A stretch of DNA of 64,000 nt from assembly GCF_013240295.1 (NCBI RefSeq), contig NZ_JABETK010000003.1, positions 186,001 through 250,000 of the forward strand, given 5' to 3'. Shown here piece after piece: positions 1 through 64,000 of the stretch (positions are counted from its first letter, which is position 1; each line of letters opens with the position of its first letter). Position numbers and translations under genes: made by a program. This stretch comes from Neoaquamicrobium sediminum (GTDB lineage Bacteria; Pseudomonadota; Alphaproteobacteria; Rhizobiales; Rhizobiaceae). The notes beneath the pieces were generated by a model, which searched no databases, was not told the DNA's origin, and saw only the letters and a list, made by a program, of their open reading frames with translations.

Positions 1-129
1 CGGGTTCGATTCAAGGTGCTGGAACAAATGGAGCTGCCGCGTCAGTGGGATTTCGATCGCGCATTCGAGTTCGGAATAGGTCTTATCCTCGACGGCGTCG
101 TATCAGCCGTTCAGAGGAGGAGGGCTTGA
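1..129 (+). CDS. C-terminal end of a TetR-family regulator (partial)
   Basis: An open frame enters from the left edge at base 1 and stops with TGA at 127-129, giving 42 residues. The tail has the acidic/aromatic pattern DFDRAFEFGIGLILDGV, which resembles the last helix of TetR/AcrR C-terminal ligand domains. The DNA-binding N-terminus would lie outside the window. Family assignment rests only on this tail. The strand and frame are better supported than the name. Confidence 0.45.
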   Translation, partial: RVRFKVLEQMELPRQWDFDRAFEFGIGLILDGVVSAVQRRRA

Positions 130-478
130 ATATTGGCCGGCCGCCTTATTACCATCTTCATATTTCCGCCAACGATTTGGCTGCAAGCGCTCCAGACTAT
201 CTGATAGCGTCAGCGTCCAGCACGATGTTCTTGCGAAAGGATATGCTCAAACTTGACGGGGAACTGGCGTGCCTCCCCGCTCGATTTCCGCTCATCCAGA
301 CGCTAAAATAGCGTGCAGGTCTGCGCGATGAGCTACCGAGCGAGGCTCTAAACGACTTCGGACCCGTTCCACCACGTACACGACGTTAGCAAAAGCGCGC
401 GGATTGCGTTCCGCGTAAGAGCCGTCTATCGCTCCAACCGAATTCGGCAATCTCGCGAGTGACGACAGGAGTCAAGCT
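130..478. other. Intergenic region without recognised gene
   Basis: This stretch lies between the TetR-like tail and mucR. Open frames here are short and show no family resemblance. It presumably holds the mucR promoter, but I see no convincing -35/-10 pair. Confidence 0.4.
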
Positions 479-933
479 ATGAATGAACAGGGAGAACGCG
501 ACCAGCTCGTCGCCCTGACAGCCGACATCGTGTCGGCCTACGTGTCCAAGAACCCCTTCCGATGAGGGAACTGGCTGACCTGATCGAGAGCGTCCACATA
601 TCACTTGCCGGATTGACCAGCGGTGCAGTGCAGGAAACCGTGGCGCCACTGAAGCCTGCAGTTCCGGTGAAGAAGTCGGTGCATGACGACTACATCATCT
701 GCCTTGAGGACGGCAAAAAATTCAAGTCGCTCAAGCGTCACCTCAGCGTCCATTTTGGCCTCACGCCAGCCGAGTACCGCGACAAATGGGGGCTGCCGCA
801 CGACTACCCCATGGTAGCACCGGGCTATTCAGCAGCGCGGTCCGCTCTAGCCAAGTCCATGGGACTTGGGCGGAAGCCGTCAGCGCCGGCTCCCAAGAAA
901 CGCAGCCGCAAGAAGGCTGCAGCCAGCGCTTGA
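479..933 (+). CDS. mucR: MucR/Ros-family zinc-finger regulator, frameshifted as sequenced
   Basis: MucR/Ros proteins are rhizobial DNA-binding regulators with a Cys2His2-type zinc finger. The upstream frame starts at ATG 479 and encodes the usual N-terminus (LTADIVSAYVSKN) before a TGA at 563-565. The rest of the protein continues from 562 in the next frame: RELADLIESVH, then the finger with C at YIICLEDGKKF and HLSVHFG, then LTPAEYRDKWGLP and a basic Lys/Arg/Ala-rich tail. Inserting one base near 561 restores a standard MucR of about 151 aa with correct spacing. The ATGA at the junction could instead allow reinitiation of a 123-aa protein lacking the N-terminus. The family call is secure; the frameshift may be a sequencing error. 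Confidence 0.85.
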
Positions 934-1020
934 CCCGGCGCCCTGGCGCCGGAGCGACTCGACATTGGACGCGAGCTCCACGATCCTTGGCGGTCCGATT
1001 TCAGGGCAGATCGATCGTGA

Positions 1021-1428
1021 CTAATCTGTCGGCATGGTGCTCATGTCCATGTACATTGCTTCCCAGACGTGACCGTCGGGGTCAGCGAAGTTGCGGTTGT
1101 ACATGAAGCCTAGGTCTTGGGCCGGGTTGATGTCGGCTGTGCCATCATGCTTCGCTGCTGCTGAATTCATCGCATCGACCGCGTCACGGCTGTCGCACGA
1201 CAATGCCAAAAGCACTTCGCTTGAATGTGCGGGTGCGATCTGACGACTGGTGAAACTCTTCCATTTCGCGTGGGTGAGCAGCATGACATGGATCGTCTCC
1301 GACACCACCATGCAGGCGCTGCCGTCATCGCTGAATTGCGGATTTTTGGTGAAACCCAGCGCTTCGTAGAAAGCTTCCGACCTGGCCAGGTCAGTAACCG
1401 GCAGATTCACGAAAATCATCCTGGTCAT
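1021..1428 (-). CDS. VOC-family (glyoxalase/bleomycin-resistance fold) protein
   Basis: This 135-residue protein has the two beta-alpha-beta-beta-beta modules of the vicinal oxygen chelate superfamily. The first module begins MIFVNLPVTDLARSEAFYEALGF. The second ends in the characteristic NFADPDGHVWEAMYMD. Glu in the last motif and His in the IHVMLL strand are candidate metal ligands. The family includes lactoylglutathione lyases, dioxygenases and resistance proteins, and nothing local tells which. It is monocistronic, with the remnant of a Crp/Fnr gene upstream. The substrate is unknown. Confidence 0.85.
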   Translation of the reverse strand: MTRMIFVNLPVTDLARSEAFYEALGFTKNPQFSDDGSACMVVSETIHVMLLTHAKWKSFTSRQIAPAHSSEVLLALSCDSRDAVDAMNSAAAKHDGTADINPAQDLGFMYNRNFADPDGHVWEAMYMDMSTMPTD

Positions 1429-1578
1429 TGTTCATGTCCCTCCATTTTCCGACGGCAACAGCTTGAGCAGTGACTGCCGGCGGGTTGAAGCGTCGGCGTG
1501 ACCGCCACGGCGACTGCTTGGACATGACGCTTAGAGTGATCGGAGCGCGGGCGAATTGATGTTTGGTAAGAATGCGAG

Positions 1579-1635
1579 CTACCGCTTGCCCAAACGGCCA
1601 AAGGCAATCTTTCTACGCAAGCGGCTGAGGCTCTC
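1579..1635 (-). pseudogene. 3' fragment of Crp/Fnr-family regulator cut off by the IS3 element
   Basis: Reading the minus strand from the left end of the IS gives [18 protein letters not shown] and then TAG (1579-1581). This is the normal end of a Crp/Fnr helix-turn-helix, whose recognition helix reads ...GITPESLSRLR. The matching 5' part lies on the other side of the IS at 2956-3501 and ends in ...LGITPE. Removing the IS and one CTC copy rejoins the two parts in frame as a protein of about 200 residues. Confidence 0.85.
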
Positions 1636-1662
1636 TGAACCGCTCCGGGTTTGCCGGAGGCT
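1636..1662 (+). repeat. Left terminal inverted repeat of the IS3 element
   Basis: This 27-bp end starts TGAACCGCTCCGGG and matches the reverse complement of 2929-2955 at 25 of 27 positions. It is directly preceded by CTC, one copy of the target duplication. Confidence 0.92.
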
Positions 1663-1688
1663 CCAACTCCTGAGAAGGTGGAGCCATC

Positions 1689-2916
<1,228 letters not shown>

Positions 2917-2928
2917 CTCAAAAGAAAC

Positions 2929-2955
2929 GGCCTCCGGCAAACCCGGGGCGGTTCA
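2929..2955 (-). repeat. Right terminal inverted repeat of the IS3 element
   Basis: This is the partner of 1636-1662. It is followed directly by CTC (2956-2958), the second copy of the target duplication, which also encodes the last Glu codon of the truncated Crp/Fnr reading frame. Confidence 0.92.
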
Positions 2956-3501
2956 CTCCGGCGTGATGCCGAGCCAGGCAGCGATGTGATGCTGTTTCAA
3001 GCGCTTATGAAGATGCGGTTCCTTGCGAATGAAATCGAGGTAACGCTGCATGGCATCGTCATGGCGGAACGCGATCTCCACCGGCTCCTTTTCGATGATC
3101 CAGTGACGCTCCATGTAGGCGATATAGAAGGCTGCAATGTCCGGATATGTATAAACCAGCGCCTTGAAAGCCGCGAAGTCATATTCGAGGACATGACTGT
3201 TCTCGATGGCTGTAATCGTAAAGAGGCTGGGTTCGCGCAGCATCGTTGCACTCACAGACGCACCAATGCGGTTTTCCGGGAAGAAGTATTTGATGACCAG
3301 ATCGCCCCCGCGACCGACATAGTGCTGGCACAGCAGACCTTCGACAACGAAGGCGAAAGTTGTTGGAACAGTGCCTGCCTGTACGAAGTTTTCGTCCTTG
3401 CGATAATGGCGCGGACGCAGGAGGGACGCCCAGGCCTGCTCCGCTTCTCCGGACAGCTCGGCATAGGTGCGGATTTTGGCAAAGAATGCGGCCGTCGTCA
3501 T
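2956..3501 (-). pseudogene. 5' part of a Crp/Fnr-family regulator, truncated by the IS3 element
   Basis: The 182 residues comprise a cyclic-nucleotide-binding-type beta-roll (FVQAGTVPTTFAFVVEGLLCQHYV...), a long dimerisation helix and the start of the helix-turn-helix (HIAAWLGITPE). I chose ATG at 3499-3501 (MTTAAFFAKIRTY) because the longer frame upstream has no family resemblance. No Fnr-type N-terminal cysteine cluster is seen, so redox sensing is unlikely. The missing end, including the recognition helix, is at 1579-1635. The remaining product would fold as a sensor domain but should not bind DNA. The gene points away from nasT, and a link to nitrate control is only possible. Confidence 0.88.
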
Positions 3502-4142
3502 TCCGTTGATCCCTTGGCGTTTGCGGATCAACTTGATGGCCTGTGGCTGCCTTGCCAAGTTGATTATGATTAGGCGGCGCGAAGCCGCCGAGAAGATTGA
3601 GGCCGCTGACGGCTGATTGTGAGGTATCCTCCGTCCGCCAATCTCGGTGACGCATTCGCGGAAGCATCGCTTTCGTGGCAATCCAGTCCTGTAGTGTGAG
3701 CCGCAGGTGATCAAGACCACCTATGGCGGGACCTCTGATCCTGGCCAGGAAGTCCGGGAGTGCGTCGAGGCAAGAGCTGTGCAACCGACGCTAGCTTCGC
3801 GCTGGATTGAGGTGACCGCACAAGGTTGGTGCTCTCATGATTTCGCGCCGCCATGTAGTAGTGCCATTAGCGGGGTGTAAGGGCGCGCCGATCGGCTTCG
3901 TGGCTGTGACGATCGAGAAGATGGTTGTGGGCAGTGGCGAGACCCGTTGAAACGGTCCCAGGAAGGGGCAGTAGCCCCACTACAAGCCCACAAGACGGTC
4001 CTCTTTTTGCGCGCTTATTCCGCACGGCCGTCCATGGTAGTGAGGCACTCTCCGACGCGGGGCTCACATACATGGACAGCCATATAAAGCTCAACGTATA
4101 TGTTGCAACGCACAATAGGTTCGTTGATTCATGATGCTATGA
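3502..4142. other. Intergenic region between crp/fnr remnant and nasT
   Basis: These 641 bases hold no convincing gene: open frames on both strands are short and unlike known families. A small perfect hairpin (GGCGGC at 3573-3578, GCCGCC at 3584-3589) has no T tract. The last 80 bases before nasT are more AT-rich and are the likely nasT promoter area. No clear sigma-54 or sigma-70 box was identified. Confidence 0.4.
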
Positions 4143-4748
4143 ATGAGTGTGCGTTCTAACCTTAAGATACTCGTCATCGACGAAAACACGATCCGTGCAT
4201 CGATCATCGAGGCAGGACTGCGTGAGGCTGGCTACGCAGATGTTTGGGTCGTCAGCGAAATAGACGGGATCGCCACTAGGATCGAGACACTGGATCCAGA
4301 TGTAATCGTGATCGATCTTGAGAACCCAAATCGCGATATGCTGGAAAGCCTCTTCCAGCTTGCAAAGGCAGTAAGGCGTCCCATCGCAATGTTTGTGGAC
4401 CATTCGGATGCATCCTCGATCGAAGCCGCGGTCGAGGCCGGCGTATCGGCCTATGTGATCGATGGACTGCGCAAGGAACGGGTCAAGCCGATCGTAGACA
4501 TGGCGATTAGCCGCTTCAACGCCTTCTCGCGCATGGCGCGAGAACTGGAGGAAGCGCGTACGGAACTGGAGAACCGCAAGCTGGTCGAGCGGGCTAGGGG
4601 CATCTTGATGAAGTCGCGCGGCATCTCGGAAGACCAAGCCTATGTGCTTTTGCGCAAGACGGCCATGAACCAGAATCGCAAGATCGCCGAGATCGCGCAG
4701 AGCCTCATCACCGCAGCCGGATTGCTCGAACCGGGAGATGAGACATGA
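4143..4748 (+). CDS. nasT: NasT: ANTAR-domain RNA-binding antiterminator for nitrate assimilation
   Basis: NasT binds a two-hairpin leader RNA and prevents transcription termination ahead of nitrate assimilation genes. The 201-residue protein has an N-terminal receiver-like domain (about 8-125; VIVIDLENPNRDMLES around the would-be phosphorylation site). A coiled linker follows, then a C-terminal ANTAR domain (about 140-195; KLVERARGILMKSRGISEDQAYVLLRKTAM). It overlaps nasS by ATGA at 4745-4748, so the sensor pair is translationally coupled. The matching RNA target is at 6150-6194. In characterised systems NasS sequesters NasT until nitrate or nitrite binds NasS. Confidence 0.93.
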   Translation: MSVRSNLKILVIDENTIRASIIEAGLREAGYADVWVVSEIDGIATRIETLDPDVIVIDLENPNRDMLESLFQLAKAVRRPIAMFVDHSDASSIEAAVEAGVSAYVIDGLRKERVKPIVDMAISRFNAFSRMARELEEARTELENRKLVERARGILMKSRGISEDQAYVLLRKTAMNQNRKIAEIAQSLITAAGLLEPGDET

Positions 4749-5956
4749 CCGCCGATTGCCGGATCACGGTCGGCTTCCTGCCACTTCTGGATAGCGCTCT
4801 GCTCATCGCCGCGCGCGAAAAGGGGTTTGCGGAAGCTGAAGGGATCGATCTCGTGCTGGTGCGCGAGAACTCCTGGGCGAGCGTCCGAGACAGGCTTGCG
4901 GTGGGCCATTTCGCCGCCGCACATATGCTGGCGCCGATGCCGATTGCCTTCAATCTCGGCCTTGCACCGCTGGCCACACCCACCATCGCGCCGATGGCGC
5001 TGGGGCTGGGCGGCAATGCGGTGACTGTTTCGGGACGACTGTGGGCGGCGATGCGGGAGGTAGGCGCTTCCCATGATCTTGACCCTGCCATCAATGGCGC
5101 GGCGCTGCGACAGGTGATCGCATCGCGGCAAGGGACAGAGAAGCTACGCTTCGCGGTGGTGCACCCGCATTCCGGGCACAACTACGAATTACGCTACTGG
5201 CTGGCCGCGTGCGGGATCGATCCACAGCGGGACACAGACATCGTGATCGTGCCCCCGCCGTTGATGCCTGATGCGCTGGCAGCGGGCCGCATCGACGGCT
5301 ATTGCGTAGGTGAGCCTTGGAACAGCGCCTCCGTATTCCATGGCACGGGCCGCATCGTCACGACAAAATCGAAGATCTGGCGTTCGAGCCCGGAGAAGGT
5401 GCTGGGCGTGTCCGCCGAGTGGGCGGACGCCAATCCCGAGTCGCTCGGCATGCTGCTGCGCGCGCTATATCGTGCAGCGCAATGGTGCGGCGAGGCCGCC
5501 AACCATGCGGAACTGGCGGCGATTCTCGCGCGGCCCGGCTATGTCGGATGCGATGTCGAATGGCTTATGCCGGCGCTGTCGGGGCAACTCCTGAATGGCG
5601 ATGGGGGCGTGATCGCCGTCGACGACTTCTTTGTACCGCTTGCGCGGGCTGCCACCTTCCCGTGGCGAAGCCATGCGCTGTGGTTCTACAGCCAGATGGC
5701 CCGCTGGGGCCAGATCGAGGCCAGCAAAGCTGGCGAGCACATCGCGCGCGAGACTTATCGTCCGGATCTTTACCGCGCCGCGCTCGGTCCGCTCGGCGTC
5801 GCCCTGCCGGGTGCAAACGCCAAGGTGGAGGGATCGCTGGTCAAGGCGACACCGGTCGGATCGGCGGGGGCAAGCCTTGTTCTGGGCCCCGACGGCTTCT
5901 TCGATGGCGGGGTCTTCGATCCAGACCAAATCGCTCGATATCTGAGCCTGTCATAG
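4745..5956 (+). CDS. nasS: NasS: cytoplasmic nitrate/nitrite sensor (NrtA/CmpA-type)
   Basis: The 403-residue protein has the fold of the nitrate-binding proteins NrtA/CmpA (VGFLPLLDSALLIAAREKGF at the start; PLMPDALAAGRIDGYCVGEPWN in the middle). It lacks a signal peptide, as expected for NasS, which works in the cytosol by holding NasT. Its start overlaps the nasT stop. A 365-base untranslated stretch containing the NasT target follows its stop, so the transporter-reductase genes downstream can be controlled separately from nasTS. Confidence 0.92.
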   Translation: MTADCRITVGFLPLLDSALLIAAREKGFAEAEGIDLVLVRENSWASVRDRLAVGHFAAAHMLAPMPIAFNLGLAPLATPTIAPMALGLGGNAVTVSGRLWAAMREVGASHDLDPAINGAALRQVIASRQGTEKLRFAVVHPHSGHNYELRYWLAACGIDPQRDTDIVIVPPPLMPDALAAGRIDGYCVGEPWNSASVFHGTGRIVTTKSKIWRSSPEKVLGVSAEWADANPESLGMLLRALYRAAQWCGEAANHAELAAILARPGYVGCDVEWLMPALSGQLLNGDGGVIAVDDFFVPLARAATFPWRSHALWFYSQMARWGQIEASKAGEHIARETYRPDLYRAALGPLGVALPGANAKVEGSLVKATPVGSAGASLVLGPDGFFDGGVFDPDQIARYLSLS

Positions 5957-6149
5957 CGGCCTGGACCGCGCCCTGCGACCTGCCTTTTTTCGTGCAGTGC
6001 ACAAATCTTGGGCTGGCAACAACGGCGCCTTGAATAAAAAGTGGTCAGCGGCATCAGCCCGAAACAGCTGCTTAAGCGCGTAAATCTCTGATATTGCTCG
6101 TTCTTCACTTCAATTCTGAAACTGGCACGTAAACTGCTTGGTTATTTGC

Positions 6150-6194
6150 AGGCCTGATGAAGGGCCTTCAGATTTCGCGTCCAATGACGGGCGC
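6150..6194 (+). promoter_or_regulatory. ANTAR-type dual hexaloop leader RNA (predicted NasT target)
   Basis: Two 6-bp stems, each with a six-base loop, stand 9 bases apart. P1 is AGGCCT (6150-6155), loop GATGAA, GGGCCT (6162-6167), with one G-U closing pair. P2 is GCGTCC (6177-6182), loop AATGAC, GGGCGC (6189-6194), with one internal G-U pair. Loop 2 has the A1 and G4 that are conserved in ANTAR targets. Loop 1 has G4 but G at position 1. A strong terminator follows directly, and nasT sits upstream. Together these fit the known NasT antitermination arrangement. Assignment is by structure and context, not tested. Confidence 0.82.
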
Positions 6195-6201
6195 ATCAGG
6201 C

Positions 6202-6271
6202 AAAGCCGCCGATCAGCTTCTGTCGCGTGCCCGTATACCGGTGCGCGTGAGGACTGATCGGCGGCTTTTTT
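6202..6271 (+). terminator. Intrinsic terminator in the nitrate operon leader
   Basis: A 15-bp perfect stem (6202-6216 with 6254-6268) encloses a GC-rich inner arm and runs into six T residues at 6266-6271. It lies 8 bases after the second ANTAR hairpin and 50 bases before the transporter start codon, so it would stop transcription unless NasT intervenes. Confidence 0.87.
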
Positions 6272-6321
6272 GTTTTCAGCCAGCGCACAGCCACTCCCAA
6301 GGGCTGATGATGGAGCCAGAA

Positions 6322-7623
6322 ATGACGGAAACCGCCAAAACCACCCCCATTCCGGACGCTTCGGCCAGCCGGGCGCTCTCGATGTCCACCATCGCATTCA
6401 CCGTCTGCTTTGCCGTGTGGACGATTTTCTCGATCATCGGCGTTCGCATCAAAGACGAGCTCGGCCTGAGCGAAACGCAGTTCGGCCTCCTGGTCGGCAT
6501 GCCGATCCTGACCGGATCCCTCGTCCGCATGCTGCTCGGCATCTGGACCGACCGTCTCGGCGGCCGGCTGGTCTACACCGCGACCATGCTTGCATCGGCG
6601 CTGGCGACGTTCCTGCTCGCCTTTGCCACCACCTATGCGCACATGCTGGTTGCCGCGCTCGGCGTCGGCCTTGCGGGCGGCTCCTTCGCGGTTGGCGTCG
6701 CCTATGTCTCGCGCTTCTATCCGGCGGGGCGCCAGGGTACAGCGCTCGGTATCTTCGGCGTCGGCAATGTCGGCGCGGCCGTGACCAAGTTCGCGGCGCC
6801 CTTCGTGCTGCTGGCATGGGGCTGGCAGAGCGTGGCGCTGGTGTGGGCCGCCGCGCTTGTGCTGATGGCCGCTGTCTTCTGGCTCTCCACTGAGGATGAC
6901 CCGGTGATCCGCCAGCGTCGCCTCACCGGCGCCGGCCAGCCGCGCAGCTTCCTGGCCGAATTTGCACCGCTGCGCGACATGCGGGTCTGGCGCTTCGCGC
7001 TCTACTACTTCTTCGCGTTCGGCGCCTTCGTCGCGCTGGCGCTGTGGCTGCCGCGCTACCTGATCGGCGTCTACGGCTTCGACATCGCCACCGCCGGCAT
7101 GATCGGCGCGGCTTATTCCATCCCCGCCTCGATCTTCCGCGCTTATGGCGGCGTGCTCTCCGACCGCGTTGGCGCACGCACCGTGCTCTACTGGACCTTT
7201 GCGGTCTCCGCCGTGTGCTGCGCAGTGCTGTCGATCCCGGCGACCGACTATCTCGTCCAGGGCATCGACGGGCAGATCGCATTCCACATGGCCATCGGCC
7301 CGGTTGCCTTCGTGGCGGTTGCCTTCGTGCTGGGCTTCTTCATGAGCCTCGGCAAGGCGGCCGTCTACAAGCACATCCCGGTCTACTATCCCGACAATGT
7401 CGGCGCGGTGGGCGGCCTTGTCGGCATGATCGGCGGCCTCGGTGGTTTCATCCTCCCCATCGCGTTCGGCGCGCTCAACGACCTCACCGGTATCTGGTCG
7501 AGCTGCTTCATGCTGCTCTTCGTGCTGGTGGGCGTCTGCCTGATGTGGATGCATCTGGCGATCCGGGAGATGGAAAAGCGCGCTGCCGAGCCGTCGGGCT
7601 CGCTCGCCCAGGCCGCGGAATGA
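6322..7623 (+). CDS. Nitrate/nitrite transporter, MFS NarK/NasA type
   Basis: This 433-residue inner-membrane transporter has about 12 hydrophobic segments. The NarK-type signature is present (GLLVGMPILTGSLVRMLLGI with its conserved Arg; a glycine-rich nitrate motif GVGNVGAAVTKF; a second near GMIGGLGGFILPI). I start it at ATG 6322 because GGAG lies at 6312-6315. An in-frame start at 6157 would be inside the leader hairpins and is rejected; ATG 6307 and 6310 are alternatives. The stop overlaps a possible upstream nirB start. It imports nitrate, and possibly nitrite, for NasA and NirBD. Confidence 0.92.
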   Translation: MTETAKTTPIPDASASRALSMSTIAFTVCFAVWTIFSIIGVRIKDELGLSETQFGLLVGMPILTGSLVRMLLGIWTDRLGGRLVYTATMLASALATFLLAFATTYAHMLVAALGVGLAGGSFAVGVAYVSRFYPAGRQGTALGIFGVGNVGAAVTKFAAPFVLLAWGWQSVALVWAAALVLMAAVFWLSTEDDPVIRQRRLTGAGQPRSFLAEFAPLRDMRVWRFALYYFFAFGAFVALALWLPRYLIGVYGFDIATAGMIGAAYSIPASIFRAYGGVLSDRVGARTVLYWTFAVSAVCCAVLSIPATDYLVQGIDGQIAFHMAIGPVAFVAVAFVLGFFMSLGKAAVYKHIPVYYPDNVGAVGGLVGMIGGLGGFILPIAFGALNDLTGIWSSCFMLLFVLVGVCLMWMHLAIREMEKRAAEPSGSLAQAAE

Positions 7624-7643
7624 TCGGGCGGGAGATGATGGCC

Positions 7644-10093
7644 ATGACAGAGAAACTCGTCATCATCGGCAACGGTATGGCTCCCGGCAGGATGCTGGAG
7701 CATCTGCTGGAAGCCGCGCCCGGCCGCTATGACATCACGATCTTCAACGCCGAACCGCGCGTGAACTACGACCGCATCATGCTGTCGCCGGTGCTTTCGG
7801 GCGAAAAGAGCTTCGAGGAGATCGTGATCCATGGCGATGGCTGGTACGTCGCCAACGGCATCGTGCTCTACAAGGGCCACAAGATCGTCGCCATCGACCG
7901 CGAGGCGAAGACGGTGACGTCTAACCATGGCGTGACGGAATCCTACGACAAGCTCGTGATCGCGACTGGGTCCGTCCCTTTCATCATTCCGGTGCCTGGC
8001 AACGATCTGCCGGGCGTGCTGACCTACCGCGATCTCGACGACGTCGACGCCATGCTTCTGGCCGCCCAGTCGCGCCAGAAGGCGGTTGTGATTGGAGGTG
8101 GCCTTCTCGGCCTCGAAGCCGCCGCCGGCCTGAAGGAGCGCGGCATGGAGGTGACGGTGCTTCACGTCATGCCGACGCTGATGGAGCGTCAGCTCGATCC
8201 GGCCGCCGGCTACCTGCTGCAGCGGGCGGTCGAGGCGCGAGGCATAAAGGTCGTCACGCGGGCAAACACGAAACAGATCGTTGGCGATGGCAAGGTCGAG
8301 GGCGTCGAACTCGATGACGGCACCATCATTCCGGCCGCGCTGGTGGTGATGGCAGTAGGCATCCGGCCCAACGTGACGCTGGCAAAAGATGTCGGGCTGA
8401 CGGTCAACCGGGGCATCGTCACGGACGACCGGATGCGCACGTCCGATCCGGATATCCTCGCGCTCGGCGAATGCGCGGAGGTGGGCGGGCATGTCTACGG
8501 CCTGGTTGCGCCACTTTATCAGATGGCGCGCGTGGCGGCGGCCGCGCTGGCCGAAACCGGCGAGGACCATTTCGCCCATGCAGACACGCCGACGAAGCTG
8601 AAGGTCACCGGCATCGATCTCTACTCCGTCGGGGATTTCGCCGACGGCGACGACCGCGAGGAGATCGTGCTGCGCGACGCTTCGGCCGGTATCTACAAGC
8701 GCGTTGTGCTCAAGGACGACCGCATCATCGGCACCGTGCTGTTCGGCGAGACGGCGGACGGGGCATGGTTCGCCGATCTGCAGAAGAAACAGACCGATGT
8801 ATCGGCGATGCGCGACACGCTGATCTTCGGGCAGGCGTTTCAGGGGGTGCCTCGGCGGACCCTTTGGCGGCCGTTGCGGCACTCGCGGATGATGCGGAAA
8901 TCTGCGGCTGCAACGGCGTCTGCAAGGGTAAGATCGTTTCAACCATTACCTCCAAGGGACTGACGACGCTGGACGACGTGCGCGCCCACACCAAGGCGTC
9001 CGCCTCCTGTGGCACGTGCACCGGGCTGGTCGAGAAGCTGATGCAGCTTTCGCTCGGCGACAGCTACAACCCCACTGCGGTTCAGCCGATGTGCTCCTGC
9101 ACGGAACTGGGCCATGACGAGGTGCGTCGGCTCATCAAGGCGAAGGGTCTCAAGACGATCCCCGCCGTGATGCAGGAGCTTGAGTGGAAGACCTCCTGCG
9201 GCTGCGCCAAATGCCGGCCCGCGCTCAACTACTATCTCGTCGCCGACTGGCCCGACGAATATGCCGACGACTACCAGTCGCGCTTCATCAACGAGCGGGT
9301 TCACGCCAACATCCAGAAGGACGGCACCTACTCGGTCGTGCCGCGCATGTGGGGCGGTGTCACCTCTTCGAAGGAATTGCGGGCCATCGCCGATGTGGTC
9401 GACAAGTTCGCGATCCCGACCGTGAAGGTGACCGGCGGCCAGCGTATCGACATGCTGGGCATCAGGAAGGAGGACCTGCCCGCGGTGTGGGCCGATCTCG
9501 GGCAGGCGGGTTTCGTTTCCGGCCATGCCTACGCCAAGGGGCTGCGCACGGTGAAGACCTGTGTGGGGTCGGACTGGTGCCGTTTCGGCACCCAGGATTC
9601 CACCGGTCTCGGCGTCCGCATCGAGAAGTTCATGTGGGGTTCGTGGACACCCGCCAAGGTGAAGATGGCGGTGTCGGGCTGTCCGCGAAACTGCGCCGAG
9701 GCCACCTGCAAGGATGTCGGCGTCATCTGCGTGGATTCCGGCTTCGAGATTCACTTCGCCGGAGCCGCCGGGCTCGATATCAAGGGCACCGAGGTTCTCG
9801 GTCTGGTCAAGACGGAGGACGAGGCGCTCGAGGTGATCGTCGCGCTGACGCAGATGTATCGCGAGCAGGCCCGCTATCTGGAGCGCATCTACAAGTGGGC
9901 GAAGCGCATCGGATATGACGAGGTGCGGCGGCAGGTGCTCGACGATGTCGAACGCCGCAAGGCCTATTACGACCGCTTCGTCTACAGCCAGCAATTCGCG
10001 CAGGTGGATCCGTGGTCGGAACGCGTGTCCGGCAAGGACAAGCACGAGTTCCAGCCAATGGCGGCCCTTTCCTTCCAGCAGGCAGCGGAGTGA
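7644..10093 (+). CDS. nirB: NirB: assimilatory nitrite reductase [NAD(P)H] large subunit, frameshifted as sequenced
   Basis: NirB reduces nitrite to ammonium using siroheme and [4Fe-4S]. Domains in order: FAD/NAD(P)H oxidoreductase (1-400; IIGNGMAP, ATGSVP, VVIGGGLLGLEAA), BFD-like [2Fe-2S] region (CGCNGVCKG; CGTCTG), ferredoxin-like half-domain, and siroheme/4Fe-4S domain with ligands in TCVGSDWCRFG and GCPRNCAEATCKD. The frame breaks after GQAFQG at the five-G run 8843-8847; one added G gives the expected GGASADPLAAVAAL and an intact protein of about 816 aa. Start ATG 7644 follows GGAG at 7631-7634. The domains on both sides are perfectly conserved, so a sequencing error is likely. Confidence 0.92.
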
Positions 10094-10097
10094 CGCG

Positions 10098-10427
10098 ATG
10101 AACTGGCATGAAATCGGCACTATCGAGGACATTCCGGCGCGCGGGGCACGCTGCGTGACCACGCCGCAGGGCCGTATCGGCGTGTTCCGCACGGCGGACG
10201 ACGAGATCTATGCAATCGAGGATCATTGCCCGCATCGCGGCGGTCCGCTGAGCCAGGGCATCGTCCACGGCAACGCGGTGACGTGCCCGCTGCACAACTG
10301 GGTGTTTTCGCTCGAAACCGGCAAGGCGCTGGGTGCGGATGAGGGCTCCGTCAAGACCATCCCTGTGCGGGTGATCGACGGGCGCATCCTGCTGGGGCTC
10401 GAGCGCGCACTGATGGCGGCGGAGTGA
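10098..10427 (+). CDS. nirD: NirD: nitrite reductase small subunit (Rieske-like)
   Basis: This 109-residue protein is the small partner of NirB. It carries a Rieske [2Fe-2S] motif: CPHRGG with Cys/His, then CPLHNWVF about 18 residues later. It starts 5 bases after nirB. The stop at 10425-10427 sits just before the nasA start, so the three reductase genes are packed as one transcript. Confidence 0.93.
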   Translation: MNWHEIGTIEDIPARGARCVTTPQGRIGVFRTADDEIYAIEDHCPHRGGPLSQGIVHGNAVTCPLHNWVFSLETGKALGADEGSVKTIPVRVIDGRILLGLERALMAAE

Positions 10428-10432
10428 CGGCA

Positions 10433-13104
10433 ATGCAGGATCTGCCGGCAACCGAAGTGAGGACGACCTGCCCCTATTGCGGGGTGGGTTGCGGCGTGCT
10501 GGCGCGTGTCGCCGCGGACGGCAACGTGACCGTCCGCGGCGACACCGACCATCCGGCGAATTTCGGCAGGCTGTGCTCGAAGGGCTCGGCGCTGGGCGAG
10601 ACGACCAGCCTCGAGGGACGGCTGCTTGTGCCGGAGATCGGCGGGCGCGAGACTTCGTGGGACGAGGCGCTGGACCTCGTCGCGCGTCGTTTTTCGGAAA
10701 CCATCGAAAAACATGGACCGGATTCGGTCGCGTTCTACATTTCCGGGCAATTGCTGACCGAAGACTATTACGTGGCCAACAAGCTGATGAAGGGCTTCAT
10801 CGGTTCGGCCAACATCGACACCAATTCGCGGCTCTGCATGGCGTCGTCGGTTGCCGGCCATCGCCGCGCCTTCGGCGAGGATATCGTCCCTGGCACCTAT
10901 GAGGACCTCGATCAGGCCGACCTTGTGGTGCTAACCGGATCCAACACCGCATGGTGTCATCCGATCCTCTATCAGCGGTTGCTGGCGGCTCGCGAGGCGC
11001 GGGGCACCAAGATCGTCGTGATCGATCCCCGGCGCACGGCCACCGCAGAGGAATGCGACCTGCACCTCGCAGTCGACCCCGGCACCGACGTGCTCCTGTT
11101 CAACGGATTGCTGGCCCATCTCGATATTGCCGGCGTGATCGACCGCAATTTTGTCGACTCTTCGACGACCGGCTTTGCCGAAGCGCTTTCGGTCGCGAGC
11201 GCGGAAGCATCCTCGCCCGGCGCTGTTGCCGCCGGATGCGGGTTGGCGGAAGCCGACGTGCGGCTGTTGTACGAGCTGTTTGCCGCAACGTCGCGAACCG
11301 TCACCGTTTACAGCCAGGGCGTGAACCAGTCGGCGCATGGCACCGACAAGGTCAACGCCATCATCAACTGTCACCTTGCGACCGGTCGCATTGGCCAGCC
11401 CGGCATGGGGCCGTTTTCGGTCACGGGGCAGCCCAATGCAATGGGCGGGCGCGAGGTCGGCGGGCTGGCCAACCAGCTTGCCGCCCACATGAATTTCGAC
11501 CGGCCGGAAGACGTCGAGCGCGTCGAACGGTTCTGGAGCGCCCCTGCGATGGCGCGGCAGGCGGGTCTGAAGGCGGTGGACATGTTCCGCGCCGCCGGCG
11601 ACGGGCGAGCCAAGGCGCTGTGGGTGATGGGCACCAACCCGGCGGTCTCGATGCCGGATTCGGCGCGTGTGCGCACCGCTCTGAAATCGTGCGAGTTCGT
11701 CGTGGTCTCGGACGTAACCCGCACCGACACGACCCGTTATGCCGACGTGCTGCTGCCAGCTGCCGCATGGGGCGAGAAAGGCGGCACCGTCACCAATTCC
11801 GAGCGACGCATGTCGCGCCAGCGGCCCTTCCTGCCGGTGCCCGGCAATGCGCGAGCGGACTGGCGCATCATCTGCGATGTCGCGCAGCGCATGGGATTCG
11901 GCGATGCCTTCACCTATGATGGACCGCTGGAAATTTTCCGGGAACATGCCCGGTTGTCGGCGTTCGAGAACCACGGCGACAGGCTTTTCGACATCGGTGC
12001 GTTGGCCGAGATTGCCGATGCCGAGTATGAGCATTTCCCGCCTCGCCACTGGCCACAGGCGAGTGGTGAGCCATGCGCGGAGCGCCTGCTGGTGGACGGC
12101 CGGTTCCCGACACCGGATGGAAGAGCGCGCTTTGTTGCCGTTCGTCAGGAGGGCGTGGCGCTGCCGGTAGATGCGAAGCGTCCCATCGCGCTCAACTCCG
12201 GGAGGCTGCGCGACCAGTGGCACACCATGACACGAACTGGCCGGGTTCCCCGTCTGATGGCGAACGTGCCCGCACCGACACTCGAAATCGCCCCGCTGGA
12301 CGCACACCGGCGCGGGCTGAGGGATGGCGATCTCGCTCATATATCGAGCCGCTACGGGTTCGCCCGGGCACGCGTCACCGTCTCGGACAATCAGAAACCG
12401 GGTACAGCTTTCCTACCGATGCACTGGAGCGGCCATTTTGCCGCCAATGCAGGCGCGGGATCGCTTGCCACGCCGCTGAGCGATCCGTTCTCGGGCCACC
12501 GGAACTGAAGAACGTTCCAGTACGCATTGAACGTGAGGCCATCGCCTGGACGGGCGTGCTGATGACGCGTCGCGAGTTGCGGCCAACGGGCTTCGTCCAC
12601 TGGACGCGGCATCCGGTCGACGGCGGCTGGGTCTACGAATTGTGCGGCACCGAAACGCCGGACCAGGGCATCCTCCTGTCGCGCCGCCTGCTGGATGGGT
12701 CGCCGCGCAACCAGTTTATGGAATACACCGACCGGCGCGGCCTGACATACCGCGCTGCTGCCCTCGATCCGGCCGGTGCTCTTGCCGAGGCACTGCTGGT
12801 GGCACCCCTGGTCAACTTCCTCCACGAGACTGGCTGGTGTCGTTGCTTGGCGCGCGTGAGCCGCTGGCGGCGGGGCAGCGCATGGCGCTTCTGTCTGGAC
12901 GTTCGCCCGTGCCGATGCCGTCGATCGGCCGTGTCATCTGCTCCTGCTTCAACGTCGGCGAACATCAGATCGCGGCAGCAGTAACGCGTGGGGCCGCCGT
13001 TGGAGGACATCGGTCAGCAGCTTCGCGCGGGTACCAATTGCGGCTCGTGCCGCTCCGAAATCAGGACACTGCTCGATGCACATCGTCTCCAGGCTGCCGA
13101 GTGA
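10433..13104 (+). CDS. nasA: NasA: assimilatory nitrate reductase catalytic subunit, three frame breaks as sequenced
   Basis: NasA reduces nitrate to nitrite in the cytoplasm with Mo-bisMGD and [4Fe-4S]. The N-terminal cluster motif is CPYCGVGCG with a later Cys in GRLCSKGS. The Mo-ligand region is SRLCMASSVAG. The C-terminal molydopterin-binding domain follows, then a BFD-like [2Fe-2S] tail (CSCFNVGEHQI...TNCGSCRSEI). The frame breaks three times: near 12499 (one base missing, ...DPFSG then PELKNVPV), near 12825 (one missing, before RDWLVSLLG) and near 12997 (two missing or one extra, before LEDIGQQLRAGTNCGSC). Repaired length is about 891 aa. The ATG at 10433 follows GGAG at 10421-10424; a GTG at 10424 is an alternative. 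Confidence 0.9.
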
Positions 13105-14602
13105 CCCCGCGCCGCGCATAGGAGCGCTGAGCGTCCTTCCCGTCTTCCTCGACCTGACAGGCAAACGTGCCGTCGTCGTCGGTGGCAGCGAGGCCGCCGC
13201 ATGGAAGGTCGAACTGCTGGTGTCGGCAGGTGCCAACGTCGACCTCTATGCTGGCGAGTTGTCCGAGGGCATGGAGGAAGTGGCGGTGCGTCACCCGGCA
13301 ATCCGTCACTTTCCGCGAAGCTGGCGCGCGGGAGACTTGAATGGCGCGGCGGTGGCGCTCTGCGACGCCGAACACGACGTCGAGGCGGTGGCTTTCGAGC
13401 AGGCGGCGCGCGAGGCTGGGGTACCGTGCAACATCATCGACCGGCCGGAGTATTGCCACTTTCAGTTCGGAACGATCGTCAACCGCTCGCCGGTCGTGGT
13501 CGGCATATCCACGTCAGGCGCAGCACCCGTGCTGGGGCAGGCGATCCGGCGGCGCATCGAGACGCTGCTTCCGCCCACACTCGCTGGGTGGGCGGGGCTG
13601 GCTCGGGATTGGCGCCGCCGTGTCGCCGAGGCGCTGCCGGTTGGGCCGGCAAGGCGCAGGTTCTGGGAGCGCTTCGTCGACCGTGCGTTCGGGCCAGCCG
13701 CGGATGAAACCAGTGAAGCCTCCCTCCTTGGCGGACTGCAAGACATCGAGTCCCGCGGGCACGTCACCTTCGTCGGGGCAGGTCCCGGAGACGCAGAGCT
13801 CATCACGCTGAAGGCGATACGTGCCCTGCAGGCGGCCGACGTCATCCTGTTCGACGATCTCGTGTCGGATGAGGTGCTGGAACTGGCCCGGCGCGAGGCA
13901 AAACGTATTCTCGTGGGCAAGCGGGCGGGGCGTGCAAGTTGCAAACAGCACGAGATCAACGACCTGATGGTAAAACTCGCCAACGCCGGGCGACGGGTGG
14001 TACGGCTAAAGTCGGGCGACCCAATGATCTTCGGGCGGGCAGGCGAGGAGATCGCTGAACTGGAAAGGCATGGCATCGGCTACGACGTGGTGCCAGGGGT
14101 CACTGCCGGGCTCGCTTTGGCCGCCACACTTGGCGTTTCCCTCACGCACCGTGACAAGGCGCGATCGGTTCGTTTCATCACTGGGCATTCACAGCATGGC
14201 GGCCTGCCCGATGATATCGATTGGATGGCGATAGCCGACCCCTCGACCACGACGATCTTCTATATGGGCGGACGGACAGCTTCCTCGATCGCTTCGTTAT
14301 TGATCTCTCATGGCATGCCGCCAGAGACGCCGGTTGTTATTGCGGCCGACATTGGGCGGATTGGTGAGACCAAACTGTGTTGCGATCTGGCGGATCTGTC
14401 AAAGGGGATCAACACCCTCCTCAACGGAGGTCCGGTGGTGATCGGAATCGGTTCCGTGTTCGCCGAGAGAAGAGCGGACCCAGCCACCGTCATGGCCGCA
14501 GGGTCATCGTGGACGGACGAGTTCGGGGACACTTGCCCGCAAGTCTCGTTCGAGCGGCGTGCCGCCTTACAAACCATAGTACAGATAGATCGCGTAACAT
14601 GA
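13076..14602 (+). CDS. cysG: CysG: siroheme synthase (dehydrogenase/ferrochelatase + uroporphyrinogen-III methyltransferase)
   Basis: CysG makes siroheme, the NirB cofactor. The 508-residue protein joins a SirC-like NAD-binding domain (about 20-215; GKRAVVVGGSEAAAWK, NIIDRPEYCHFQFGTIVNR, STSGAAPVLGQ) to a SUMT methyltransferase (about 225-470; VGAGPGDAELITLKA, SGDPMIFGRAGEE, PGVTAGLA). Its start lies inside the end of nasA (29-base overlap), so it ends the nas operon. The last 30 or so residues run antisense through the end of an SLC13 permease remnant and are unlike the family, so the natural C-terminus may have been replaced. Confidence 0.92.
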   Translation: MHIVSRLPSDPAPRIGALSVLPVFLDLTGKRAVVVGGSEAAAWKVELLVSAGANVDLYAGELSEGMEEVAVRHPAIRHFPRSWRAGDLNGAAVALCDAEHDVEAVAFEQAAREAGVPCNIIDRPEYCHFQFGTIVNRSPVVVGISTSGAAPVLGQAIRRRIETLLPPTLAGWAGLARDWRRRVAEALPVGPARRRFWERFVDRAFGPAADETSEASLLGGLQDIESRGHVTFVGAGPGDAELITLKAIRALQAADVILFDDLVSDEVLELARREAKRILVGKRAGRASCKQHEINDLMVKLANAGRRVVRLKSGDPMIFGRAGEEIAELERHGIGYDVVPGVTAGLALAATLGVSLTHRDKARSVRFITGHSQHGGLPDDIDWMAIADPSTTTIFYMGGRTASSIASLLISHGMPPETPVVIAADIGRIGETKLCCDLADLSKGINTLLNGGPVVIGIGSVFAERRADPATVMAAGSSWTDEFGDTCPQVSFERRAALQTIVQIDRVT

Positions 14603-14890
14603 CGCTATTCCGACGACGATGTTCATCGGCAGCCCGATTTTAACGAAGTCGCTGAACCTGTAATTGCCGGCGCCGTAGACAAGCGTGCGGTCTGATAGCC
14701 AATAGGCGTCGCAAAGCTCGCGCTTGCGCCAAACATTACGGCTACAACGAGCGCCCTTGGCTCGATCCCTATTTGTTGGCAAGCCTGATAACGATGGGCG
14801 TGAAGATGACCGCGACTGCATTGTTCGTCACGCATTCGGTTGACGTTGAGGCAAGGGCATAGACAATGGATCGCTGCTAGAGAGTGATTT
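14567..14890 (-). pseudogene. Remnant of an SLC13/DASS-family permease (C-terminal part only)
   Basis: Three minus-strand pieces in different frames reassemble the SLC13 C-terminus: ALASTSTECVTNNAVAVIFTPIVIRLA, then ALVVAVMFGASASFATPIGYQT, then TLVYGAGNYRFSDFVKIGLP and a final hydrophobic helix ending YLYYGL. The TNNA and SASFATPIGYQ signatures are typical of sodium/sulfate-type symporters. At least one in-frame stop and two frame changes separate them, and the N-terminal two thirds are missing, so this is a dead remnant. It converges on cysG and overlaps it by 36 bases. Confidence 0.75.
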
Positions 14891-14996
14891 CGCGGCTGCT
14901 TGGTGCCGAAAGCATATGCTGGCAGGAGCGAGCCACGATCCAGCCCACATGAGCTATTCAAGCGCCTTCGATGTCCATGAACAGAATGGCAGGAGG

Positions 14997-15026
14997 CTAT
15001 TACCGTTTTCGCAGATATGGTAACAA
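14997..15026 (+). repeat. Dyad repeat, copy 1, upstream of the nucleotidyltransferase-fold gene
   Basis: A 30-bp unit starting CTATTACCGT and ending GGTAACAA, with inverted arms TTACCGT/ATGGTAA around a TTCGC core. It matches the second copy at 15055-15084 at most positions. Two spaced copies of a dyad just before a start codon look like an operator. Confidence 0.65.
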
Positions 15027-15054
15027 ATCGTCTGGCGGCTGTAATGCAGGCGTG

Positions 15055-15084
15055 CTATTACCGTCTTCGCGTAAACGGTAACAA
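15055..15084 (+). repeat. Dyad repeat, copy 2, abutting the nucleotidyltransferase-fold gene
   Basis: Copy 2 has perfect 7-bp arms TTACCGT (15058-15064) and ACGGTAA (15075-15081). It begins 58 bases after copy 1. It ends 5 bases before the ATG at 15090, so a bound protein would block transcription or ribosome entry. Confidence 0.65.
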
Positions 15085-15089
15085 CGCAC

Positions 15090-16203
15090 ATGCAGCACAT
15101 CTCTCACAGCTACCAAACCATCTACTCGGAACTGGCGCAGCGCGCATTGGATGGTGCTTTCACCTCTGAGTTCAGCGCTGACGGCCGCTTCATCACCGCT
15201 GCGGTCAAGGGCCGTCGCTACTGGTATTTCGACATGCCTGACGGGCAGGGGGAAGAAGCGAACCTATGTCGGTCCTGTCGATGATCCTGAGGTCACCAAA
15301 CGGGTGGACAACTTCAAGGACCTGAAAAGCGACATCCAAGAACGCAGGAAACTGGTCTCTACGCTCGTTCGTCAAGCATATTTGCCACGACCTGAACGAG
15401 GCGTCGGCGAGATTGTCCAAGCGTTGGCCGATGCAGGCTTCTTTCGGCTTCGTGGTGTTTTAGTTGGGACCGTTGCGTTTCAATGTTATCCGGCGGTTCT
15501 GGGGGTCCGTCTGCCCCGCACCGCCATGGTTACCGCCGATGCGGATTTTGCCCAATTCCATTCGATCTCGGTTGCTGTCGAAGATCAAATGCCGCCGGTG
15601 CTCGAAACGCTGAAGCAGGTGGATCCAACCTTTCGAGAGATACCGCACCAGAACGACGGTCGCTTCACAACGCAGTATACGTCCCGCGCCGGATACAAGG
15701 TGGAATTTCTGACCCCAAATACAGGATCGGATGAATATGGCGGACGTCCTGCTCCAATGCCTTCACTTGGAGGCGCGTCGGCGCAACCGCTGCGATTTCT
15801 GGATTTCCTGATATACAACCCGATCCGTGCCGTTCTGCTGCACGGGGCAGGGGTTCCGGTGAACGTGCCGGCGCCTGAACGATACGCAGTTCACAAGCTG
15901 ATAGTCGCAAGCCGGCGTCGGACCGACGGCGATGGCACGGCAAAAAGCCGCAAAGATCTTGCACAGGCTGCAACGATCATGGAGGTCATGATCGCCCAGC
16001 ATCAGGCGGAGGACTTGGCCGAGGTTTTCATTGAGGCCTGGGAGCGCGGGCCAGCTTGGCGCGAAGCGATCCGTAAGAGCATACGTCAGATCGAAGACGC
16101 TGCCAGAACGCAGATCTACACGGGTCTGTCGCACGGCATTCGGAATCTCGAAATTGATCCTGCTGATCTCGGACTCGACAAAATATTGGAGAATGGCGAA
16201 TAG
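15090..16203 (+). CDS. GSU2403-family nucleotidyltransferase-fold protein, frameshifted as sequenced
   Basis: Repaired, this is about 370 residues. The N-terminal part is helical (MQHISHSYQTIYSELAQRAL). The core resembles the GSU2403-type nucleotidyltransferase fold: GVLVGTVAFQCYPAVLGVRLP followed by TADADFAQ, whose Asp-x-Asp would be the metal site. Later come the conserved FLTPNTGSDEYGGRPAPMP, RFLDFLIYNPIRAVLLHGAG and PAPERYAVHKLIVASRRR. The break is at the five-G run 15248-15252; removing one G joins ...FDMPDGQG to KKRTYVGPVDDPEV. The family is uncharacterised to my knowledge. A toxin-like or RNA-modifying role is speculation from fold and operator-like repeats. Confidence 0.8.
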
Positions 16204-16498
16204 CTGAGCAACCGGCGATCGCAGCGACCGACCGGAAACTCAATTCCGCATTCCTCTAATTTCATTTCAACAAACCATCGCCGACGGCAGGGGGCTCTCG
16301 GATTAACTCGCTACGCTGATTTCTTCGGCCACCGGACAAACATCTCAACTGCGCTCGGAAGGCTCTCGTTAACGTTGACTTCCGGCGGTGCGGAAGGTGA
16401 TTGACAACGATTACCAAAACAGAAGAAGATTATATCGACACTATACTTTTCCACCAGCGTAACAACGAGACGAGTGCCGCGGGGGCGGAGAGGTTCTC

Positions 16499-19400
16499 GT
16501 GCCACAGAGCCTTGCGCTCAGTGATCTGGTCGCTCCTTACTTCCTGAAGGGGCAGAACCTGAACGCCTTCCACGCGGCATTTTCCGTGCTGCGCGTGGTC
16601 GAGCATGAGACGGCAAGCGACGCTTTCGGCATCTCCATCCGCGGCCGCGCCGAGTTCCAGGGCCGGCTCAGCATTCCCGGTCCAAACGGTGCGCTATTCC
16701 AGTTCCGAAACGACGAGACCGATCCACCTTTCGACCCGGCGCAGCGCGACCCCGTCTTCGATCTGTCGGAGACGAGCATCAGCTTCGAACTGCATGTGCC
16801 GCGCACCGCGTCCACCATCATTGCGGCAGGCGCCGCGCAACTTGCAGGCGACGCCAACTTTGCCGCCGCTCGCGCGGTTCTCGCCGATTGGGATCCGATC
16901 CCTCTCGACGCGCCGCCATCCGACTTTCCGGCCTCGGCCTTCACGCTGGACCTGATCGTCAACGCACCAACCTTCCGGCCCGGCGGACTGCGGCCGGCGC
17001 GAATGACTGATGACGGGCTCTTGGTGCCCGACACCAATTTCAGCGAAGTGGTGCTGAATCTCCCCAAACTCCGCTTTCGCCTTGCCCACGATCAGGGTGA
17101 CGGCAGGCTGCGCTTCCTGCTTTTGTCGAGCGGTGTCGAGAGCCTCGACGACCCGACTGACATTGCCACATCCGAATTCATATCCATGGTTCCACCCTAT
17201 GCGTTCGTAAACGGCACCGACATCGGCATCGGATTCCGTGGCGGGACGCTGGACCTGTCCAGCGAAAGTACCCCTCCGGACGTATTGGAGCGGATCGGCG
17301 TCGGCGACGATTGGCAGGGCATTTACCTGCCGGAACTGCGCGTGTTTGTCTCCGGCGGCCGCAACGGTTTCGCATATCAGTTTGGCGTGCGCGATTTCCT
17401 CTTCGGTTTTGGTCCAAACGGCGGCATTTCGGGCGACTTCGAGGGCAGGATTTTCAACCAGGGCAGCGGTGACCTGACGGTGGGAGCACGCTTCTTCGAC
17501 GCCTCCGGCCGCAGTTTTGCCCTCCTGGAGCGGGACGGCGCGACCGCCTCCGCAGTGTTGCCGGCGATCACCCGGATGGTCGTGGACGTGGAGGGTGGGC
17601 GCACGCCCTACGGCGTGTCGGTCTCTGTCGACGGTGCTGCGCCAGCAACCGGTCGAATCTTCGAGATCGATTTGTCAGCCAATCCCACCGCCACAATCGC
17701 TATCGCCGTTGCGGACGCAACGTCCGGCGCGCCGGACAGCGCCGCGCTGACGATCGCCGCGCGCAGGGGCGATCCGCGTACCATTGTCGTTACCCCTGGC
17801 ACCGCCGCCGAACCGGCCAGGCAGGCGATGATCGCTGTTGCCGCCGGCGCGAACCCACGCATTGTCATAAAGGAGCAGAATGATCGCTTCGTCACGCTGA
17901 CCACAGAGCCTCTTGAGCGTGACGTGCGATGGTCGCTTGACGGCGGCGCCGAAACGACGCCGCGACCGAATTTCACAGTCGAGGTCGTAGCCGGCGCCTC
18001 ACACCAGATTCGCGCGAGCATCCCCGGCATGACGGTCGAGGCGATGCCGGTCTATTTCTACTTCGACCTCCCACCGAAGCCGGGCGCAGGCGCGGCTGAG
18101 CCACAAATCCTTGCCTCTGTGCTGCCGGAAAGCAACGACCAGGTGTGGACCAGCCTGGCGCGCGGCAGATCGCCAGGTTCTGGTCGCGAGACCGGCGGCC
18201 ACCGGCCCCTGACGGGCGGCAACCATCCTGCAATCTTCGAGGCGATCGATCCCGCCGTCACGCAGATCCAGATCGTGGGGCATGCCAGCTTCGAGGACGA
18301 TGAGAGCAAGCTGGAGCACAATTACCAGCTGGCTCGCCGACGTGCGATTGCCGTACGCGAACTGATCCACCATCACTACCCTGGCCGCTTCTCGCCCAGC
18401 ATAGACCCCGAGCCACCGGTCAAGGAGAGCTACGTCGCGCTTCCTGCCTGGAAGGCTGCCTGGATGACGCACAAGTCGCCTTCCGATCGTGACTGGTGGA
18501 AGGCCGAGATCAAGTTCAATCCTGACCCCAGCCGTCCGCCACGCGCCTCTGATGCAACATTGACCCGTGATCCGTCCGGCGGTGGGACGCCGCCAGTGAT
18601 ATCGGTCATTGACCCGCCAGTTCCGAACCCACCGCAGCGGCCCGACTGGTTCCGCAGCGCGGGTGTCAAATTGCGGGTCATCGAAAGCCGCTTTGTTGCG
18701 ATCCAGATCGACGGCGAGATCGATGTTCAGACTGCCGCCGAGGAAAAACTGCGCAATACCGGCCAGGTCCAAGGGCAGCCTGCCGAACGTGTTCGCACCC
18801 TGCAACGGGGTGTGCCGCTTGCGCCCGACAACCCGGGTGACGGCATCACCGCGTTCCGCTTCCTGCTGCAGGAAAACGAGATGACCGGCGAGACGGTGGT
18901 GTCGTTCTCGATCGGCGCCGACCCGTCTGACACCGATGGCCTGCTCGCCGTCGGTTGGCTTCCCGGCGAGGCACGGACGCAGAGTTTCTGGCGCGAACCT
19001 GCTGGGCTCTTACATCTCGTTCTGGCCGCTGCTTGCCAAGGCTGCGGACCGCGATGTCGGCTCGCCGGTCGATGCCGTGATCACGGGTGCCGAGCTGGCC
19101 CTTCCACCATTGATCGCCGCGCTGCCATGGTTCACGGTCGAACGCGTCATCCTGCACGGTGCTGAGTATCTGGCGCGCTGGCATGTGGCTGGCAGCGAGG
19201 GCAACATCTATTTCGACCTTGAGGCGTGCTGGTCGGCGTCCCTGCCTTCCGAGAATGACTGGCTTGTCCGCATCGATCCCGCCGCACCGCTCTCCGTCCG
19301 CTACAAGGCAATCGGCGTGCGGCTTTCCGACTTTGACGATGATGGTGCTCCGATCGCGCCGCGTTACGAGTTCAGGCCGGTCTTCGACAGTTCGCGCGGC

Positions 19401-22400
19401 TACACGATCGGCCTGCAGAACTCCGGCGGGTTGATGCTGCGCCCGCCCTTCGACCGTATCTTCAAGATACTCGGCGCGCGGCTCTCACGCATCAATCCGA
19501 TGACATTCGAGGTCGAGATCGGAATGGGTGTCGATTTCGGGGTCGTCTCATTCGACAGGCTGGGCATACGTGCCTATCTCGACCAGCCCCGACCACCTGA
19601 GATCACATCCATCGGGGCACGTGTCGACATTCCCGGGGCACTTGTCGGCGACGGTTACCTGTCCATCAGCAAGACCAAGATAGGAGGCCAGATCGACCTG
19701 ACGGTCCGCGCCATCGGGTTGCGCGTCGCTGGCGCGCTTGAAATCGCCGACATCTCCGAAGCCGAAGGCGGCCCAGCGACCGGGCTCTTCGTCGGCCTTG
19801 ACCTCCTCCTGCCAGTCGGCATCCCGCTTGGCTCGACCGGCCTGGGGATATTCGGCTTCCGCGGCCTGTTTGGCATGCACTATGCACGCACGCCGATCGG
19901 CGCTGACAAATCGGTTCCATCTATCGAGTGGCTGAAGGCGGCAAAGGGGCGACCGAACCTGCTCAAAACCGAACCTGCTCAAACGGAAGAGGAAGAGGAA
20001 GATAGCGGCGTCATTTTGTGGGAGCCGCGGATCGACCGCTGGTCGTTCGGTGTCGGGACCATAATCGGCACCATGGAAGGCGGTGTGCTCCTCAATCTTG
20101 ACGGAACGCTGCTTCTGGAACTGCCGGGGCCAAACATCCTGATAGCGCTCAATGCGCGCTTTCTGACACCGCCGCCAGCGATGGAAGAGGCCGGAGGCGT
20201 TGGTGGCGTCCTGGCCGTCCTGGAGATTACCCCGCAGCACATTGCGATCGGCATCTACGCCACCTACGAGATCGAGAAGCTGATCGAGATCAAGATCCCG
20301 GCGGAGGCCTTCTTCTCGACCGGCAATTTGCGCAAATGGCACTTCTATCTCGGCGCCCGCCCCGACGTCCAAGGTCCGGGTCCCGCGGTCGTGCGCGTAC
20401 TCGGCATCGTCGACGGCACCGGATACCTGATGATCCGCGGAGAGGGCCTCCAAGCATACAAGGACCTACCCGGCATCACCGGCTTCGGCATCGGCATCGG
20501 GGCCGGGGCCTCGTTTATCTGGGGTGATACCGACATCGGTCTCTATCTCAAAGTCGGCGGCGGCTTCGACGCGGTCGTCGGCTTCGACCCGATGCTGATC
20601 TCCGGCACCATGAGCGTCTACGGCGAACTTCGCCTGTTCATTGTCTCGGTCGGCGCGGACGTCCACCTGACCGTCACCGTGCGCGAGCAGGACGGCCCCC
20701 TGCCAATCGCCGTTCGGGTCGACGGCAAGGCGTGCGGCCATGTCGATTTCTTCTTCTTTGAGATCAGCGAATGCGTCTCGATCTCTTTCGGAACGCCGGG
20801 CATCGAACCGAACGTGCCGGGACTGATCGGCAAGGTGGCGCTCAAGAGCCGTTCGCCCGCATTGACCCAGGGAACCGGCGTCGACCGTCCCATCGACGGC
20901 AGTCTGGGCGATGCCCATGAGAGCGTCGGCGTGCCGGCGGCCAATGCGCCGCTGCCGGTGGTGCCGATTGATTCCATCCCTGTCATCACCATGCTGGCGC
21001 CGCCGGTGATCGAGGGCGCCGCCTTCCTCGGCACGACGCTCGCACCGCCCCCGAACTTGGACATGACGGACAACGGCTTCGTCGATCGCGGTGGGGAGCG
21101 CTATCGCTACGGGCTGCAGGTCCTCGAACTCGAACGCATCGCGCCAGACGGGTCGGTGATCGACCCGCCCGTGCTCGGCATCGGAACGCCGACGCGCTGG
21201 TGGACGCAGCAGGGTGCGACGGGCGATCCTCGGCAGCGCAACTGGCGTTGTTGACCTGGGACCTCGACCCCGCGCCCAAGGCCATCGAGACCAGCGACAA
21301 GCGCACCGAGACGATCCGCGACCGCTGGCAGACGGTGTGCGACGACGCCGCGCCGCCGGCCGCCGTGCTGTGGACGTTCCGCTTCGAACCGCTCGGCCCG
21401 AGCACGTCCGGCTGGGATCTTGCCGGCATCGCCTGGCCAGACCCGGACGGCACGCGGCGGTCCGGGACGGCAGACGCCAGGCTCTTCGTGCACGAGAAAT
21501 GGCGCAGCGGCATCGCCTGGGTGGACGCCGCACGCGGCATCGTGCCGGCGATGGTGGTGGGAGGTGCAGTTCCCTGCATCCGCCGCACGCGCCCGCTGCG
21601 TGACCTGGCCGAGATCGTGCGCGTCGGCGGCCGCGGTCCGGTCATGCGCGAGGAGGGCGCAGGTGGGCGGGACGGATTCTCGCTTGCGCCAGACGACACG
21701 GTCCTTGCAGCACTTGTGGGCTCGGATGAGGTCAAGCCTTTCAGGGTTCCGGAGACTTTGCACGCCAAGGCGCTTGCCGACATGACGGCGAGGCCGCAGC
21801 GCGACCAGTTTGCAGCAATAGCCGCGCTCGGCCGCGGCGAGGAGGTGTCTCGCGCTGACATCCTGGGGGCATTTTCGCCGGTCGGCACGTTGGTCGCGGG
21901 CGAAAAACGCGCATGCGAAGCGCGGGTACTGCAGTCGCCTCAGCTTGACGACGGGACCCTCGTGCGCTTCGCCGGCCCGCTGAAGGAAAAGCTCGTCAAG
22001 GAAGCGTTGGAGAAGGCCGGCATCGTGCACGGGCCGCTGGACGACACGCTCGTCCTGGAGACCGCAGGGTTCGACCGCTTGCGCCTGCTGCTGTTCCTTA
22101 CGCCGATCGACGAGGCGGCGACGATCGTCATCCGCGTGCTCGACGAGCAAGGCAATGAGCTGGAATCGCGGCCCGTCACCTTCGACGATCTCGTGCCCCC
22201 GCGCGACCTCCCCGAGGAATGGACTAGGACTGACATGCCGTGGGCGGCCGGAATCACCGACGTGTTCGCCTTCCTGGAGGCGGAGAAGCGCCTCGGCCGC
22301 TACCGCGCGGCCCTGGTCGAACTCGGCCCACATGAAAAGGCCGCTCGGGTCGAGATCGGCGTGAAGCGCTCCGATCCGCAGCTTCGTCCGTTCCTGCTGC

Positions 22401-23677
22401 CCTACTATCTCGCCGCCATCGAACTGCTGCGCCTTTCCGAGAGGCTGCGCTTCGACCACGACACCACCACGATCGACCGCGAGCGGGAGATCGTGACCGA
22501 ATCGCTCGGGCCGGCGAGCACCGACAACGCCTTCCTCTTCCCGTCCTCGCTCTATCGCTGCCGGCTCAGCTGGGCCGGGACCCGCAAGAGTTCCGGCAAG
22601 GCCCGACAGGGCGAGCAGAGCTTCTGGTTCCGCACCGATGCCGAGGCACCGGCAAGGCTGGACTCGTTCGTGCTGATGACCTCGCCGATGGAAGGCGAGA
22701 CGCACTATTTCGGCGGCGAACCCCCGCGCCTCGTCTTCGCCACCGCCGACATCGATCGTCTCTACGGCGCCTACGGCAAGGAGCTGAAAGTCCGCTTGCA
22801 GGCGGCCTCCGGACGGCATCCGCCGGGACAGGATGGAACGGCGGGCCAGATCGACATCTCGGCCGCGACCCTCGCCGGTGCGGGCTCCCTGGTCCTGTCC
22901 CCGTTCGAAGACGCGCTTGTCGGCGTGCTTGATGGGCAGTGCATCCCGATCGACGGTGGCCGTACCCGCCAGACAGTGGTCGTGATCCCGATACCGCTGG
23001 AGCCTTTCACCGACTACATCATGGACGTGGTGGCGGTGCCGGTCGGTCAGCATGCGACGCACGAGACACCGTTTATCTACCGTCGCCACTTCTCCACCGG
23101 CGGTCATGCCACGATGACGGACTTCGGCGTTTCGCTCGGCGGGCTGACAGTCGGCCACCGTGCCCTGCAGGCCGGCATGACCATGACGCATCTGGCGCCG
23201 TTTGCCGGCCGTGCCCCGATGGGCCAGGAACTCGACGAGGCTTTTGCCCGCGCCGGTCTTGATGTCGACGGAGCGCCGCGGACGCCGAAGGTGACGGTGC
23301 TATGGGAGCCCGCCCCCGGCGGCAGCCGACCGACGGCCATCCTCGTCGATGCGGACGAGCCGTTGTCGCGTGCCAGGCTCTATCCCGAGAGCGTGCCCGA
23401 CCCGGATGGGCTCCCTGGCACGAGGCGCTGGAAACTTGTTGAGAAGGAATGGCTGGGCTTCCAGCCGGCGGCCGCAAGTGCGGGCCTGATTGAAGGTGAG
23501 CCTGTGATTGCCCCGGGCGGCCAACGTGCATTGATATTACTCAGATCCGGCGCGCTCGGCAGCCGTATCCAGCTTGAACTGGTCCGTCGACCGTTTTCCG
23601 AACCCTATCTGGCGGTTGCCGAGGAGCGCAGGATTGTCGTCGACCTGCAGCTTTCCCAGCCGCCGTGGGAAGAGTGA
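16499..23677 (+). CDS. Giant beta-rich protein with OmpA-like segment (first gene of an unassigned three-gene cluster), two frame breaks
   Basis: Three overlapping frames join into one protein of about 2,390 residues. GTG 16499 follows GGAGAGG. No signal peptide or membrane helix is seen. Near residues 580-640 is an OmpA-like segment (TQIQIVGHASFEDDESKLEHN, with the RA-AV pattern of that fold). From about 1,000 to 1,430 there are glycine-rich alternating strands suggesting a large beta solenoid or barrel (GLGIFGFRGLFGMHY; GFGIGIGAGASF), reminiscent of DUF6603-type proteins. The last third is acidic/hydrophobic with no recognised domain. Breaks: near 18992 (one extra or two missing) and near 21233 (one missing). 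Alternatively it is two or three separate proteins. Function unknown. Confidence 0.65.
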
Positions 23678-23684
23678 GATCGCC

Positions 23685-26600
23685 ATGGAAGAGGAATTCA
23701 TCCTCGATCCCGATCGCTTCCTGCTTGCCGCCGCGCTGGTGGACTGGGCCGCGCTCGCACGCCGCGACGAGACCCATATGACGGCACTGAAGCAGAGCCG
23801 CGAGACTTTGGTGCGAGGCGTGCAGCTGCGCTGGCTGCTGTCACCGGAGCTTGGTTACCCGACCGAACCCTTTGAGGTTTGGCGGCGGCCGGCGCTCAAC
23901 GTGCAGCTGGAAAAGGAGCTGCCGGTCGAGGACGAGACACTGATCGTCCAGACGTTGTTCAACTGGCGAGCCTTCGCAGCGCCGTCCCCAATGGTTTTTA
24001 TTCGTGCAACGCTCCAAGTGACGGCACCGCAGGCTAATGTCATTGCTTTTGCCGGCGCGCCCTTCGGCTCGGCTGTCGTCGGCATCGAGACCGTGTCGAG
24101 CGGCTTCAGGACGATCTCGTTTTCCGCACCACAGATTGCCTGCCTGGTGCTTTTTGACGGGGTCGAACTCCTGCGCTGGGTCGGCATTGACGGCCAGGAC
24201 GCCAACCGGGGTGAGTGGACGCTCATCGAGCGCGTTGGGCTGCCCGTCGACCAGGGCGAGTGGAACGGCGTATTCGGCCTCGACGCGGATCAAGGGCCAG
24301 CAGGCATGCCTATGCCGCCGGTAGACGCCGCGCTGTCGCGCTTTTCCCGGGGCGCTGCGCCGTTCGGATGGCAGAGCGCCTTCGCGCCAGGCCGTCTTGC
24401 CCCCCACTGGCGGAAAGCAGACCCCAAAGCCTTCCTCCGGGTTATGGAGGACGACGTCCTTGACGGGCTGCTGGAGATGGTGACCACCCGCCCGCCGAAC
24501 CTGCACGGCACGCTGGAACGCTCGGTGGACCTGGCCGCCGAAGGCGGAGGGGAAGCTGCCGCGGCTACCTTCTCGCTGCTTGGCACGCTGATGTTCGCCG
24601 CTGCGACCGATCCTGTCGCGAGCCTGCTTGCCGGTTTTGGAACCGCAGTCGAGGAAATAGACATCCCGCCGATCTCCGTTCGCGACGTCGAATATTTCAA
24701 CGATCCCAACAGGAGCGACAGCGATTTCCGCGTTACCGCGCGTTTTGCCAACGGGCTCGACGGTCAGTCTGACAAGATCGCCTTCGCTGCCATCGCGCTG
24801 TCGCCGCGCCGCGTCGTCCCGCCACCACCACCGGCCAATCTCAGTATTCTGCAGGAAGGGATGCGCTCGCCGCCCACGACCGATGGTGCATGGCGACCGG
24901 TGATGCGGTTGGGATGGGATCGGCTGCCGCCCGGTCTGCCGCTTCGATCGGCCGCCTACGCCCATGCTCGCAGCGTCGGCGGGGCCCGCACCGCGCAGGC
25001 GCTTATCCTGCCGCGCAGGGGCGACGAGGCGCTTCAGCCGATCGGCGTGACGACCGGCAGCGACGTACCTGCGAACGTGCCGCAACTGCGCGCCTCGGAC
25101 GACAGCTTTGCCATACCTGGTAGTCCGGCCGTCGTTCCGCTTCTCTACGGCGTCGCCCATCAGGACATATTCGGTGTCTGGAGCGAGTGGCGCACCGCCC
25201 CGATTAATGTGCAGGAACCCCCGTGCAGATCGTGCCTGTCTTGTCTGCGTCGCTCGACACTACGGCCTCCGCAGGACCCTGTCCGGCCTCGCTGACGGTG
25301 GAGTTTGCCTGGGACTGGGCAGCGCGCTCACCGGCCGATATCCGTTTCGCAGGGGTGCTCTACGCTCAGGCCCGTCGCGGCGATCCGCCGCTCGGGCCAG
25401 CGGCACCAATCGGCCTGCAGAGGAGCCTTGGCGGTGCTGCGGGTATGCCATTTGAGGTCAGGTTCGACCCCGCCGGCAACGCGGCCGTCGATGCCGGGCA
25501 CGCTCCAGCATCTGAGTGAGGACGGTCGCGACATCATTGCTGGCCCGCTCAACGTTGCCGGCCCCCGCCGCTACCGGCTTCGCGTCGACGGCTTCTCACT
25601 CGATTTCAACGCCGCCGGGCACATCGGATTGGCTCTGTCGGCAATGGCGATCGAGAGGCGCCCCCCGGCCGTGCTGGTGGTTGGAGTGCACCGCGCATCG
25701 CTTCGGCGTCGGACCCGAGGCCACCCGTCATCGCGACAGAACACGAAGATGTGCTGCTCGCCAGTATGGAAGACGGGGCCGGGCGCCATCATGCGCTTGT
25801 GACATGGCCCTCGGCACCTGGAGCGGCCGGTTATTTCATCTATGCTGCCCAGGAGGGAAAATTACGGGCCGACTGGGGACTTGCCGAGCCGCGGCTGGAA
25901 CAAACCCTGTCGCAGCGCCTTGTGGAGTTGCGAAACGCCTTTGCGGCCAATCCGGCGAAGCGCTTCTTCACCCGGCTCAACGAGACCGCAGTCAGCGCGA
26001 CATCCTATCAGGCAACATTGCCCCGCGGCAGCAAGGAGATTCATCTCTTCCTCGTGGTCGGAATCAGCGCCGGCGGCGTGGAATCCGAATGGCCTGGTGC
26101 CGGGGATCCGATGCTTCGCAAGCGGCCCATCGCCTATGCCGCGCCGCAGAAGCAGGTTCCCGACGCCCCGACATTGGAAGTGCGCCGCGCCGCAGATCCC
26201 GACAGTGGAACCGATGCCTTTCGCGCGGATCTGCGGCTCACCACGCTGCCGGGGGCGACGGTCGACCGCATCGACATTCACCGGGTTCGATCTGAAGCAG
26301 CCGCGGTGGAGCTGGATACCATGGGACCGCCGCTGATGACAGTGCGTAGCGGTGAGCCGACCTGGGCGATACGTGCGCTCCCGCCACGTGGGGCCGCGCC
26401 GGGCCAGGCGATCGGCATCGCCAATGGCGTGGACCGGCCGGCGGGCAGCTGGTCGCCGCTTTACTACCGGGCCGTCGCATGGTCACTGCCGCGTCCCGAA
26501 CGTGGCCTTCTGGGCGGACGTTCGAAGCCTTCGGCAGCACGCAGTGTGGTCATACCGCCACCTGGCCCGCCGGACCTCCAACCGCTTGAACATTCCTGGC

Positions 26601-27364
26601 CCGGTGGCGATATTGCTCTGATCGAAATTGCGACGGCGACGCCGGCTCCTATCGAGGCCACGACGCTCGGGGCGCATCGACTGCGCGTGGAGGTAACCGG
26701 TCTTGCTGAAAACGGGCCCGGAACCGCGCTGTTCGCGTGGCCAGAGCTTGTCGATGGCGTGCCGGGAGACGGCTCGCTCCGCGCATTGCCGACGGCCCCT
26801 CCAGCATTGGGAACGAGTGGCATCTGGCGCGAGACGCCGGATGAGAACACGCGAATTCGGCTGCGCATCGTGCGTCCGAACGTGGATACCGCGCTGTCGG
26901 TGCGGTTCCAGCTCGACGATCCTCTTGGCCGCGCGACGGAGCGCATTGCAGCGGTGCCCGCGGGTTCGCCGCTTCCGCCGCTTGCCTTCGGCGTGGTTGC
27001 CGTGAGGCGCATTGCCGGTAAGGGGTTCGTCGTCCGCGCACCGATCAACCTGCCGCTCAAGGTGCCTCCAGAAGCGGGATACCGACTCAAGGCAGCCTTC
27101 CGGCCGCACCTCGCTGTACCAGGCCCGCTTCCGCGACCCATGGGGCGCGGGGTGACGCTCGACGTCGACTATGCCGACATTCCGCAATTGCGCCCTCTGG
27201 AGGACCCGTTCGCCGGCACGGTCCCGCTGCCGGTACGCCGCGAGGCCGCCGGTCGAACGGGGGCGTTGCTATCCTTCTACCTGCGTGGCCAAGGCGGCAG
27301 TTTGCGTGCGACCCTCGGCGGCGTGGATGGAGCACCCGCGTCCTTCATGCAGGAGGTCCCTTGA
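23685..27364 (+). CDS. Large unassigned protein with fibronectin-III-like stretch (second gene of the cluster), three frame breaks
   Basis: The start is ATG 23685, 7 bases after the previous stop; the repaired length is about 1,226 residues. Most of it matches no family I know. Near residue 700 the pattern HHALVTWPSAPGAAGYFIYAA resembles a fibronectin type III strand pair, and similar W/Y-spaced strands recur. No signal peptide or membrane helix. Breaks: C run 25218-25222 (one missing; restores INVQEPP then VQIVPVLSASLD), GGG 25496-25498 (one extra; restores DAGTLQHLSEDG), and near 25684 (one missing; restores SAPRIASASDPRPPVIATE). Frame continuity across the breaks supports a single gene. 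Confidence 0.62.
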
Positions 27365-27365
27365 C

Positions 27366-30300
27366 ATGCTGCCTCTGATGCCGGCTCAGACCGTGCTCAC
27401 CGCAAATTCGGCAGCCAATGACCTGCAGGCGCGCGGGCTCGAGGCGATGGGGCTGGCTGCGCCTGCGCTAAGCCCGCTCTGGGCCGGGTCGAACCCGGCG
27501 CAGGGGGACTACGATCCGACCGCACTGACCCTGCGCCTTGCGTCCCCGCGCGCACCTTTCATGGGCATCGCAACCTGGCTTGCCGCGCCCGCCATCTATA
27601 GTGATGTCAGCGGTCAATCAGTGACGGGTCCCGCCTTCGCGCTGACGTTACACCCGGAAGCCGCTCGTCGGCTTCAGGTGCTGGTCGACCTGCGCACCGG
27701 GTCCAACGTCTATCCCGTGCCCGTTGCCATGCTCCTGCGCGGCATCGCGCCGCCGTCCCCGCTGCCGCCCCCTCAAATCTATCTCGCAGGAGAAACACTT
27801 GACGACGGTACCGCCACCGTCAGCTTCCACGATGCGCGCGGGCTTCCCATAGATCCAATCGCGATGGCGCATTTGTGGAACGACCTGATGGTCTTTCGTG
27901 CCGCGCTACAGAATGCAAACACCTTCGCCGGCACACCCGCAGACCCTGGCGGCATCGGCTCAATGCTGGGCTTTGCCGCCGGCGATCTCTGCCACGTCGT
28001 AGATCCGCACGGCTGGCGCTATCAGGGCACACGCCCGGCGGCCACGTTGCGTGTACTTAACGGAGCGGGAGATGCAGTTCGCGATCTCGCTGCCGATAGT
28101 CTCGAGACGCTCGCCGCCGGGGAGACTTTCGGGCGCTCGAATGCGGATATTGCCGCGGTACCGGCCAACACGGTCCCTCCGCTGCGTTGGGGGTTCGCGC
28201 GCAACGGGACGCTCGGACAGGCACGACTTTCCGCGCCTGCGCTGCCTGCAACAGTGGGGCTCGGCCGCCGCTTCTTCCGGATCATGGCCGTCGATCTGGA
28301 TTGGCATATCCTCGGCAATCGCACCATGGTGCCGATCGCGAGCGTCGCTGGCGCAGCGATCCCGGCGGAGGACGGCGGCACACCGCCGTTTCTGCACCCT
28401 GTCGTGCGAGATAGGACGCCGGGCTTCGCCTATCTCGCCGATGGCGTGGATGTGCTGGGCGCGATGGCTGCGATGACACAGGGCTTCGGCAATCCCAACG
28501 ACCAGTTGTTTGCCGCCGCTGTTTCTCCGGCTCTGGATCCGGCGGTCCTTGCGCCGCCCGCACCGGGAGCGCAGTGGCCGGCCTTTCCGCCCGCCGCCGC
28601 GACCTCGGAAATCGTGCAGACCGCGGACCCGCGCCAGGGGCTCACTGCATCCTGGCGCGCGCCGGGCGACGGTCCGGGCGCGGTGCAGGACGTCGTGCTG
28701 ACCGTCGATGGATCCCAATTGCCGCTCGGTGCTCACCTTCGCGCCTATCCGCGCCGCTTTGTCGAAATCGCCTCGATCGGCGAGCAGCCCTCTTTCGTAC
28801 GCGGCGACGGCGGCGCGACCATCGTACAGGGAGGTCCCGCCAGACTTCTGCTGGTCAATCCATTCGGCCTATCGCCGGCCGAGCCGCATCCATCACCGGC
28901 GATCCTGATCGTCGACCTGGTGGTCGTTTCGCGCAGCGGTCGGCGCCGCATGTATTCAGGCGTCAGGCTGGAGGTCGCGGCCGGACCGGACGCTTTTTGT
29001 ACCGGACACCAGTTTCGGCGGCGTGCCATTGCTCGCGCCGGGCACACTGGTCGCCACAATTCTCGACGGTTTCATGACACGGTCGATCGCGCCGGTACCG
29101 GCTTTTGGTCTGCCGCGTCCGCCCGCCTCCGCCGGACCTCCGACGAGCCTTACCGAACTTTTGCGACGGCTGGCGAGCGACGAGCAGCCGCGGCAGGGAC
29201 CGCGCCTGCCGACGCAGGCCCGCTTCGACACGCAATTCGTGATCGGCGTGTCGCCTGCACCTCCTGCAGGCAATCCGAATCTACCCTACGACTGGCAGGC
29301 GGTGACGACTGGTGCGCGGTTGACGCCGGAGAGCCGCCACGCCCGGCCCGAACTCGCCAATGCCGGCCATCCCGCCGGACCGGACGTCTTTGCCTCTGGA
29401 ACGGCTTTTTCAGGCGCGCTGGCTCGCGACGCCGCACTGCATGCGATCAAGCGCGCGCAGCCGATCTTCATTCCGACCGGAGGCGCGAACTTCCGCGGCT
29501 GGCTCGCCACGACGATGGACGACAAATGGAATGACCCGCCGGGGCCACCGCCCGGTGGCACGGTGGCGGCGGCTGTTCTGGAAACGATTGCGCCCTTCTG
29601 TGACACGCCCGAGCTTGCTGCTGCACCGGCGCCTCAGCCCGGTGCAACCCTGCAGAACCTGATCAATCAAATCGCCGCCGACCTCGGCATCCAGCCGCCG
29701 ACCGTGACACTTGGCAATGAGCAGCGCGTCGTGCCCATCGTGCAGCGCGAGATCGCAACCGCGCGCTCGGGCCAGCGCGATGCGTTGTGGTCGCTTGTTC
29801 GTGCGATCGGTCAGGCGCGCGAGTTGATCTACGTGGAAGGCCCCGCCTTTGCGCGCACGTCACGGCCCGATGGGCCGCCACGCCCAGACGAGATCGATCT
29901 CGTAAGCCTTATAGCGGCGCGGATGGCAGCCAATCCTCGTCTCAAGCTCATTTTGTGCGTACCGCGCGAGGGCGATTTTGCGCGCGAGCGCCCGCACTGG
30001 ACAGTCACCGCATTGCGGCATCGCCGCGAGGCGCTGGCAGACCTGATTTCGGTCGACCCTCGCCGGGTCGCCGCGTTCCACCCTATCGGGTACCCCGGCC
30101 GCGCCGCGCCATCCGCACAACCACGGTGATCGTGGACGACGTGTATTGCCTCAACGGGACGAGCCATTTCCGGCGCCGTGGAATGACCTTCGACGGCGGG
30201 CTCGATGTCGCGTCGATCGATACCGCGATAGGCGAGGGGTATTCGGCCGGCATTGCGAACTTCCGGCAACGCCTGATGGCTGCCAAGCTCGGCGTGAACC

Positions 30301-30536
30301 CAGCAGCGACAGTCGCGGCGGCAACGGCGCTATGGATCAGGCTCGCAAAGCCGGAAAGCGCTTTCGATGTTGTATTCGACTTGCTGGCAGGTGGTGGGGC
30401 GGGAAGGCTCCAACCGATCTGGGCCGGGGCGGAGCCCGACAACATCATCCCGCAATCGGACGCGGTGGTCGATCCCGATGGCGTGGACACGGATTCGTTC
30501 CTTCAACTCTTCGCAGCCCTCATCGTAGAAGGCTGA
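27366..30536 (+). CDS. Large protein ending in a phospholipase D-like segment (third gene of the cluster), two frame breaks
   Basis: This gene starts 1 base after the previous stop; repaired length about 1,056 residues. The first 750 residues are unassigned and Ala/Pro-rich. From about 800 the sequence looks like one half of a PLD-fold protein: ALWSLVRAIGQARELIYVEG, RLKLILCVPRE, then TTVIVDDVYCLNGTSHFRRR and GMTFDGGLDVA. In active PLD enzymes the strand before VDD carries HxK; here the aligned residues read R-T-T, so catalysis is doubtful. Breaks: T run 28994-28998 (one extra) and near 30105 (one missing, just before the degenerate motif). No signal peptide. Probably co-transcribed with the two genes upstream. 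Confidence 0.65.
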
Positions 30537-30764
30537 ACCGCACCGCCGTCCGGCGCCCCTTGATCGGCTTTCGAAAACTACCCGATGCCTCGCGCGACAG
30601 GATCTCGTTCTTCGAAGTGTTGTGAGGTGTAGGTGGATGCAGCACGAAAGGAATATACCGGCCCGTGATCGAAGGCGGATAGACCACCGGCTCAGCTTCT
30701 ATCCACCACGTTCGCAAGACTGCTGCCTGCCCCGAAACAATGTTGGCGCGATGACGCCCTTCCA

Positions 30765-31499
30765 TCAACGTCGGGGTGACAGCGCTCCGGTAATACGGTC
30801 GCGACCGACGACGATGACCCTGTCCATAGCTTCAGCCGCGTTTTCCGGATTCCGGGCCGCGATCGCATCCACGATGCGGCGGTGGGCAAGCGCGGTTTCC
30901 TGCTGGAGGTCGGGCTCGCCGAACGGCGAACTTAACCGGAAGCTCGTGGCCAATGCCGCCTCGATCAAGGCGCCGAGGGAATACATGAACGGGTTTCCTG
31001 AGGCGCCCAGCAGGGCCATGTGGAAGTCCAGATCGGCGAGCGCGAAACTCTCCATGGAATTTGCCTTCTCCATTTCCTCGACCTGCGCGTAGAGCGACCT
31101 GACCTCATCGCTGGACACCCGCTCTGATGCAAGGCGCGCGGCGAAGGGTTCGAAGGACAGCCGCATTTCGGAAAGATGTTCTAGGAAGCGCGTATCCGTG
31201 GCGCTCTCCAGGTGCCAGGCGAGAACGTCCGCGTCGAACAGGTTCCAGTTGTTGCGGCCGGTGACGCGGGTGCCGATTCTGGTTTTCGGGACGACCATGC
31301 CCTTGGCCGCCAGTGTCTTCATGGCTTCCCGCAAGACCGTGCGCGACACCTTGAAACGCTGCGCGAGTTCTATGTCGCCGGGCAGGATGGTCCCGCTGAT
31401 AAAGGTCCCGCCGACAATTGCGCGGCCCAGCTCGTCGACGACCCGCGAATGGCTGTTGCGCGGCGCGCTTCCCGAAATCGCGGATTTCAACACGTCCAT
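30765..31499 (-). CDS. GntR-family regulator, FadR/FCD type
   Basis: The 244-residue regulator has an N-terminal winged helix (RVVDELGRAIVGGTFISGTILP...ELAQRFKVSRTVLREAMKTLAAKGMV) and a C-terminal FCD all-helical ligand domain. Candidate metal-ligand residues are in DLDFHMALLGASGN and TALAHRRIVDAI. It is the last gene of the ytf operon, 6 bases after yjfF, with a clear AAAGGAA before its ATG. It most likely senses a sugar acid and represses this transporter or the sugar oxidation genes. Confidence 0.9.
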   Translation of the reverse strand: MDVLKSAISGSAPRNSHSRVVDELGRAIVGGTFISGTILPGDIELAQRFKVSRTVLREAMKTLAAKGMVVPKTRIGTRVTGRNNWNLFDADVLAWHLESATDTRFLEHLSEMRLSFEPFAARLASERVSSDEVRSLYAQVEEMEKANSMESFALADLDFHMALLGASGNPFMYSLGALIEAALATSFRLSSPFGEPDLQQETALAHRRIVDAIAARNPENAAEAMDRVIVVGRDRITGALSPRR

Positions 31500-31505
31500 T
31501 TCCTT

Positions 31506-32485
31506 TCAGCCGGATGCATGCCCGGCGCCTCGTCTTCGGTCGCCCAGCCAGACGAGTGCCCGCTGCAGCGCGATGAAGACGAGCAGGAGCACACCGATCG
31601 CGATCTTGGTCCACCAGCTCGAAAGGGTGCCGTCGAAGACGATGTAGGTCTGGATCAGCCCCATGATGAGGATTCCGACCAGCGTACCGCCGACGAACCC
31701 GCTGCCCCCGACAGCAATGTTCCACCGATCACCACCGCCGCGATCGCGTCCAGCTCGACGCCCACGGTCGCCAGCGAGTAGCCGGCCGAGGTATAGATGG
31801 CAAAGACAATTCCTGAAAGGCCCGCCAAAAAGCCGGAGAGGGCGTAGACGGCAATCGTGGTCCGCGCCACCGGCACGCCCATGAGACGGGCCGTGTGCGT
31901 GCCCCCGCCCAGCGCGTACACGTTCAGCCCGAAGCGGGTGCGGTGGGCTATCACCATGCCTGCCACGAAAACCACCAGCATCAATATTCCGATGAAGGTC
32001 AGCCGCCCGCCGCCCGGCACCACCCAGCGAAGGCGCTGAAGGGAACTCATGACCTCATTGTCGATCGGCACGCTGTCGATCGAAAGCACATAGGCCATGC
32101 CGCGCGCCAGGAACATGCCGGCTAGCGTCACGATAAAGGGCGGCATCTCCAGATAGTGCACGGTGGCCCCCATCGCGGCACCAAAGAGCGTGGTGATCGC
32201 AAGCAGCATCGCGAAGACCGCGAAGACCGGCATGCCGGTGTCGCGCAGAAGCACGGCGATGAAGACGCCCGAAAAGGCGATTACCGACCCGACCGACAGG
32301 TCGATCCCTCCCGACAGGATGACAAATGTCATGCCGACCGCGGCAATACCGATGAAAGCGTTGTCCGTCAGCAGATTGCCGATGACCCGCGTCGACAGGA
32401 TCATCGGATATTGCCAATAGCAGACGGCATAGGCGGCGATGAAAATGGCGATCGTGGCCAGAAGAGGCAGGAGGCGTTCGTTCAT
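31506..32485 (-). CDS. yjfF: Sugar ABC transporter permease (YjfF-like), frameshifted as sequenced
   Basis: This membrane subunit of a CUT2-type importer has about 8-9 hydrophobic segments and the BPD_transp_2 loop (DAIAAVVIGGTLLSG). After this point the frame is lost at the five-base C run 31705-31709 (G run on the coding strand). One extra base restores GSGFVGGTLVGILIMG and the last helices, ending at the TGA (31506-31508). Repaired length about 326 aa. It overlaps ytfT by ATGA, so the two permeases are translated together. Confidence 0.88.
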
Positions 32486-33471
32486 CCGTCGCGTCTCCAG
32501 GGTTTCGGATAGATCAAGGCGACGCGCGCCGCCGGCGACTGCACCACGAGGATGGCCAGTATGATCGCCGCCTTGATTACGAGATTAAACTCGGGCGGAA
32601 AGCCGGAGAGCAGTATGCCGGTGTTGATCGACTGGATGATCATGGCGCCGATAAGCGATGCGACCAGCGAAAACCGCCCTCCAAGCAGCGATGTGCCGCC
32701 TATGACGACCGCAAGGATCGCGTCGAGTTCCAGCCACAGGCCGGCATTGTTGGCGTCCGCGCCGCGAATGTCGGCTGCCACGATCATGCCCGCGATCGCG
32801 GCGCAGAGACCGGAGGTCATGTAGACCGTGACGATCAGCACCTTGGCGTTGACCCCGGCAAGGCGGCTCGCACGCTGATTGATACCAACCGCCTCGATCA
32901 GCAAGCCGAGCGCGCTGCGCCTGACGATGGCCGTCACGAGCAAACCCATCGCGAGCCAGATCAGCACAGGGGTGGGCAGGCCAAGCACTGTACCGGAACC
33001 GAGGAAGATCAGCCCCGGATGGTTGAAGGTGAGGATCGTGCCTTCGGTGATGAGCTGGGCTATGCCGCGCCCCGCGACCATCAGGATCAGTGTCGCCACG
33101 ATCGGCTGTATCTTGAGCACGGCAACCAGCATGCCGTTCCACAGGCCGCAAGCGAGCCCCGCCGACAGGCTGAGCGCCAATGCGGAGGGCAGGCCATGGC
33201 CTTGGTCGACGGCCCATGCCGCCACTGCGCCGCAGATGGCCATCACGGCGCCGACCGACAGGTCGATGCCGCCCGTGGCGATTACCAGCGTCATGCCGAT
33301 GGCCAGCAACGCGACAGGCGCGCCGCGATTGAGGATATCGATCGGGCTGCCGTACAAGCGGCCATTGGCGAAAGACACGTCGAAGAACCCGGGAAACACG
33401 ACCGCAATGAGGAGCAGCACCGTGGCGAAGGTGGCGAGTTGCGGCAGAAGGCGGCGGGCAAGGGCCATCAT
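32482..33471 (-). CDS. ytfT: Sugar ABC transporter permease (YtfT-like)
   Basis: The 329-residue inner-membrane protein of the CUT2/ribose class has the conserved first-half signature GMTLVIATGGIDLSVGAVMA and second-half DAILAVVIGGTSLLGG. It pairs with YjfF to form the channel. It overlaps ytfR upstream and yjfF downstream by 4 bases each. Confidence 0.92.
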   Translation of the reverse strand: MMALARRLLPQLATFATVLLLIAVVFPGFFDVSFANGRLYGSPIDILNRGAPVALLAIGMTLVIATGGIDLSVGAVMAICGAVAAWAVDQGHGLPSALALSLSAGLACGLWNGMLVAVLKIQPIVATLILMVAGRGIAQLITEGTILTFNHPGLIFLGSGTVLGLPTPVLIWLAMGLLVTAIVRRSALGLLIEAVGINQRASRLAGVNAKVLIVTVYMTSGLCAAIAGMIVAADIRGADANNAGLWLELDAILAVVIGGTSLLGGRFSLVASLIGAMIIQSINTGILLSGFPPEFNLVIKAAIILAILVVQSPAARVALIYPKPWRRDG

Positions 33472-35012
33472 GTCGTCTCGTCCTTGCCATGGTCCGGCTG
33501 GTCGCCGGCAATCGCCTCGACGATGCGTTCGGCCGTGATCTCGTCGCCGATCAGCTCGGCGACATGGGCCCTGTCGCGCACGACTATCACCCGGTGGCTA
33601 TAGATCACGAGCTCTTCCAGTTCCGAGGAGATCACGAGAAGCGACATGCCGGCTTCGCACAATTCCTCGATCAGCCTGATGATCTCCGCGTGCGCGCCGA
33701 CATCGATACCGCGGGTGGGTTCGTCGAGAATGAGGAAATCGGGATTGGTGGCAAGCCAGCGCGCAAGAAGCACCTTCTGCTGGTTGCCGCCCGAGAGCTG
33801 ACCGACCGGCTTTTCGGCATCGGACGTACGGATGTCGAGACGGCGGATGAAGTCGTCCGCCATCGCCTTTTGCCGCTGCGAGGGGATCGGCCGCGACCAG
33901 CCGAGCCGGGCCTGCAGCGCGAGCGTGATGTTCTCGCGCACCGAGAGCTCGCCAATGATCCCGTCGGACTTGCGATCCTCCGGCAGGAAGCCGAAGCTTG
34001 CGGCGATCGCGGCGCGGGTCGAGGTGATGCGGATGGGTTTGCCGTCCTTGAAGGCCTCGCCGGTGTCGGCGGGCTTTGCGCCGAAGATCACTTCCGCCGT
34101 CTCCGTGCGGCCCGAACCCAGCAGGCCAGCCATGCCGATGACCTCGCCGCGATGCAGCGACAGGTCGAAAGGCTCGATCTGGCCGCGACGGCCGAAATGC
34201 GAGAAGGCAATGCGAGGCCCGTCCGATGTCGCGACGGGGGGCTTGCCGGTCTTTCGGGTCTCCTCAGACAGGTCGCGACCCAGCATCATGTTGACGAGTT
34301 CGACCCGGTCGACTGAAGCGGTGTCCCTGCAGCCTATAAGCCGGCCGTTGCGCAGGACAGTCAGCCGGTCGCTGATGCGGAAGACCTGATCGAGGAAATG
34401 GGAGATGAAGACGATGCCCAGTCCCCGTTCCTTCAGGCGTCGTATCGTGGCAAACAACACGTCGACCTCGTGCTGGTCGAGGCTTGCCGTCGGCTCGTCG
34501 AGGATCAGCACCTTGCCGGACAGGTCGACGGCGCGCGCGATCGCCACGATCTGCTGGATGGCGACGGAATAGCCGGCCAGCACGCGGGTCACGTCTATGT
34601 GGAGATCGTATTCGGCCAGAAGCTCCTGCGCCTGCCGGTTTCGCCGTGCCGATTGGACGAAACCGAACCGGCGCGGCTCGTGGCCAAGAAAGAGGTTTTC
34701 GGCAACGGACAGGTTCGCCAGGAGATTGACCTCCTGGTACACCGTGCCGATGCCGAGACGCTGGGCGTCCAGCGTGTTGCGCGGATGGATCGATCGCCCT
34801 TCGAGCAGGACGTCGCCGCCGTCGCGCAGATAGGCGCCGGTCAGGCACTTGATGAGCGTGGACTTGCCGGCTCCGTTTTCACCCAGGAGCGCGTGAACCT
34901 CGCCACGCCGAAGCGAGAAGTCGACCCGCTCCAGCGCCTTGGTGCCGGGAAAGGTCTTGGACAGGGCAGAGGCGTGCAGAAGCGGCTCGGGGCCGTGCGT
35001 CGGCTCAGGCAT
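33468..35012 (-). CDS. ytfR: Sugar ABC transporter ATPase (YtfR-like), two nucleotide-binding domains
   Basis: This 514-residue CUT2 ATPase is a fused pair. Domain 1 has Walker [10 protein letters not shown], a degenerate signature YSVAIQQ and Walker B LILDEPTASLD. Domain 2 has the degenerate Walker A GLLGSGRTE, intact signature LSGGNQQK and Walker [12 protein letters not shown]. This asymmetry is normal for RbsA/MglA/YtfR proteins. It starts 72 bases after ytfQ, across an intercistronic hairpin. Confidence 0.93.
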   Translation of the reverse strand: MPEPTHGPEPLLHASALSKTFPGTKALERVDFSLRRGEVHALLGENGAGKSTLIKCLTGAYLRDGGDVLLEGRSIHPRNTLDAQRLGIGTVYQEVNLLANLSVAENLFLGHEPRRFGFVQSARRNRQAQELLAEYDLHIDVTRVLAGYSVAIQQIVAIARAVDLSGKVLILDEPTASLDQHEVDVLFATIRRLKERGLGIVFISHFLDQVFRISDRLTVLRNGRLIGCRDTASVDRVELVNMMLGRDLSEETRKTGKPPVATSDGPRIAFSHFGRRGQIEPFDLSLHRGEVIGMAGLLGSGRTETAEVIFGAKPADTGEAFKDGKPIRITSTRAAIAASFGFLPEDRKSDGIIGELSVRENITLALQARLGWSRPIPSQRQKAMADDFIRRLDIRTSDAEKPVGQLSGGNQQKVLLARWLATNPDFLILDEPTRGIDVGAHAEIIRLIEELCEAGMSLLVISSELEELVIYSHRVIVVRDRAHVAELIGDEITAERIVEAIAGDQPDHGKDETT

Positions 35013-35045
35013 GGATCATCTTAGCGGGACAACGCCGACAAGTCA

Positions 35046-35069
35046 GGCCGGCAGCGGATGCCGCCGGCC
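35046..35069 (-). promoter_or_regulatory. Intercistronic hairpin between ytfQ and ytfR
   Basis: A 10-bp stem with one G-U pair (35046-35055 with 35060-35069) and a 4-base loop, without a T tract. Such hairpins after binding-protein genes commonly slow mRNA decay from the 3' side, letting the cell make more binding protein than transporter. Confidence 0.7.
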
Positions 35070-35084
35070 CTGGTTGTGGCGGGC

Positions 35085-36041
35085 TCAGTAGCCGAGATCT
35101 TTCTTCTGCTCATAGATCGCCTGCGGGTCGTCCGCCTGCGTGTAGAGCTTCGACTCGGTCTGGATGAAATCCGGCGGTACGGTGCCGTCGTTCCAGAAGG
35201 CAGCCAGCGCGTCGAAGGCGGGGCCGGCCATGTTGGGCGTCAGCTCCACCGTGGCGTTGGCCTCACCGGCCGCCATCGCCTGGAAGATATCGGGCACAGC
35301 GTCGATGGACACGACCTTGATGTCTTCGCCAGGCTTCAGGCCCGCTTCCTTGATGGCCTGGATCGCGCCGACGGCCATGTCGTCATTGTGCGCGTAGAGC
35401 GCGCAGATCGACCCCTGGGCCTCGGCCTTGAGGAAGCTTTCCATGACCTCCTTGCCCTTGGCGCGGGTGAAATCGCCGGTCTGGCTGCGCACGATCTTGA
35501 TGTTGTCGTGGCCGGCGATGCCTTCCTCGAAGCCCTTCTTGCGATCGATGGCGGGCGACGAGCCGGTCGTGCCCTGAAGCTCGACGACGTTGCAGTCGGC
35601 ATCGCCGACCTCGCCAACGAGCCATTCGCCCGCGACCCTGCCTTCATGGACGAGGTCCGAGCCGACGGCAGTGAGGTACAGATCCTTGCTGGAATCGACC
35701 ATGCGGTCGAGCAGCACTACGGGGATCTCGGCCTCCTTGGCTTCTTCCAGGACGTCATCCCAGCCCGTTGCCACGACCGGCGCCAGCAGGATCGCGTCGA
35801 CGCCCTGGGCGATGAAGGACCGAACGGCCCTGATCTGGTTCTCCTGCTTCTGCTGGGCGTCGGCGAATTTCAGGTCGATGCCGCGCTCTTCCGCTTCCAT
35901 GCGCGTCAATGTCGTTTCCGCAGCGCGCCAGCCCGATTCCGAACCGATCTGCGAGAAGCCGACCGTCTGGGCAAGCGCCGCAGACGACATCAGGCATGCG
36001 GTCGCGAGCAGGCTCGCGCCGAGAGTCAATTTCCGGATCAT
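35085..36041 (-). CDS. ytfQ: Periplasmic sugar-binding protein (YtfQ-like, galactofuranose type)
   Basis: The 318-residue Peripla_BP_4 protein has a signal peptide (MIRKLTLGASLLATACLMSS, cleavage after ALAQ). The mature start TVGFSQIGSESGWRAAE is typical of YtfQ. Ligand-site motifs include VVLLDRMVD and ALYAHNDDMAVGAIQAI. I start it at ATG 36041 because GGAGG precedes it closely. It is the first gene of ytfQRT-yjfF-gntR. E. coli YtfQ binds galactofuranose; the actual ligand here is not fixed. Confidence 0.92.
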   Translation of the reverse strand: MIRKLTLGASLLATACLMSSAALAQTVGFSQIGSESGWRAAETTLTRMEAEERGIDLKFADAQQKQENQIRAVRSFIAQGVDAILLAPVVATGWDDVLEEAKEAEIPVVLLDRMVDSSKDLYLTAVGSDLVHEGRVAGEWLVGEVGDADCNVVELQGTTGSSPAIDRKKGFEEGIAGHDNIKIVRSQTGDFTRAKGKEVMESFLKAEAQGSICALYAHNDDMAVGAIQAIKEAGLKPGEDIKVVSIDAVPDIFQAMAAGEANATVELTPNMAGPAFDALAAFWNDGTVPPDFIQTESKLYTQADDPQAIYEQKKDLGY

Positions 36042-36080
36042 GTGTCTCCTCCACAAGATGGGGCTGTTTGAGGCCCACGA

Positions 36081-36119
36081 TCCAAAAAAATCATATTATA
36101 TTACTTTTGTAAATACGAT
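36081..36119 (-). promoter_or_regulatory. AT-rich putative promoter of the ytf operon
   Basis: This 39-base stretch is strikingly AT-rich in GC-rich DNA and lies just upstream of ytfQ. On the minus strand it contains TATAAT (36095-36100). No well-spaced -35 was found. The call rests on composition and position. Confidence 0.4.
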
Positions 36120-36124
36120 TCCCC

Positions 36125-37117
36125 TCAGGCGCCGCCGGCCGACTGAAGCCGGCGTGCGCGCTCGCAGATGAAAGACCACAGCGTGTCGGAGGCGGGTGAG
36201 AGCGGCTTGTTCGACGATCGCAGCACCGAATAGGACGACACGGCGAGCTCCTCCGCGACGGGCAGCGCGCAGAGCTTGGCGCCCAGCCCCTCGGGCCCGG
36301 CAAAGAAATCGATGGCTGCGCGGGCGAGCGGTGCGATGGCATTGGATTGCGATATGATGGCCAGCGTCATCAGCGTTGAGGATGTGCTGACGATGCGCTC
36401 CGGCAATTGCAGCCGGCGTTCGAGCAGATACGTCTCGACCGCGTGACGCAGCAGGCTGCCGACCGGTTGCAGCACCCAGTCATAGGCGATGCAGGCCTCG
36501 ATCGAGGCGCGGCCGGGACGCATCAGCGGATGGCCGTCGCGCACGACCAGACTGACCGGTTCGGGGCCGATCGGCTCGGCCGCGAAGTGGCTGTGGTCGA
36601 GCTCCTGGGGGATGCGGCCGACATAGAAGTCGAGCTTTCGGGCAAGAAGAAGCTCGGCCAGCTTGTCGCTGGTATCGACGGAGACGTCGATGGTGATGCC
36701 CGGGTGGGTGACGCGTGCCTGCCGCAGCACGGGAAGGACCAGCTCGAGTGCCGGGCCCGTGACCGAACCGATGGACACCGTGCCGCGAACCCCGGAGGCC
36801 ATCTCGCCGATCTCGCGGTCGGCGTGGTCGAGATCGTCCAGCACCTTGCGTGCCCACTGCACCAGCGCCAGACCCGCCTGCGTCAGCACGATGCCGCGCG
36901 CGTGCCGCTGGTAGAGCGGGGCCTCGACGATCTGCTCCAATTCGGCGAGCAGGCGGGACGCCGCCGGCTGCGACAGGGCGAGCTGGCCGGCCGCCGCGCT
37001 GACCTGGTTCGTCTCCCCGAGCTTGGCGACGAGACGCAGGTGGTTGAATTTCAGTCCTCGCCGCACGAGCCTGTCCGGACTCGTCGCGTCACGTGCCGGC
37101 GTTCGGCGCCAATCCAT
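36125..37117 (-). CDS. gbpR: LysR-type regulator, GbpR-like (regulator of chvE)
   Basis: The 330-residue regulator has the LysR winged helix (LKFNHLRLVAKLGETNQVSAAA...LSQPAASRLLAELE) and a periplasmic-binding-like effector domain. It is divergent from chvE, the arrangement of gbpR in Agrobacterium, where it controls chvE in response to sugars such as galactose and arabinose. Start ATG 37117 is preferred since GGGAGG lies 6 bases upstream; upstream ATGs at 37123 and 37150 are less well spaced. Confidence 0.88.
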   Translation of the reverse strand: MDWRRTPARDATSPDRLVRRGLKFNHLRLVAKLGETNQVSAAAGQLALSQPAASRLLAELEQIVEAPLYQRHARGIVLTQAGLALVQWARKVLDDLDHADREIGEMASGVRGTVSIGSVTGPALELVLPVLRQARVTHPGITIDVSVDTSDKLAELLLARKLDFYVGRIPQELDHSHFAAEPIGPEPVSLVVRDGHPLMRPGRASIEACIAYDWVLQPVGSLLRHAVETYLLERRLQLPERIVSTSSTLMTLAIISQSNAIAPLARAAIDFFAGPEGLGAKLCALPVAEELAVSSYSVLRSSNKPLSPASDTLWSFICERARRLQSAGGA

Positions 37118-37131
37118 CGTCATCCTCCCTG

Positions 37132-37153
37132 GATATACCGTTTTGAGCATATC
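37132..37153. promoter_or_regulatory. Candidate LysR operator between gbpR and chvE
   Basis: An interrupted dyad GATAT (37132-37136), 12 bases, ATATC (37149-37153) lies in the gbpR/chvE divergent region. LysR regulators bind T-N11-A type dyads. A weak TTGACG promoter-like element follows at about 37175 toward chvE. Putative only. Confidence 0.4.
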
Positions 37154-37291
37154 AAAGCGATCGATCTGAATTTGACGGTTATATCAACTGAACCCTATCG
37201 CTTGTAGGCCGATGAAACGATCGGGAGGAAAAAGCTGCGGCCGGCGGAAAGTCGGCGGAGCTGGCATCATCTGAATCGGGAGGATTCACCC

Positions 37292-38362
37292 ATGCATTTC
37301 TTGAAGGCCGCCCTGGCGGTCACGGCTCTGTCTGCGAGCTTGATAAGCGCGCCCGCACTTGCCCAGGACAAGGGTTTCGTCGGCATCGCCATGCCGACGC
37401 AATCGTCCGCACGCTGGATTTCCGACGGAAACTCCATGGTCGAGCAGTTCAAAGAGGCCGGCTACGAGACCGACCTTCAATACGCCGAGGACGACATTCC
37501 CAACCAGCTCGCCCAGATCGAGAACATGATCACCAAGGGCGTCAACGTGCTGGTCATCGCGGCCATTGACGGCACGACGTTGTCCAACGCGCTTGCCAAC
37601 GCCGATGCGGCCGGCATCAGCGTCATCGCTTACGATCGCCTTATCCGCGACAGCGAGCACGTCGACTATTACGCCACCTTCGACAACTTCAAGGTGGGCG
37701 TGCAGCAGGCCAACACGCTGGTCGAAGGGCTGAAGGAGCGCTTTGCCGACGTGAAGCCCTGGAATGTGGAGCTGTTCGGCGGTTCGCCGGACGACAACAA
37801 TGCCTACTTCTTCTATGACGGCGCGATGTCGGTGCTTCAGCCGATGATCGATGCGGGCGATATCGTCATCAAGTCCGAGCAGAGCGGTATGCAGACCGTC
37901 GGCACGCTGCGCTGGGACGGGTCCGTGGCGCAGGCGCGGATGGATAACCTGCTCTCCGCCAATTACACGGACGACCGTGTGCACGGCGTGCTTTCGCCCT
38001 ATGACGGCCTGTCCATCGGCATCATCTCCTCGCTGCGCGGCGTCGGCTACGGCACCGGCGACATGAAGATGCCGATCGTCACCGGGCAGGACGCCGAGGT
38101 TCCGTCAGTCAAGGCGATTCTGCGGGGCGACCAGTATTCGACCATCTTCAAGGACACGCGCGAGCTTGCCCGCGTCACGGTTGGCATGGTCGAGGCGGTT
38201 CTCAACGATGGCGAGCCCGAGATAAACGACACCGAAACCTACGACAACGGGGTGAAGGTGGTGCCGTCCTACCTGCTCGAGCCCTTGCCGGTGACCGAAG
38301 CCAACTGGCGCGAGGTGCTGGTCGACAGCGGCTATTACGAGGCCTCGCAGATCGAGGACTGA
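37292..38362 (+). CDS. chvE: ChvE: periplasmic multi-sugar-binding protein
   Basis: The 356-residue protein has a signal peptide ([20 protein letters not shown], cleaved near ALAQ). Its mature start [20 protein letters not shown] is diagnostic for ChvE/MglB-like proteins. In Agrobacterium ChvE binds aldoses such as galactose, glucose and arabinose, and serves both uptake and VirA/chemoreceptor signalling. No vir genes are in the window, so uptake is the likely role. It heads the gguABC transporter operon. Confidence 0.93.
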
Positions 38363-38382
38363 GCCAAGGGCAATCGCATCGA

Positions 38383-38412
38383 GGATCGGGTCCGCAGTGC
38401 CGGACCCGATCC
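38383..38412 (+). promoter_or_regulatory. Intercistronic hairpin after chvE
   Basis: A perfect 12-bp stem (GGATCGGGTCCG, 38383-38394, with its complement 38401-38412) has a 6-base loop and no T run. It sits between chvE and gguA, like the ytfQ-ytfR hairpin, and probably protects the chvE message or partly attenuates downstream expression. Confidence 0.78.
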
Positions 38413-38441
38413 TGCGGCGCGGCGATGATGCGGCATACGCG

Positions 38442-39970
38442 ATGAGCGACACCATTCTGGAAATGCGCAACATCACGAAGGCCTTTCCCGGCGTGAAGGC
38501 ACTCGATGATGTAAGCTTCAAGGTCCGCCGCGGGAGATCCACGCGCTCGTCGGCGAAAACGGCGCCGGCAAATCGACGCTGATGAAGGTGCTTTCGGGCG
38601 TCTATCCGCACGGTGAGTATGAAGGCGACATCGTCTATGACGGCGAGGTCAAGCGCTTCTCGGGCATCGCTGGAAGCGAGCGCGACGGCATCATCATCAT
38701 CCATCAGGAACTGGCGCTGGTGCCGCTGCTTTCCATTGCCGAGAACATCTTTCTCGGTAACGAATGCGCGCGCGCCGGGGTGATCGACTGGCGCGAGACC
38801 AACCGGCGCGCGGGCGAGCTGCTAGCCCGCGTCGGCCTGCAGGAAAAACCCGAGACGAAGGTGATGCATCTTGGCCTGGGCAAGCAGCAGCTTGTCGAGA
38901 TCGCCAAGGCCCTGTCGAAGGAAGTGCGCCTGCTCATTCTCGACGAGCCGACGTCGTCGCTTAACGAGAAGGACAGCGATGCGCTTCTGGCGCTGCTGAA
39001 ACAGTTCCGTGAGCGCGGCATTTCCTCGATCCTGATTTCGCACAAGCTGAACGAGGTATCGAAGGTCGCCGATTCCATCACCATCCTGCGCGACGGGATG
39101 GCCGTCTCGACGCATGACTGCGCGGCCGGCCCCGTGCCGGAGGACCGCGTTATCCGCGACATGGTGGGCCGTCCTCTTTCCGACCGGTATCCTCCGCGAG
39201 ACCCGCGGATCGGCGAGACAGTCATGGAGGTGCGCGGGTGGAGCGTGCACCACCCGATCGACCGCAGCCGCAAGGTGGTGGACGATGTTTCGCTGGTGCT
39301 TCGCAAGGGCGAGGTGCTGGGCATCGCCGGCCTCATGGGCGCAGGCCGCACCGAACTCGCGATGAGCCTGTTCGGCCAGTCATATGGCAGCGGCATTGTC
39401 GGCGAGGCGCTTATCCACGGGCGCAAGGCGGACCTGTCCACCGTTCCCCGCGCGATCGCCGCCGGCCTTGCCTATGTCACCGAGGATCGTAAGAGCTACG
39501 GTCTCGTCCTGGACCAGACCATCCGCCGCAACGTGCCGCTCGCCAACCTCGGCGCCATCGCGAACAACGGCGTTGTCGACAAGCATCGCGAGGGCGAAGT
39601 CGCGGAGGACTACCGCAGGCGCATCAACATCAAGAGCCCGTCGATCGAACAGCAGACGGTCAATCTTTCGGGCGGCAACCAGCAGAAGGTCGTTCTGGCC
39701 AAATGGTTGTTCGCCGATTCCGACATCCTGATCCTCGACGAGCCGACGCGGGGCATCGATGTCGGCGCCAAGTTCGAGATCTACACTATCATCCGCGACC
39801 TGGCGGCGAGCGGAAAGTCGATCATCGTCATCTCCTCGGAAATGCCCGAGCTGCTCGGCATCACCGACCGCCTCTACGTCATGAGCAAGGGCCGCTTCGT
39901 GGGCGAATTGCCTTCAAATGAAGCGACCCAGGAAAAGATCATGTCCTTGATCGTCAAGTCAGGTGGATAG
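38442..39970 (+). CDS. gguA: GguA: sugar ABC transporter ATPase, frameshifted as sequenced
   Basis: Repaired, this is about 510 residues with two ABC domains. The first part ([20 protein letters not shown]) leads to RRG, where one base is missing at the GGG run 38532-38534. With it, the Walker [21 protein letters not shown] is restored across the break. Domain 1 has signature [14 protein letters not shown] and [11 protein letters not shown]. Domain 2 has [27 protein letters not shown] and [11 protein letters not shown]. It belongs to the multiple monosaccharide (MmsA/GguA) class. Without repair the ATP site would be lost, so a sequencing error is likely. Confidence 0.9.
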
Positions 39971-39974
39971 AACC

Positions 39975-41177
39975 ATGGACCAGACAGCCAATCGCGAGGA
40001 GATAGCCCATGCGCAGCCGCAGGGTCGCGCCGGCTTCCTGCGTACCCACATGCGCGAATACGGCATCCTGATCGCGCTCGTGGCGATCATGGCGTTCTTC
40101 CAGTTCGCCACCGGCGGTATACTGCTGCGACCGGTCAACCTGACCAATCTGATCCTCCAGAACAGCTACATCGTCATCATGGCGGTTGGGATGCTGCTGG
40201 TCATCGTATCAGGCCACATCGATCTGTCGGTCGGCTCGGTGCTGGGCTTCGTGGGCGCGCTCGCCGCCGTGATGATCGTGCAATGGGACATGAATTTCGT
40301 GGTCGCGGCGATCCTGTGCCTGGCCGTGGGGGCTGCGATCGGCGCCGCGCAGGGCTTCTGGATCGCATATTACCGGATACCATCCTTCATCGTGACGCTG
40401 GCCGGCATGCTGGTCTTCAAGGGCCTGACGCTGTGGCTGCTGGCCGGCCAGTCGGTCGGCCCGTTCCCGCAAGCCTTCCAGCGCATCGCCTCGGGGTTCG
40501 TGCCGGACTTTCTTGGCGGTACGGACATCAACCTGTTCTCGCTGGTGATCGGCGTGGCGGTTGCCTGCCTGCTGGTCTATCTGGCGTTGCGCGCGCGCCG
40601 GCAGGAGCAGAAGCGCGGCATCGAAAGCGAGCCGCTGACCGCATTCACCATCAAGAACGCGCTGATATTCGCGGCACTTGCCTATATGAGCTGGCTGATG
40701 GCCTCGTTCCGCGGCCTGCCCAACGTCTTCATCGTGATGGCGCTGCTGATCGCCGTCTATTCCTTCGTCGCCAACCGAACCACGGTCGGCAGGCGCATCT
40801 ACGCCACAGGCGGCAACGAGAAGGCGGCTAAGCTGTCGGGCATCCGCACCGAACGGCTGGTGTTCCTGACCTTCGCGAATATGGGGATGCTGGCCGCGCT
40901 TGCCGGCCTTGTCTTTGCCGCGCGGCTCAATACGGCGACGCCCAAGGCCGGTCTCGGCTTCGAGCTGGACGTGATCGCGGCCGTCTTCATCGGCGGCGCG
41001 TCGATGTCGGGCGGCGTCGGCACCATCGTGGGCGCGGTGATCGGCGCCTTCATCATGGGGGTCATGAACAACGGGATGTCGATCCTCGGCATCGGCATCG
41101 ACTACCAGCAGGTCATCAAGGGCCTGGTGCTGCTCGCTGCCGTGATCTTCGACGTCTACAACAAGAACAGGTCGTAA
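39975..41177 (+). CDS. gguB: GguB: sugar ABC transporter permease
   Basis: The 400-residue membrane protein of the CUT2 class is longer than YtfT/YjfF, as is normal for MmsB/GguB. It has IMAVGMLLVIVSGHIDLSVGSV in the first half and DVIAAVFIGGASMSGG in the second. The start ATG 39975 follows AGGTGG; a GTG at 39963 would overlap gguA. It is the channel for ChvE-bound sugars. Confidence 0.92.
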   Translation: MDQTANREEIAHAQPQGRAGFLRTHMREYGILIALVAIMAFFQFATGGILLRPVNLTNLILQNSYIVIMAVGMLLVIVSGHIDLSVGSVLGFVGALAAVMIVQWDMNFVVAAILCLAVGAAIGAAQGFWIAYYRIPSFIVTLAGMLVFKGLTLWLLAGQSVGPFPQAFQRIASGFVPDFLGGTDINLFSLVIGVAVACLLVYLALRARRQEQKRGIESEPLTAFTIKNALIFAALAYMSWLMASFRGLPNVFIVMALLIAVYSFVANRTTVGRRIYATGGNEKAAKLSGIRTERLVFLTFANMGMLAALAGLVFAARLNTATPKAGLGFELDVIAAVFIGGASMSGGVGTIVGAVIGAFIMGVMNNGMSILGIGIDYQQVIKGLVLLAAVIFDVYNKNRS

Positions 41178-41187
41178 GGAGCGATCC

Positions 41188-42192
41188 ATGCATTTGTCGC
41201 AAATCAGCAGGCCGGACGGCTCCGTGGCGGTGGTCTCCCGCGAGGGGACCGAGGCCTATGAGGTGCGCGGGGCCGAAAGCGTCTATCAGCTCGCGCTCGA
41301 CTGTGCCGCATCCGGCGTCGACATGGCGACGAGGATCGCAAGCCTCGGCCTCGGGCCCGCCGTCGACCTCGAAGACGCGTACGAAACGGGGCGGTTGCTG
41401 GCTCCCATTCATCATCCCGATCCGGCCCATCTGCACCTGACCGGCACGGGCCTTACCCATCTGGGCTCGGCAGCCACGCGCGACGCCATGCACCAGAACG
41501 CCAACGCTCAGGAGGAGGAAAAGCTCACCGACTCCATGAAGATGTTCAGGATGGGGCTCGAAGACGGAAAGCCCGCCAACGAGGGCCCGGGCGTGCAGCC
41601 AGAATGGTTCTACAAGGGCAACGGCGCCAATGTCGTCGCGCCGGGTGCCTCGCTGCTTTCTCCCGTCTTTGCCGAAGACGGCGGCGAGGAGCCGGAGATT
41701 GCCGGCATCTACGTCATCGACGCAAACGGCGTTCCCCGCCGCGTCGGCTTTGCGCTTGCCAACGAGTTCTCCGACCATGTGATGGAGCGGCGGAACTATC
41801 TCTATCTGGCCCACTCGAAGCTCAGGCCGGCCTCGTTCGGTCCGGAAATCCGAATCGGCGCGCTGCCGGCGGACGTGCGCGGCACCTCCCGCATCCGGCG
41901 CGGCGGCGCCACCATTTTCGACAAGCCGTTCCTGTCCGGCGAGGCGAACATGTCCCACAGCATCGCCAATCTGGAGCACCATCATTTCAAGTACGACCTG
42001 TTCCGGCAGCCGGGCGACGTGCATGTCCACATGTTCGGCACGGCAACACTGTCCTTTGCCGACGGCGTGCGCACCGAGCCCGGCGACGAGTTCGAAATCG
42101 AGGCCGAAGGATTCGGCCTCCCGCTGCGCAACCGCCTGACGATCGACGGCAGCATGGTGCGCACCGGGAGGGTGAGCGTGCATGCTCTCTAG
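41188..42192 (+). CDS. gguC: GguC: AraD1-type fumarylacetoacetase-superfamily protein
   Basis: The 334-residue protein matches GguC, which always follows chvE-gguAB. It belongs to the FAH/AraD1 family; the acidic metal site is suggested by EEPEIAGIYVIDANGVPRRVGF and the later ANEFSDH. Family members include L-2-keto-3-deoxyarabonate dehydratase, which fits the next gene making that substrate. Its SD AAGGAG lies 8 bases before the ATG. The enzymatic role here is inferred from family and context. Confidence 0.9.
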   Translation: MHLSQISRPDGSVAVVSREGTEAYEVRGAESVYQLALDCAASGVDMATRIASLGLGPAVDLEDAYETGRLLAPIHHPDPAHLHLTGTGLTHLGSAATRDAMHQNANAQEEEKLTDSMKMFRMGLEDGKPANEGPGVQPEWFYKGNGANVVAPGASLLSPVFAEDGGEEPEIAGIYVIDANGVPRRVGFALANEFSDHVMERRNYLYLAHSKLRPASFGPEIRIGALPADVRGTSRIRRGGATIFDKPFLSGEANMSHSIANLEHHHFKYDLFRQPGDVHVHMFGTATLSFADGVRTEPGDEFEIEAEGFGLPLRNRLTIDGSMVRTGRVSVHAL

Positions 42193-42228
42193 CGACGGCG
42201 GGACCCACATGCGGAAGGCCTCATTGCC

Positions 42229-43971
42229 ATGAAATTTCGAAAGGCCGAATGGCCGCGCCGGCTGCGCTCGCAGGAGTGGTTCGGGGGCACCAGCCGCGAC
42301 CACATCTACCATCGCTCCTGGATGAAGAATCAGGGCCTGCCTGCCGATCTCTTCGACGGGCGGCCGGTCATCGGCATCTGCAACACATGGTCGGAACTAA
42401 CGCCGTGCAACGCCCATCTGCGTGACCTGGCGCAGCGGGTGAAGCACGGCATCTATGAAGCAGGCGGCCTGCCTCTGGAGTTTCCGGTCTTCTCCACCGG
42501 CGAAAGCGCGCTGAGACCAACGGCGATGATGTATCGCAACCTGGCGGCGATGGACGTGGAGGAGGCGCTGCGCGCCAATCCGCTCGACGGGGTCGTGCTG
42601 CTGGTGGGATGCGACAAGACCACGCCCGCCCTGCTGATGGGCGCGGCAAGCGTCGATATTCCCGCCATCGCCGTTTCGGGCGGTCCGATGCTCAATGGCT
42701 GGTTCCGTGGGGAGCGCGTCGGCTCGGGCACGGCGCTGTGGCAGATGAGCGAGGCGATCAAGGCAGGCGCCATGACGCGCGAGGACTTCCTCGACGCCGA
42801 GCAGGCCATGTCGCGCAGCCCCGGCTCCTGCAACACGATGGGCACGGCCTCGACGATGGCGTCGATGGCCGAGGCGCTCGGCATGGCCTTATCCGGCAAC
42901 GCCGCCATTCCCGCCGTCGACAGCCGTCGCCGCGTGATGGCGCATATGAGCGGCCGCCGCATCGTCGACATGGTCAAGGACGACCTGAAGCCTTCGGACA
43001 TTCTCACACGCGAGGCGTTCGAGAATGCGATCCGTGCCAATGGCGCGATCGGAGGCTCCACCAATGCGGTGATCCATCTGCTCGCTCTTGCCGGCCGGAT
43101 CGGCATCGACCTGACGCTGGACGACTGGGACAGGCTCGGCCGCGACATTCCCACCATCGTCGACCTGATGCCTTCCGGCCGCTTCCTGATGGAAGAGTTC
43201 TTCTATGCCGGCGGCCTGCCAGTGGTGATCCGTGCGCTGGGGGAGGCGGGCCTTCTGCACAAGGATGCTCTCACCGTGTCTGGCGCATCGGTCTGGGACG
43301 AGGTGAAGGACGTCCGCAACTGGAACGAGGACGTGATCCGGCCGGTCGGGCAGGCTCTGACGCCGCACGGCGGGATAGCGGTTCTGAAGGGCAACCTCGC
43401 GCCCAAGGGCGCGGTGCTGAAGCCGTCCGCCGCCAGTCCGCATCTCATGCGCCATCGCGGCCGCGCCGTCGTCTTCGAAGACATCGACGACTACAAGGCG
43501 AAGATCGCCGACGAGGCGCTCGATATAGACGAGAACTCGATCATGGTGCTGAAGAACTGCGGGCCGAAAGGGTATCCGGGCATGGCAGAAGTCGGCAATA
43601 TGGGCCTGCCGCCCAAGGTGCTCAGGAAGGGCATCACCGACATGATCCGCATCTCCGATGCGCGCATGTCGGGTACGGCATACGGCACCGTGATCCTGCA
43701 TACGTCGCCCGAAGCCGCCATTGGCGGGCCGCTCGCGATCGTGCGGGACGGCGACATGATCGAGGTGGACGTGCCGGCGCGCCGCCTGCATCTCGACCTG
43801 CCCGAGACGGAGATCGAGGCACGCCTGAAAGCCTGGCACCCCAATATGCCGGTTCCCGAAAGCGGCTATGCGCGGCTGTTCCACACTCATGTTCAGGGAG
43901 CCGACACCGGAGCGGACTTCGACTTCCTCAAGGGCCAGCGCGGAAAGGCGGTTCCCCGTGACAGCCACTGA
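42229..43971 (+). CDS. IlvD/Edd-family sugar-acid dehydratase, probably L-arabinonate dehydratase
   Basis: The 580-residue enzyme has the Fe-S cluster cysteines of IlvD/Edd dehydratases (CNTWSE; GCDKTTPALLMGA; PGSCNTMGTASTM) and KNCGPKGYPGM near the C-terminus. Starts such as RSQEWFGGTSRDHIYHRSWM are typical of arabinonate/xylonate-type members rather than IlvD itself. The reaction would be L-arabinonate to 2-keto-3-deoxyarabonate. It lies between gguC and the sugar dehydrogenase. The exact sugar acid (arabinonate, fuconate, galactonate) is not proven. Confidence 0.88.
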   Translation: MKFRKAEWPRRLRSQEWFGGTSRDHIYHRSWMKNQGLPADLFDGRPVIGICNTWSELTPCNAHLRDLAQRVKHGIYEAGGLPLEFPVFSTGESALRPTAMMYRNLAAMDVEEALRANPLDGVVLLVGCDKTTPALLMGAASVDIPAIAVSGGPMLNGWFRGERVGSGTALWQMSEAIKAGAMTREDFLDAEQAMSRSPGSCNTMGTASTMASMAEALGMALSGNAAIPAVDSRRRVMAHMSGRRIVDMVKDDLKPSDILTREAFENAIRANGAIGGSTNAVIHLLALAGRIGIDLTLDDWDRLGRDIPTIVDLMPSGRFLMEEFFYAGGLPVVIRALGEAGLLHKDALTVSGASVWDEVKDVRNWNEDVIRPVGQALTPHGGIAVLKGNLAPKGAVLKPSAASPHLMRHRGRAVVFEDIDDYKAKIADEALDIDENSIMVLKNCGPKGYPGMAEVGNMGLPPKVLRKGITDMIRISDARMSGTAYGTVILHTSPEAAIGGPLAIVRDGDMIEVDVPARRLHLDLPETEIEARLKAWHPNMPVPESGYARLFHTHVQGADTGADFDFLKGQRGKAVPRDSH

Positions 43972-44884
43972 CATCGCTATCGTCGGGGTCGGCAAGATCG
44001 CGCGGGACCAGCATATTCCCTCGATCGGCCGGAGCGAGGCATTCAATCTCGCCGCGACTGTCAGCAGCCATGGCGGGGTGACGGGCGTCGAGAACCATGC
44101 GACGCTGGAGGGCCTTCTCGACGCGCGGCCGGACATTCCGGCTGTCGCGCTCTGCATGCCCCCGCAGAACCGCTTCGCCGCGGCCAAGGCCGCGCTCTCG
44201 GCGGGGCGCCATGTTCTCCTGGAAAAGCCACCCGGTGCGACCGTTGCGGAGGTTCACGCCCTGAAGGTGCTCGCGGAGCGACGGGGGATCACTCTTTTCG
44301 CGACCTGGCATTCCCGCTTTGCGGCAGGCGTGGAGCCGGCACGCCAATGGCTTGCCGACAAGACGCTCCGCCGTGTCCGTGTGACATGGAAGGAGGATGT
44401 GCGCCGATGGCATCCTGGGCAGGAGTGGATCTGGCAGCCGGGTGGTCTTGGGGTCTTCGATCCCGGCATCAACGCGCTCTCCATTGTGACCGCCATCCTG
44501 CCGTTTCCGGTTCACATGACGACCGCGGAACTGAAGTTCCCCCAGAATCGAGAAGCCCCGATCGCGGCGGCCCTTGCCATGACGGGCAATGGCAATGTGC
44601 CGGTCGAGGCCGAGTTCGACTGGCGCCATACCGGGGCGCAGACATGGACAATCGAGGTGGACACGAAGGAAGGGCGGCTGGTTCTGGCAGATGGCGGAGC
44701 GACCCTTGCCGTGGCGGATGAGCCGCCGTCGAAGGCACCCGACCGCGAATATGACGCCATCTATGACCGTTTTGCCGAGCTCCTCACCGACCGTCAGATC
44801 GATGCGGACCCGACCCCGCTCGTTCACGTGGCCGACGCCTTCATGCTGGGCAAAAGGATCGTCGTCGAACCCTTTTTCGACTGA
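43958..44884 (+). CDS. Gfo/Idh/MocA oxidoreductase, probable L-arabinose/D-galactose 1-dehydrogenase
   Basis: The 308-residue NAD(P)-dependent enzyme has the Rossmann start DIAIVGVGKIARDQHIPSI and the Gfo/Idh signature LLEKPPGAT. Length and the WQPGGLGVFDPGINALSI motif fit bacterial galactose/arabinose 1-dehydrogenases. The GTG start at 43958 overlaps the dehydratase stop (43969-43971). It would oxidise the sugar to its lactone. Confidence 0.88.
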   Translation: MTATDIAIVGVGKIARDQHIPSIGRSEAFNLAATVSSHGGVTGVENHATLEGLLDARPDIPAVALCMPPQNRFAAAKAALSAGRHVLLEKPPGATVAEVHALKVLAERRGITLFATWHSRFAAGVEPARQWLADKTLRRVRVTWKEDVRRWHPGQEWIWQPGGLGVFDPGINALSIVTAILPFPVHMTTAELKFPQNREAPIAAALAMTGNGNVPVEAEFDWRHTGAQTWTIEVDTKEGRLVLADGGATLAVADEPPSKAPDREYDAIYDRFAELLTDRQIDADPTPLVHVADAFMLGKRIVVEPFFD

Positions 44885-44958
44885 TTTTGCCTGAGGGCCT
44901 TCCCTTCTGGCCACCATCATATCCGTCGCCCGCTTGAACCGAGACCAAGGAACGCTGC

Positions 44959-45819
44959 ATGGAAGCGCAACTTCACGATGCCCGTCTTTGCAAGCTCGGC
45001 GAGGGGCCGCTTTGGCATCCTGAGCGCGAACAATTGTTCTGGTTCGATATTCTCGCGCAGAAGCTGCTGTCGAGACGGGGCGAGGAGACGCTGGAATGGA
45101 ATTTCGACAGGCCAGTCTCCGCAGCAGCCTGGATCGACCATGACACTCTGCTAATCGCGGGCGCTGGCACCCTTATGCGCTTTGACGTCACAAGCGGCCA
45201 CAGGGAGCAGATTTGTCCACTTGAAAGCGACCGGCCGGGCAACCGCTCCAATGACGGCCGTGCCGACCCGTGGGGTGGTTTTTGGATCGGCACGATGGGC
45301 CGAAGTGCGGAGCCCGGCGCCGGCGCGATCTGGCGTTACTATCGCGGCGAGCTGCGCGAGCTCTTCGGGTCTATCACGATACCTAACTCAATTTCGTTCA
45401 CTCCCGATGGTCGGTTCGCTCACTTCAGCGACACGCACGAAAGACTTGTCTGGCGACAACGGCTCGGAAAAGGAGGCTGGCCGACGGGTGAGCCGGAGAT
45501 TTATCTCGATCTGCGAGCGCAAAAGACAAACCCCGACGGAGCGGTATGCGATGCGGAAGGGTTCTTGTGGCTAGCGTGCTGGGGAAATTCCCACATTGCG
45601 AGATACACGCCCGACGGCCATTGCCATACAAAGCTCGCTTTGCCGGTCGAGCAACCGTCATGCCCGGCCTTCGGAGGAGCCGACTTTACCACCCTTTACG
45701 TAACAAGTGCTCGAGACGGGCTTCAGCCCAAAGAAGAAGCGCTGCTGACCATGGACGGAGCTACATTCAGTTTCAACGCAGGGGTTTCGGGATTGCGTGA
45801 ACCCTCGGTGACACTGTAG
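44959..45819 (+). CDS. SMP-30/gluconolactonase-family sugar lactonase
   Basis: The 286-residue beta-propeller protein has the SMP-30 metal-site signatures: Glu in LGEGPLWHPE, Asn/Asp in RSNDGRADPWGGFWIGTMG, and PNSISFTPDGRF. It should open the sugar lactone made by the dehydrogenase, giving the acid for the dehydratase. It closes the chvE-to-lactonase gene series. The C-terminus is slightly variable. Confidence 0.88.
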   Translation: MEAQLHDARLCKLGEGPLWHPEREQLFWFDILAQKLLSRRGEETLEWNFDRPVSAAAWIDHDTLLIAGAGTLMRFDVTSGHREQICPLESDRPGNRSNDGRADPWGGFWIGTMGRSAEPGAGAIWRYYRGELRELFGSITIPNSISFTPDGRFAHFSDTHERLVWRQRLGKGGWPTGEPEIYLDLRAQKTNPDGAVCDAEGFLWLACWGNSHIARYTPDGHCHTKLALPVEQPSCPAFGGADFTTLYVTSARDGLQPKEEALLTMDGATFSFNAGVSGLREPSVTL

Positions 45820-46369
45820 CGCAGCCGACATTCGAAACGGCGCCGTTTGCGTGCACTTGAGAACGACGTGGGAAGAATCCGACCGCCTCGCTGCCCTCCG
45901 GGTAAGGATCCGGTGTCGCCACCCAGGTGATTGGCTCTCGTTAGCCGGTGTTGAAAGCGAAGGCTTCCTTTGGTGGGTGAGCTAACGCAGCCTCGATCAT
46001 GCTGAAAAAGGCGAAGGACCTAAGGGTAGGGGGAAGATCATCGAGACGACATCTGGAACATTCGGCATGGCGGTAGCACTCTTGGCCGCTGCTCGCTCGA
46101 ATCGCCTGACGCCTGTAACAGCCGAAAACACAATTGATCTAGCTTGCCGGCAGCATCTGGATCTTCGTTACCTCGGTCGCGCTCCTGACCCTGGACCACG
46201 ATCTCTTTGCCGACATCGATGCCGGACAGGATCACATGTTGGCGCTTGCCGTTCAGACGCCCCAGGCGGGCCTAGCGCGTGGTCAGCATTAGTTGCACGC
46301 AGATGAGCAAAGCCGATTGCAACACGCGACCCGACAGCACCAGGCAAAAATCAGTTGCCGGGTGCGCAA
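45820..46369. other. Intergenic region, no gene recognised
   Basis: These 550 bases lie between the lactonase and the convergent antiporter. Short frames on both strands have no recognisable features. I saw no clear terminator or mobile element ends. Confidence 0.35.
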
Positions 46370-47710
46370 CTATGCACGATCGGCAGGTCCCTGCAGTCCA
46401 GGCGGTGGCGTCGCATCGTCGGCGTCCGGATCTCGTCCACGCAATCTGTCGAGGCTTCGCATGATGGGCGTCACGGTTAGCCCGTGCATCACAATCGAGA
46501 GCAGGACGACCAAACCAACGATAGCCCAAAGTCGTTCGCCGCCATCAACTTCCATGTGGTTCAGACCGTAGGCAAGATAGTAGAAGGATCCGACGCCGCG
46601 AATTCCAAAGAAGGAAATCGTGAGCTTTTCAGTCCAAGGGGCCTTCAGCCCAACCAGGCCTATGAGGCCGGTTACGGGCCGCACAATTATGAGGATGACA
46701 ACCACAGCAACGATGTCTGCCCAGGTGAGTGGCGTCAGCAGCCCGCTGACCAGAGCGCCACCGAACAACAGCAGCAGCACCATCATTGTCAGCCGCTCGA
46801 TCTGCTCAGTGATGTTGTGCATGTCGCGATGGAAGTCGTGCTCGCGTTGCGAATGCCGAAGCGTCAACGCCGTCACGAACACGGCCAGAAATCCATAGCA
46901 CTGGATCATCTCTGTCAGCCCGTAGGAAATGAAGGTCGCCGCAATTGCGATCAACCCGTCTCCCGTTTTGGCGAGTTTCGTATTCGCGGGTACATGGAAT
47001 GTCAGCCAGCCAAAGACTTGGCCCACTATCCAACCGCCGGCGATCCCGGCCCCAATTTCCCATATGACGCTGTGGCCAATCCATCCGATCAGCCATGGCT
47101 CTCCGGTCGCTGACGCCAACCCGAGGGCGATCGCCAGATTGACGAAGGGAAAAGCCAGCCCGTCGTTGAAGCCCGCTTCGGAAGTCAATCCGAAGCGAAC
47201 CTCGTCTTCCTCGCCCGTCCTGGGAGGCCCGACCTGAACGTCGGATGCGAGGACCGGATCGGTGGGTGCAAGGCTTGCCCCGAGTAACAGTGCGATGATC
47301 CAGGGCAGGCCTAGCCACCACGCGCCTATGACCGTGATTGCTGCAATTCCAAGCGGCATGGTGATGCCCAGCAATCTCCAGGTAACTGCCCAGTTGCGGT
47401 AGCTGAACGCTCTATCGAGCTTCAGGCCGGCGCCCATCAGGGCGATGATCACCACCAGCTCGGTGAAACGCTCCGTGATCTCAGGAAAATCCATTGGCAA
47501 CGGCTCGTCCGTCACCTGCGGGATGGAGAAGAGCCCGGCTCCCAGCGCAATGCAAACGATCGGGAGTGATAGTGGCAGGCTCTTGATCGCCAATGGTAGC
47601 CACGCGACCAGCGCAATGAGGAACCCCATCCCGGTCAGGACGAGGATATAGGGGTCGATGGACCAGTTGCTGAAGTCGAGCATGCTCCCTAACGAATTGG
47701 TCAGGATCAC
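46370..47710 (-). CDS. CPA1-type sodium/proton antiporter (NhaP-like)
   Basis: This roughly 440-residue membrane protein has about 12 hydrophobic segments. The antiporter core is GLTSEAGFNDGLAFPFVNLAI, with the conserved acidic pair of CPA1 exchangers, preceded by LLGASLAPTDPVLASDVQVG. A third conserved region is FFGIRGVGSFYYLAYG. It ends in a short hydrophilic tail. Start GTG 47710 or ATG 47683 are both possible. It exports Na+ or K+ against H+ for salt and pH control, and stands alone. Confidence 0.9.
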   Translation of the reverse strand: MILTNSLGSMLDFSNWSIDPYILVLTGMGFLIALVAWLPLAIKSLPLSLPIVCIALGAGLFSIPQVTDEPLPMDFPEITERFTELVVIIALMGAGLKLDRAFSYRNWAVTWRLLGITMPLGIAAITVIGAWWLGLPWIIALLLGASLAPTDPVLASDVQVGPPRTGEEDEVRFGLTSEAGFNDGLAFPFVNLAIALGLASATGEPWLIGWIGHSVIWEIGAGIAGGWIVGQVFGWLTFHVPANTKLAKTGDGLIAIAATFISYGLTEMIQCYGFLAVFVTALTLRHSQREHDFHRDMHNITEQIERLTMMVLLLLFGGALVSGLLTPLTWADIVAVVVILIIVRPVTGLIGLVGLKAPWTEKLTISFFGIRGVGSFYYLAYGLNHMEVDGGERLWAIVGLVVLLSIVMHGLTVTPIMRSLDRLRGRDPDADDATPPPGLQGPADRA

Positions 47711-48191
47711 GATCCATTCGGTCTAGAATCGCATAGACGCCTCCCGAGCCTTCGCGAAGGCGACCATCTGGGGATCATCGAGGACACGAGCGTCTGTTTC
47801 AGCGACTACAAGTGGTTCGTCGTCGCAAGTCCCTAGGGGCCGGGCTATCGCTGGACCGCTGCCACCCATCCCACACTAACGGAAATACGCTACAGGCTCC
47901 GATTGTTCTCCCGGAACTTGGCAGCTTAGGCGTCCCTGCCGGTTGTCTTGTCCGGGACTGGAACAGACGATCTCCTTCCCCCTGCGGTCGTAGGATGGCT
48001 AACGTTCGGCCACCGACCGCATCTTAGCCATTTAGCGGGCCCTCGTTTGGCTGTTTCCATTGCCGCCCCATTGGGCGATGGCGACAAATTGCTCCGATGT
48101 CTATCTGCCCGAGGCAGACATTGAGAACGCGACTTGAGTACGAGACAGCGTCGCTGGTTGAGCTTAACGAGCCATCCCGGGTATTCGCCGG
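47711..48191. other. Intergenic region, possible small minus-strand ORF
   Basis: These 481 bases separate the antiporter from the LysR gene, both on the minus strand. A minus-strand frame of about 50 codons ends near 47722 (…VLDDPQMVAFAKAREASMRF), directly upstream of the antiporter. It has no known relatives and may be a gene tail. No terminator identified. Confidence 0.3.
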
Positions 48192-49106
48192 TTATGCAGC
48201 GGTCGGCTCCCGTTGAGGAGAGACTGGGAAGAGGTTCGCCGCCATGAAATCGACGAAGACTCGGAGTTTGGGCGCAATGTGACGGTTGGTCGGCCAAAGC
48301 AGGCGAAACGAACCTTCGTGCCGGACAAAGTCCGGCAGGACGGCAACGAGGCGGCCTGTGGCGAGTTGGTCGGCGATTGCGAAATCGGGCAGGGAGGCGA
48401 TCCCCATGCCGCGTTCCGCCATCATGATCAGCGGCTCGATCGTGTTGACGACCGCGGTCGTCGGCAGGTCGGGGCGCAGCTCTGTTTCGCCCTCTTGGAG
48501 CGGCCATGGCTCCAATTTGCCGCTCGTGGCATAGCGATGGTGCAGACAGTCATGCCTCATCAGATCGTCTGGCACGCGTGGTGTTCCGGCCCGTTCGAGA
48601 TATTGAGGGGCAGCGACCAGAATGAGGCTGAATTGCCCCAGCATGCGTGACATGAGACGGGAATCCGCCAGGTTCCCGGCTCGAACGACAGCGTCGAAAC
48701 CTTCATCGATGACATCGACAAGGCGGTCCGAGAAATCGAGATCCAGCTCTATCTCGGGGTAGAGATCCATGAACCGCAGGATCGCGGGCATCATCAGCAT
48801 CGACACGATCGGCATGCTGACCTTGAGTTTACCGCGCGGACGCTCGATCGTCTGAGACAGCTCCAGCTCAGCCGCTTCCACTTCCGCCAGAATGCGCCGG
48901 CACCTTTCGAGAAACAGCGCTCCTTCACCGGTCAGCGTGATCTTCCGGGTCGACCGGTGCAGCAACCGGACCTGTAGCCGCTCCTCGAGCCGGGCGACTG
49001 CTTTGCCGACCGCCGATGCCGAGATGCCGAGTTGGTTCGCCGCCGCGGTGAAACTGCGAAGTTCCGCAGCGTGCACGAAGGCGCTGAGAGATCCAAGGCC
49101 ATCCAT
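48192..49106 (-). CDS. LysR-family transcriptional regulator
   Basis: The 304-residue regulator has an N-terminal winged helix (LSAFVHAAELRSFTAAANQLGISASAVGKAVARLEERL) and a LysR substrate-binding domain. It is of the PecT/DsdC-like short group common near metabolic genes. ATG 49106 is preferred to the TTG at 49124. It is divergent from the deacetylase gene, 119 bases apart, and therefore probably controls it. Confidence 0.9.
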   Translation of the reverse strand: MDGLGSLSAFVHAAELRSFTAAANQLGISASAVGKAVARLEERLQVRLLHRSTRKITLTGEGALFLERCRRILAEVEAAELELSQTIERPRGKLKVSMPIVSMLMMPAILRFMDLYPEIELDLDFSDRLVDVIDEGFDAVVRAGNLADSRLMSRMLGQFSLILVAAPQYLERAGTPRVPDDLMRHDCLHHRYATSGKLEPWPLQEGETELRPDLPTTAVVNTIEPLIMMAERGMGIASLPDFAIADQLATGRLVAVLPDFVRHEGSFRLLWPTNRHIAPKLRVFVDFMAANLFPVSPQREPTAA

Positions 49107-49225
49107 TTCAATCTTTCCGGACAAACTGTCTTGAGTGTCCGGAACTATCTCTCGTTGTTCTCTAATTCAAGTCAAACCTAACTTGGCGGTCACAGTCGAT
49201 TGTTCCCCAGTAAGGAGTGAATTTT

Positions 49226-50122
49226 ATGCCTGATACCGTCGGTACTGCCCCGCAGGAGCACGGTCGCTTTGATTTCTCGGCGATCACAAGCCGCCCAAAG
49301 CTGGAATGGCCCGATGGGGCGCGAGTGGCGTTGTGGGTGATCCCGAACATCGAGCATTTCCTGTTCGATCGCCCGTCGAGCTCCATCATCCAGTCGACGA
49401 CAAGCTTCGTGCCCGATGTCCTAAACTACGCGTGGCGGGATTACGGGGTGCGCGTCGGAATCTGGCGCATGATGGAGATCATGGAAAAATACGGGGTGAA
49501 GGGCACGGTCGCCCTCAACTCGGATGCCTGCGTCCACTATCCTGCCGTCATCCAGGCCGGGCAATCGCTCGACTGGGAATGGATGGGACACGGCACGAAC
49601 AACTCGTCGGTGATCACCGGGATTCCCGAAGACGAAGAGCGCAGGATCGTCAGGGAGGTCGTGTCCACCATCACCCAGGCGACGGGTACGGCGCCTCGTG
49701 GCTGGCTAAGCCCCGCCCTGACGGAAACCCATCAGACACCGGATATCCTGGCGGAAAACGGCCTCCGGTACGTCGCGAACTGGACCAATGACGATCAACC
49801 CTACGAAATGCGCGTGCGCTCAGGCTCCATGCTGTCCCTGCCGTATTCAGTGGAAATGAACGACTACACCGCCTTCCTCGAACAAGGTCTGTCGGGCAGG
49901 GATTTCGGCGACGCGATCTGCGACCAGTTCGATCAGCTTTACGCTGACGGCGCATCGACCGGCCGGGTCATGTCGCTTTGCCTGCATCCGTTCCTGATCG
50001 GGCAGCCGCACCGGGCGAAGCACTTCGAGCGCGCGCTCAAACACATCACCGCGCATGACGCCGTCTGGCTGGCCAAGGGCGGCGAGATTGCCGACTGGTA
50101 CACATCGACCAGGGGCAGATAG
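49226..50122 (+). CDS. Polysaccharide deacetylase-family hydrolase (PuuE-like)
   Basis: This 298-residue NodB-fold protein has no signal peptide. It resembles cytoplasmic members such as allantoinase PuuE: RPKLEWPDGARVALWVIPNIEHF at the start, then MMEIMEKYGVKGTVALNSDAC, GHGTNNS for metal binding, and SLCLHPFLIGQPHR near the end. ATG 49226 is chosen because AAGGAG lies 8 bases upstream. It hydrolyses C-N bonds in acylated amines or ureides; the substrate is unknown. Confidence 0.88.
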   Translation: MPDTVGTAPQEHGRFDFSAITSRPKLEWPDGARVALWVIPNIEHFLFDRPSSSIIQSTTSFVPDVLNYAWRDYGVRVGIWRMMEIMEKYGVKGTVALNSDACVHYPAVIQAGQSLDWEWMGHGTNNSSVITGIPEDEERRIVREVVSTITQATGTAPRGWLSPALTETHQTPDILAENGLRYVANWTNDDQPYEMRVRSGSMLSLPYSVEMNDYTAFLEQGLSGRDFGDAICDQFDQLYADGASTGRVMSLCLHPFLIGQPHRAKHFERALKHITAHDAVWLAKGGEIADWYTSTRGR

Positions 50123-50636
50123 CGAAAACTACGTCGCCTTCCATGACGAGGTGAGGCCGGCTGCTTGGTGCCGACCTTCTTTCCGGCGTTCCAAGCTGCG
50201 TGCTCGCGGCTGGCATCATCGAATATGGAATGGCCCATGTGAGTTCTCCTCGGCCTTGATTGGCCGATAGAGAAACGTCGCAGGACAATGCCGCACATGG
50301 GCTGTTTCCGGATCGTCCGGTTTCGGTTCGAAAAACGAGAAAGTCGGCGGTTGGCCACCTAAACCTGCTGGTCCCTCTCGGACCCACATACTCCAATGCA
50401 ATCCAAGCAGTCGGAATGGCAGGTTACCAGCTGACGTCGCCAACAGCCGACGGTCCCCTCCCGTCTCCTGCCGGTCGCTAGGGCAGGGCTCAAGATTCAG
50501 ATGAAATCACCGATCAGATGGAGGCGCATCAAAAATCGCATGTACCACGCTGAAAGAATCAAAATTCATTGCCTGTGAACGTTTTTCAGGCGATACCCTC
50601 CTTGTCATAGATTTTCAGGTATGAGCATCGCAAATC
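50123..50636. other. Intergenic region with possible integrase remnant
   Basis: This 514-base interval between the deacetylase and fic genes holds no intact gene. On the minus strand an SD-led frame starts at 50238 and resembles a tyrosine recombinase N-terminus (listed separately). The last 100 bases are AT-richer and probably carry the fic promoter. Confidence 0.4.
50140..50238 (-). pseudogene. Possible N-terminal remnant of a tyrosine recombinase
   Basis: On the minus strand, GAGGAGAAC precedes an ATG at 50238. The frame begins MGHSIFDDASREHAAWNAGK and continues KVGTKQP, resembling the W-N-x-G-x-K-x-G-x-K start of short rhizobial site-specific integrases. After about 30 residues the resemblance ends, and the frame runs into the end of the deacetylase gene. 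Only a short match, so tentative. Confidence 0.3.
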
Positions 50637-52178
50637 ATGGAGCAGGGGCAGAGGAAGCCGTTTTCAGAAAGAGTCAGCGTCCTTCACGGCCGCTGGCTGC
50701 CTGAGACCGCGCTCCCTGTGGGCTATGCCGCTCTGATCGACGCCTTTGATCTGGCTGTCCCAATCCCCATCACACTCGCTGCGATTGGCCCCCGGCATAA
50801 GGTCTATCAGGAGGCGGGATGGAAACTCTATACACCTCGCCACGAGCCTGAAGCCAGTCTGGTCGGCCACCTGACCTTTGCATTGCGCTACGAGGGGCTG
50901 GATCTTGCTGCCCTGAAGATGCTCTTTCGCGCGACGGGTCCGGAAGCCATCGTCGAGATCGTTCGCGCGGCCCCGACCGGGGCCTATGCGCGACGGCTTT
51001 GGTTTCTCTACGAATGGCTGCTCGACGAGCGGCTCGATCTGCCCGACGCCACCCGCGGCACCTATGCCCTTGTCGTCGATCCTGAACAGCAATGGGCATC
51101 TCAGGGCGAGACCTCTTCACGCCATCGGGTGAAAAACAATCTGCCCGGAACACGTGCCTGGTGTCCGTTGATTTTCCGTACGCCGGAATTGGACGCCTTT
51201 GTGGCCCGGAATCTCGCCGAGGAAGCTCGGCGCGTGATCGCCGATGTTCCGGCGGACCTTCTGGCTCGCACCGCTGCTTTCCTCCTGCTCAAGGACTCGC
51301 GATCCAGTTTCCAGATCGAGGGCGAAGACCCACCCCAGGATCGCATCCAGCGGTGGGGGCAGGTTATTGGCGAGGCGGGGCGCCGCCCGGTGGCCCGTGC
51401 GGAGCTGGAGCGATTGCAGCGCATCGTCATCGGCGACGCTCGCTTCGTTCACCTCGGCGTGCGTCAGGAAGGCGGGTTCGTCGGCGAGCATGATCGCGCA
51501 AGCGGTGCTCCGATCCCGGACCATATAAGCGCCCGGCATGAGGACCTGCCGGACCTGATCGACGGGTTGGCCGCTTTCGATCTGGGGGCGGCCCGGCATC
51601 TCGATCCGGTTCTGGCCGCTGCCGCGCTCGCTTTCGGGTTCGTCTACATTCATCCCTTCGAGGACGGGAATGGCCGCCTGCACCGCTACCTCATCCATCA
51701 CGTGCTTGCCGAGCGTGGTTTCAATCCGCCCGGACTGGTCTTTCCGGTCTCGGCCGTCATCCTTGATCGTATCGACGAATATCGCCGCGTCCTCGAAAGC
51801 TATTCGCGGCGGCTGCTGCCCCATGTCCGCTGGAGGCCGACCGACCGTGGCAATGTCGAGGTGTTGAGCGACACCGCAGATTTCTACCGCTATTTCGATG
51901 CGACGCCGCATGCGGAGTTTTTGTTCCAATGCGTGACGCGGACGATCGATGTCGATCTGCCGGAGGAGGCTAGGTTCCTAAAGGCCTATGATGGGTTCAA
52001 GGCCAACGTGTCGCTTATGATCGATATGCCGGATCGTCTGCTCGATCTTCTGTTCCGCTTCCTGCATCAGAATGGCGGCAGGCTCTCGAGGCGGGCGCGG
52101 GAGAAGGAGTTCGCGCCGCTGACAGAAGATGAGATCGTGAGGATCGAAGCGTTCTATGCTGATCAGTTGCACAGTTGA
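50637..52178 (+). CDS. Fic-domain protein (AMPylator-type), with its own inhibitory motif
   Basis: The 513-residue protein has an N-terminal unknown region, then SSFQIEGEDP at about 222-231, matching the inhibitory helix motif [S/T]xxxE[G/N] found N-terminal to class II Fic domains. The catalytic motif HPFEDGNGRLHR lies at about 339-350. A C-terminal winged-helix region follows. Fic proteins transfer AMP from ATP to protein hydroxyls, and the Glu of the inhibitory motif blocks ATP binding. The gene stands alone; a dead HigA remnant begins 8 bases after its stop. Target unknown. Confidence 0.9.
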   Translation: MEQGQRKPFSERVSVLHGRWLPETALPVGYAALIDAFDLAVPIPITLAAIGPRHKVYQEAGWKLYTPRHEPEASLVGHLTFALRYEGLDLAALKMLFRATGPEAIVEIVRAAPTGAYARRLWFLYEWLLDERLDLPDATRGTYALVVDPEQQWASQGETSSRHRVKNNLPGTRAWCPLIFRTPELDAFVARNLAEEARRVIADVPADLLARTAAFLLLKDSRSSFQIEGEDPPQDRIQRWGQVIGEAGRRPVARAELERLQRIVIGDARFVHLGVRQEGGFVGEHDRASGAPIPDHISARHEDLPDLIDGLAAFDLGAARHLDPVLAAAALAFGFVYIHPFEDGNGRLHRYLIHHVLAERGFNPPGLVFPVSAVILDRIDEYRRVLESYSRRLLPHVRWRPTDRGNVEVLSDTADFYRYFDATPHAEFLFQCVTRTIDVDLPEEARFLKAYDGFKANVSLMIDMPDRLLDLLFRFLHQNGGRLSRRAREKEFAPLTEDEIVRIEAFYADQLHS

Positions 52179-52185
52179 TTGACCC

Positions 52186-52384
52186 TCAATCGAGCCGGAT
52201 CGCCTCGATCGGATCGGGCGGATCCATCGGATGGTGTTTTTCCTCATAGACCTCGATCATTGTCGCCAGAACGTCGAGCCTGTCGCCATCGGGCGTGCCG
52301 CTGGCAGAGCCCACAGTCTTTCGACTCTGGCGAACGCCGCGTCGTAATCCGCTTCGGTATGGATGGTTCAAGCTCAGTCGCCAT
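52186..52384 (-). pseudogene. Remnant of a HigA-type antitoxin (XRE family), N-terminal part
   Basis: Minus-strand pieces in two frames give TIHTEADYDAAFARVERLW and then TPDGDRLDVLATMIEVYEEK, HHPMDPPDPIEAIR, then a stop. This is the N-terminal arm of HigA antitoxins. The helix-turn-helix that should follow is missing. A start (ATG 52384) has a GGAGG upstream, but at least two frame changes are needed. No HigB toxin gene is nearby. A dead fragment beside fic. Confidence 0.7.
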
Positions 52385-52556
52385 GTCCCAACCTCCTGTG
52401 ACGGTGTCCGTGCAGGTTTATTCATCGCCTTGTGCGGACCGCCTAGTGCTGTTGGTCCGCCAAGGCTGCGCCACTTGAGGCAACAAAAGACATATCATAC
52501 TGGCGCTACCAATGATTGTTGGCATCAGTAGCTGCGAGCCCCCGCAACCACTTCTG

Positions 52557-52845
52557 TCATAACTTCCTGGAAATCGAGGTGCGACGTAAGCGCGACGGCA
52601 TCACCCTATGTGGCGAGGCTTGACGTCTGATTGAAGCGCCATGGCATAGGATTTCGATGTCGCTTAGCGGGGGACCGTCGAGGATCGCACGCAAGGTGGC
52701 GACGAGCGAGGCCAGCATGGCCCAGTTTTCAGCACCGATTTCGTTTCCGGGGAACAGTGCGTTTTCCCTCGTGAAGGCTATCGAGCGGATCTGGTTCTCC
52801 ACCGCGTTGGTATCCAGTTCGAGCGCCCTCAGGGCGTCTCGATAC
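52557..52845 (-). pseudogene. Remnant of IS66-family transposase C-terminus
   Basis: On the minus strand, LDTNAVENQIRSIAFTREN, then ALFPGNEIGAENWAMLASLV, reproduce the conserved IS66 TnpC segment near its C-terminus (V-E-N-x-I-R-x-x-A...N-A-L-F-x-G). A deletion then joins it to LRAILDGPP, the last part of the same protein. The rest of the element and its ends are absent. It overlaps the end of the RpiR gene by a few codons. Confidence 0.72.
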
Positions 52846-53743
52846 CCAGCGCCTCAATCAGGTCTTCGCGCCGCTGCAGCGCCTCCAAAGCCGCATCGCC
52901 CAGTTGCCAGGCGACAAGGTTCAGCAAGCCCTCGCTGAAGACGATATAGGCGCCCATGCTGTTGGAGATGAAGCTGCTGGCGTGCGGGATGAAGAACGCA
53001 TGCTCGGCCGGCGCGACAAGCGGCGAGCTACGCGAATCGGTGATGGCGATCACCCGCTGGCCGTTCCGCGCGGCCGCCTTCGCGACATCAGCGACCGAGC
53101 GCGTGTAGGGCGCGCAGCTTGCAACGACCACCACGTCGCCGGGTTCGAGCTGCGAGATAGCCTCGGCCAGGCCGAGCCGCGGCGCATCCAGCAGCGCCGC
53201 ATCGGACCGCAGCATGCCCAGCCCGTAGGCAAGAAAGCTTGCAAAGCCGTGGAACTGGCGCTCGCCATGGACGCGGACCCGCTTGGCCTTGGCGAGAAGT
53301 CCGGCTACCGCGGCGAGCTTGTCGGCCTCGAGTTGGCCGATGAACCCCTCGATATTGGCGATCGATTCCCTGCCAAGGCGCGCCATCGTCTCGATCTCGC
53401 TCGCTTCGGCATCGGCGTTGTGGAGCAACTGGTCGGCCTGCCGGCTGTAGAAATAGCGGGGCTCGCCGGCGATGGCGTTGCGAAAGACCGACTGGAACTC
53501 GCCGAAACCCTCGAAGCCGAGACGCTTGGCAAGCCGGGTCAGGGTCGAAGGATTGACGCCGAGCAGGGCGGCCAATTCCGAGATGGAGCGCACCGCCGAT
53601 TGTTCGGGCATGTCGACCAGCCGCGCGAAAACCTGCTGTGTCTTGCCGCCCAGCGCGTCGGCCGGCTCGGCCCGCGCAAATTTCAGCGCCAGTTCGCGCA
53701 GTTCGTCCAATGTCTTTGGCGGTGTTGGCGTTCTGGCCTGCAT
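52829..53743 (-). CDS. RpiR-family regulator (HTH plus SIS domain)
   Basis: The 304-residue regulator has an RpiR helix-turn-helix (AVRSISELAALLGVNPSTLTRLAKRLGFEGFGEFQ) and a C-terminal SIS domain (about 150-290; VVVVASCAPYTRSVADVAKA, VIAITDSRSSPLV). SIS domains bind phosphosugars or similar ligands. ATG 53743 is preferred over far upstream starts. It is the last gene of the ABC transporter/C45 operon and likely its regulator. Confidence 0.9.
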   Translation of the reverse strand: MQARTPTPPKTLDELRELALKFARAEPADALGGKTQQVFARLVDMPEQSAVRSISELAALLGVNPSTLTRLAKRLGFEGFGEFQSVFRNAIAGEPRYFYSRQADQLLHNADAEASEIETMARLGRESIANIEGFIGQLEADKLAAVAGLLAKAKRVRVHGERQFHGFASFLAYGLGMLRSDAALLDAPRLGLAEAISQLEPGDVVVVASCAPYTRSVADVAKAAARNGQRVIAITDSRSSPLVAPAEHAFFIPHASSFISNSMGAYIVFSEGLLNLVAWQLGDAALEALQRREDLIEALGIETP

Positions 53744-53750
53744 GGCGTGA

Positions 53751-54794
53751 TCAGTCGGCACCCGTAATGACGCCCGAATGGACCGGCGCCCGATGCCGGC
53801 CGTCATAGACGGTCCACGCCACACTGTCAGCAGTGAGTTCGAAAACGGCGGTCGCGAGCGTGTTCTCGTGGTCGGGATCGTCCGCCTGCCGGCGATAGAT
53901 CGGCAACGCACCGGTCTGATCGGAAAGGATGCCGAGAACGAGCGCGCTACCCTGCGCGCCTCGCGCGCTCAGCAGTGCATCCGCATGCTGTTGTCGGCTG
54001 CCCGACGAGGCAGTAATGCGCTGGGCGAGACCTGCCATCCGCGGATGGATAAGATGATTGGCGTGGGTCGCCGGTGCTTCGATCTCCAGCGTAGACAAGG
54101 CGTCGGCGTTGAACTCAACGCTGACGATCCGTGGATCGCCCATCATGGCGAGAGTCATGTGGAAACCGCCGGCGCGCGGAACATCCTGCAGCACTGCCAC
54201 CGCCGCATCGATGCTTTCGCAGCCCAGCATCGCCCGCGTCAGAACCATGCGCGGCAGGCCCGGCCGATGCGCGGTGCAACGGATGTTGTTGACCGTCTGC
54301 ACGAGCCCCTGGTCGTTCACCGAGAAAGTATGGCCGGGGATCGAGCCGGGATAGATGAAGGCAATGAAGGACGGACCTACCGCCGGGTGGACGGTGGCGA
54401 GGGCGCAATAGCCGTCGAATTCCGGCATGCCGTCTTCGTTGTGGGCCACCAGATTGGTCGATCCTGGTAATTGAACGGTCGTGCAGCCGTCGGGCGCATG
54501 CGTGCGCAGGTCGCCGCGACAATTCCACGCGAATATGTCGGCAAACGGCATGTCCAGCCCGGCCGCCAGTCCACGCAACTCTTCGAGGACTGCGGGATAG
54601 TGCCGCTCCGTCAGCGCCATCATCGCCGGCACGCGTGGATCGTCCCGGGCCGGAACCACGATCTCGCGCCAGTGCGGCGAGGGCACCAGCCTGTCGTGGA
54701 CCGCGCTCGCACCAAACTGGCCCAGTGCGAAGCCGGTCTCGTAGGGCGTGCCTGCGATCTTGATGGCGGCCAGGCCGCATTCCTTACTGGACAT
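53751..54794 (-). CDS. C45-family acyltransferase/amidohydrolase (penicillin acyltransferase-like)
   Basis: The 347-residue protein resembles acyl-CoA:6-aminopenicillanate acyltransferases (peptidase family C45, Ntn-hydrolase fold). Cys in DGCTTVQL (about residue 103) is the expected autocatalytic cleavage site and N-terminal nucleophile; NLVAHNEDG and FSVNDQGLVQTVNN follow as in the family. No signal peptide. It sits between a GlnQ-like ATPase (11-base overlap) and an RpiR regulator. The context suggests it cleaves an N-acyl or amide-linked compound imported by the transporter. Confidence 0.85.
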   Translation of the reverse strand: MSSKECGLAAIKIAGTPYETGFALGQFGASAVHDRLVPSPHWREIVVPARDDPRVPAMMALTERHYPAVLEELRGLAAGLDMPFADIFAWNCRGDLRTHAPDGCTTVQLPGSTNLVAHNEDGMPEFDGYCALATVHPAVGPSFIAFIYPGSIPGHTFSVNDQGLVQTVNNIRCTAHRPGLPRMVLTRAMLGCESIDAAVAVLQDVPRAGGFHMTLAMMGDPRIVSVEFNADALSTLEIEAPATHANHLIHPRMAGLAQRITASSGSRQQHADALLSARGAQGSALVLGILSDQTGALPIYRRQADDPDHENTLATAVFELTADSVAWTVYDGRHRAPVHSGVITGAD

Positions 54795-55512
54795 GCTGGA
54801 GGAACTCCCGCAGACGCGGGTTTTCCGCGCGATCCAGAAGCTCGGCCGGTGTGCCGTCCATGGCGATCTTGCCGTCTTCCATGAAGATCAGGCGAGAGCC
54901 GACACGGCGCGCAAAACTCATTTCGTGGGTGACGACGATCATCGTCATGCCCTCTTCGGCAAGCACCTGCATGACCCGCAGCACCTCGTGGCGCAGCTCG
55001 GGGTCAAGCGCTGAGGTGGGTTCATCGAAGAGTACGAGCTTGGGTTTGACGGCCAGCGCGCGGGCGATGGCGACGCGCTGCTGCTGGCCGCCTGAAAGTT
55101 CGGACGGATAGTGATGGGTGCGCTCGGCAAGCCCGACCTTGGCAAGCAGGTCGCGTGCGGCGTCGCGAGCCTCGGTGCGCGACAGGCCGCGCACGTGCTG
55201 CGGGCCGAAGGCAACATTGTCGAGCGCGGTCATCTGCGGGAACAGGTTGAACTGCTGGAACACCATGCCGGCTTCCTGCCGGATCAGCCGCACATTCTTG
55301 CTGCCCGAACGCACGCTGATGCCGTCGACGACCAGATCGCCGCCGTCGATCTCTTCGAGGACGTTGATGCAACGGAGCAGGGTGGACTTGCCGGAGCCCG
55401 AAGGCCCGATCACCACGACGACCTCGCCGCTTTCGATGTTGAGGTCGATCTGATCCAGCACGACCAGGGAGCCGAAGCGTTTGGTGACGTTGGCGAATTC
55501 GACGATGCTCAT
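54784..55512 (-). CDS. Polar amino-acid ABC transporter ATPase (GlnQ-like)
   Basis: The 242-residue ATPase has Walker [12 protein letters not shown]-loop [11 protein letters not shown], signature LSGGQQQR and Walker [13 protein letters not shown], with the H-loop in VVTHE. It overlaps the permease by 4 bases and the C45 gene by 11. It powers uptake of the ligand of the binding protein at 56247. Confidence 0.93.
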
Positions 55513-56165
55513 AGGATCCGCATCCTCTTTTCGATGATCCGCAGGATCAGCGTGAGCGTGCCGGTCAGGATCAGGTAGAAGATCGCGACGGCGGACCAGA
55601 CTTCGACGGCGCGGAAATTCGCCGCCATGATCTCCTGGCCCTGGCGTGTGAGCTCACCCACGCCGATGACGATGAACAGCGATGTGTCCTTGAGGCTGAC
55701 GATGAACTGGTTGCCGAGCGGCGGTATCAGCCGCCGGAACGCCACCGGGCCGATCACGTAGACGAGCACTTTCCACATCGGCAGGCCCAGCGCGAGCCCG
55801 GCCTCCTTCAAGCCCTTGTGCACGGAGATGAAGGCGCCGCGCACGATCTCGGCGATATAGGCGCCGGCGTTCACGGTAATGGCGATGATGGCCGCCGAAA
55901 GCGGATCGATCCTGATGTCGGCCAGCGTCGGCAGGGCGAAATAGATGAACATCACCTGGACGACGATCGGCGTGCCGCGGATCAGCTCGATGTAGAAATA
56001 GGCGATGCCGTTGACGATCGCGTTGCCATAGGCGCGCATCAGCCCTGCAACGGTGCCAATGATCACTCCGCCGACAAGGCCGGCCACGGTGATGAAGACG
56101 GTAAGCTGCGCGCCGCGAAAAAGCGCCGGAAGCGCGTCGACGACGGCGGACCATTGAAAGTCCAT
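55509..56165 (-). CDS. Polar amino-acid ABC transporter permease (HisM/GlnP-like)
   Basis: The 218-residue membrane protein has about 5 hydrophobic segments and the EAA-type loop [38 protein letters not shown]-type sequence ([20 protein letters not shown]) is diagnostic of the His/Glu/Gln/Arg/opine permease class. Single permease gene, so it presumably forms a homodimer. Confidence 0.93.
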
Positions 56166-56246
56166 GACGGATCAGTCCTTTCGGTCTGGAAAAGGAGCGG
56201 GCCGCCGCGCGGGAAGACGCAGCCGGCAGCGGCCCTTTGGCGGAAC

Positions 56247-56984
56247 TCAGCTCTGGGGCTTGGTTCCGAACCACTTTTCGTAGATCGCGTCGTAGCGGCC
56301 GTCTGCCTTGATCTTGGCCAGCGCCTCGTTGACCCGCGCGACCAGCTCGCTGCCCTTCGGGAATGCGATGCCGTATTCATGCGCCATCATCTGCTCGCCC
56401 ACCGCCTTGACGCGGCTCTGGCCCGCCTTGGCGATGTAGTAGAGAACGTTCGGCGTGTCGTGCATGGCGGCATCCACGCGGCCGGTCTGGAGCTCCAGAT
56501 ACGCATTGTCGATGTTGGGGAACTGCCGCAGCTCGGTCTCGGTGAAGTGCTCCTTGGCATAGTCGGTCGCCGATGTGCCCGTCTTCACTGCGAGTGTCTT
56601 GCCTGCGAGGTCGGCGGCGCCGGTAACCTCGCTGTCGACCGGCACCATCAGCAGGAAGCCGCTATCGTAGTAGCCGTCGGAGAAGTCGATGACCTGCTTG
56701 CGTTCGTCCTTGATGGTGATGCCGGCCAGCGCCACGTCGACCTGCCTGGTCTGCAGCGCAGGGATGATGCCGTTGAAGTCCATCGGCTGAAGCCGGTACT
56801 CGAGGCCGAGATCGCCTGCGATTGCGTCCCAGAGGTCTATGTCGAAGCCGACATAGGTGTCGCCTTCCTTGAATTCGAAAGGCACGAAGGCCGTGTCGGT
56901 GGCGACGACAAGCTCCTCTGCTGAAACTTGAACGACGGCGAAGCCCATGGTCATCGCCGCAAGGGCGCTGAGAAGTCGGTTCAT
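56247..56984 (-). CDS. Polar amino-acid ABC transporter periplasmic binding protein
   Basis: The 245-residue SBP_bac_3 protein has a signal peptide ([20 protein letters not shown], cleaved near SAE). The mature start [19 protein letters not shown] and [20 protein letters not shown] are typical of GlnH-like proteins. ATG 56984 is chosen because the longer frame precedes the signal peptide. It is the first gene of the operon; the ligand may be glutamine or a derivative such as an N-acyl amino acid. Confidence 0.92.
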
Positions 56985-57414
56985 GGCTGGTGGTCCCTCT
57001 GGTTCTTTTTGTGAATGCGAAGCCGAGGCTAGCACGCACATTTGCATGACGCAAATTATGAATGCATTTCGGAGTCGATGCATTGTGGATTTGCGTTCTG
57101 CTTGGCAGCCTGGAAGCTTTCGCCATGGAGAGGGGCGCGCGATCGAAAATTGTTGGAGACCATCGAGCGCTTCAACGAGCACTGTTGGCGCTGCCGGACG
57201 GACCGTGATTTCGGAGAAGGTGCTCCAGCGGATCGACGACCATGTGAGGACGATGACGCCAATACCGATGACCTGCGCCGGACCACAATCGCGTTAGCTA
57301 GCCCCACATAGCAGCTTTGGGGCCGGCTGCGGACTGTCTGGTTCTGGCGTAACAACGCTGTAAGCCGCCTGAAGCGATGGCCTGCCCCTATCGGGTGGTC
57401 CGGTTTCAGTCTTA
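56985..57414. other. Upstream region of the amino-acid transporter operon
   Basis: These 430 bases lie between the binding protein gene and the IS5 element. The part near 57035-57085 is AT-rich with repeated ATGCAT and a small dyad, and probably holds the promoter. The rest has no gene. Near the IS, one plus-strand frame connects in phase with the DUF3991 fragment beyond it. Confidence 0.4.
57040..57056. promoter_or_regulatory. Dyad upstream of the binding-protein gene (candidate operator)
   Basis: ATTTGC (57040-57045), 5 bases, GCAAAT (57051-57056) is a perfect inverted repeat within the presumed promoter. It could be the binding site of the operon's RpiR regulator. Position and symmetry are the only evidence. 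Confidence 0.4.
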
Positions 57415-58320
57415 GAGGCCGTTTCGAAAAGGGTTGAGCGGTCGAGGTTCGCATGATTCCAAGCGGTTTGCTGACCTGCCTGGAGAATGTCATGTGGACC
57501 CCGACCACCCGAGAACAGCATAACCGTCGTGCCCCGCGTTACCAGACCGATCTGACGGATGCGGAATGGTACCTGATCCAGCCGCACCTTCCTGCGGCCT
57601 GCAAAATGGGACGGCCACGCGCCTGGCCCATGCGCGAGATCATCAATGCCATTTTCTACGTGCTGCGCGGCGGCATCACCTGGCGTCTCCTGCCCTCGGA
57701 CTTTCCGCCATGGCCGACCGTCTATCGGTGGTTCGCCGCATTTCGCGACGGCTCGGTCTTCGAGAAGATCAACCACACCCTGGTCATGATGGATCGCGAG
57801 CGTTCCGGCCGCGAGGCCAGTCCGTCCGCAGCCATCATCGACAGCCAATCTGTCAAGACCACCGAAGCCGGCGGCCCGCGTGGCTATGATGCGGGAAAGA
57901 AGATCAAGGGGCGCAAGCGCCATGCACTGGTCGATACCGATGGGCGGCCGCTACTGGTCGAGCCGCATCCGGCCGACATCCAGGATAGGGACAGCGGCGG
58001 ACCACTGCTACAGATCTCGCGCCCTCTGCTCCCCTTCATCAAACATGTATGGGCCGATGGCGGCTACAATCATGAGCGCGTGACCAACGCCACCAACATC
58101 ATCGTCGAAATCGTCAGGAAGCCGCCGGATCAGGTCGGCTTTGCAGTCTTGCCACGTAGATGGGTGGTGGAGCGCTTCTTCGCATGGATCAGCCGCAACC
58201 GGCGCCTGGCAAAGGATTTCGAGGCCACCATCAATTCAGCAGCAACCTTCCTCTACGCCGCTTCCGTCATGCTCCTCGTGAGGCGACTGGCGCGCCAGTC
58301 ATGAGTTTCGAAACCGACTC
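57415..58320 (+). mobile_element. IS5-family insertion sequence (IS427-like)
   Basis: This 906-bp element has imperfect inverted ends: GAGGCCGTTTCGAAA (57415-57429) against the reverse complement of 58306-58320 (GAGTCGGTTTCGAAA), 13 of 15 matching. It is flanked by TA on both sides (57413-57414, 58321-58322), a duplication size found in IS427-like members. It carries one intact transposase gene. The insertion lies within or just before a DUF3991-type gene whose fragment continues on the right side. Confidence 0.85.
57492..58304 (+). CDS. IS5-family transposase
   Basis: The 270-residue DDE transposase appears intact. The N-terminal IS5-type domain reads YQTDLTDAEWYLIQPHLP...GRPRAWPMREIINAIFYVLR. 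Catalytic residues: Asp in AIIDSQSVKTTEAGG, Asp in VWADGGYN, Glu in WVVERFFAWISRNRRLAKDFE (the Y/W-x2-E-R...K/R pattern). ATG 57492 (MWTPTTREQHNRR) is the usual start for the family. No frameshift, so this copy may be active. Confidence 0.93.
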   Translation: MWTPTTREQHNRRAPRYQTDLTDAEWYLIQPHLPAACKMGRPRAWPMREIINAIFYVLRGGITWRLLPSDFPPWPTVYRWFAAFRDGSVFEKINHTLVMMDRERSGREASPSAAIIDSQSVKTTEAGGPRGYDAGKKIKGRKRHALVDTDGRPLLVEPHPADIQDRDSGGPLLQISRPLLPFIKHVWADGGYNHERVTNATNIIVEIVRKPPDQVGFAVLPRRWVVERFFAWISRNRRLAKDFEATINSAATFLYAASVMLLVRRLARQS

Positions 58321-58322
58321 TA

Positions 58323-58475
58323 AGGAGGGAGGTGCCCTGCAGCATGGTTCTGGAGGAGGCGGGGTTTGCACTCGACCTCAAGGAGAGCACGCGCAAGGCG
58401 ATGAAATATCGCCGCGACAGCGAGATCATTATCGTCATTCATGAGGGCAAGGGCTGGTTCGATCCGCTCGGCGAC
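58323..58475 (+). pseudogene. Fragment of a DUF3991/Toprim-type protein
   Basis: Directly right of the IS, the frame reads REVPCSMVLEEAGFALDLKE, then STRKAMKYRRDSEIIIVIHE and GKGWFDPL. This is the N-terminal motif of DUF3991/Toprim proteins found on plasmids and integrative elements (K-E-S-T-R-x-x-x-K-Y-R-R...G-R-G-W-F-D-P). Resemblance stops at about 58475, where the sequence changes to a GAPDH fragment in another frame. Dead fragment. Confidence 0.65.
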
Positions 58476-58476
58476 G

Positions 58477-59052
58477 GCGCTCAAGCGCGCGGGTCTCCTG
58501 AAGCGCGCCCGAGGAACCCTGCTAAGACGCGCGACCGACCCTTGGGAGAGCCATGAAGGGGGAATCATGAACACACTGGTCCCCGAACGTCACATCCCCA
58601 GCCATCAGGGGCCTGACGCGCAGAGCGTTGATCCCGATCTTGATGTTGTGACCATGGCAGTAAAGGTACCCCAAACGCTCGCACATCTGCATTACTGGAC
58701 GGTGGATTTGACCCGAAACGCAACCAAAGAGGAAGTGCTTGATGCTTTCAGGGCCTCGTCCCGCATCGCTTTTGTCCGCACTTCTGATGGGATCACCGCT
58801 CTCAACACCGTCAAGGAACTTATGGCAGATCTTGGTCGACCGCACGACAACCTGTACGAGGTTGCTTTGTGGGAAGACATGCTGGAGGTTAAAAACGGGG
58901 AACTGTTCTACGCCTATATGGTCGACAACCAGGCGATCGTCATCCCTGACACTATAGATGCCATCCGAGCGGTTACAGGTCTTTCCAACGATGCCCAAAG
59001 CTCAATTTCGCGGACGAATGCGTCTCTCGGAGTTGGAACGTTTTTGAGCTAA
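58477..59052 (+). pseudogene. C-terminal part of a type II (archaeal-type) glyceraldehyde-3-phosphate dehydrogenase
   Basis: From about 58477 the frame reads ALKRAGLLKRARGTLLRRAT, DPWESHEGGIMNTLVPE, HIPSHQGPDAQSVDPDLDVV and TMAVKVPQTLAHLHYWTVDL. These are conserved blocks of type II (Archaea-like) GAPDH. It continues to the family's end at 59052, about 190 residues in all. The N-terminal NAD-binding half is missing. The junction with the DUF3991 fragment shows deletion or recombination. A 162-residue product could start at ATG 58567, but without NAD binding it should be inactive. Confidence 0.75.
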
Positions 59053-59160
59053 TCAACGTCGCGGCGCGCGGCATCGTCCGCGCGTGCTCTGGAGGGGCGA
59101 CCGTTTCGCCAGATCAAGACGACTGCTTGTGAAGTAATCTTTTGCATTCTGGATACACTC

Positions 59161-60633
59161 ATGGACGCGAAAACCGCAGTTGTTTACCAGGGGAATGACA
59201 GGCTCCTCTTCGGCATCATCCTGGGTGTTCTGGCCTTCTGGCTGTTTGCCCAGACGACGCTGAATATTTCGCCGCTGATGGCCCAGGATCTGGGCGTCCA
59301 GCAATCGCTGATGAACATCGCGGTCTCCATCACGGCGCTGTTTTCCGGCATCTTCATCGTCGTCATGGGCGGGCTGGCCGACCGCATCGGACGGGTCAAG
59401 ATCGTCCAATGGGGCTTCGTCTTCTCGATCGCGGGCTCGCTGCTGATCGCGCTTGCGCCGACGGGCGCGATGGGGTCGACCTTCCTGATGCTCGGTCGCA
59501 TCTGCCAGGGTTTTTCAGGCGCATTCATCATGCCTGCGTCCCTGGCCCTGGTGAAAGAATACTGGGACGGGGCAGGCCGGCAACGCGCCGTGTCACTGTG
59601 GTCGATGGGCTCGTGGGGCGGGTCGGGCTTCGCTGCTCTGTTCGGCGGCCTGATGGCGCAGAACCTGGGTTGGCGTTCGATCTTCTTCGCGGGCGCCGCC
59701 ATTTCGGTCATCGGCTTGCTGATGGTGCGCGGAACGCCCGAGAGCCGCGCGGAGGCCAGAGCCGGCTACAAATTCGATCTGGGCGGCGTCGTCACCTTCA
59801 TGATCGCGATGGTCGCCTTGCAGATATTCGCTACACAAGGCGCGTCATTCGGCTGGGTCAGTTGGCCTTCACTGACTTTGCTGGCGCTCGCCGTCCTCTT
59901 CGGCGTGATCTTCTTTCGTATCGAGAGCGGCAATGCGAACGCATTCGTCAATTTCGGCCTGTTCCGCAACATGACTTACACCGGCGCCACGATCTCGAAC
60001 TTCCTGCTGAATGGCGTGGCCGGCATGCTGATCGTTTCGATGACATTGTTGCAGATCGGCGGCGACATGGACGCCCAGCAGACGGGACTGCTGACGCTGG
60101 GCTATGCCATCGCCATCGTCGCCTTCATCCGCGTCGGCGAAAAGCTGCTGCAACGCTTCGGGCCGCGCAAGCCGATGATCTGGGGTTCGTTGATCGTCGG
60201 AGCCTCGATCCTGCTGCTGATGCCGACCAATCTGATGCTGGGCACCTACAATATCCTCGCCATCGTGGCCTATACGCTGTTCGGCTTGGGCCTGGCCTTC
60301 TATGCCACGCCATCGACGGATGCCGCGCTGTCGAACCTGCCGTCGGATCAGGCGGGCTCGGGCTCCGGCATCTACAAGATGGCCTCATCGCTCGGTGCGT
60401 CTTTCGGGGTCGCGATTTCGGCCGCCGTGTTCACCGCGCTTTCGGGAGACAATAGTTCGGTGGCTTGGATCGAGGGCGTCATTTCCTATGTTGGGCGGCA
60501 GGATAATCTGGCCGTTCGCGAAGCCGCCTTTTTCGCACTCGGCATCAACCTGCTGATGGTCGTGGCAGCCATCGTCTCGATCATGGTCACCGTGCCCAGG
60601 GAAAGCCCAGTGACGAGCAATGAGCCGCAATAA
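59161..60633 (+). CDS. MFS transporter, DHA2 (14-TM) drug/metabolite exporter
   Basis: The 490-residue membrane protein has about 14 hydrophobic segments. The MFS loop GGLADRIGRVKIVQWGF lies between segments 2 and 3, and the antiporter-type region RICQGFSGAFIMPASLALVKEY is in segment 5. EmrB/QacA-type members export drugs or metabolites with H+ exchange. It is followed at 61 bases by an M20 amidohydrolase on the same strand, so it may export a product of that enzyme. Confidence 0.9.
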   Translation: MDAKTAVVYQGNDRLLFGIILGVLAFWLFAQTTLNISPLMAQDLGVQQSLMNIAVSITALFSGIFIVVMGGLADRIGRVKIVQWGFVFSIAGSLLIALAPTGAMGSTFLMLGRICQGFSGAFIMPASLALVKEYWDGAGRQRAVSLWSMGSWGGSGFAALFGGLMAQNLGWRSIFFAGAAISVIGLLMVRGTPESRAEARAGYKFDLGGVVTFMIAMVALQIFATQGASFGWVSWPSLTLLALAVLFGVIFFRIESGNANAFVNFGLFRNMTYTGATISNFLLNGVAGMLIVSMTLLQIGGDMDAQQTGLLTLGYAIAIVAFIRVGEKLLQRFGPRKPMIWGSLIVGASILLLMPTNLMLGTYNILAIVAYTLFGLGLAFYATPSTDAALSNLPSDQAGSGSGIYKMASSLGASFGVAISAAVFTALSGDNSSVAWIEGVISYVGRQDNLAVREAAFFALGINLLMVVAAIVSIMVTVPRESPVTSNEPQ

Positions 60634-60694
60634 AAGCCTCGGTGAAGCAGCCTGCGGGGCTTCGAAAGCCCGACACGAACGAAGGACATCTGCC

Positions 60695-61846
60695 ATGAAC
60701 GCTATCGTCAATGAACTCGACCGGGCCAGCATGAAGGAATGGTTCGAGCATATGCACCGTACGCCCGAACTGTCGATGCAGGAGGAAAAGACCGCCAAAT
60801 ACATCGCTGGGATCGTCAGGGGTTTTGGTTACGAGGTGGAGGAGGGTGTCGGCAAATATGGCATCGTTGCTTCGCTGAAGGCGGGCGATGGCGACAGCGC
60901 CATCGGGCTGCGCGCCGATTTCGACGCCCTGCCGATCGAGGAGGTCAACGCGCTGCCCTACAAGTCGGGCGTAGCGGGCGTCGCCCATCTTTGCGGCCAT
61001 GACGGCCATACCACCATGCTGCTGAGGGCCGCGAAATACCTTGCCGAGAAGAAGAACTTCAACGGCACCGTGCGCCTGATCTTCCAGCCGGGCGAGGAGA
61101 CGATGCAGGGCGGCCCGGCGATGATCGAGGACGGGCTGTTCGAGCGCTTTCCCGTGGACGCGGTGTTCGGCATGCACAACATGCCGGGGCTGGCGCTCGG
61201 CAAGCTTTACTTCACCCCGGGCGAGGCCATGGCCGCCGTCGACAACTGGGAGGTGGAGATCACCGGCAAGGGCGGACACGGCGCCATGCCGGAACTGTCG
61301 ATCGATCCGGTCGTCGCAGGCTCGTCGCTGGTCATGGCCTTGCAGAGCATCGTCGCCCGCAACGTCAGCCCGGCAAATCGCGCCGTCGTCACCGTCGGCG
61401 CGTTCCTGGCGGGCAATGCCGGCAATGTGATCGCCTACAGCGCGATCCTGCGGCTGTCGATCCGCACGACTACGCCGGAAGACCGCGCGATGGTGCTGTA
61501 CAATGTCCGCCGGCTGGTTTCGACGCAGGCCGAGGCTTTCGGGTGCACCTCGGAGATCCGCGAGGGGGTGCCGGGGGCGGTGTTGGTCAACGATACCGCT
61601 GAAACCGACAAAGCAGCCGAGATCGCCCGCCACGCCTTCGGCGAGGATCAGGTCATCCATCCCGGTCCGACCTATCTCGGCTCCGAGGATTTCGCCTTCA
61701 TGCTGCAAAAGCAGAAGGGAACTTACTGTTTCCTCGGCAATGGCGACACCAAGATGGTCCACCACCCCGAGTTTGTCTTCAATCAGGACATCCTGCCCAT
61801 CGGGGCTGCCTATTGGGTGGCATTGGCGGAAGGCCATCTGCGCTGA
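60695..61846 (+). CDS. M20-family amidohydrolase (hippurate hydrolase/aminoacylase type)
   Basis: The 383-residue zinc enzyme has the M20 pattern: HRTPELSMQEEKTA, LRADFDALPIEE, AHLCGHDGHTTMLL with the catalytic Cys-Gly-His-Asp-x-H group, then FQPGEETMQGGPAMIEDGL, then HGAMPE in the lid domain and GSEDFAFMLQ near the end. Such enzymes hydrolyse N-acyl amino acids or indole-3-acetyl conjugates. ATG 60695 is used, since AAGGA precedes it; the frame extends upstream to 60620 without family likeness. It probably forms an operon with the MFS exporter. Confidence 0.92.
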   Translation: MNAIVNELDRASMKEWFEHMHRTPELSMQEEKTAKYIAGIVRGFGYEVEEGVGKYGIVASLKAGDGDSAIGLRADFDALPIEEVNALPYKSGVAGVAHLCGHDGHTTMLLRAAKYLAEKKNFNGTVRLIFQPGEETMQGGPAMIEDGLFERFPVDAVFGMHNMPGLALGKLYFTPGEAMAAVDNWEVEITGKGGHGAMPELSIDPVVAGSSLVMALQSIVARNVSPANRAVVTVGAFLAGNAGNVIAYSAILRLSIRTTTPEDRAMVLYNVRRLVSTQAEAFGCTSEIREGVPGAVLVNDTAETDKAAEIARHAFGEDQVIHPGPTYLGSEDFAFMLQKQKGTYCFLGNGDTKMVHHPEFVFNQDILPIGAAYWVALAEGHLR

Positions 61847-61868
61847 CAAGCGCGACGCTCACAGGTCT

Positions 61869-62426
61869 TCATCCGATACGGACCGACGTTTCGTTGAGGA
61901 ACTGGAACAGGGGCACGGCGAGGTTTTCGGGAGCCGGCCCCGAGCGGATCCTGCCCGCTGTATCGTAATGCGAACCATGACAGGGGCAGAACCATCCACC
62001 GTAGTCCCCTGCTTGACCAAGAGGGATGCAGCCGAGGTGGGTGCACACGCCGACCATGATAAGCCAGTTTTCTCGATGTTGTCCTGCGGACCTCGCGAGA
62101 TCGGTCGCCGGCGAGTCGGCCGGCAGATTAGCGTTGCGCGCGATGGGGTCTTTAAGCTCTTCCAGGGGCGTCACGGAAGCAGCTTCAATTTCCCGGGATG
62201 TCCTGTTCCTGACAAAGACCGGCCGCCCGCGCCACTTGACGGTCACCGACATACCTTCCTCGATTCCGGAAAGGTCGATGTCTATGGTGGCGATCGCGAG
62301 TGTCGAAGCGTCGGGTTTCATCTGGTCGATGAAAGGCCAAGAGGCAAAGCCGGCCCCGACGGCCGCCGTTGTGCCCGTCGCGACATAAAGGAAATCCCGA
62401 CGATTGACGTGAACTTCACTTTGCAT
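61869..62426 (-). CDS. petA: Ubiquinol-cytochrome c reductase Rieske iron-sulfur protein (orphan PetA)
   Basis: The 185-residue protein has a Tat-like N-terminal anchor (NRRDFLYVATGTTAAVGAGF) and both Rieske motifs: CTHLGC, then CPCHGSHYD, with the disulfide cysteines of bc1-type proteins. ATG 62426 follows GCAGGAGGTG. petB and petC (cytochromes b and c1) are not adjacent, so this is an orphan copy, perhaps an alternative subunit for the main bc1 complex. It is convergent with the M20 gene, 22 bases between stops. Confidence 0.9.
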   Translation of the reverse strand: MQSEVHVNRRDFLYVATGTTAAVGAGFASWPFIDQMKPDASTLAIATIDIDLSGIEEGMSVTVKWRGRPVFVRNRTSREIEAASVTPLEELKDPIARNANLPADSPATDLARSAGQHRENWLIMVGVCTHLGCIPLGQAGDYGGWFCPCHGSHYDTAGRIRSGPAPENLAVPLFQFLNETSVRIG

Positions 62427-62814
62427 GGACACCTCCTGCCCGCAGCAACGACCGGTCGATCGGATCAAGATTTTCGCCAGAAGACGGCAAAATGAAGAGC
62501 TTGGCTCCGTTCCCCGCTTCAACAACCTGCAGCCCGTTATGAGATGGGTCGCAAATTGGGAGACGGAGGGGTAAGCCGCTCTTCGCTTCCGGTTCTCGTC
62601 GTGAGATAGTTTCGACGGTGGATGCTGTTAAGAGCGTGACTTCCGATCCAATACCAAAATCTACTGTAGAGGACTTTAACCTGGATCAAGGATTCCAGGG
62701 CTCGAACCGATGATTTTGAGCCCGGCATGATGCGCCTGCCGAGAACTGCGACCACCCGAGGGGTCGCAGTTCTGCTGGCCCGATGCCGCGTAGCCACGAC
62801 AAGGAAAAAACCTG
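62427..62814. other. Intergenic region between petA and the copper ATPase
   Basis: The 388 bases between divergent genes hold no supported gene. Features: an AT-richer stretch near 62640-62700 that could hold both promoters, and the perfect hairpin listed at 62742-62773. No clear CueR- or CsoR-type operator was recognised. Confidence 0.4.
62742..62773 (+). promoter_or_regulatory. Leader hairpin upstream of the copper ATPase gene
   Basis: A perfect 12-bp stem AGAACTGCGACC (62742-62753) and its complement (62762-62773) encloses an 8-base loop. It ends 41 bases before the start codon. There is no T tract, so it is not a standard terminator. It could be an operator dyad or an mRNA structure controlling translation. 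Confidence 0.7.
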
Positions 62815-64000
62815 ATGAGTTCACCACATTCCCACCAGAACCATCAAGCGCATGCGACCGGGAATCGAAACGATGAAGCTCATCGCGGTGTCGTAGCTGC
62901 TGCCGGCTCCAGCCATTCCGAGCATTCTGGCCACGGCGGGCATGGCCACGGCGCGATGGTCGCCGACTACCGGCGCCGATTCTGGTTGGTCCTCGTGCTC
63001 ACGCCACCGGTGCTGTTGCTCTCGCCGATGATCCAGCATTGGCTTGGCATCGCAGAAACTTTGGCGTTCCCAGGCGACCGCTACGTTCTCTTCGTGCTTT
63101 CGACAATTGCCTACGTTTATGGCGGCTGGCCATTCCTGACGGGCTTCACCTCCGAGCTGCGGAAGGGGCAGCCCGGCATGATGACCCTGATCGCTCTAGC
63201 GATCTCGGCGGCCTATTTCTTTTCGGCGGCCGTCACGTTCGGGTTTCCGGGCGAGGAACTCTACTGGGAACTTGTGACGCTGATCGCCATCATGCTTCTC
63301 GGCCACTGGATCGAGATGCGTTCGGTCATGGGAGCATCGCGTGCGCTTGAGGAACTGGTCCGGCTCCTGCCGGATTCAGCCACGCGGATCAGGGCCGACG
63401 GATCGTCCGAAGAGGTGCCGATCTCAACCCTTCAACCCGGTGATGAGGTCATCGTACGACCCGGTGCAAAGGTTCCGGTGGATGGCGAGATCATTGAGGG
63501 TTCGTCCGGTTTCAACGAGGCCATGCTCACTGGCGAATCGAGGCCCGTAACCAAGGGGGTCGGCGCCGCCGCCATCGGCGGCGCGATCAACGGGGCCGCC
63601 GCTGTCACCATCAAGGTGACGGCAACAGGCGACGCCACCTATCTGTCGCAGGTCATCGAATTGGTAAAGAAGGCGCAGGCAACGCGCTCGCGCACTCAGG
63701 ACGTTGCCAACCGTGCCGCCGCTTGGCTGACCTACATCGCACTCGTCGTCGGCTTCGGTACGCTGTTCGTCTGGTGGCTTTTCCTTGACGCCCCCTTGGA
63801 ATTTGCCATCGAGCGCATGGTGACGGTCATGGTAGTTGCCTGTCCGCACGCCCTTGGTCTCGCTGTGCCGCTGGTCGTCGCGGTCAGCACATCGCTGTCG
63901 GCCGGCAACGGACTGCTGATCCGCGACCGGGCCGCCTTCGAGCGGGCGCGCAATCTCAACGCCGCCGTGTTCGATAAGACCGGCACGTTAACTGAGGGCC
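62815..64000 (+). CDS. CopB-type P1B copper-translocating ATPase (partial at window end)
   Basis: Starts at ATG 62815 (AAGGA upstream) and runs off the right edge; 395 residues are seen. The N-terminus is a histidine-rich metal-binding stretch ([24 protein letters not shown]). Eight-helix P1B core signs follow: phosphatase loop [12 protein letters not shown], membrane metal site [13 protein letters not shown] and phosphorylation motif [13 protein letters not shown] rather than CPC in helix 6 is typical of the CopB subgroup that exports copper/silver. Located at the inner membrane. Confidence 0.93.

Follow-up and report, generated by a model that had tools for sequence, protein, structure and literature searches.

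We describe an operon of three giant genes, here called A, B and C, that is real, conserved and undescribed as far as the literature searched shows. No description of the A-B-C cassette was seen in that literature, DUF6603 is named in none of the papers of the library searched, and a search of passages in two Rhizobium tropici expression papers (PMC5936775 and PMC4782375) gave nothing on the cassette locus. Taking the comparisons below together, we take A-B-C to be a rare operon, probably spread by horizontal transfer, that would encode a giant assembly without enzymatic activity and with a predicted lipid- or membrane-facing part, and we put the probability of this reading at roughly 35%.

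A conserved operon of three giant genes

The window, by which we mean the whole 64,000-nucleotide stretch of Neoaquamicrobium sediminum DNA that was analyzed, encodes at positions 16499-30536 three giant proteins arranged head to tail, with the following features.

16499..23677, + strand: gene A, in three frame pieces (16499-19165, 18936-21254 and 21200-23677)
18260..18367, + strand: OmpA/Pal-like segment of A (PF00691, E 0.047, residues 588-623, below the cut-off)
19197..20880 (approximate), + strand: central amphipathic beta region of A, about residues 900-1450 of the Aquamicrobium sp. LANL01G protein
23685..27364, + strand: gene B, in two frame pieces, with no family match
27366..30536, + strand: gene C, in three frame pieces
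29749..30366 (approximate), + strand: degenerate phospholipase D (PLD)-like second half of C, placed by profile matches and alignment

A sequence-only reading of this DNA had proposed three tightly packed giant genes of about 2,390, 1,226 and 1,056 aa after repair, separated by 7 and 1 bases and looking like one operon. The open frames lie where it placed them. The gaps are 7 bases (A-B) and 1 base (B-C) here and equally in Aquamicrobium sp. LANL01G (genome G002, contig C3, locus L007), the closest relative with intact genes, which is assigned to the same genus as the window's genome and is 96.0% identical in DNA to window positions 15461-30538. In that relative the frames are open and give 2382, 1227 and 1056 aa for A, B and C. 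Including this one, nine loci outside the window have the same order.

Five or more frame breaks interrupt A, B and C in the window. Two of the eight non-cassette window genes compared, nirB and nasA, which belong to an ordinary nitrate-assimilation set beside the cassette, are broken as well (nirB lies in two frames; a single frame holds part of the length of nasA, the other part being a second piece), and the other six are unbroken. Since these neighbors share the defect, assembly error is the likely cause of the breaks in the cassette. Both nirB and nasA (window 7044-12984) are open in the LANL01G genome, a sign of assembly indels.

Each of the three genes is under purifying selection in three genome pairs. 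The dN/dS values for A, B and C are 0.068, 0.197 and 0.152 between the window and Aquamicrobium sp. LANL01G, 0.198, 0.233 and 0.187 between Sphaerotilus and Leptothrix, and 0.132, 0.184 and 0.116 between two R. tropici. With the order shared by nine loci and dN/dS between 0.068 and 0.233, the cassette is more than chance, and conserved order and dN/dS together rule out chance open frames or an artefact.

Compared with LANL01G, the region has the divergence pattern of a mosaic history. The left-hand nitrate genes (window 4017-14562) show dS of 0.24-0.35, against 0.08-0.13 for the cassette, and three genes to the right of the cassette (region 15461-36367) exceed 99% protein identity. A PF12281 nucleotidyltransferase gene (window 15151-16203) stands 295 bases upstream of A; in LANL01G some 840 bases of different sequence displace the 5' portion of this gene. 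LANL01G also has, between C and a GntR gene, an 1151-aa gene (C3, about 200597-204052), sensor-kinase-like as assigned by eye, that is absent from the window.

Distribution and probable horizontal transfer

We sought relatives of A by a pattern scan over 84,980 species, which returned seven loci: Aquamicrobium sp. LANL01G, a Rhodospirillales metagenome-assembled genome (MAG), Sphaerotilus mobilis, Leptothrix discophora, Streptomyces geranii, an Intrasporangiaceae MAG and Rhizobium tropici SARCC-755. In a plasmid collection, one of 72,556 records, that of R. tropici CIAT 899, has A, B and C alike, and the ninth locus is another Burkholderiales genome; all nine keep the A-B-C order with open frames. 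The sequence-only reading had suggested looking for the same three genes in the same order in other genomes, and these loci answer that suggestion positively.

Elsewhere the cassette is scarce. A match, to a piece of A, occurs in one of 99 other relatives sampled. Among 398 further genomes from the order to which Sphaerotilus belongs, a single one carries the cassette, and none of 397 other Pseudomonadota or 395 other Actinomycetota sampled does. Phage sequences searched with R. tropici A gave no match, nor did IMG/VR with profiles of A, B and C, a pattern-based search that distant copies can escape; on these absences a phage origin was rejected.

Identities of A cut across lineages, the LANL01G protein being 48% identical to that of Sphaerotilus, 44% to that of Streptomyces and 30% to that of R. 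tropici. Trees likewise nest the actinobacterial pair among proteobacterial rows, with a very long R. tropici branch whose placement is unsure. Because the cassette is rare and patchy, and because identities and trees do not follow lineage, the comparisons suggest that it has moved by horizontal transfer.

Protein A and its probable relation to DUF6603

In Pfam, as in every library used, no model matches A above its cut-off, and a full-length match of the cassette proteins to a described system, which would have refuted the sequence-only reading, was found in none of Pfam, NCBIfam, PHROGs, PADLOC and PDB. The OmpA-like segment claimed earlier is reproducible and recurs in relatives, but it is weak: no score reaches a cut-off, and the curated ones are missed by far (Pfam E 0.047 for the window piece and 0.002 for R. 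tropici; NCBIfam Pal E 9e-5). These matches extend over 35-62 residues, part of the OmpA/Pal C-terminal domain. In all seven A rows the motif GxASxE stands in place of GHTD, and Ser occupies the position of the peptidoglycan-binding Asp.

Signal peptides and membrane helices had been said to be lacking from all three proteins. None of 15 proteins put through a simple Kyte-Doolittle scan has a strongly hydrophobic N-terminus, in agreement with the first half of that claim; 19-residue maxima reach 2.19 in A near residues 840-920, where a single membrane segment is possible. Residues 900-1450 of A show a strong beta moment in 20-23% of scanning windows, against 6-7% after block shuffling (z 5.5-8.1 in four of four proteins). 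The effect is milder in residues 1-550 (z 2.0-3.3) and absent after residue 1450 (z -0.7 to 0.9). DUF6603 domains share the property, with z of 3.1-7.2 in 12 of 12; a soluble beta-sandwich can equally be amphipathic.

DUF6603 (PF20248) is, like A, of unknown function, and whether it would hit the first protein had been raised as a check. Its Pfam model matches nothing in the window's own genome, in the window pieces at E<=1 or in R. tropici A. The Rhodospirillales MAG protein (locus L008) scores 18.4 bits (E 0.001) against a curated cut-off of 27; at E<=1 the model matches within A in none of the other five relatives, a threshold at which 3 of 14 control genomes were matched as well. By the Pfam cut-off, then, A is not a DUF6603 member.

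Profile-profile comparison points to a more distant tie. Forward hhalign of A against DUF6603 gave 84.2% over 301 columns, most of the domain, with 8.3% when the roles were reversed; adding the ninth locus as an eighth row raised the values to 91.7% forward and 54.9% in reverse. Leaving out the R. tropici row weakened the link to 8.5-14.8%. The alignment register is constant across these comparisons. Decoys stayed low: 0.2% for reversed profiles, 0.1% and 1.5% for TonB barrels (12 of 16 barrel rows kept) and at most 1.3% in 12 of 12 block shuffles. Among 1956 comparisons of one profile window with another, two pairs exceeded 20%, both joining the center of A to DUF6603. Given the constant register, the decoys at or below 1.5% and the identity of those two pairs, the central ~500 residues of A are probably a distant relative of DUF6603. 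The same windowed comparison gave no signal above 20% for internal repeats or for homology among A, B and C, and the long glycine-rich beta repeats proposed earlier were not recovered.

Structure prediction, which had also been recommended, gave unreliable models. AlphaFold on A residues 545-1720 (seven rows) has a mean pLDDT of 45.6 and many long antiparallel strands, and its best Foldseek matches were ApoB, pilus ushers and LptD, at TM-scores of at most 0.14 by query length. With pLDDT and TM-scores this low, we leave the fold of A unnamed.

Proteins B and C

B has no family match in any library used and no PDB chain at E<=10. A fibronectin-III-like stretch had been read into the cluster, yet FN3 models match none of seven members of B at E<=1.

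The degenerate PLD-like segment was confirmed and lies toward the end of C. Searching 297 Streptomycetaceae genomes with the C profile gave 25 matches: one full cassette, 23 PLD-like proteins matching columns ~793-1034 alone, and one in another stretch. Residues ~795-1010 of C align with the second half of the Streptomyces PLD-like proteins, giving C a terminal likeness to the phospholipase D family, but the ~800 residues before it match nothing. The HxKxxxxD motif, present in three of three Streptomyces PLD relatives, is absent from seven of seven C rows, where by alignment Arg replaces the His and Thr, Ser or Ala the Lys. On this alignment the PLD-like half is degenerate, with the catalytic His and Lys replaced. 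AlphaFold on C (seven rows) has a mean pLDDT of 43.3; Foldseek matches of this model were noise and were not used for naming a fold.

The genes had been proposed to build a structural or surface assembly. Loss of the PLD-like site from all seven rows makes the structural part of that proposal plausible; the surface part is unsupported, as no export signal was seen.

Neighboring genes

Beyond A-B-C, no flanking gene is common to all loci. In the window the cassette is flanked by the nucleotidyltransferase-like gene (PF12281) upstream and transporters downstream, with no metallo-beta-lactamase or sheath-type neighbor. Sphaerotilus and Leptothrix have, upstream of A, a metallo-beta-lactamase gene on the strand of the cassette and a divergent tail-sheath-like gene with PF04984 and PF17482 above the cut-off. 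Among PADLOC models, the Leptothrix metallo-beta-lactamase matches LmuA (E 2e-51), Avs1a (1.5e-33) and RTasMBL (2.2e-32). Flanks were read in eight lineages, of which two, both members of the Sphaerotilaceae, have this pair. In Streptomyces geranii a caspase plus helicase gene lies upstream of the cassette, and in Intrasporangiaceae an 832-aa PLC-like gene follows C (25.0 bits against a cut-off of 26.8).

The absence of sheath or tube genes nearby, as first reported, applies to the window and to its own genome, but not to these two relatives. Each of their genomes has one PF17482 match and none to PF06841. Their sheath-like genes (L061 12214-13914 and L063 2669-4360) are 58% identical, most neighbors being 76-98% identical, and no tube gene is detectable in the genome. 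Across carrier genomes, PF17482 (sheath) occurs in four of eight and PF06841 (tube) in two of eight; both are missing from the window's genome (G000), G002, G104 and G105, and the tube family from G101 and G102. The Rhodospirillales MAG has a sheath-tube-AAA cluster on another contig (L076 9306-17178), its sheath and tube found by family search and the rest named by eye. A sheath-like gene beside the cassette in two relatives recalls extracellular contractile injection systems, and plasmid relatives of that gene lie in tail-like clusters (4 opened of 127 records), but genes for a sheath, tube, baseplate or ATPase are absent from the cassette itself.

DUF6603 operons in Streptomycetaceae

DUF6603 is present in 64 of 297 sampled Streptomycetaceae genomes. 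At 12 loci (L048-L059) picked from this list, mostly for the strongest matches, the DUF6603 genes are the heads of packed giant-gene operons. A family of ~590-860 aa directly follows in 11 of the 12, at two of them as a pair of frames, and a family of ~1150-1940 aa comes next in 10; gaps or overlaps are mostly below 80 bases. The exceptions are one locus with the ~1150-1940-aa family upstream and one with other giants.

DUF6603 proteins resemble A in profile, amphipathic beta pattern, giant size and first-gene position, but the genes that come after them in Streptomyces show no relation to B or C in hhalign. There the companions reach no more than 1.2%, the DUF6603 gene itself aside, and they were rejected as homologues. 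Pfam gave no match for the four companions scanned, which belong to cl1 or cl2. The companions being unlike B and C, what is shared is the layout and a DUF6603-like first gene. Metallo-beta-lactamase-like genes abut DUF6603 at 2 of the 12 loci (gaps of 20 and -4); their similarity to one another is weak (E 1e-4 to 1e-5).

Possible mechanism and alternative explanations

The likeliest mechanism, we infer, is a giant, non-enzymatic complex that faces lipid or a membrane. The center of A would form an extensive antiparallel beta sheet or a body resembling a barrel, its hydrophobic face meeting lipid or a membrane, or packing against a partner. B may be a long linker or scaffold, and C would cap the complex, its dead PLD fold perhaps binding a phosphodiester or lipid without cutting it. 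Because no export signal is visible, we propose that the complex assembles in the cytoplasm and would act there or be freed by lysis.

The main rival makes the cassette a module resembling those of conflict or defence, or else a device derived from a tail, in which the giants would be the body and exchangeable neighbors (metallo-beta-lactamase nuclease, caspase-helicase, sheath-like protein, PLC-like protein) the effectors or triggers. A conflict role is possible because sheath-like and defence-type metallo-beta-lactamase genes lie nearby in two relatives, the Leptothrix enzyme with its PADLOC matches, and the S. geranii gene, the sub-threshold Intrasporangiaceae gene and the two DUF6603 loci with metallo-beta-lactamase-like genes point the same way. 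However, these neighbors vary by lineage, the enzyme and sheath pair is confined to Sphaerotilaceae, the window has nothing comparable, half of the carrier genomes give no sheath or tube match, and a PADLOC scan of the LANL01G A, B and C gave no match at E<=0.01; we therefore consider this reading unlikely.

A surface or matrix assembly, such as an adhesin, a sheath or a wall-attached structure, would reach the exterior by an unrecognized route, and the OmpA-like segment would anchor it to the wall. That segment, the large size and beta-rich sequence, and the fact that Sphaerotilus and Leptothrix are sheathed bacteria would fit, but none of 15 proteins has a hydrophobic N-terminus, the presumed peptidoglycan-binding Asp is Ser throughout, and some carriers, namely Streptomyces and Intrasporangiaceae, are Gram-positive and lack an outer membrane, making such an assembly rather improbable. 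That the cassette is a decaying island with no present function in the window's genome might be read from its at least five frame breaks; it is very improbable, as ordinary neighbors are broken too, differences from LANL01G are mainly synonymous and the frames are open at nine loci.

Significance

The cassette occupies ~14 kb per genome, is under selection in two phyla and encodes proteins that the libraries used do not explain. Three carriers, Sphaerotilus mobilis, Leptothrix discophora and Rhizobium tropici, are cultivable. More tentatively, DUF6603-type proteins may lead an undescribed class of giant machines, with a putative lipid- or membrane-facing beta body, two to three giant partners swapped between lineages (B and C in the present cassette, other families in Streptomyces) and sometimes a defence-type metallo-beta-lactamase nuclease. 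With the tie between A and DUF6603, and with the Streptomyces giant-gene operons beside it, what looked like a single odd locus becomes part of a class that can be tested.
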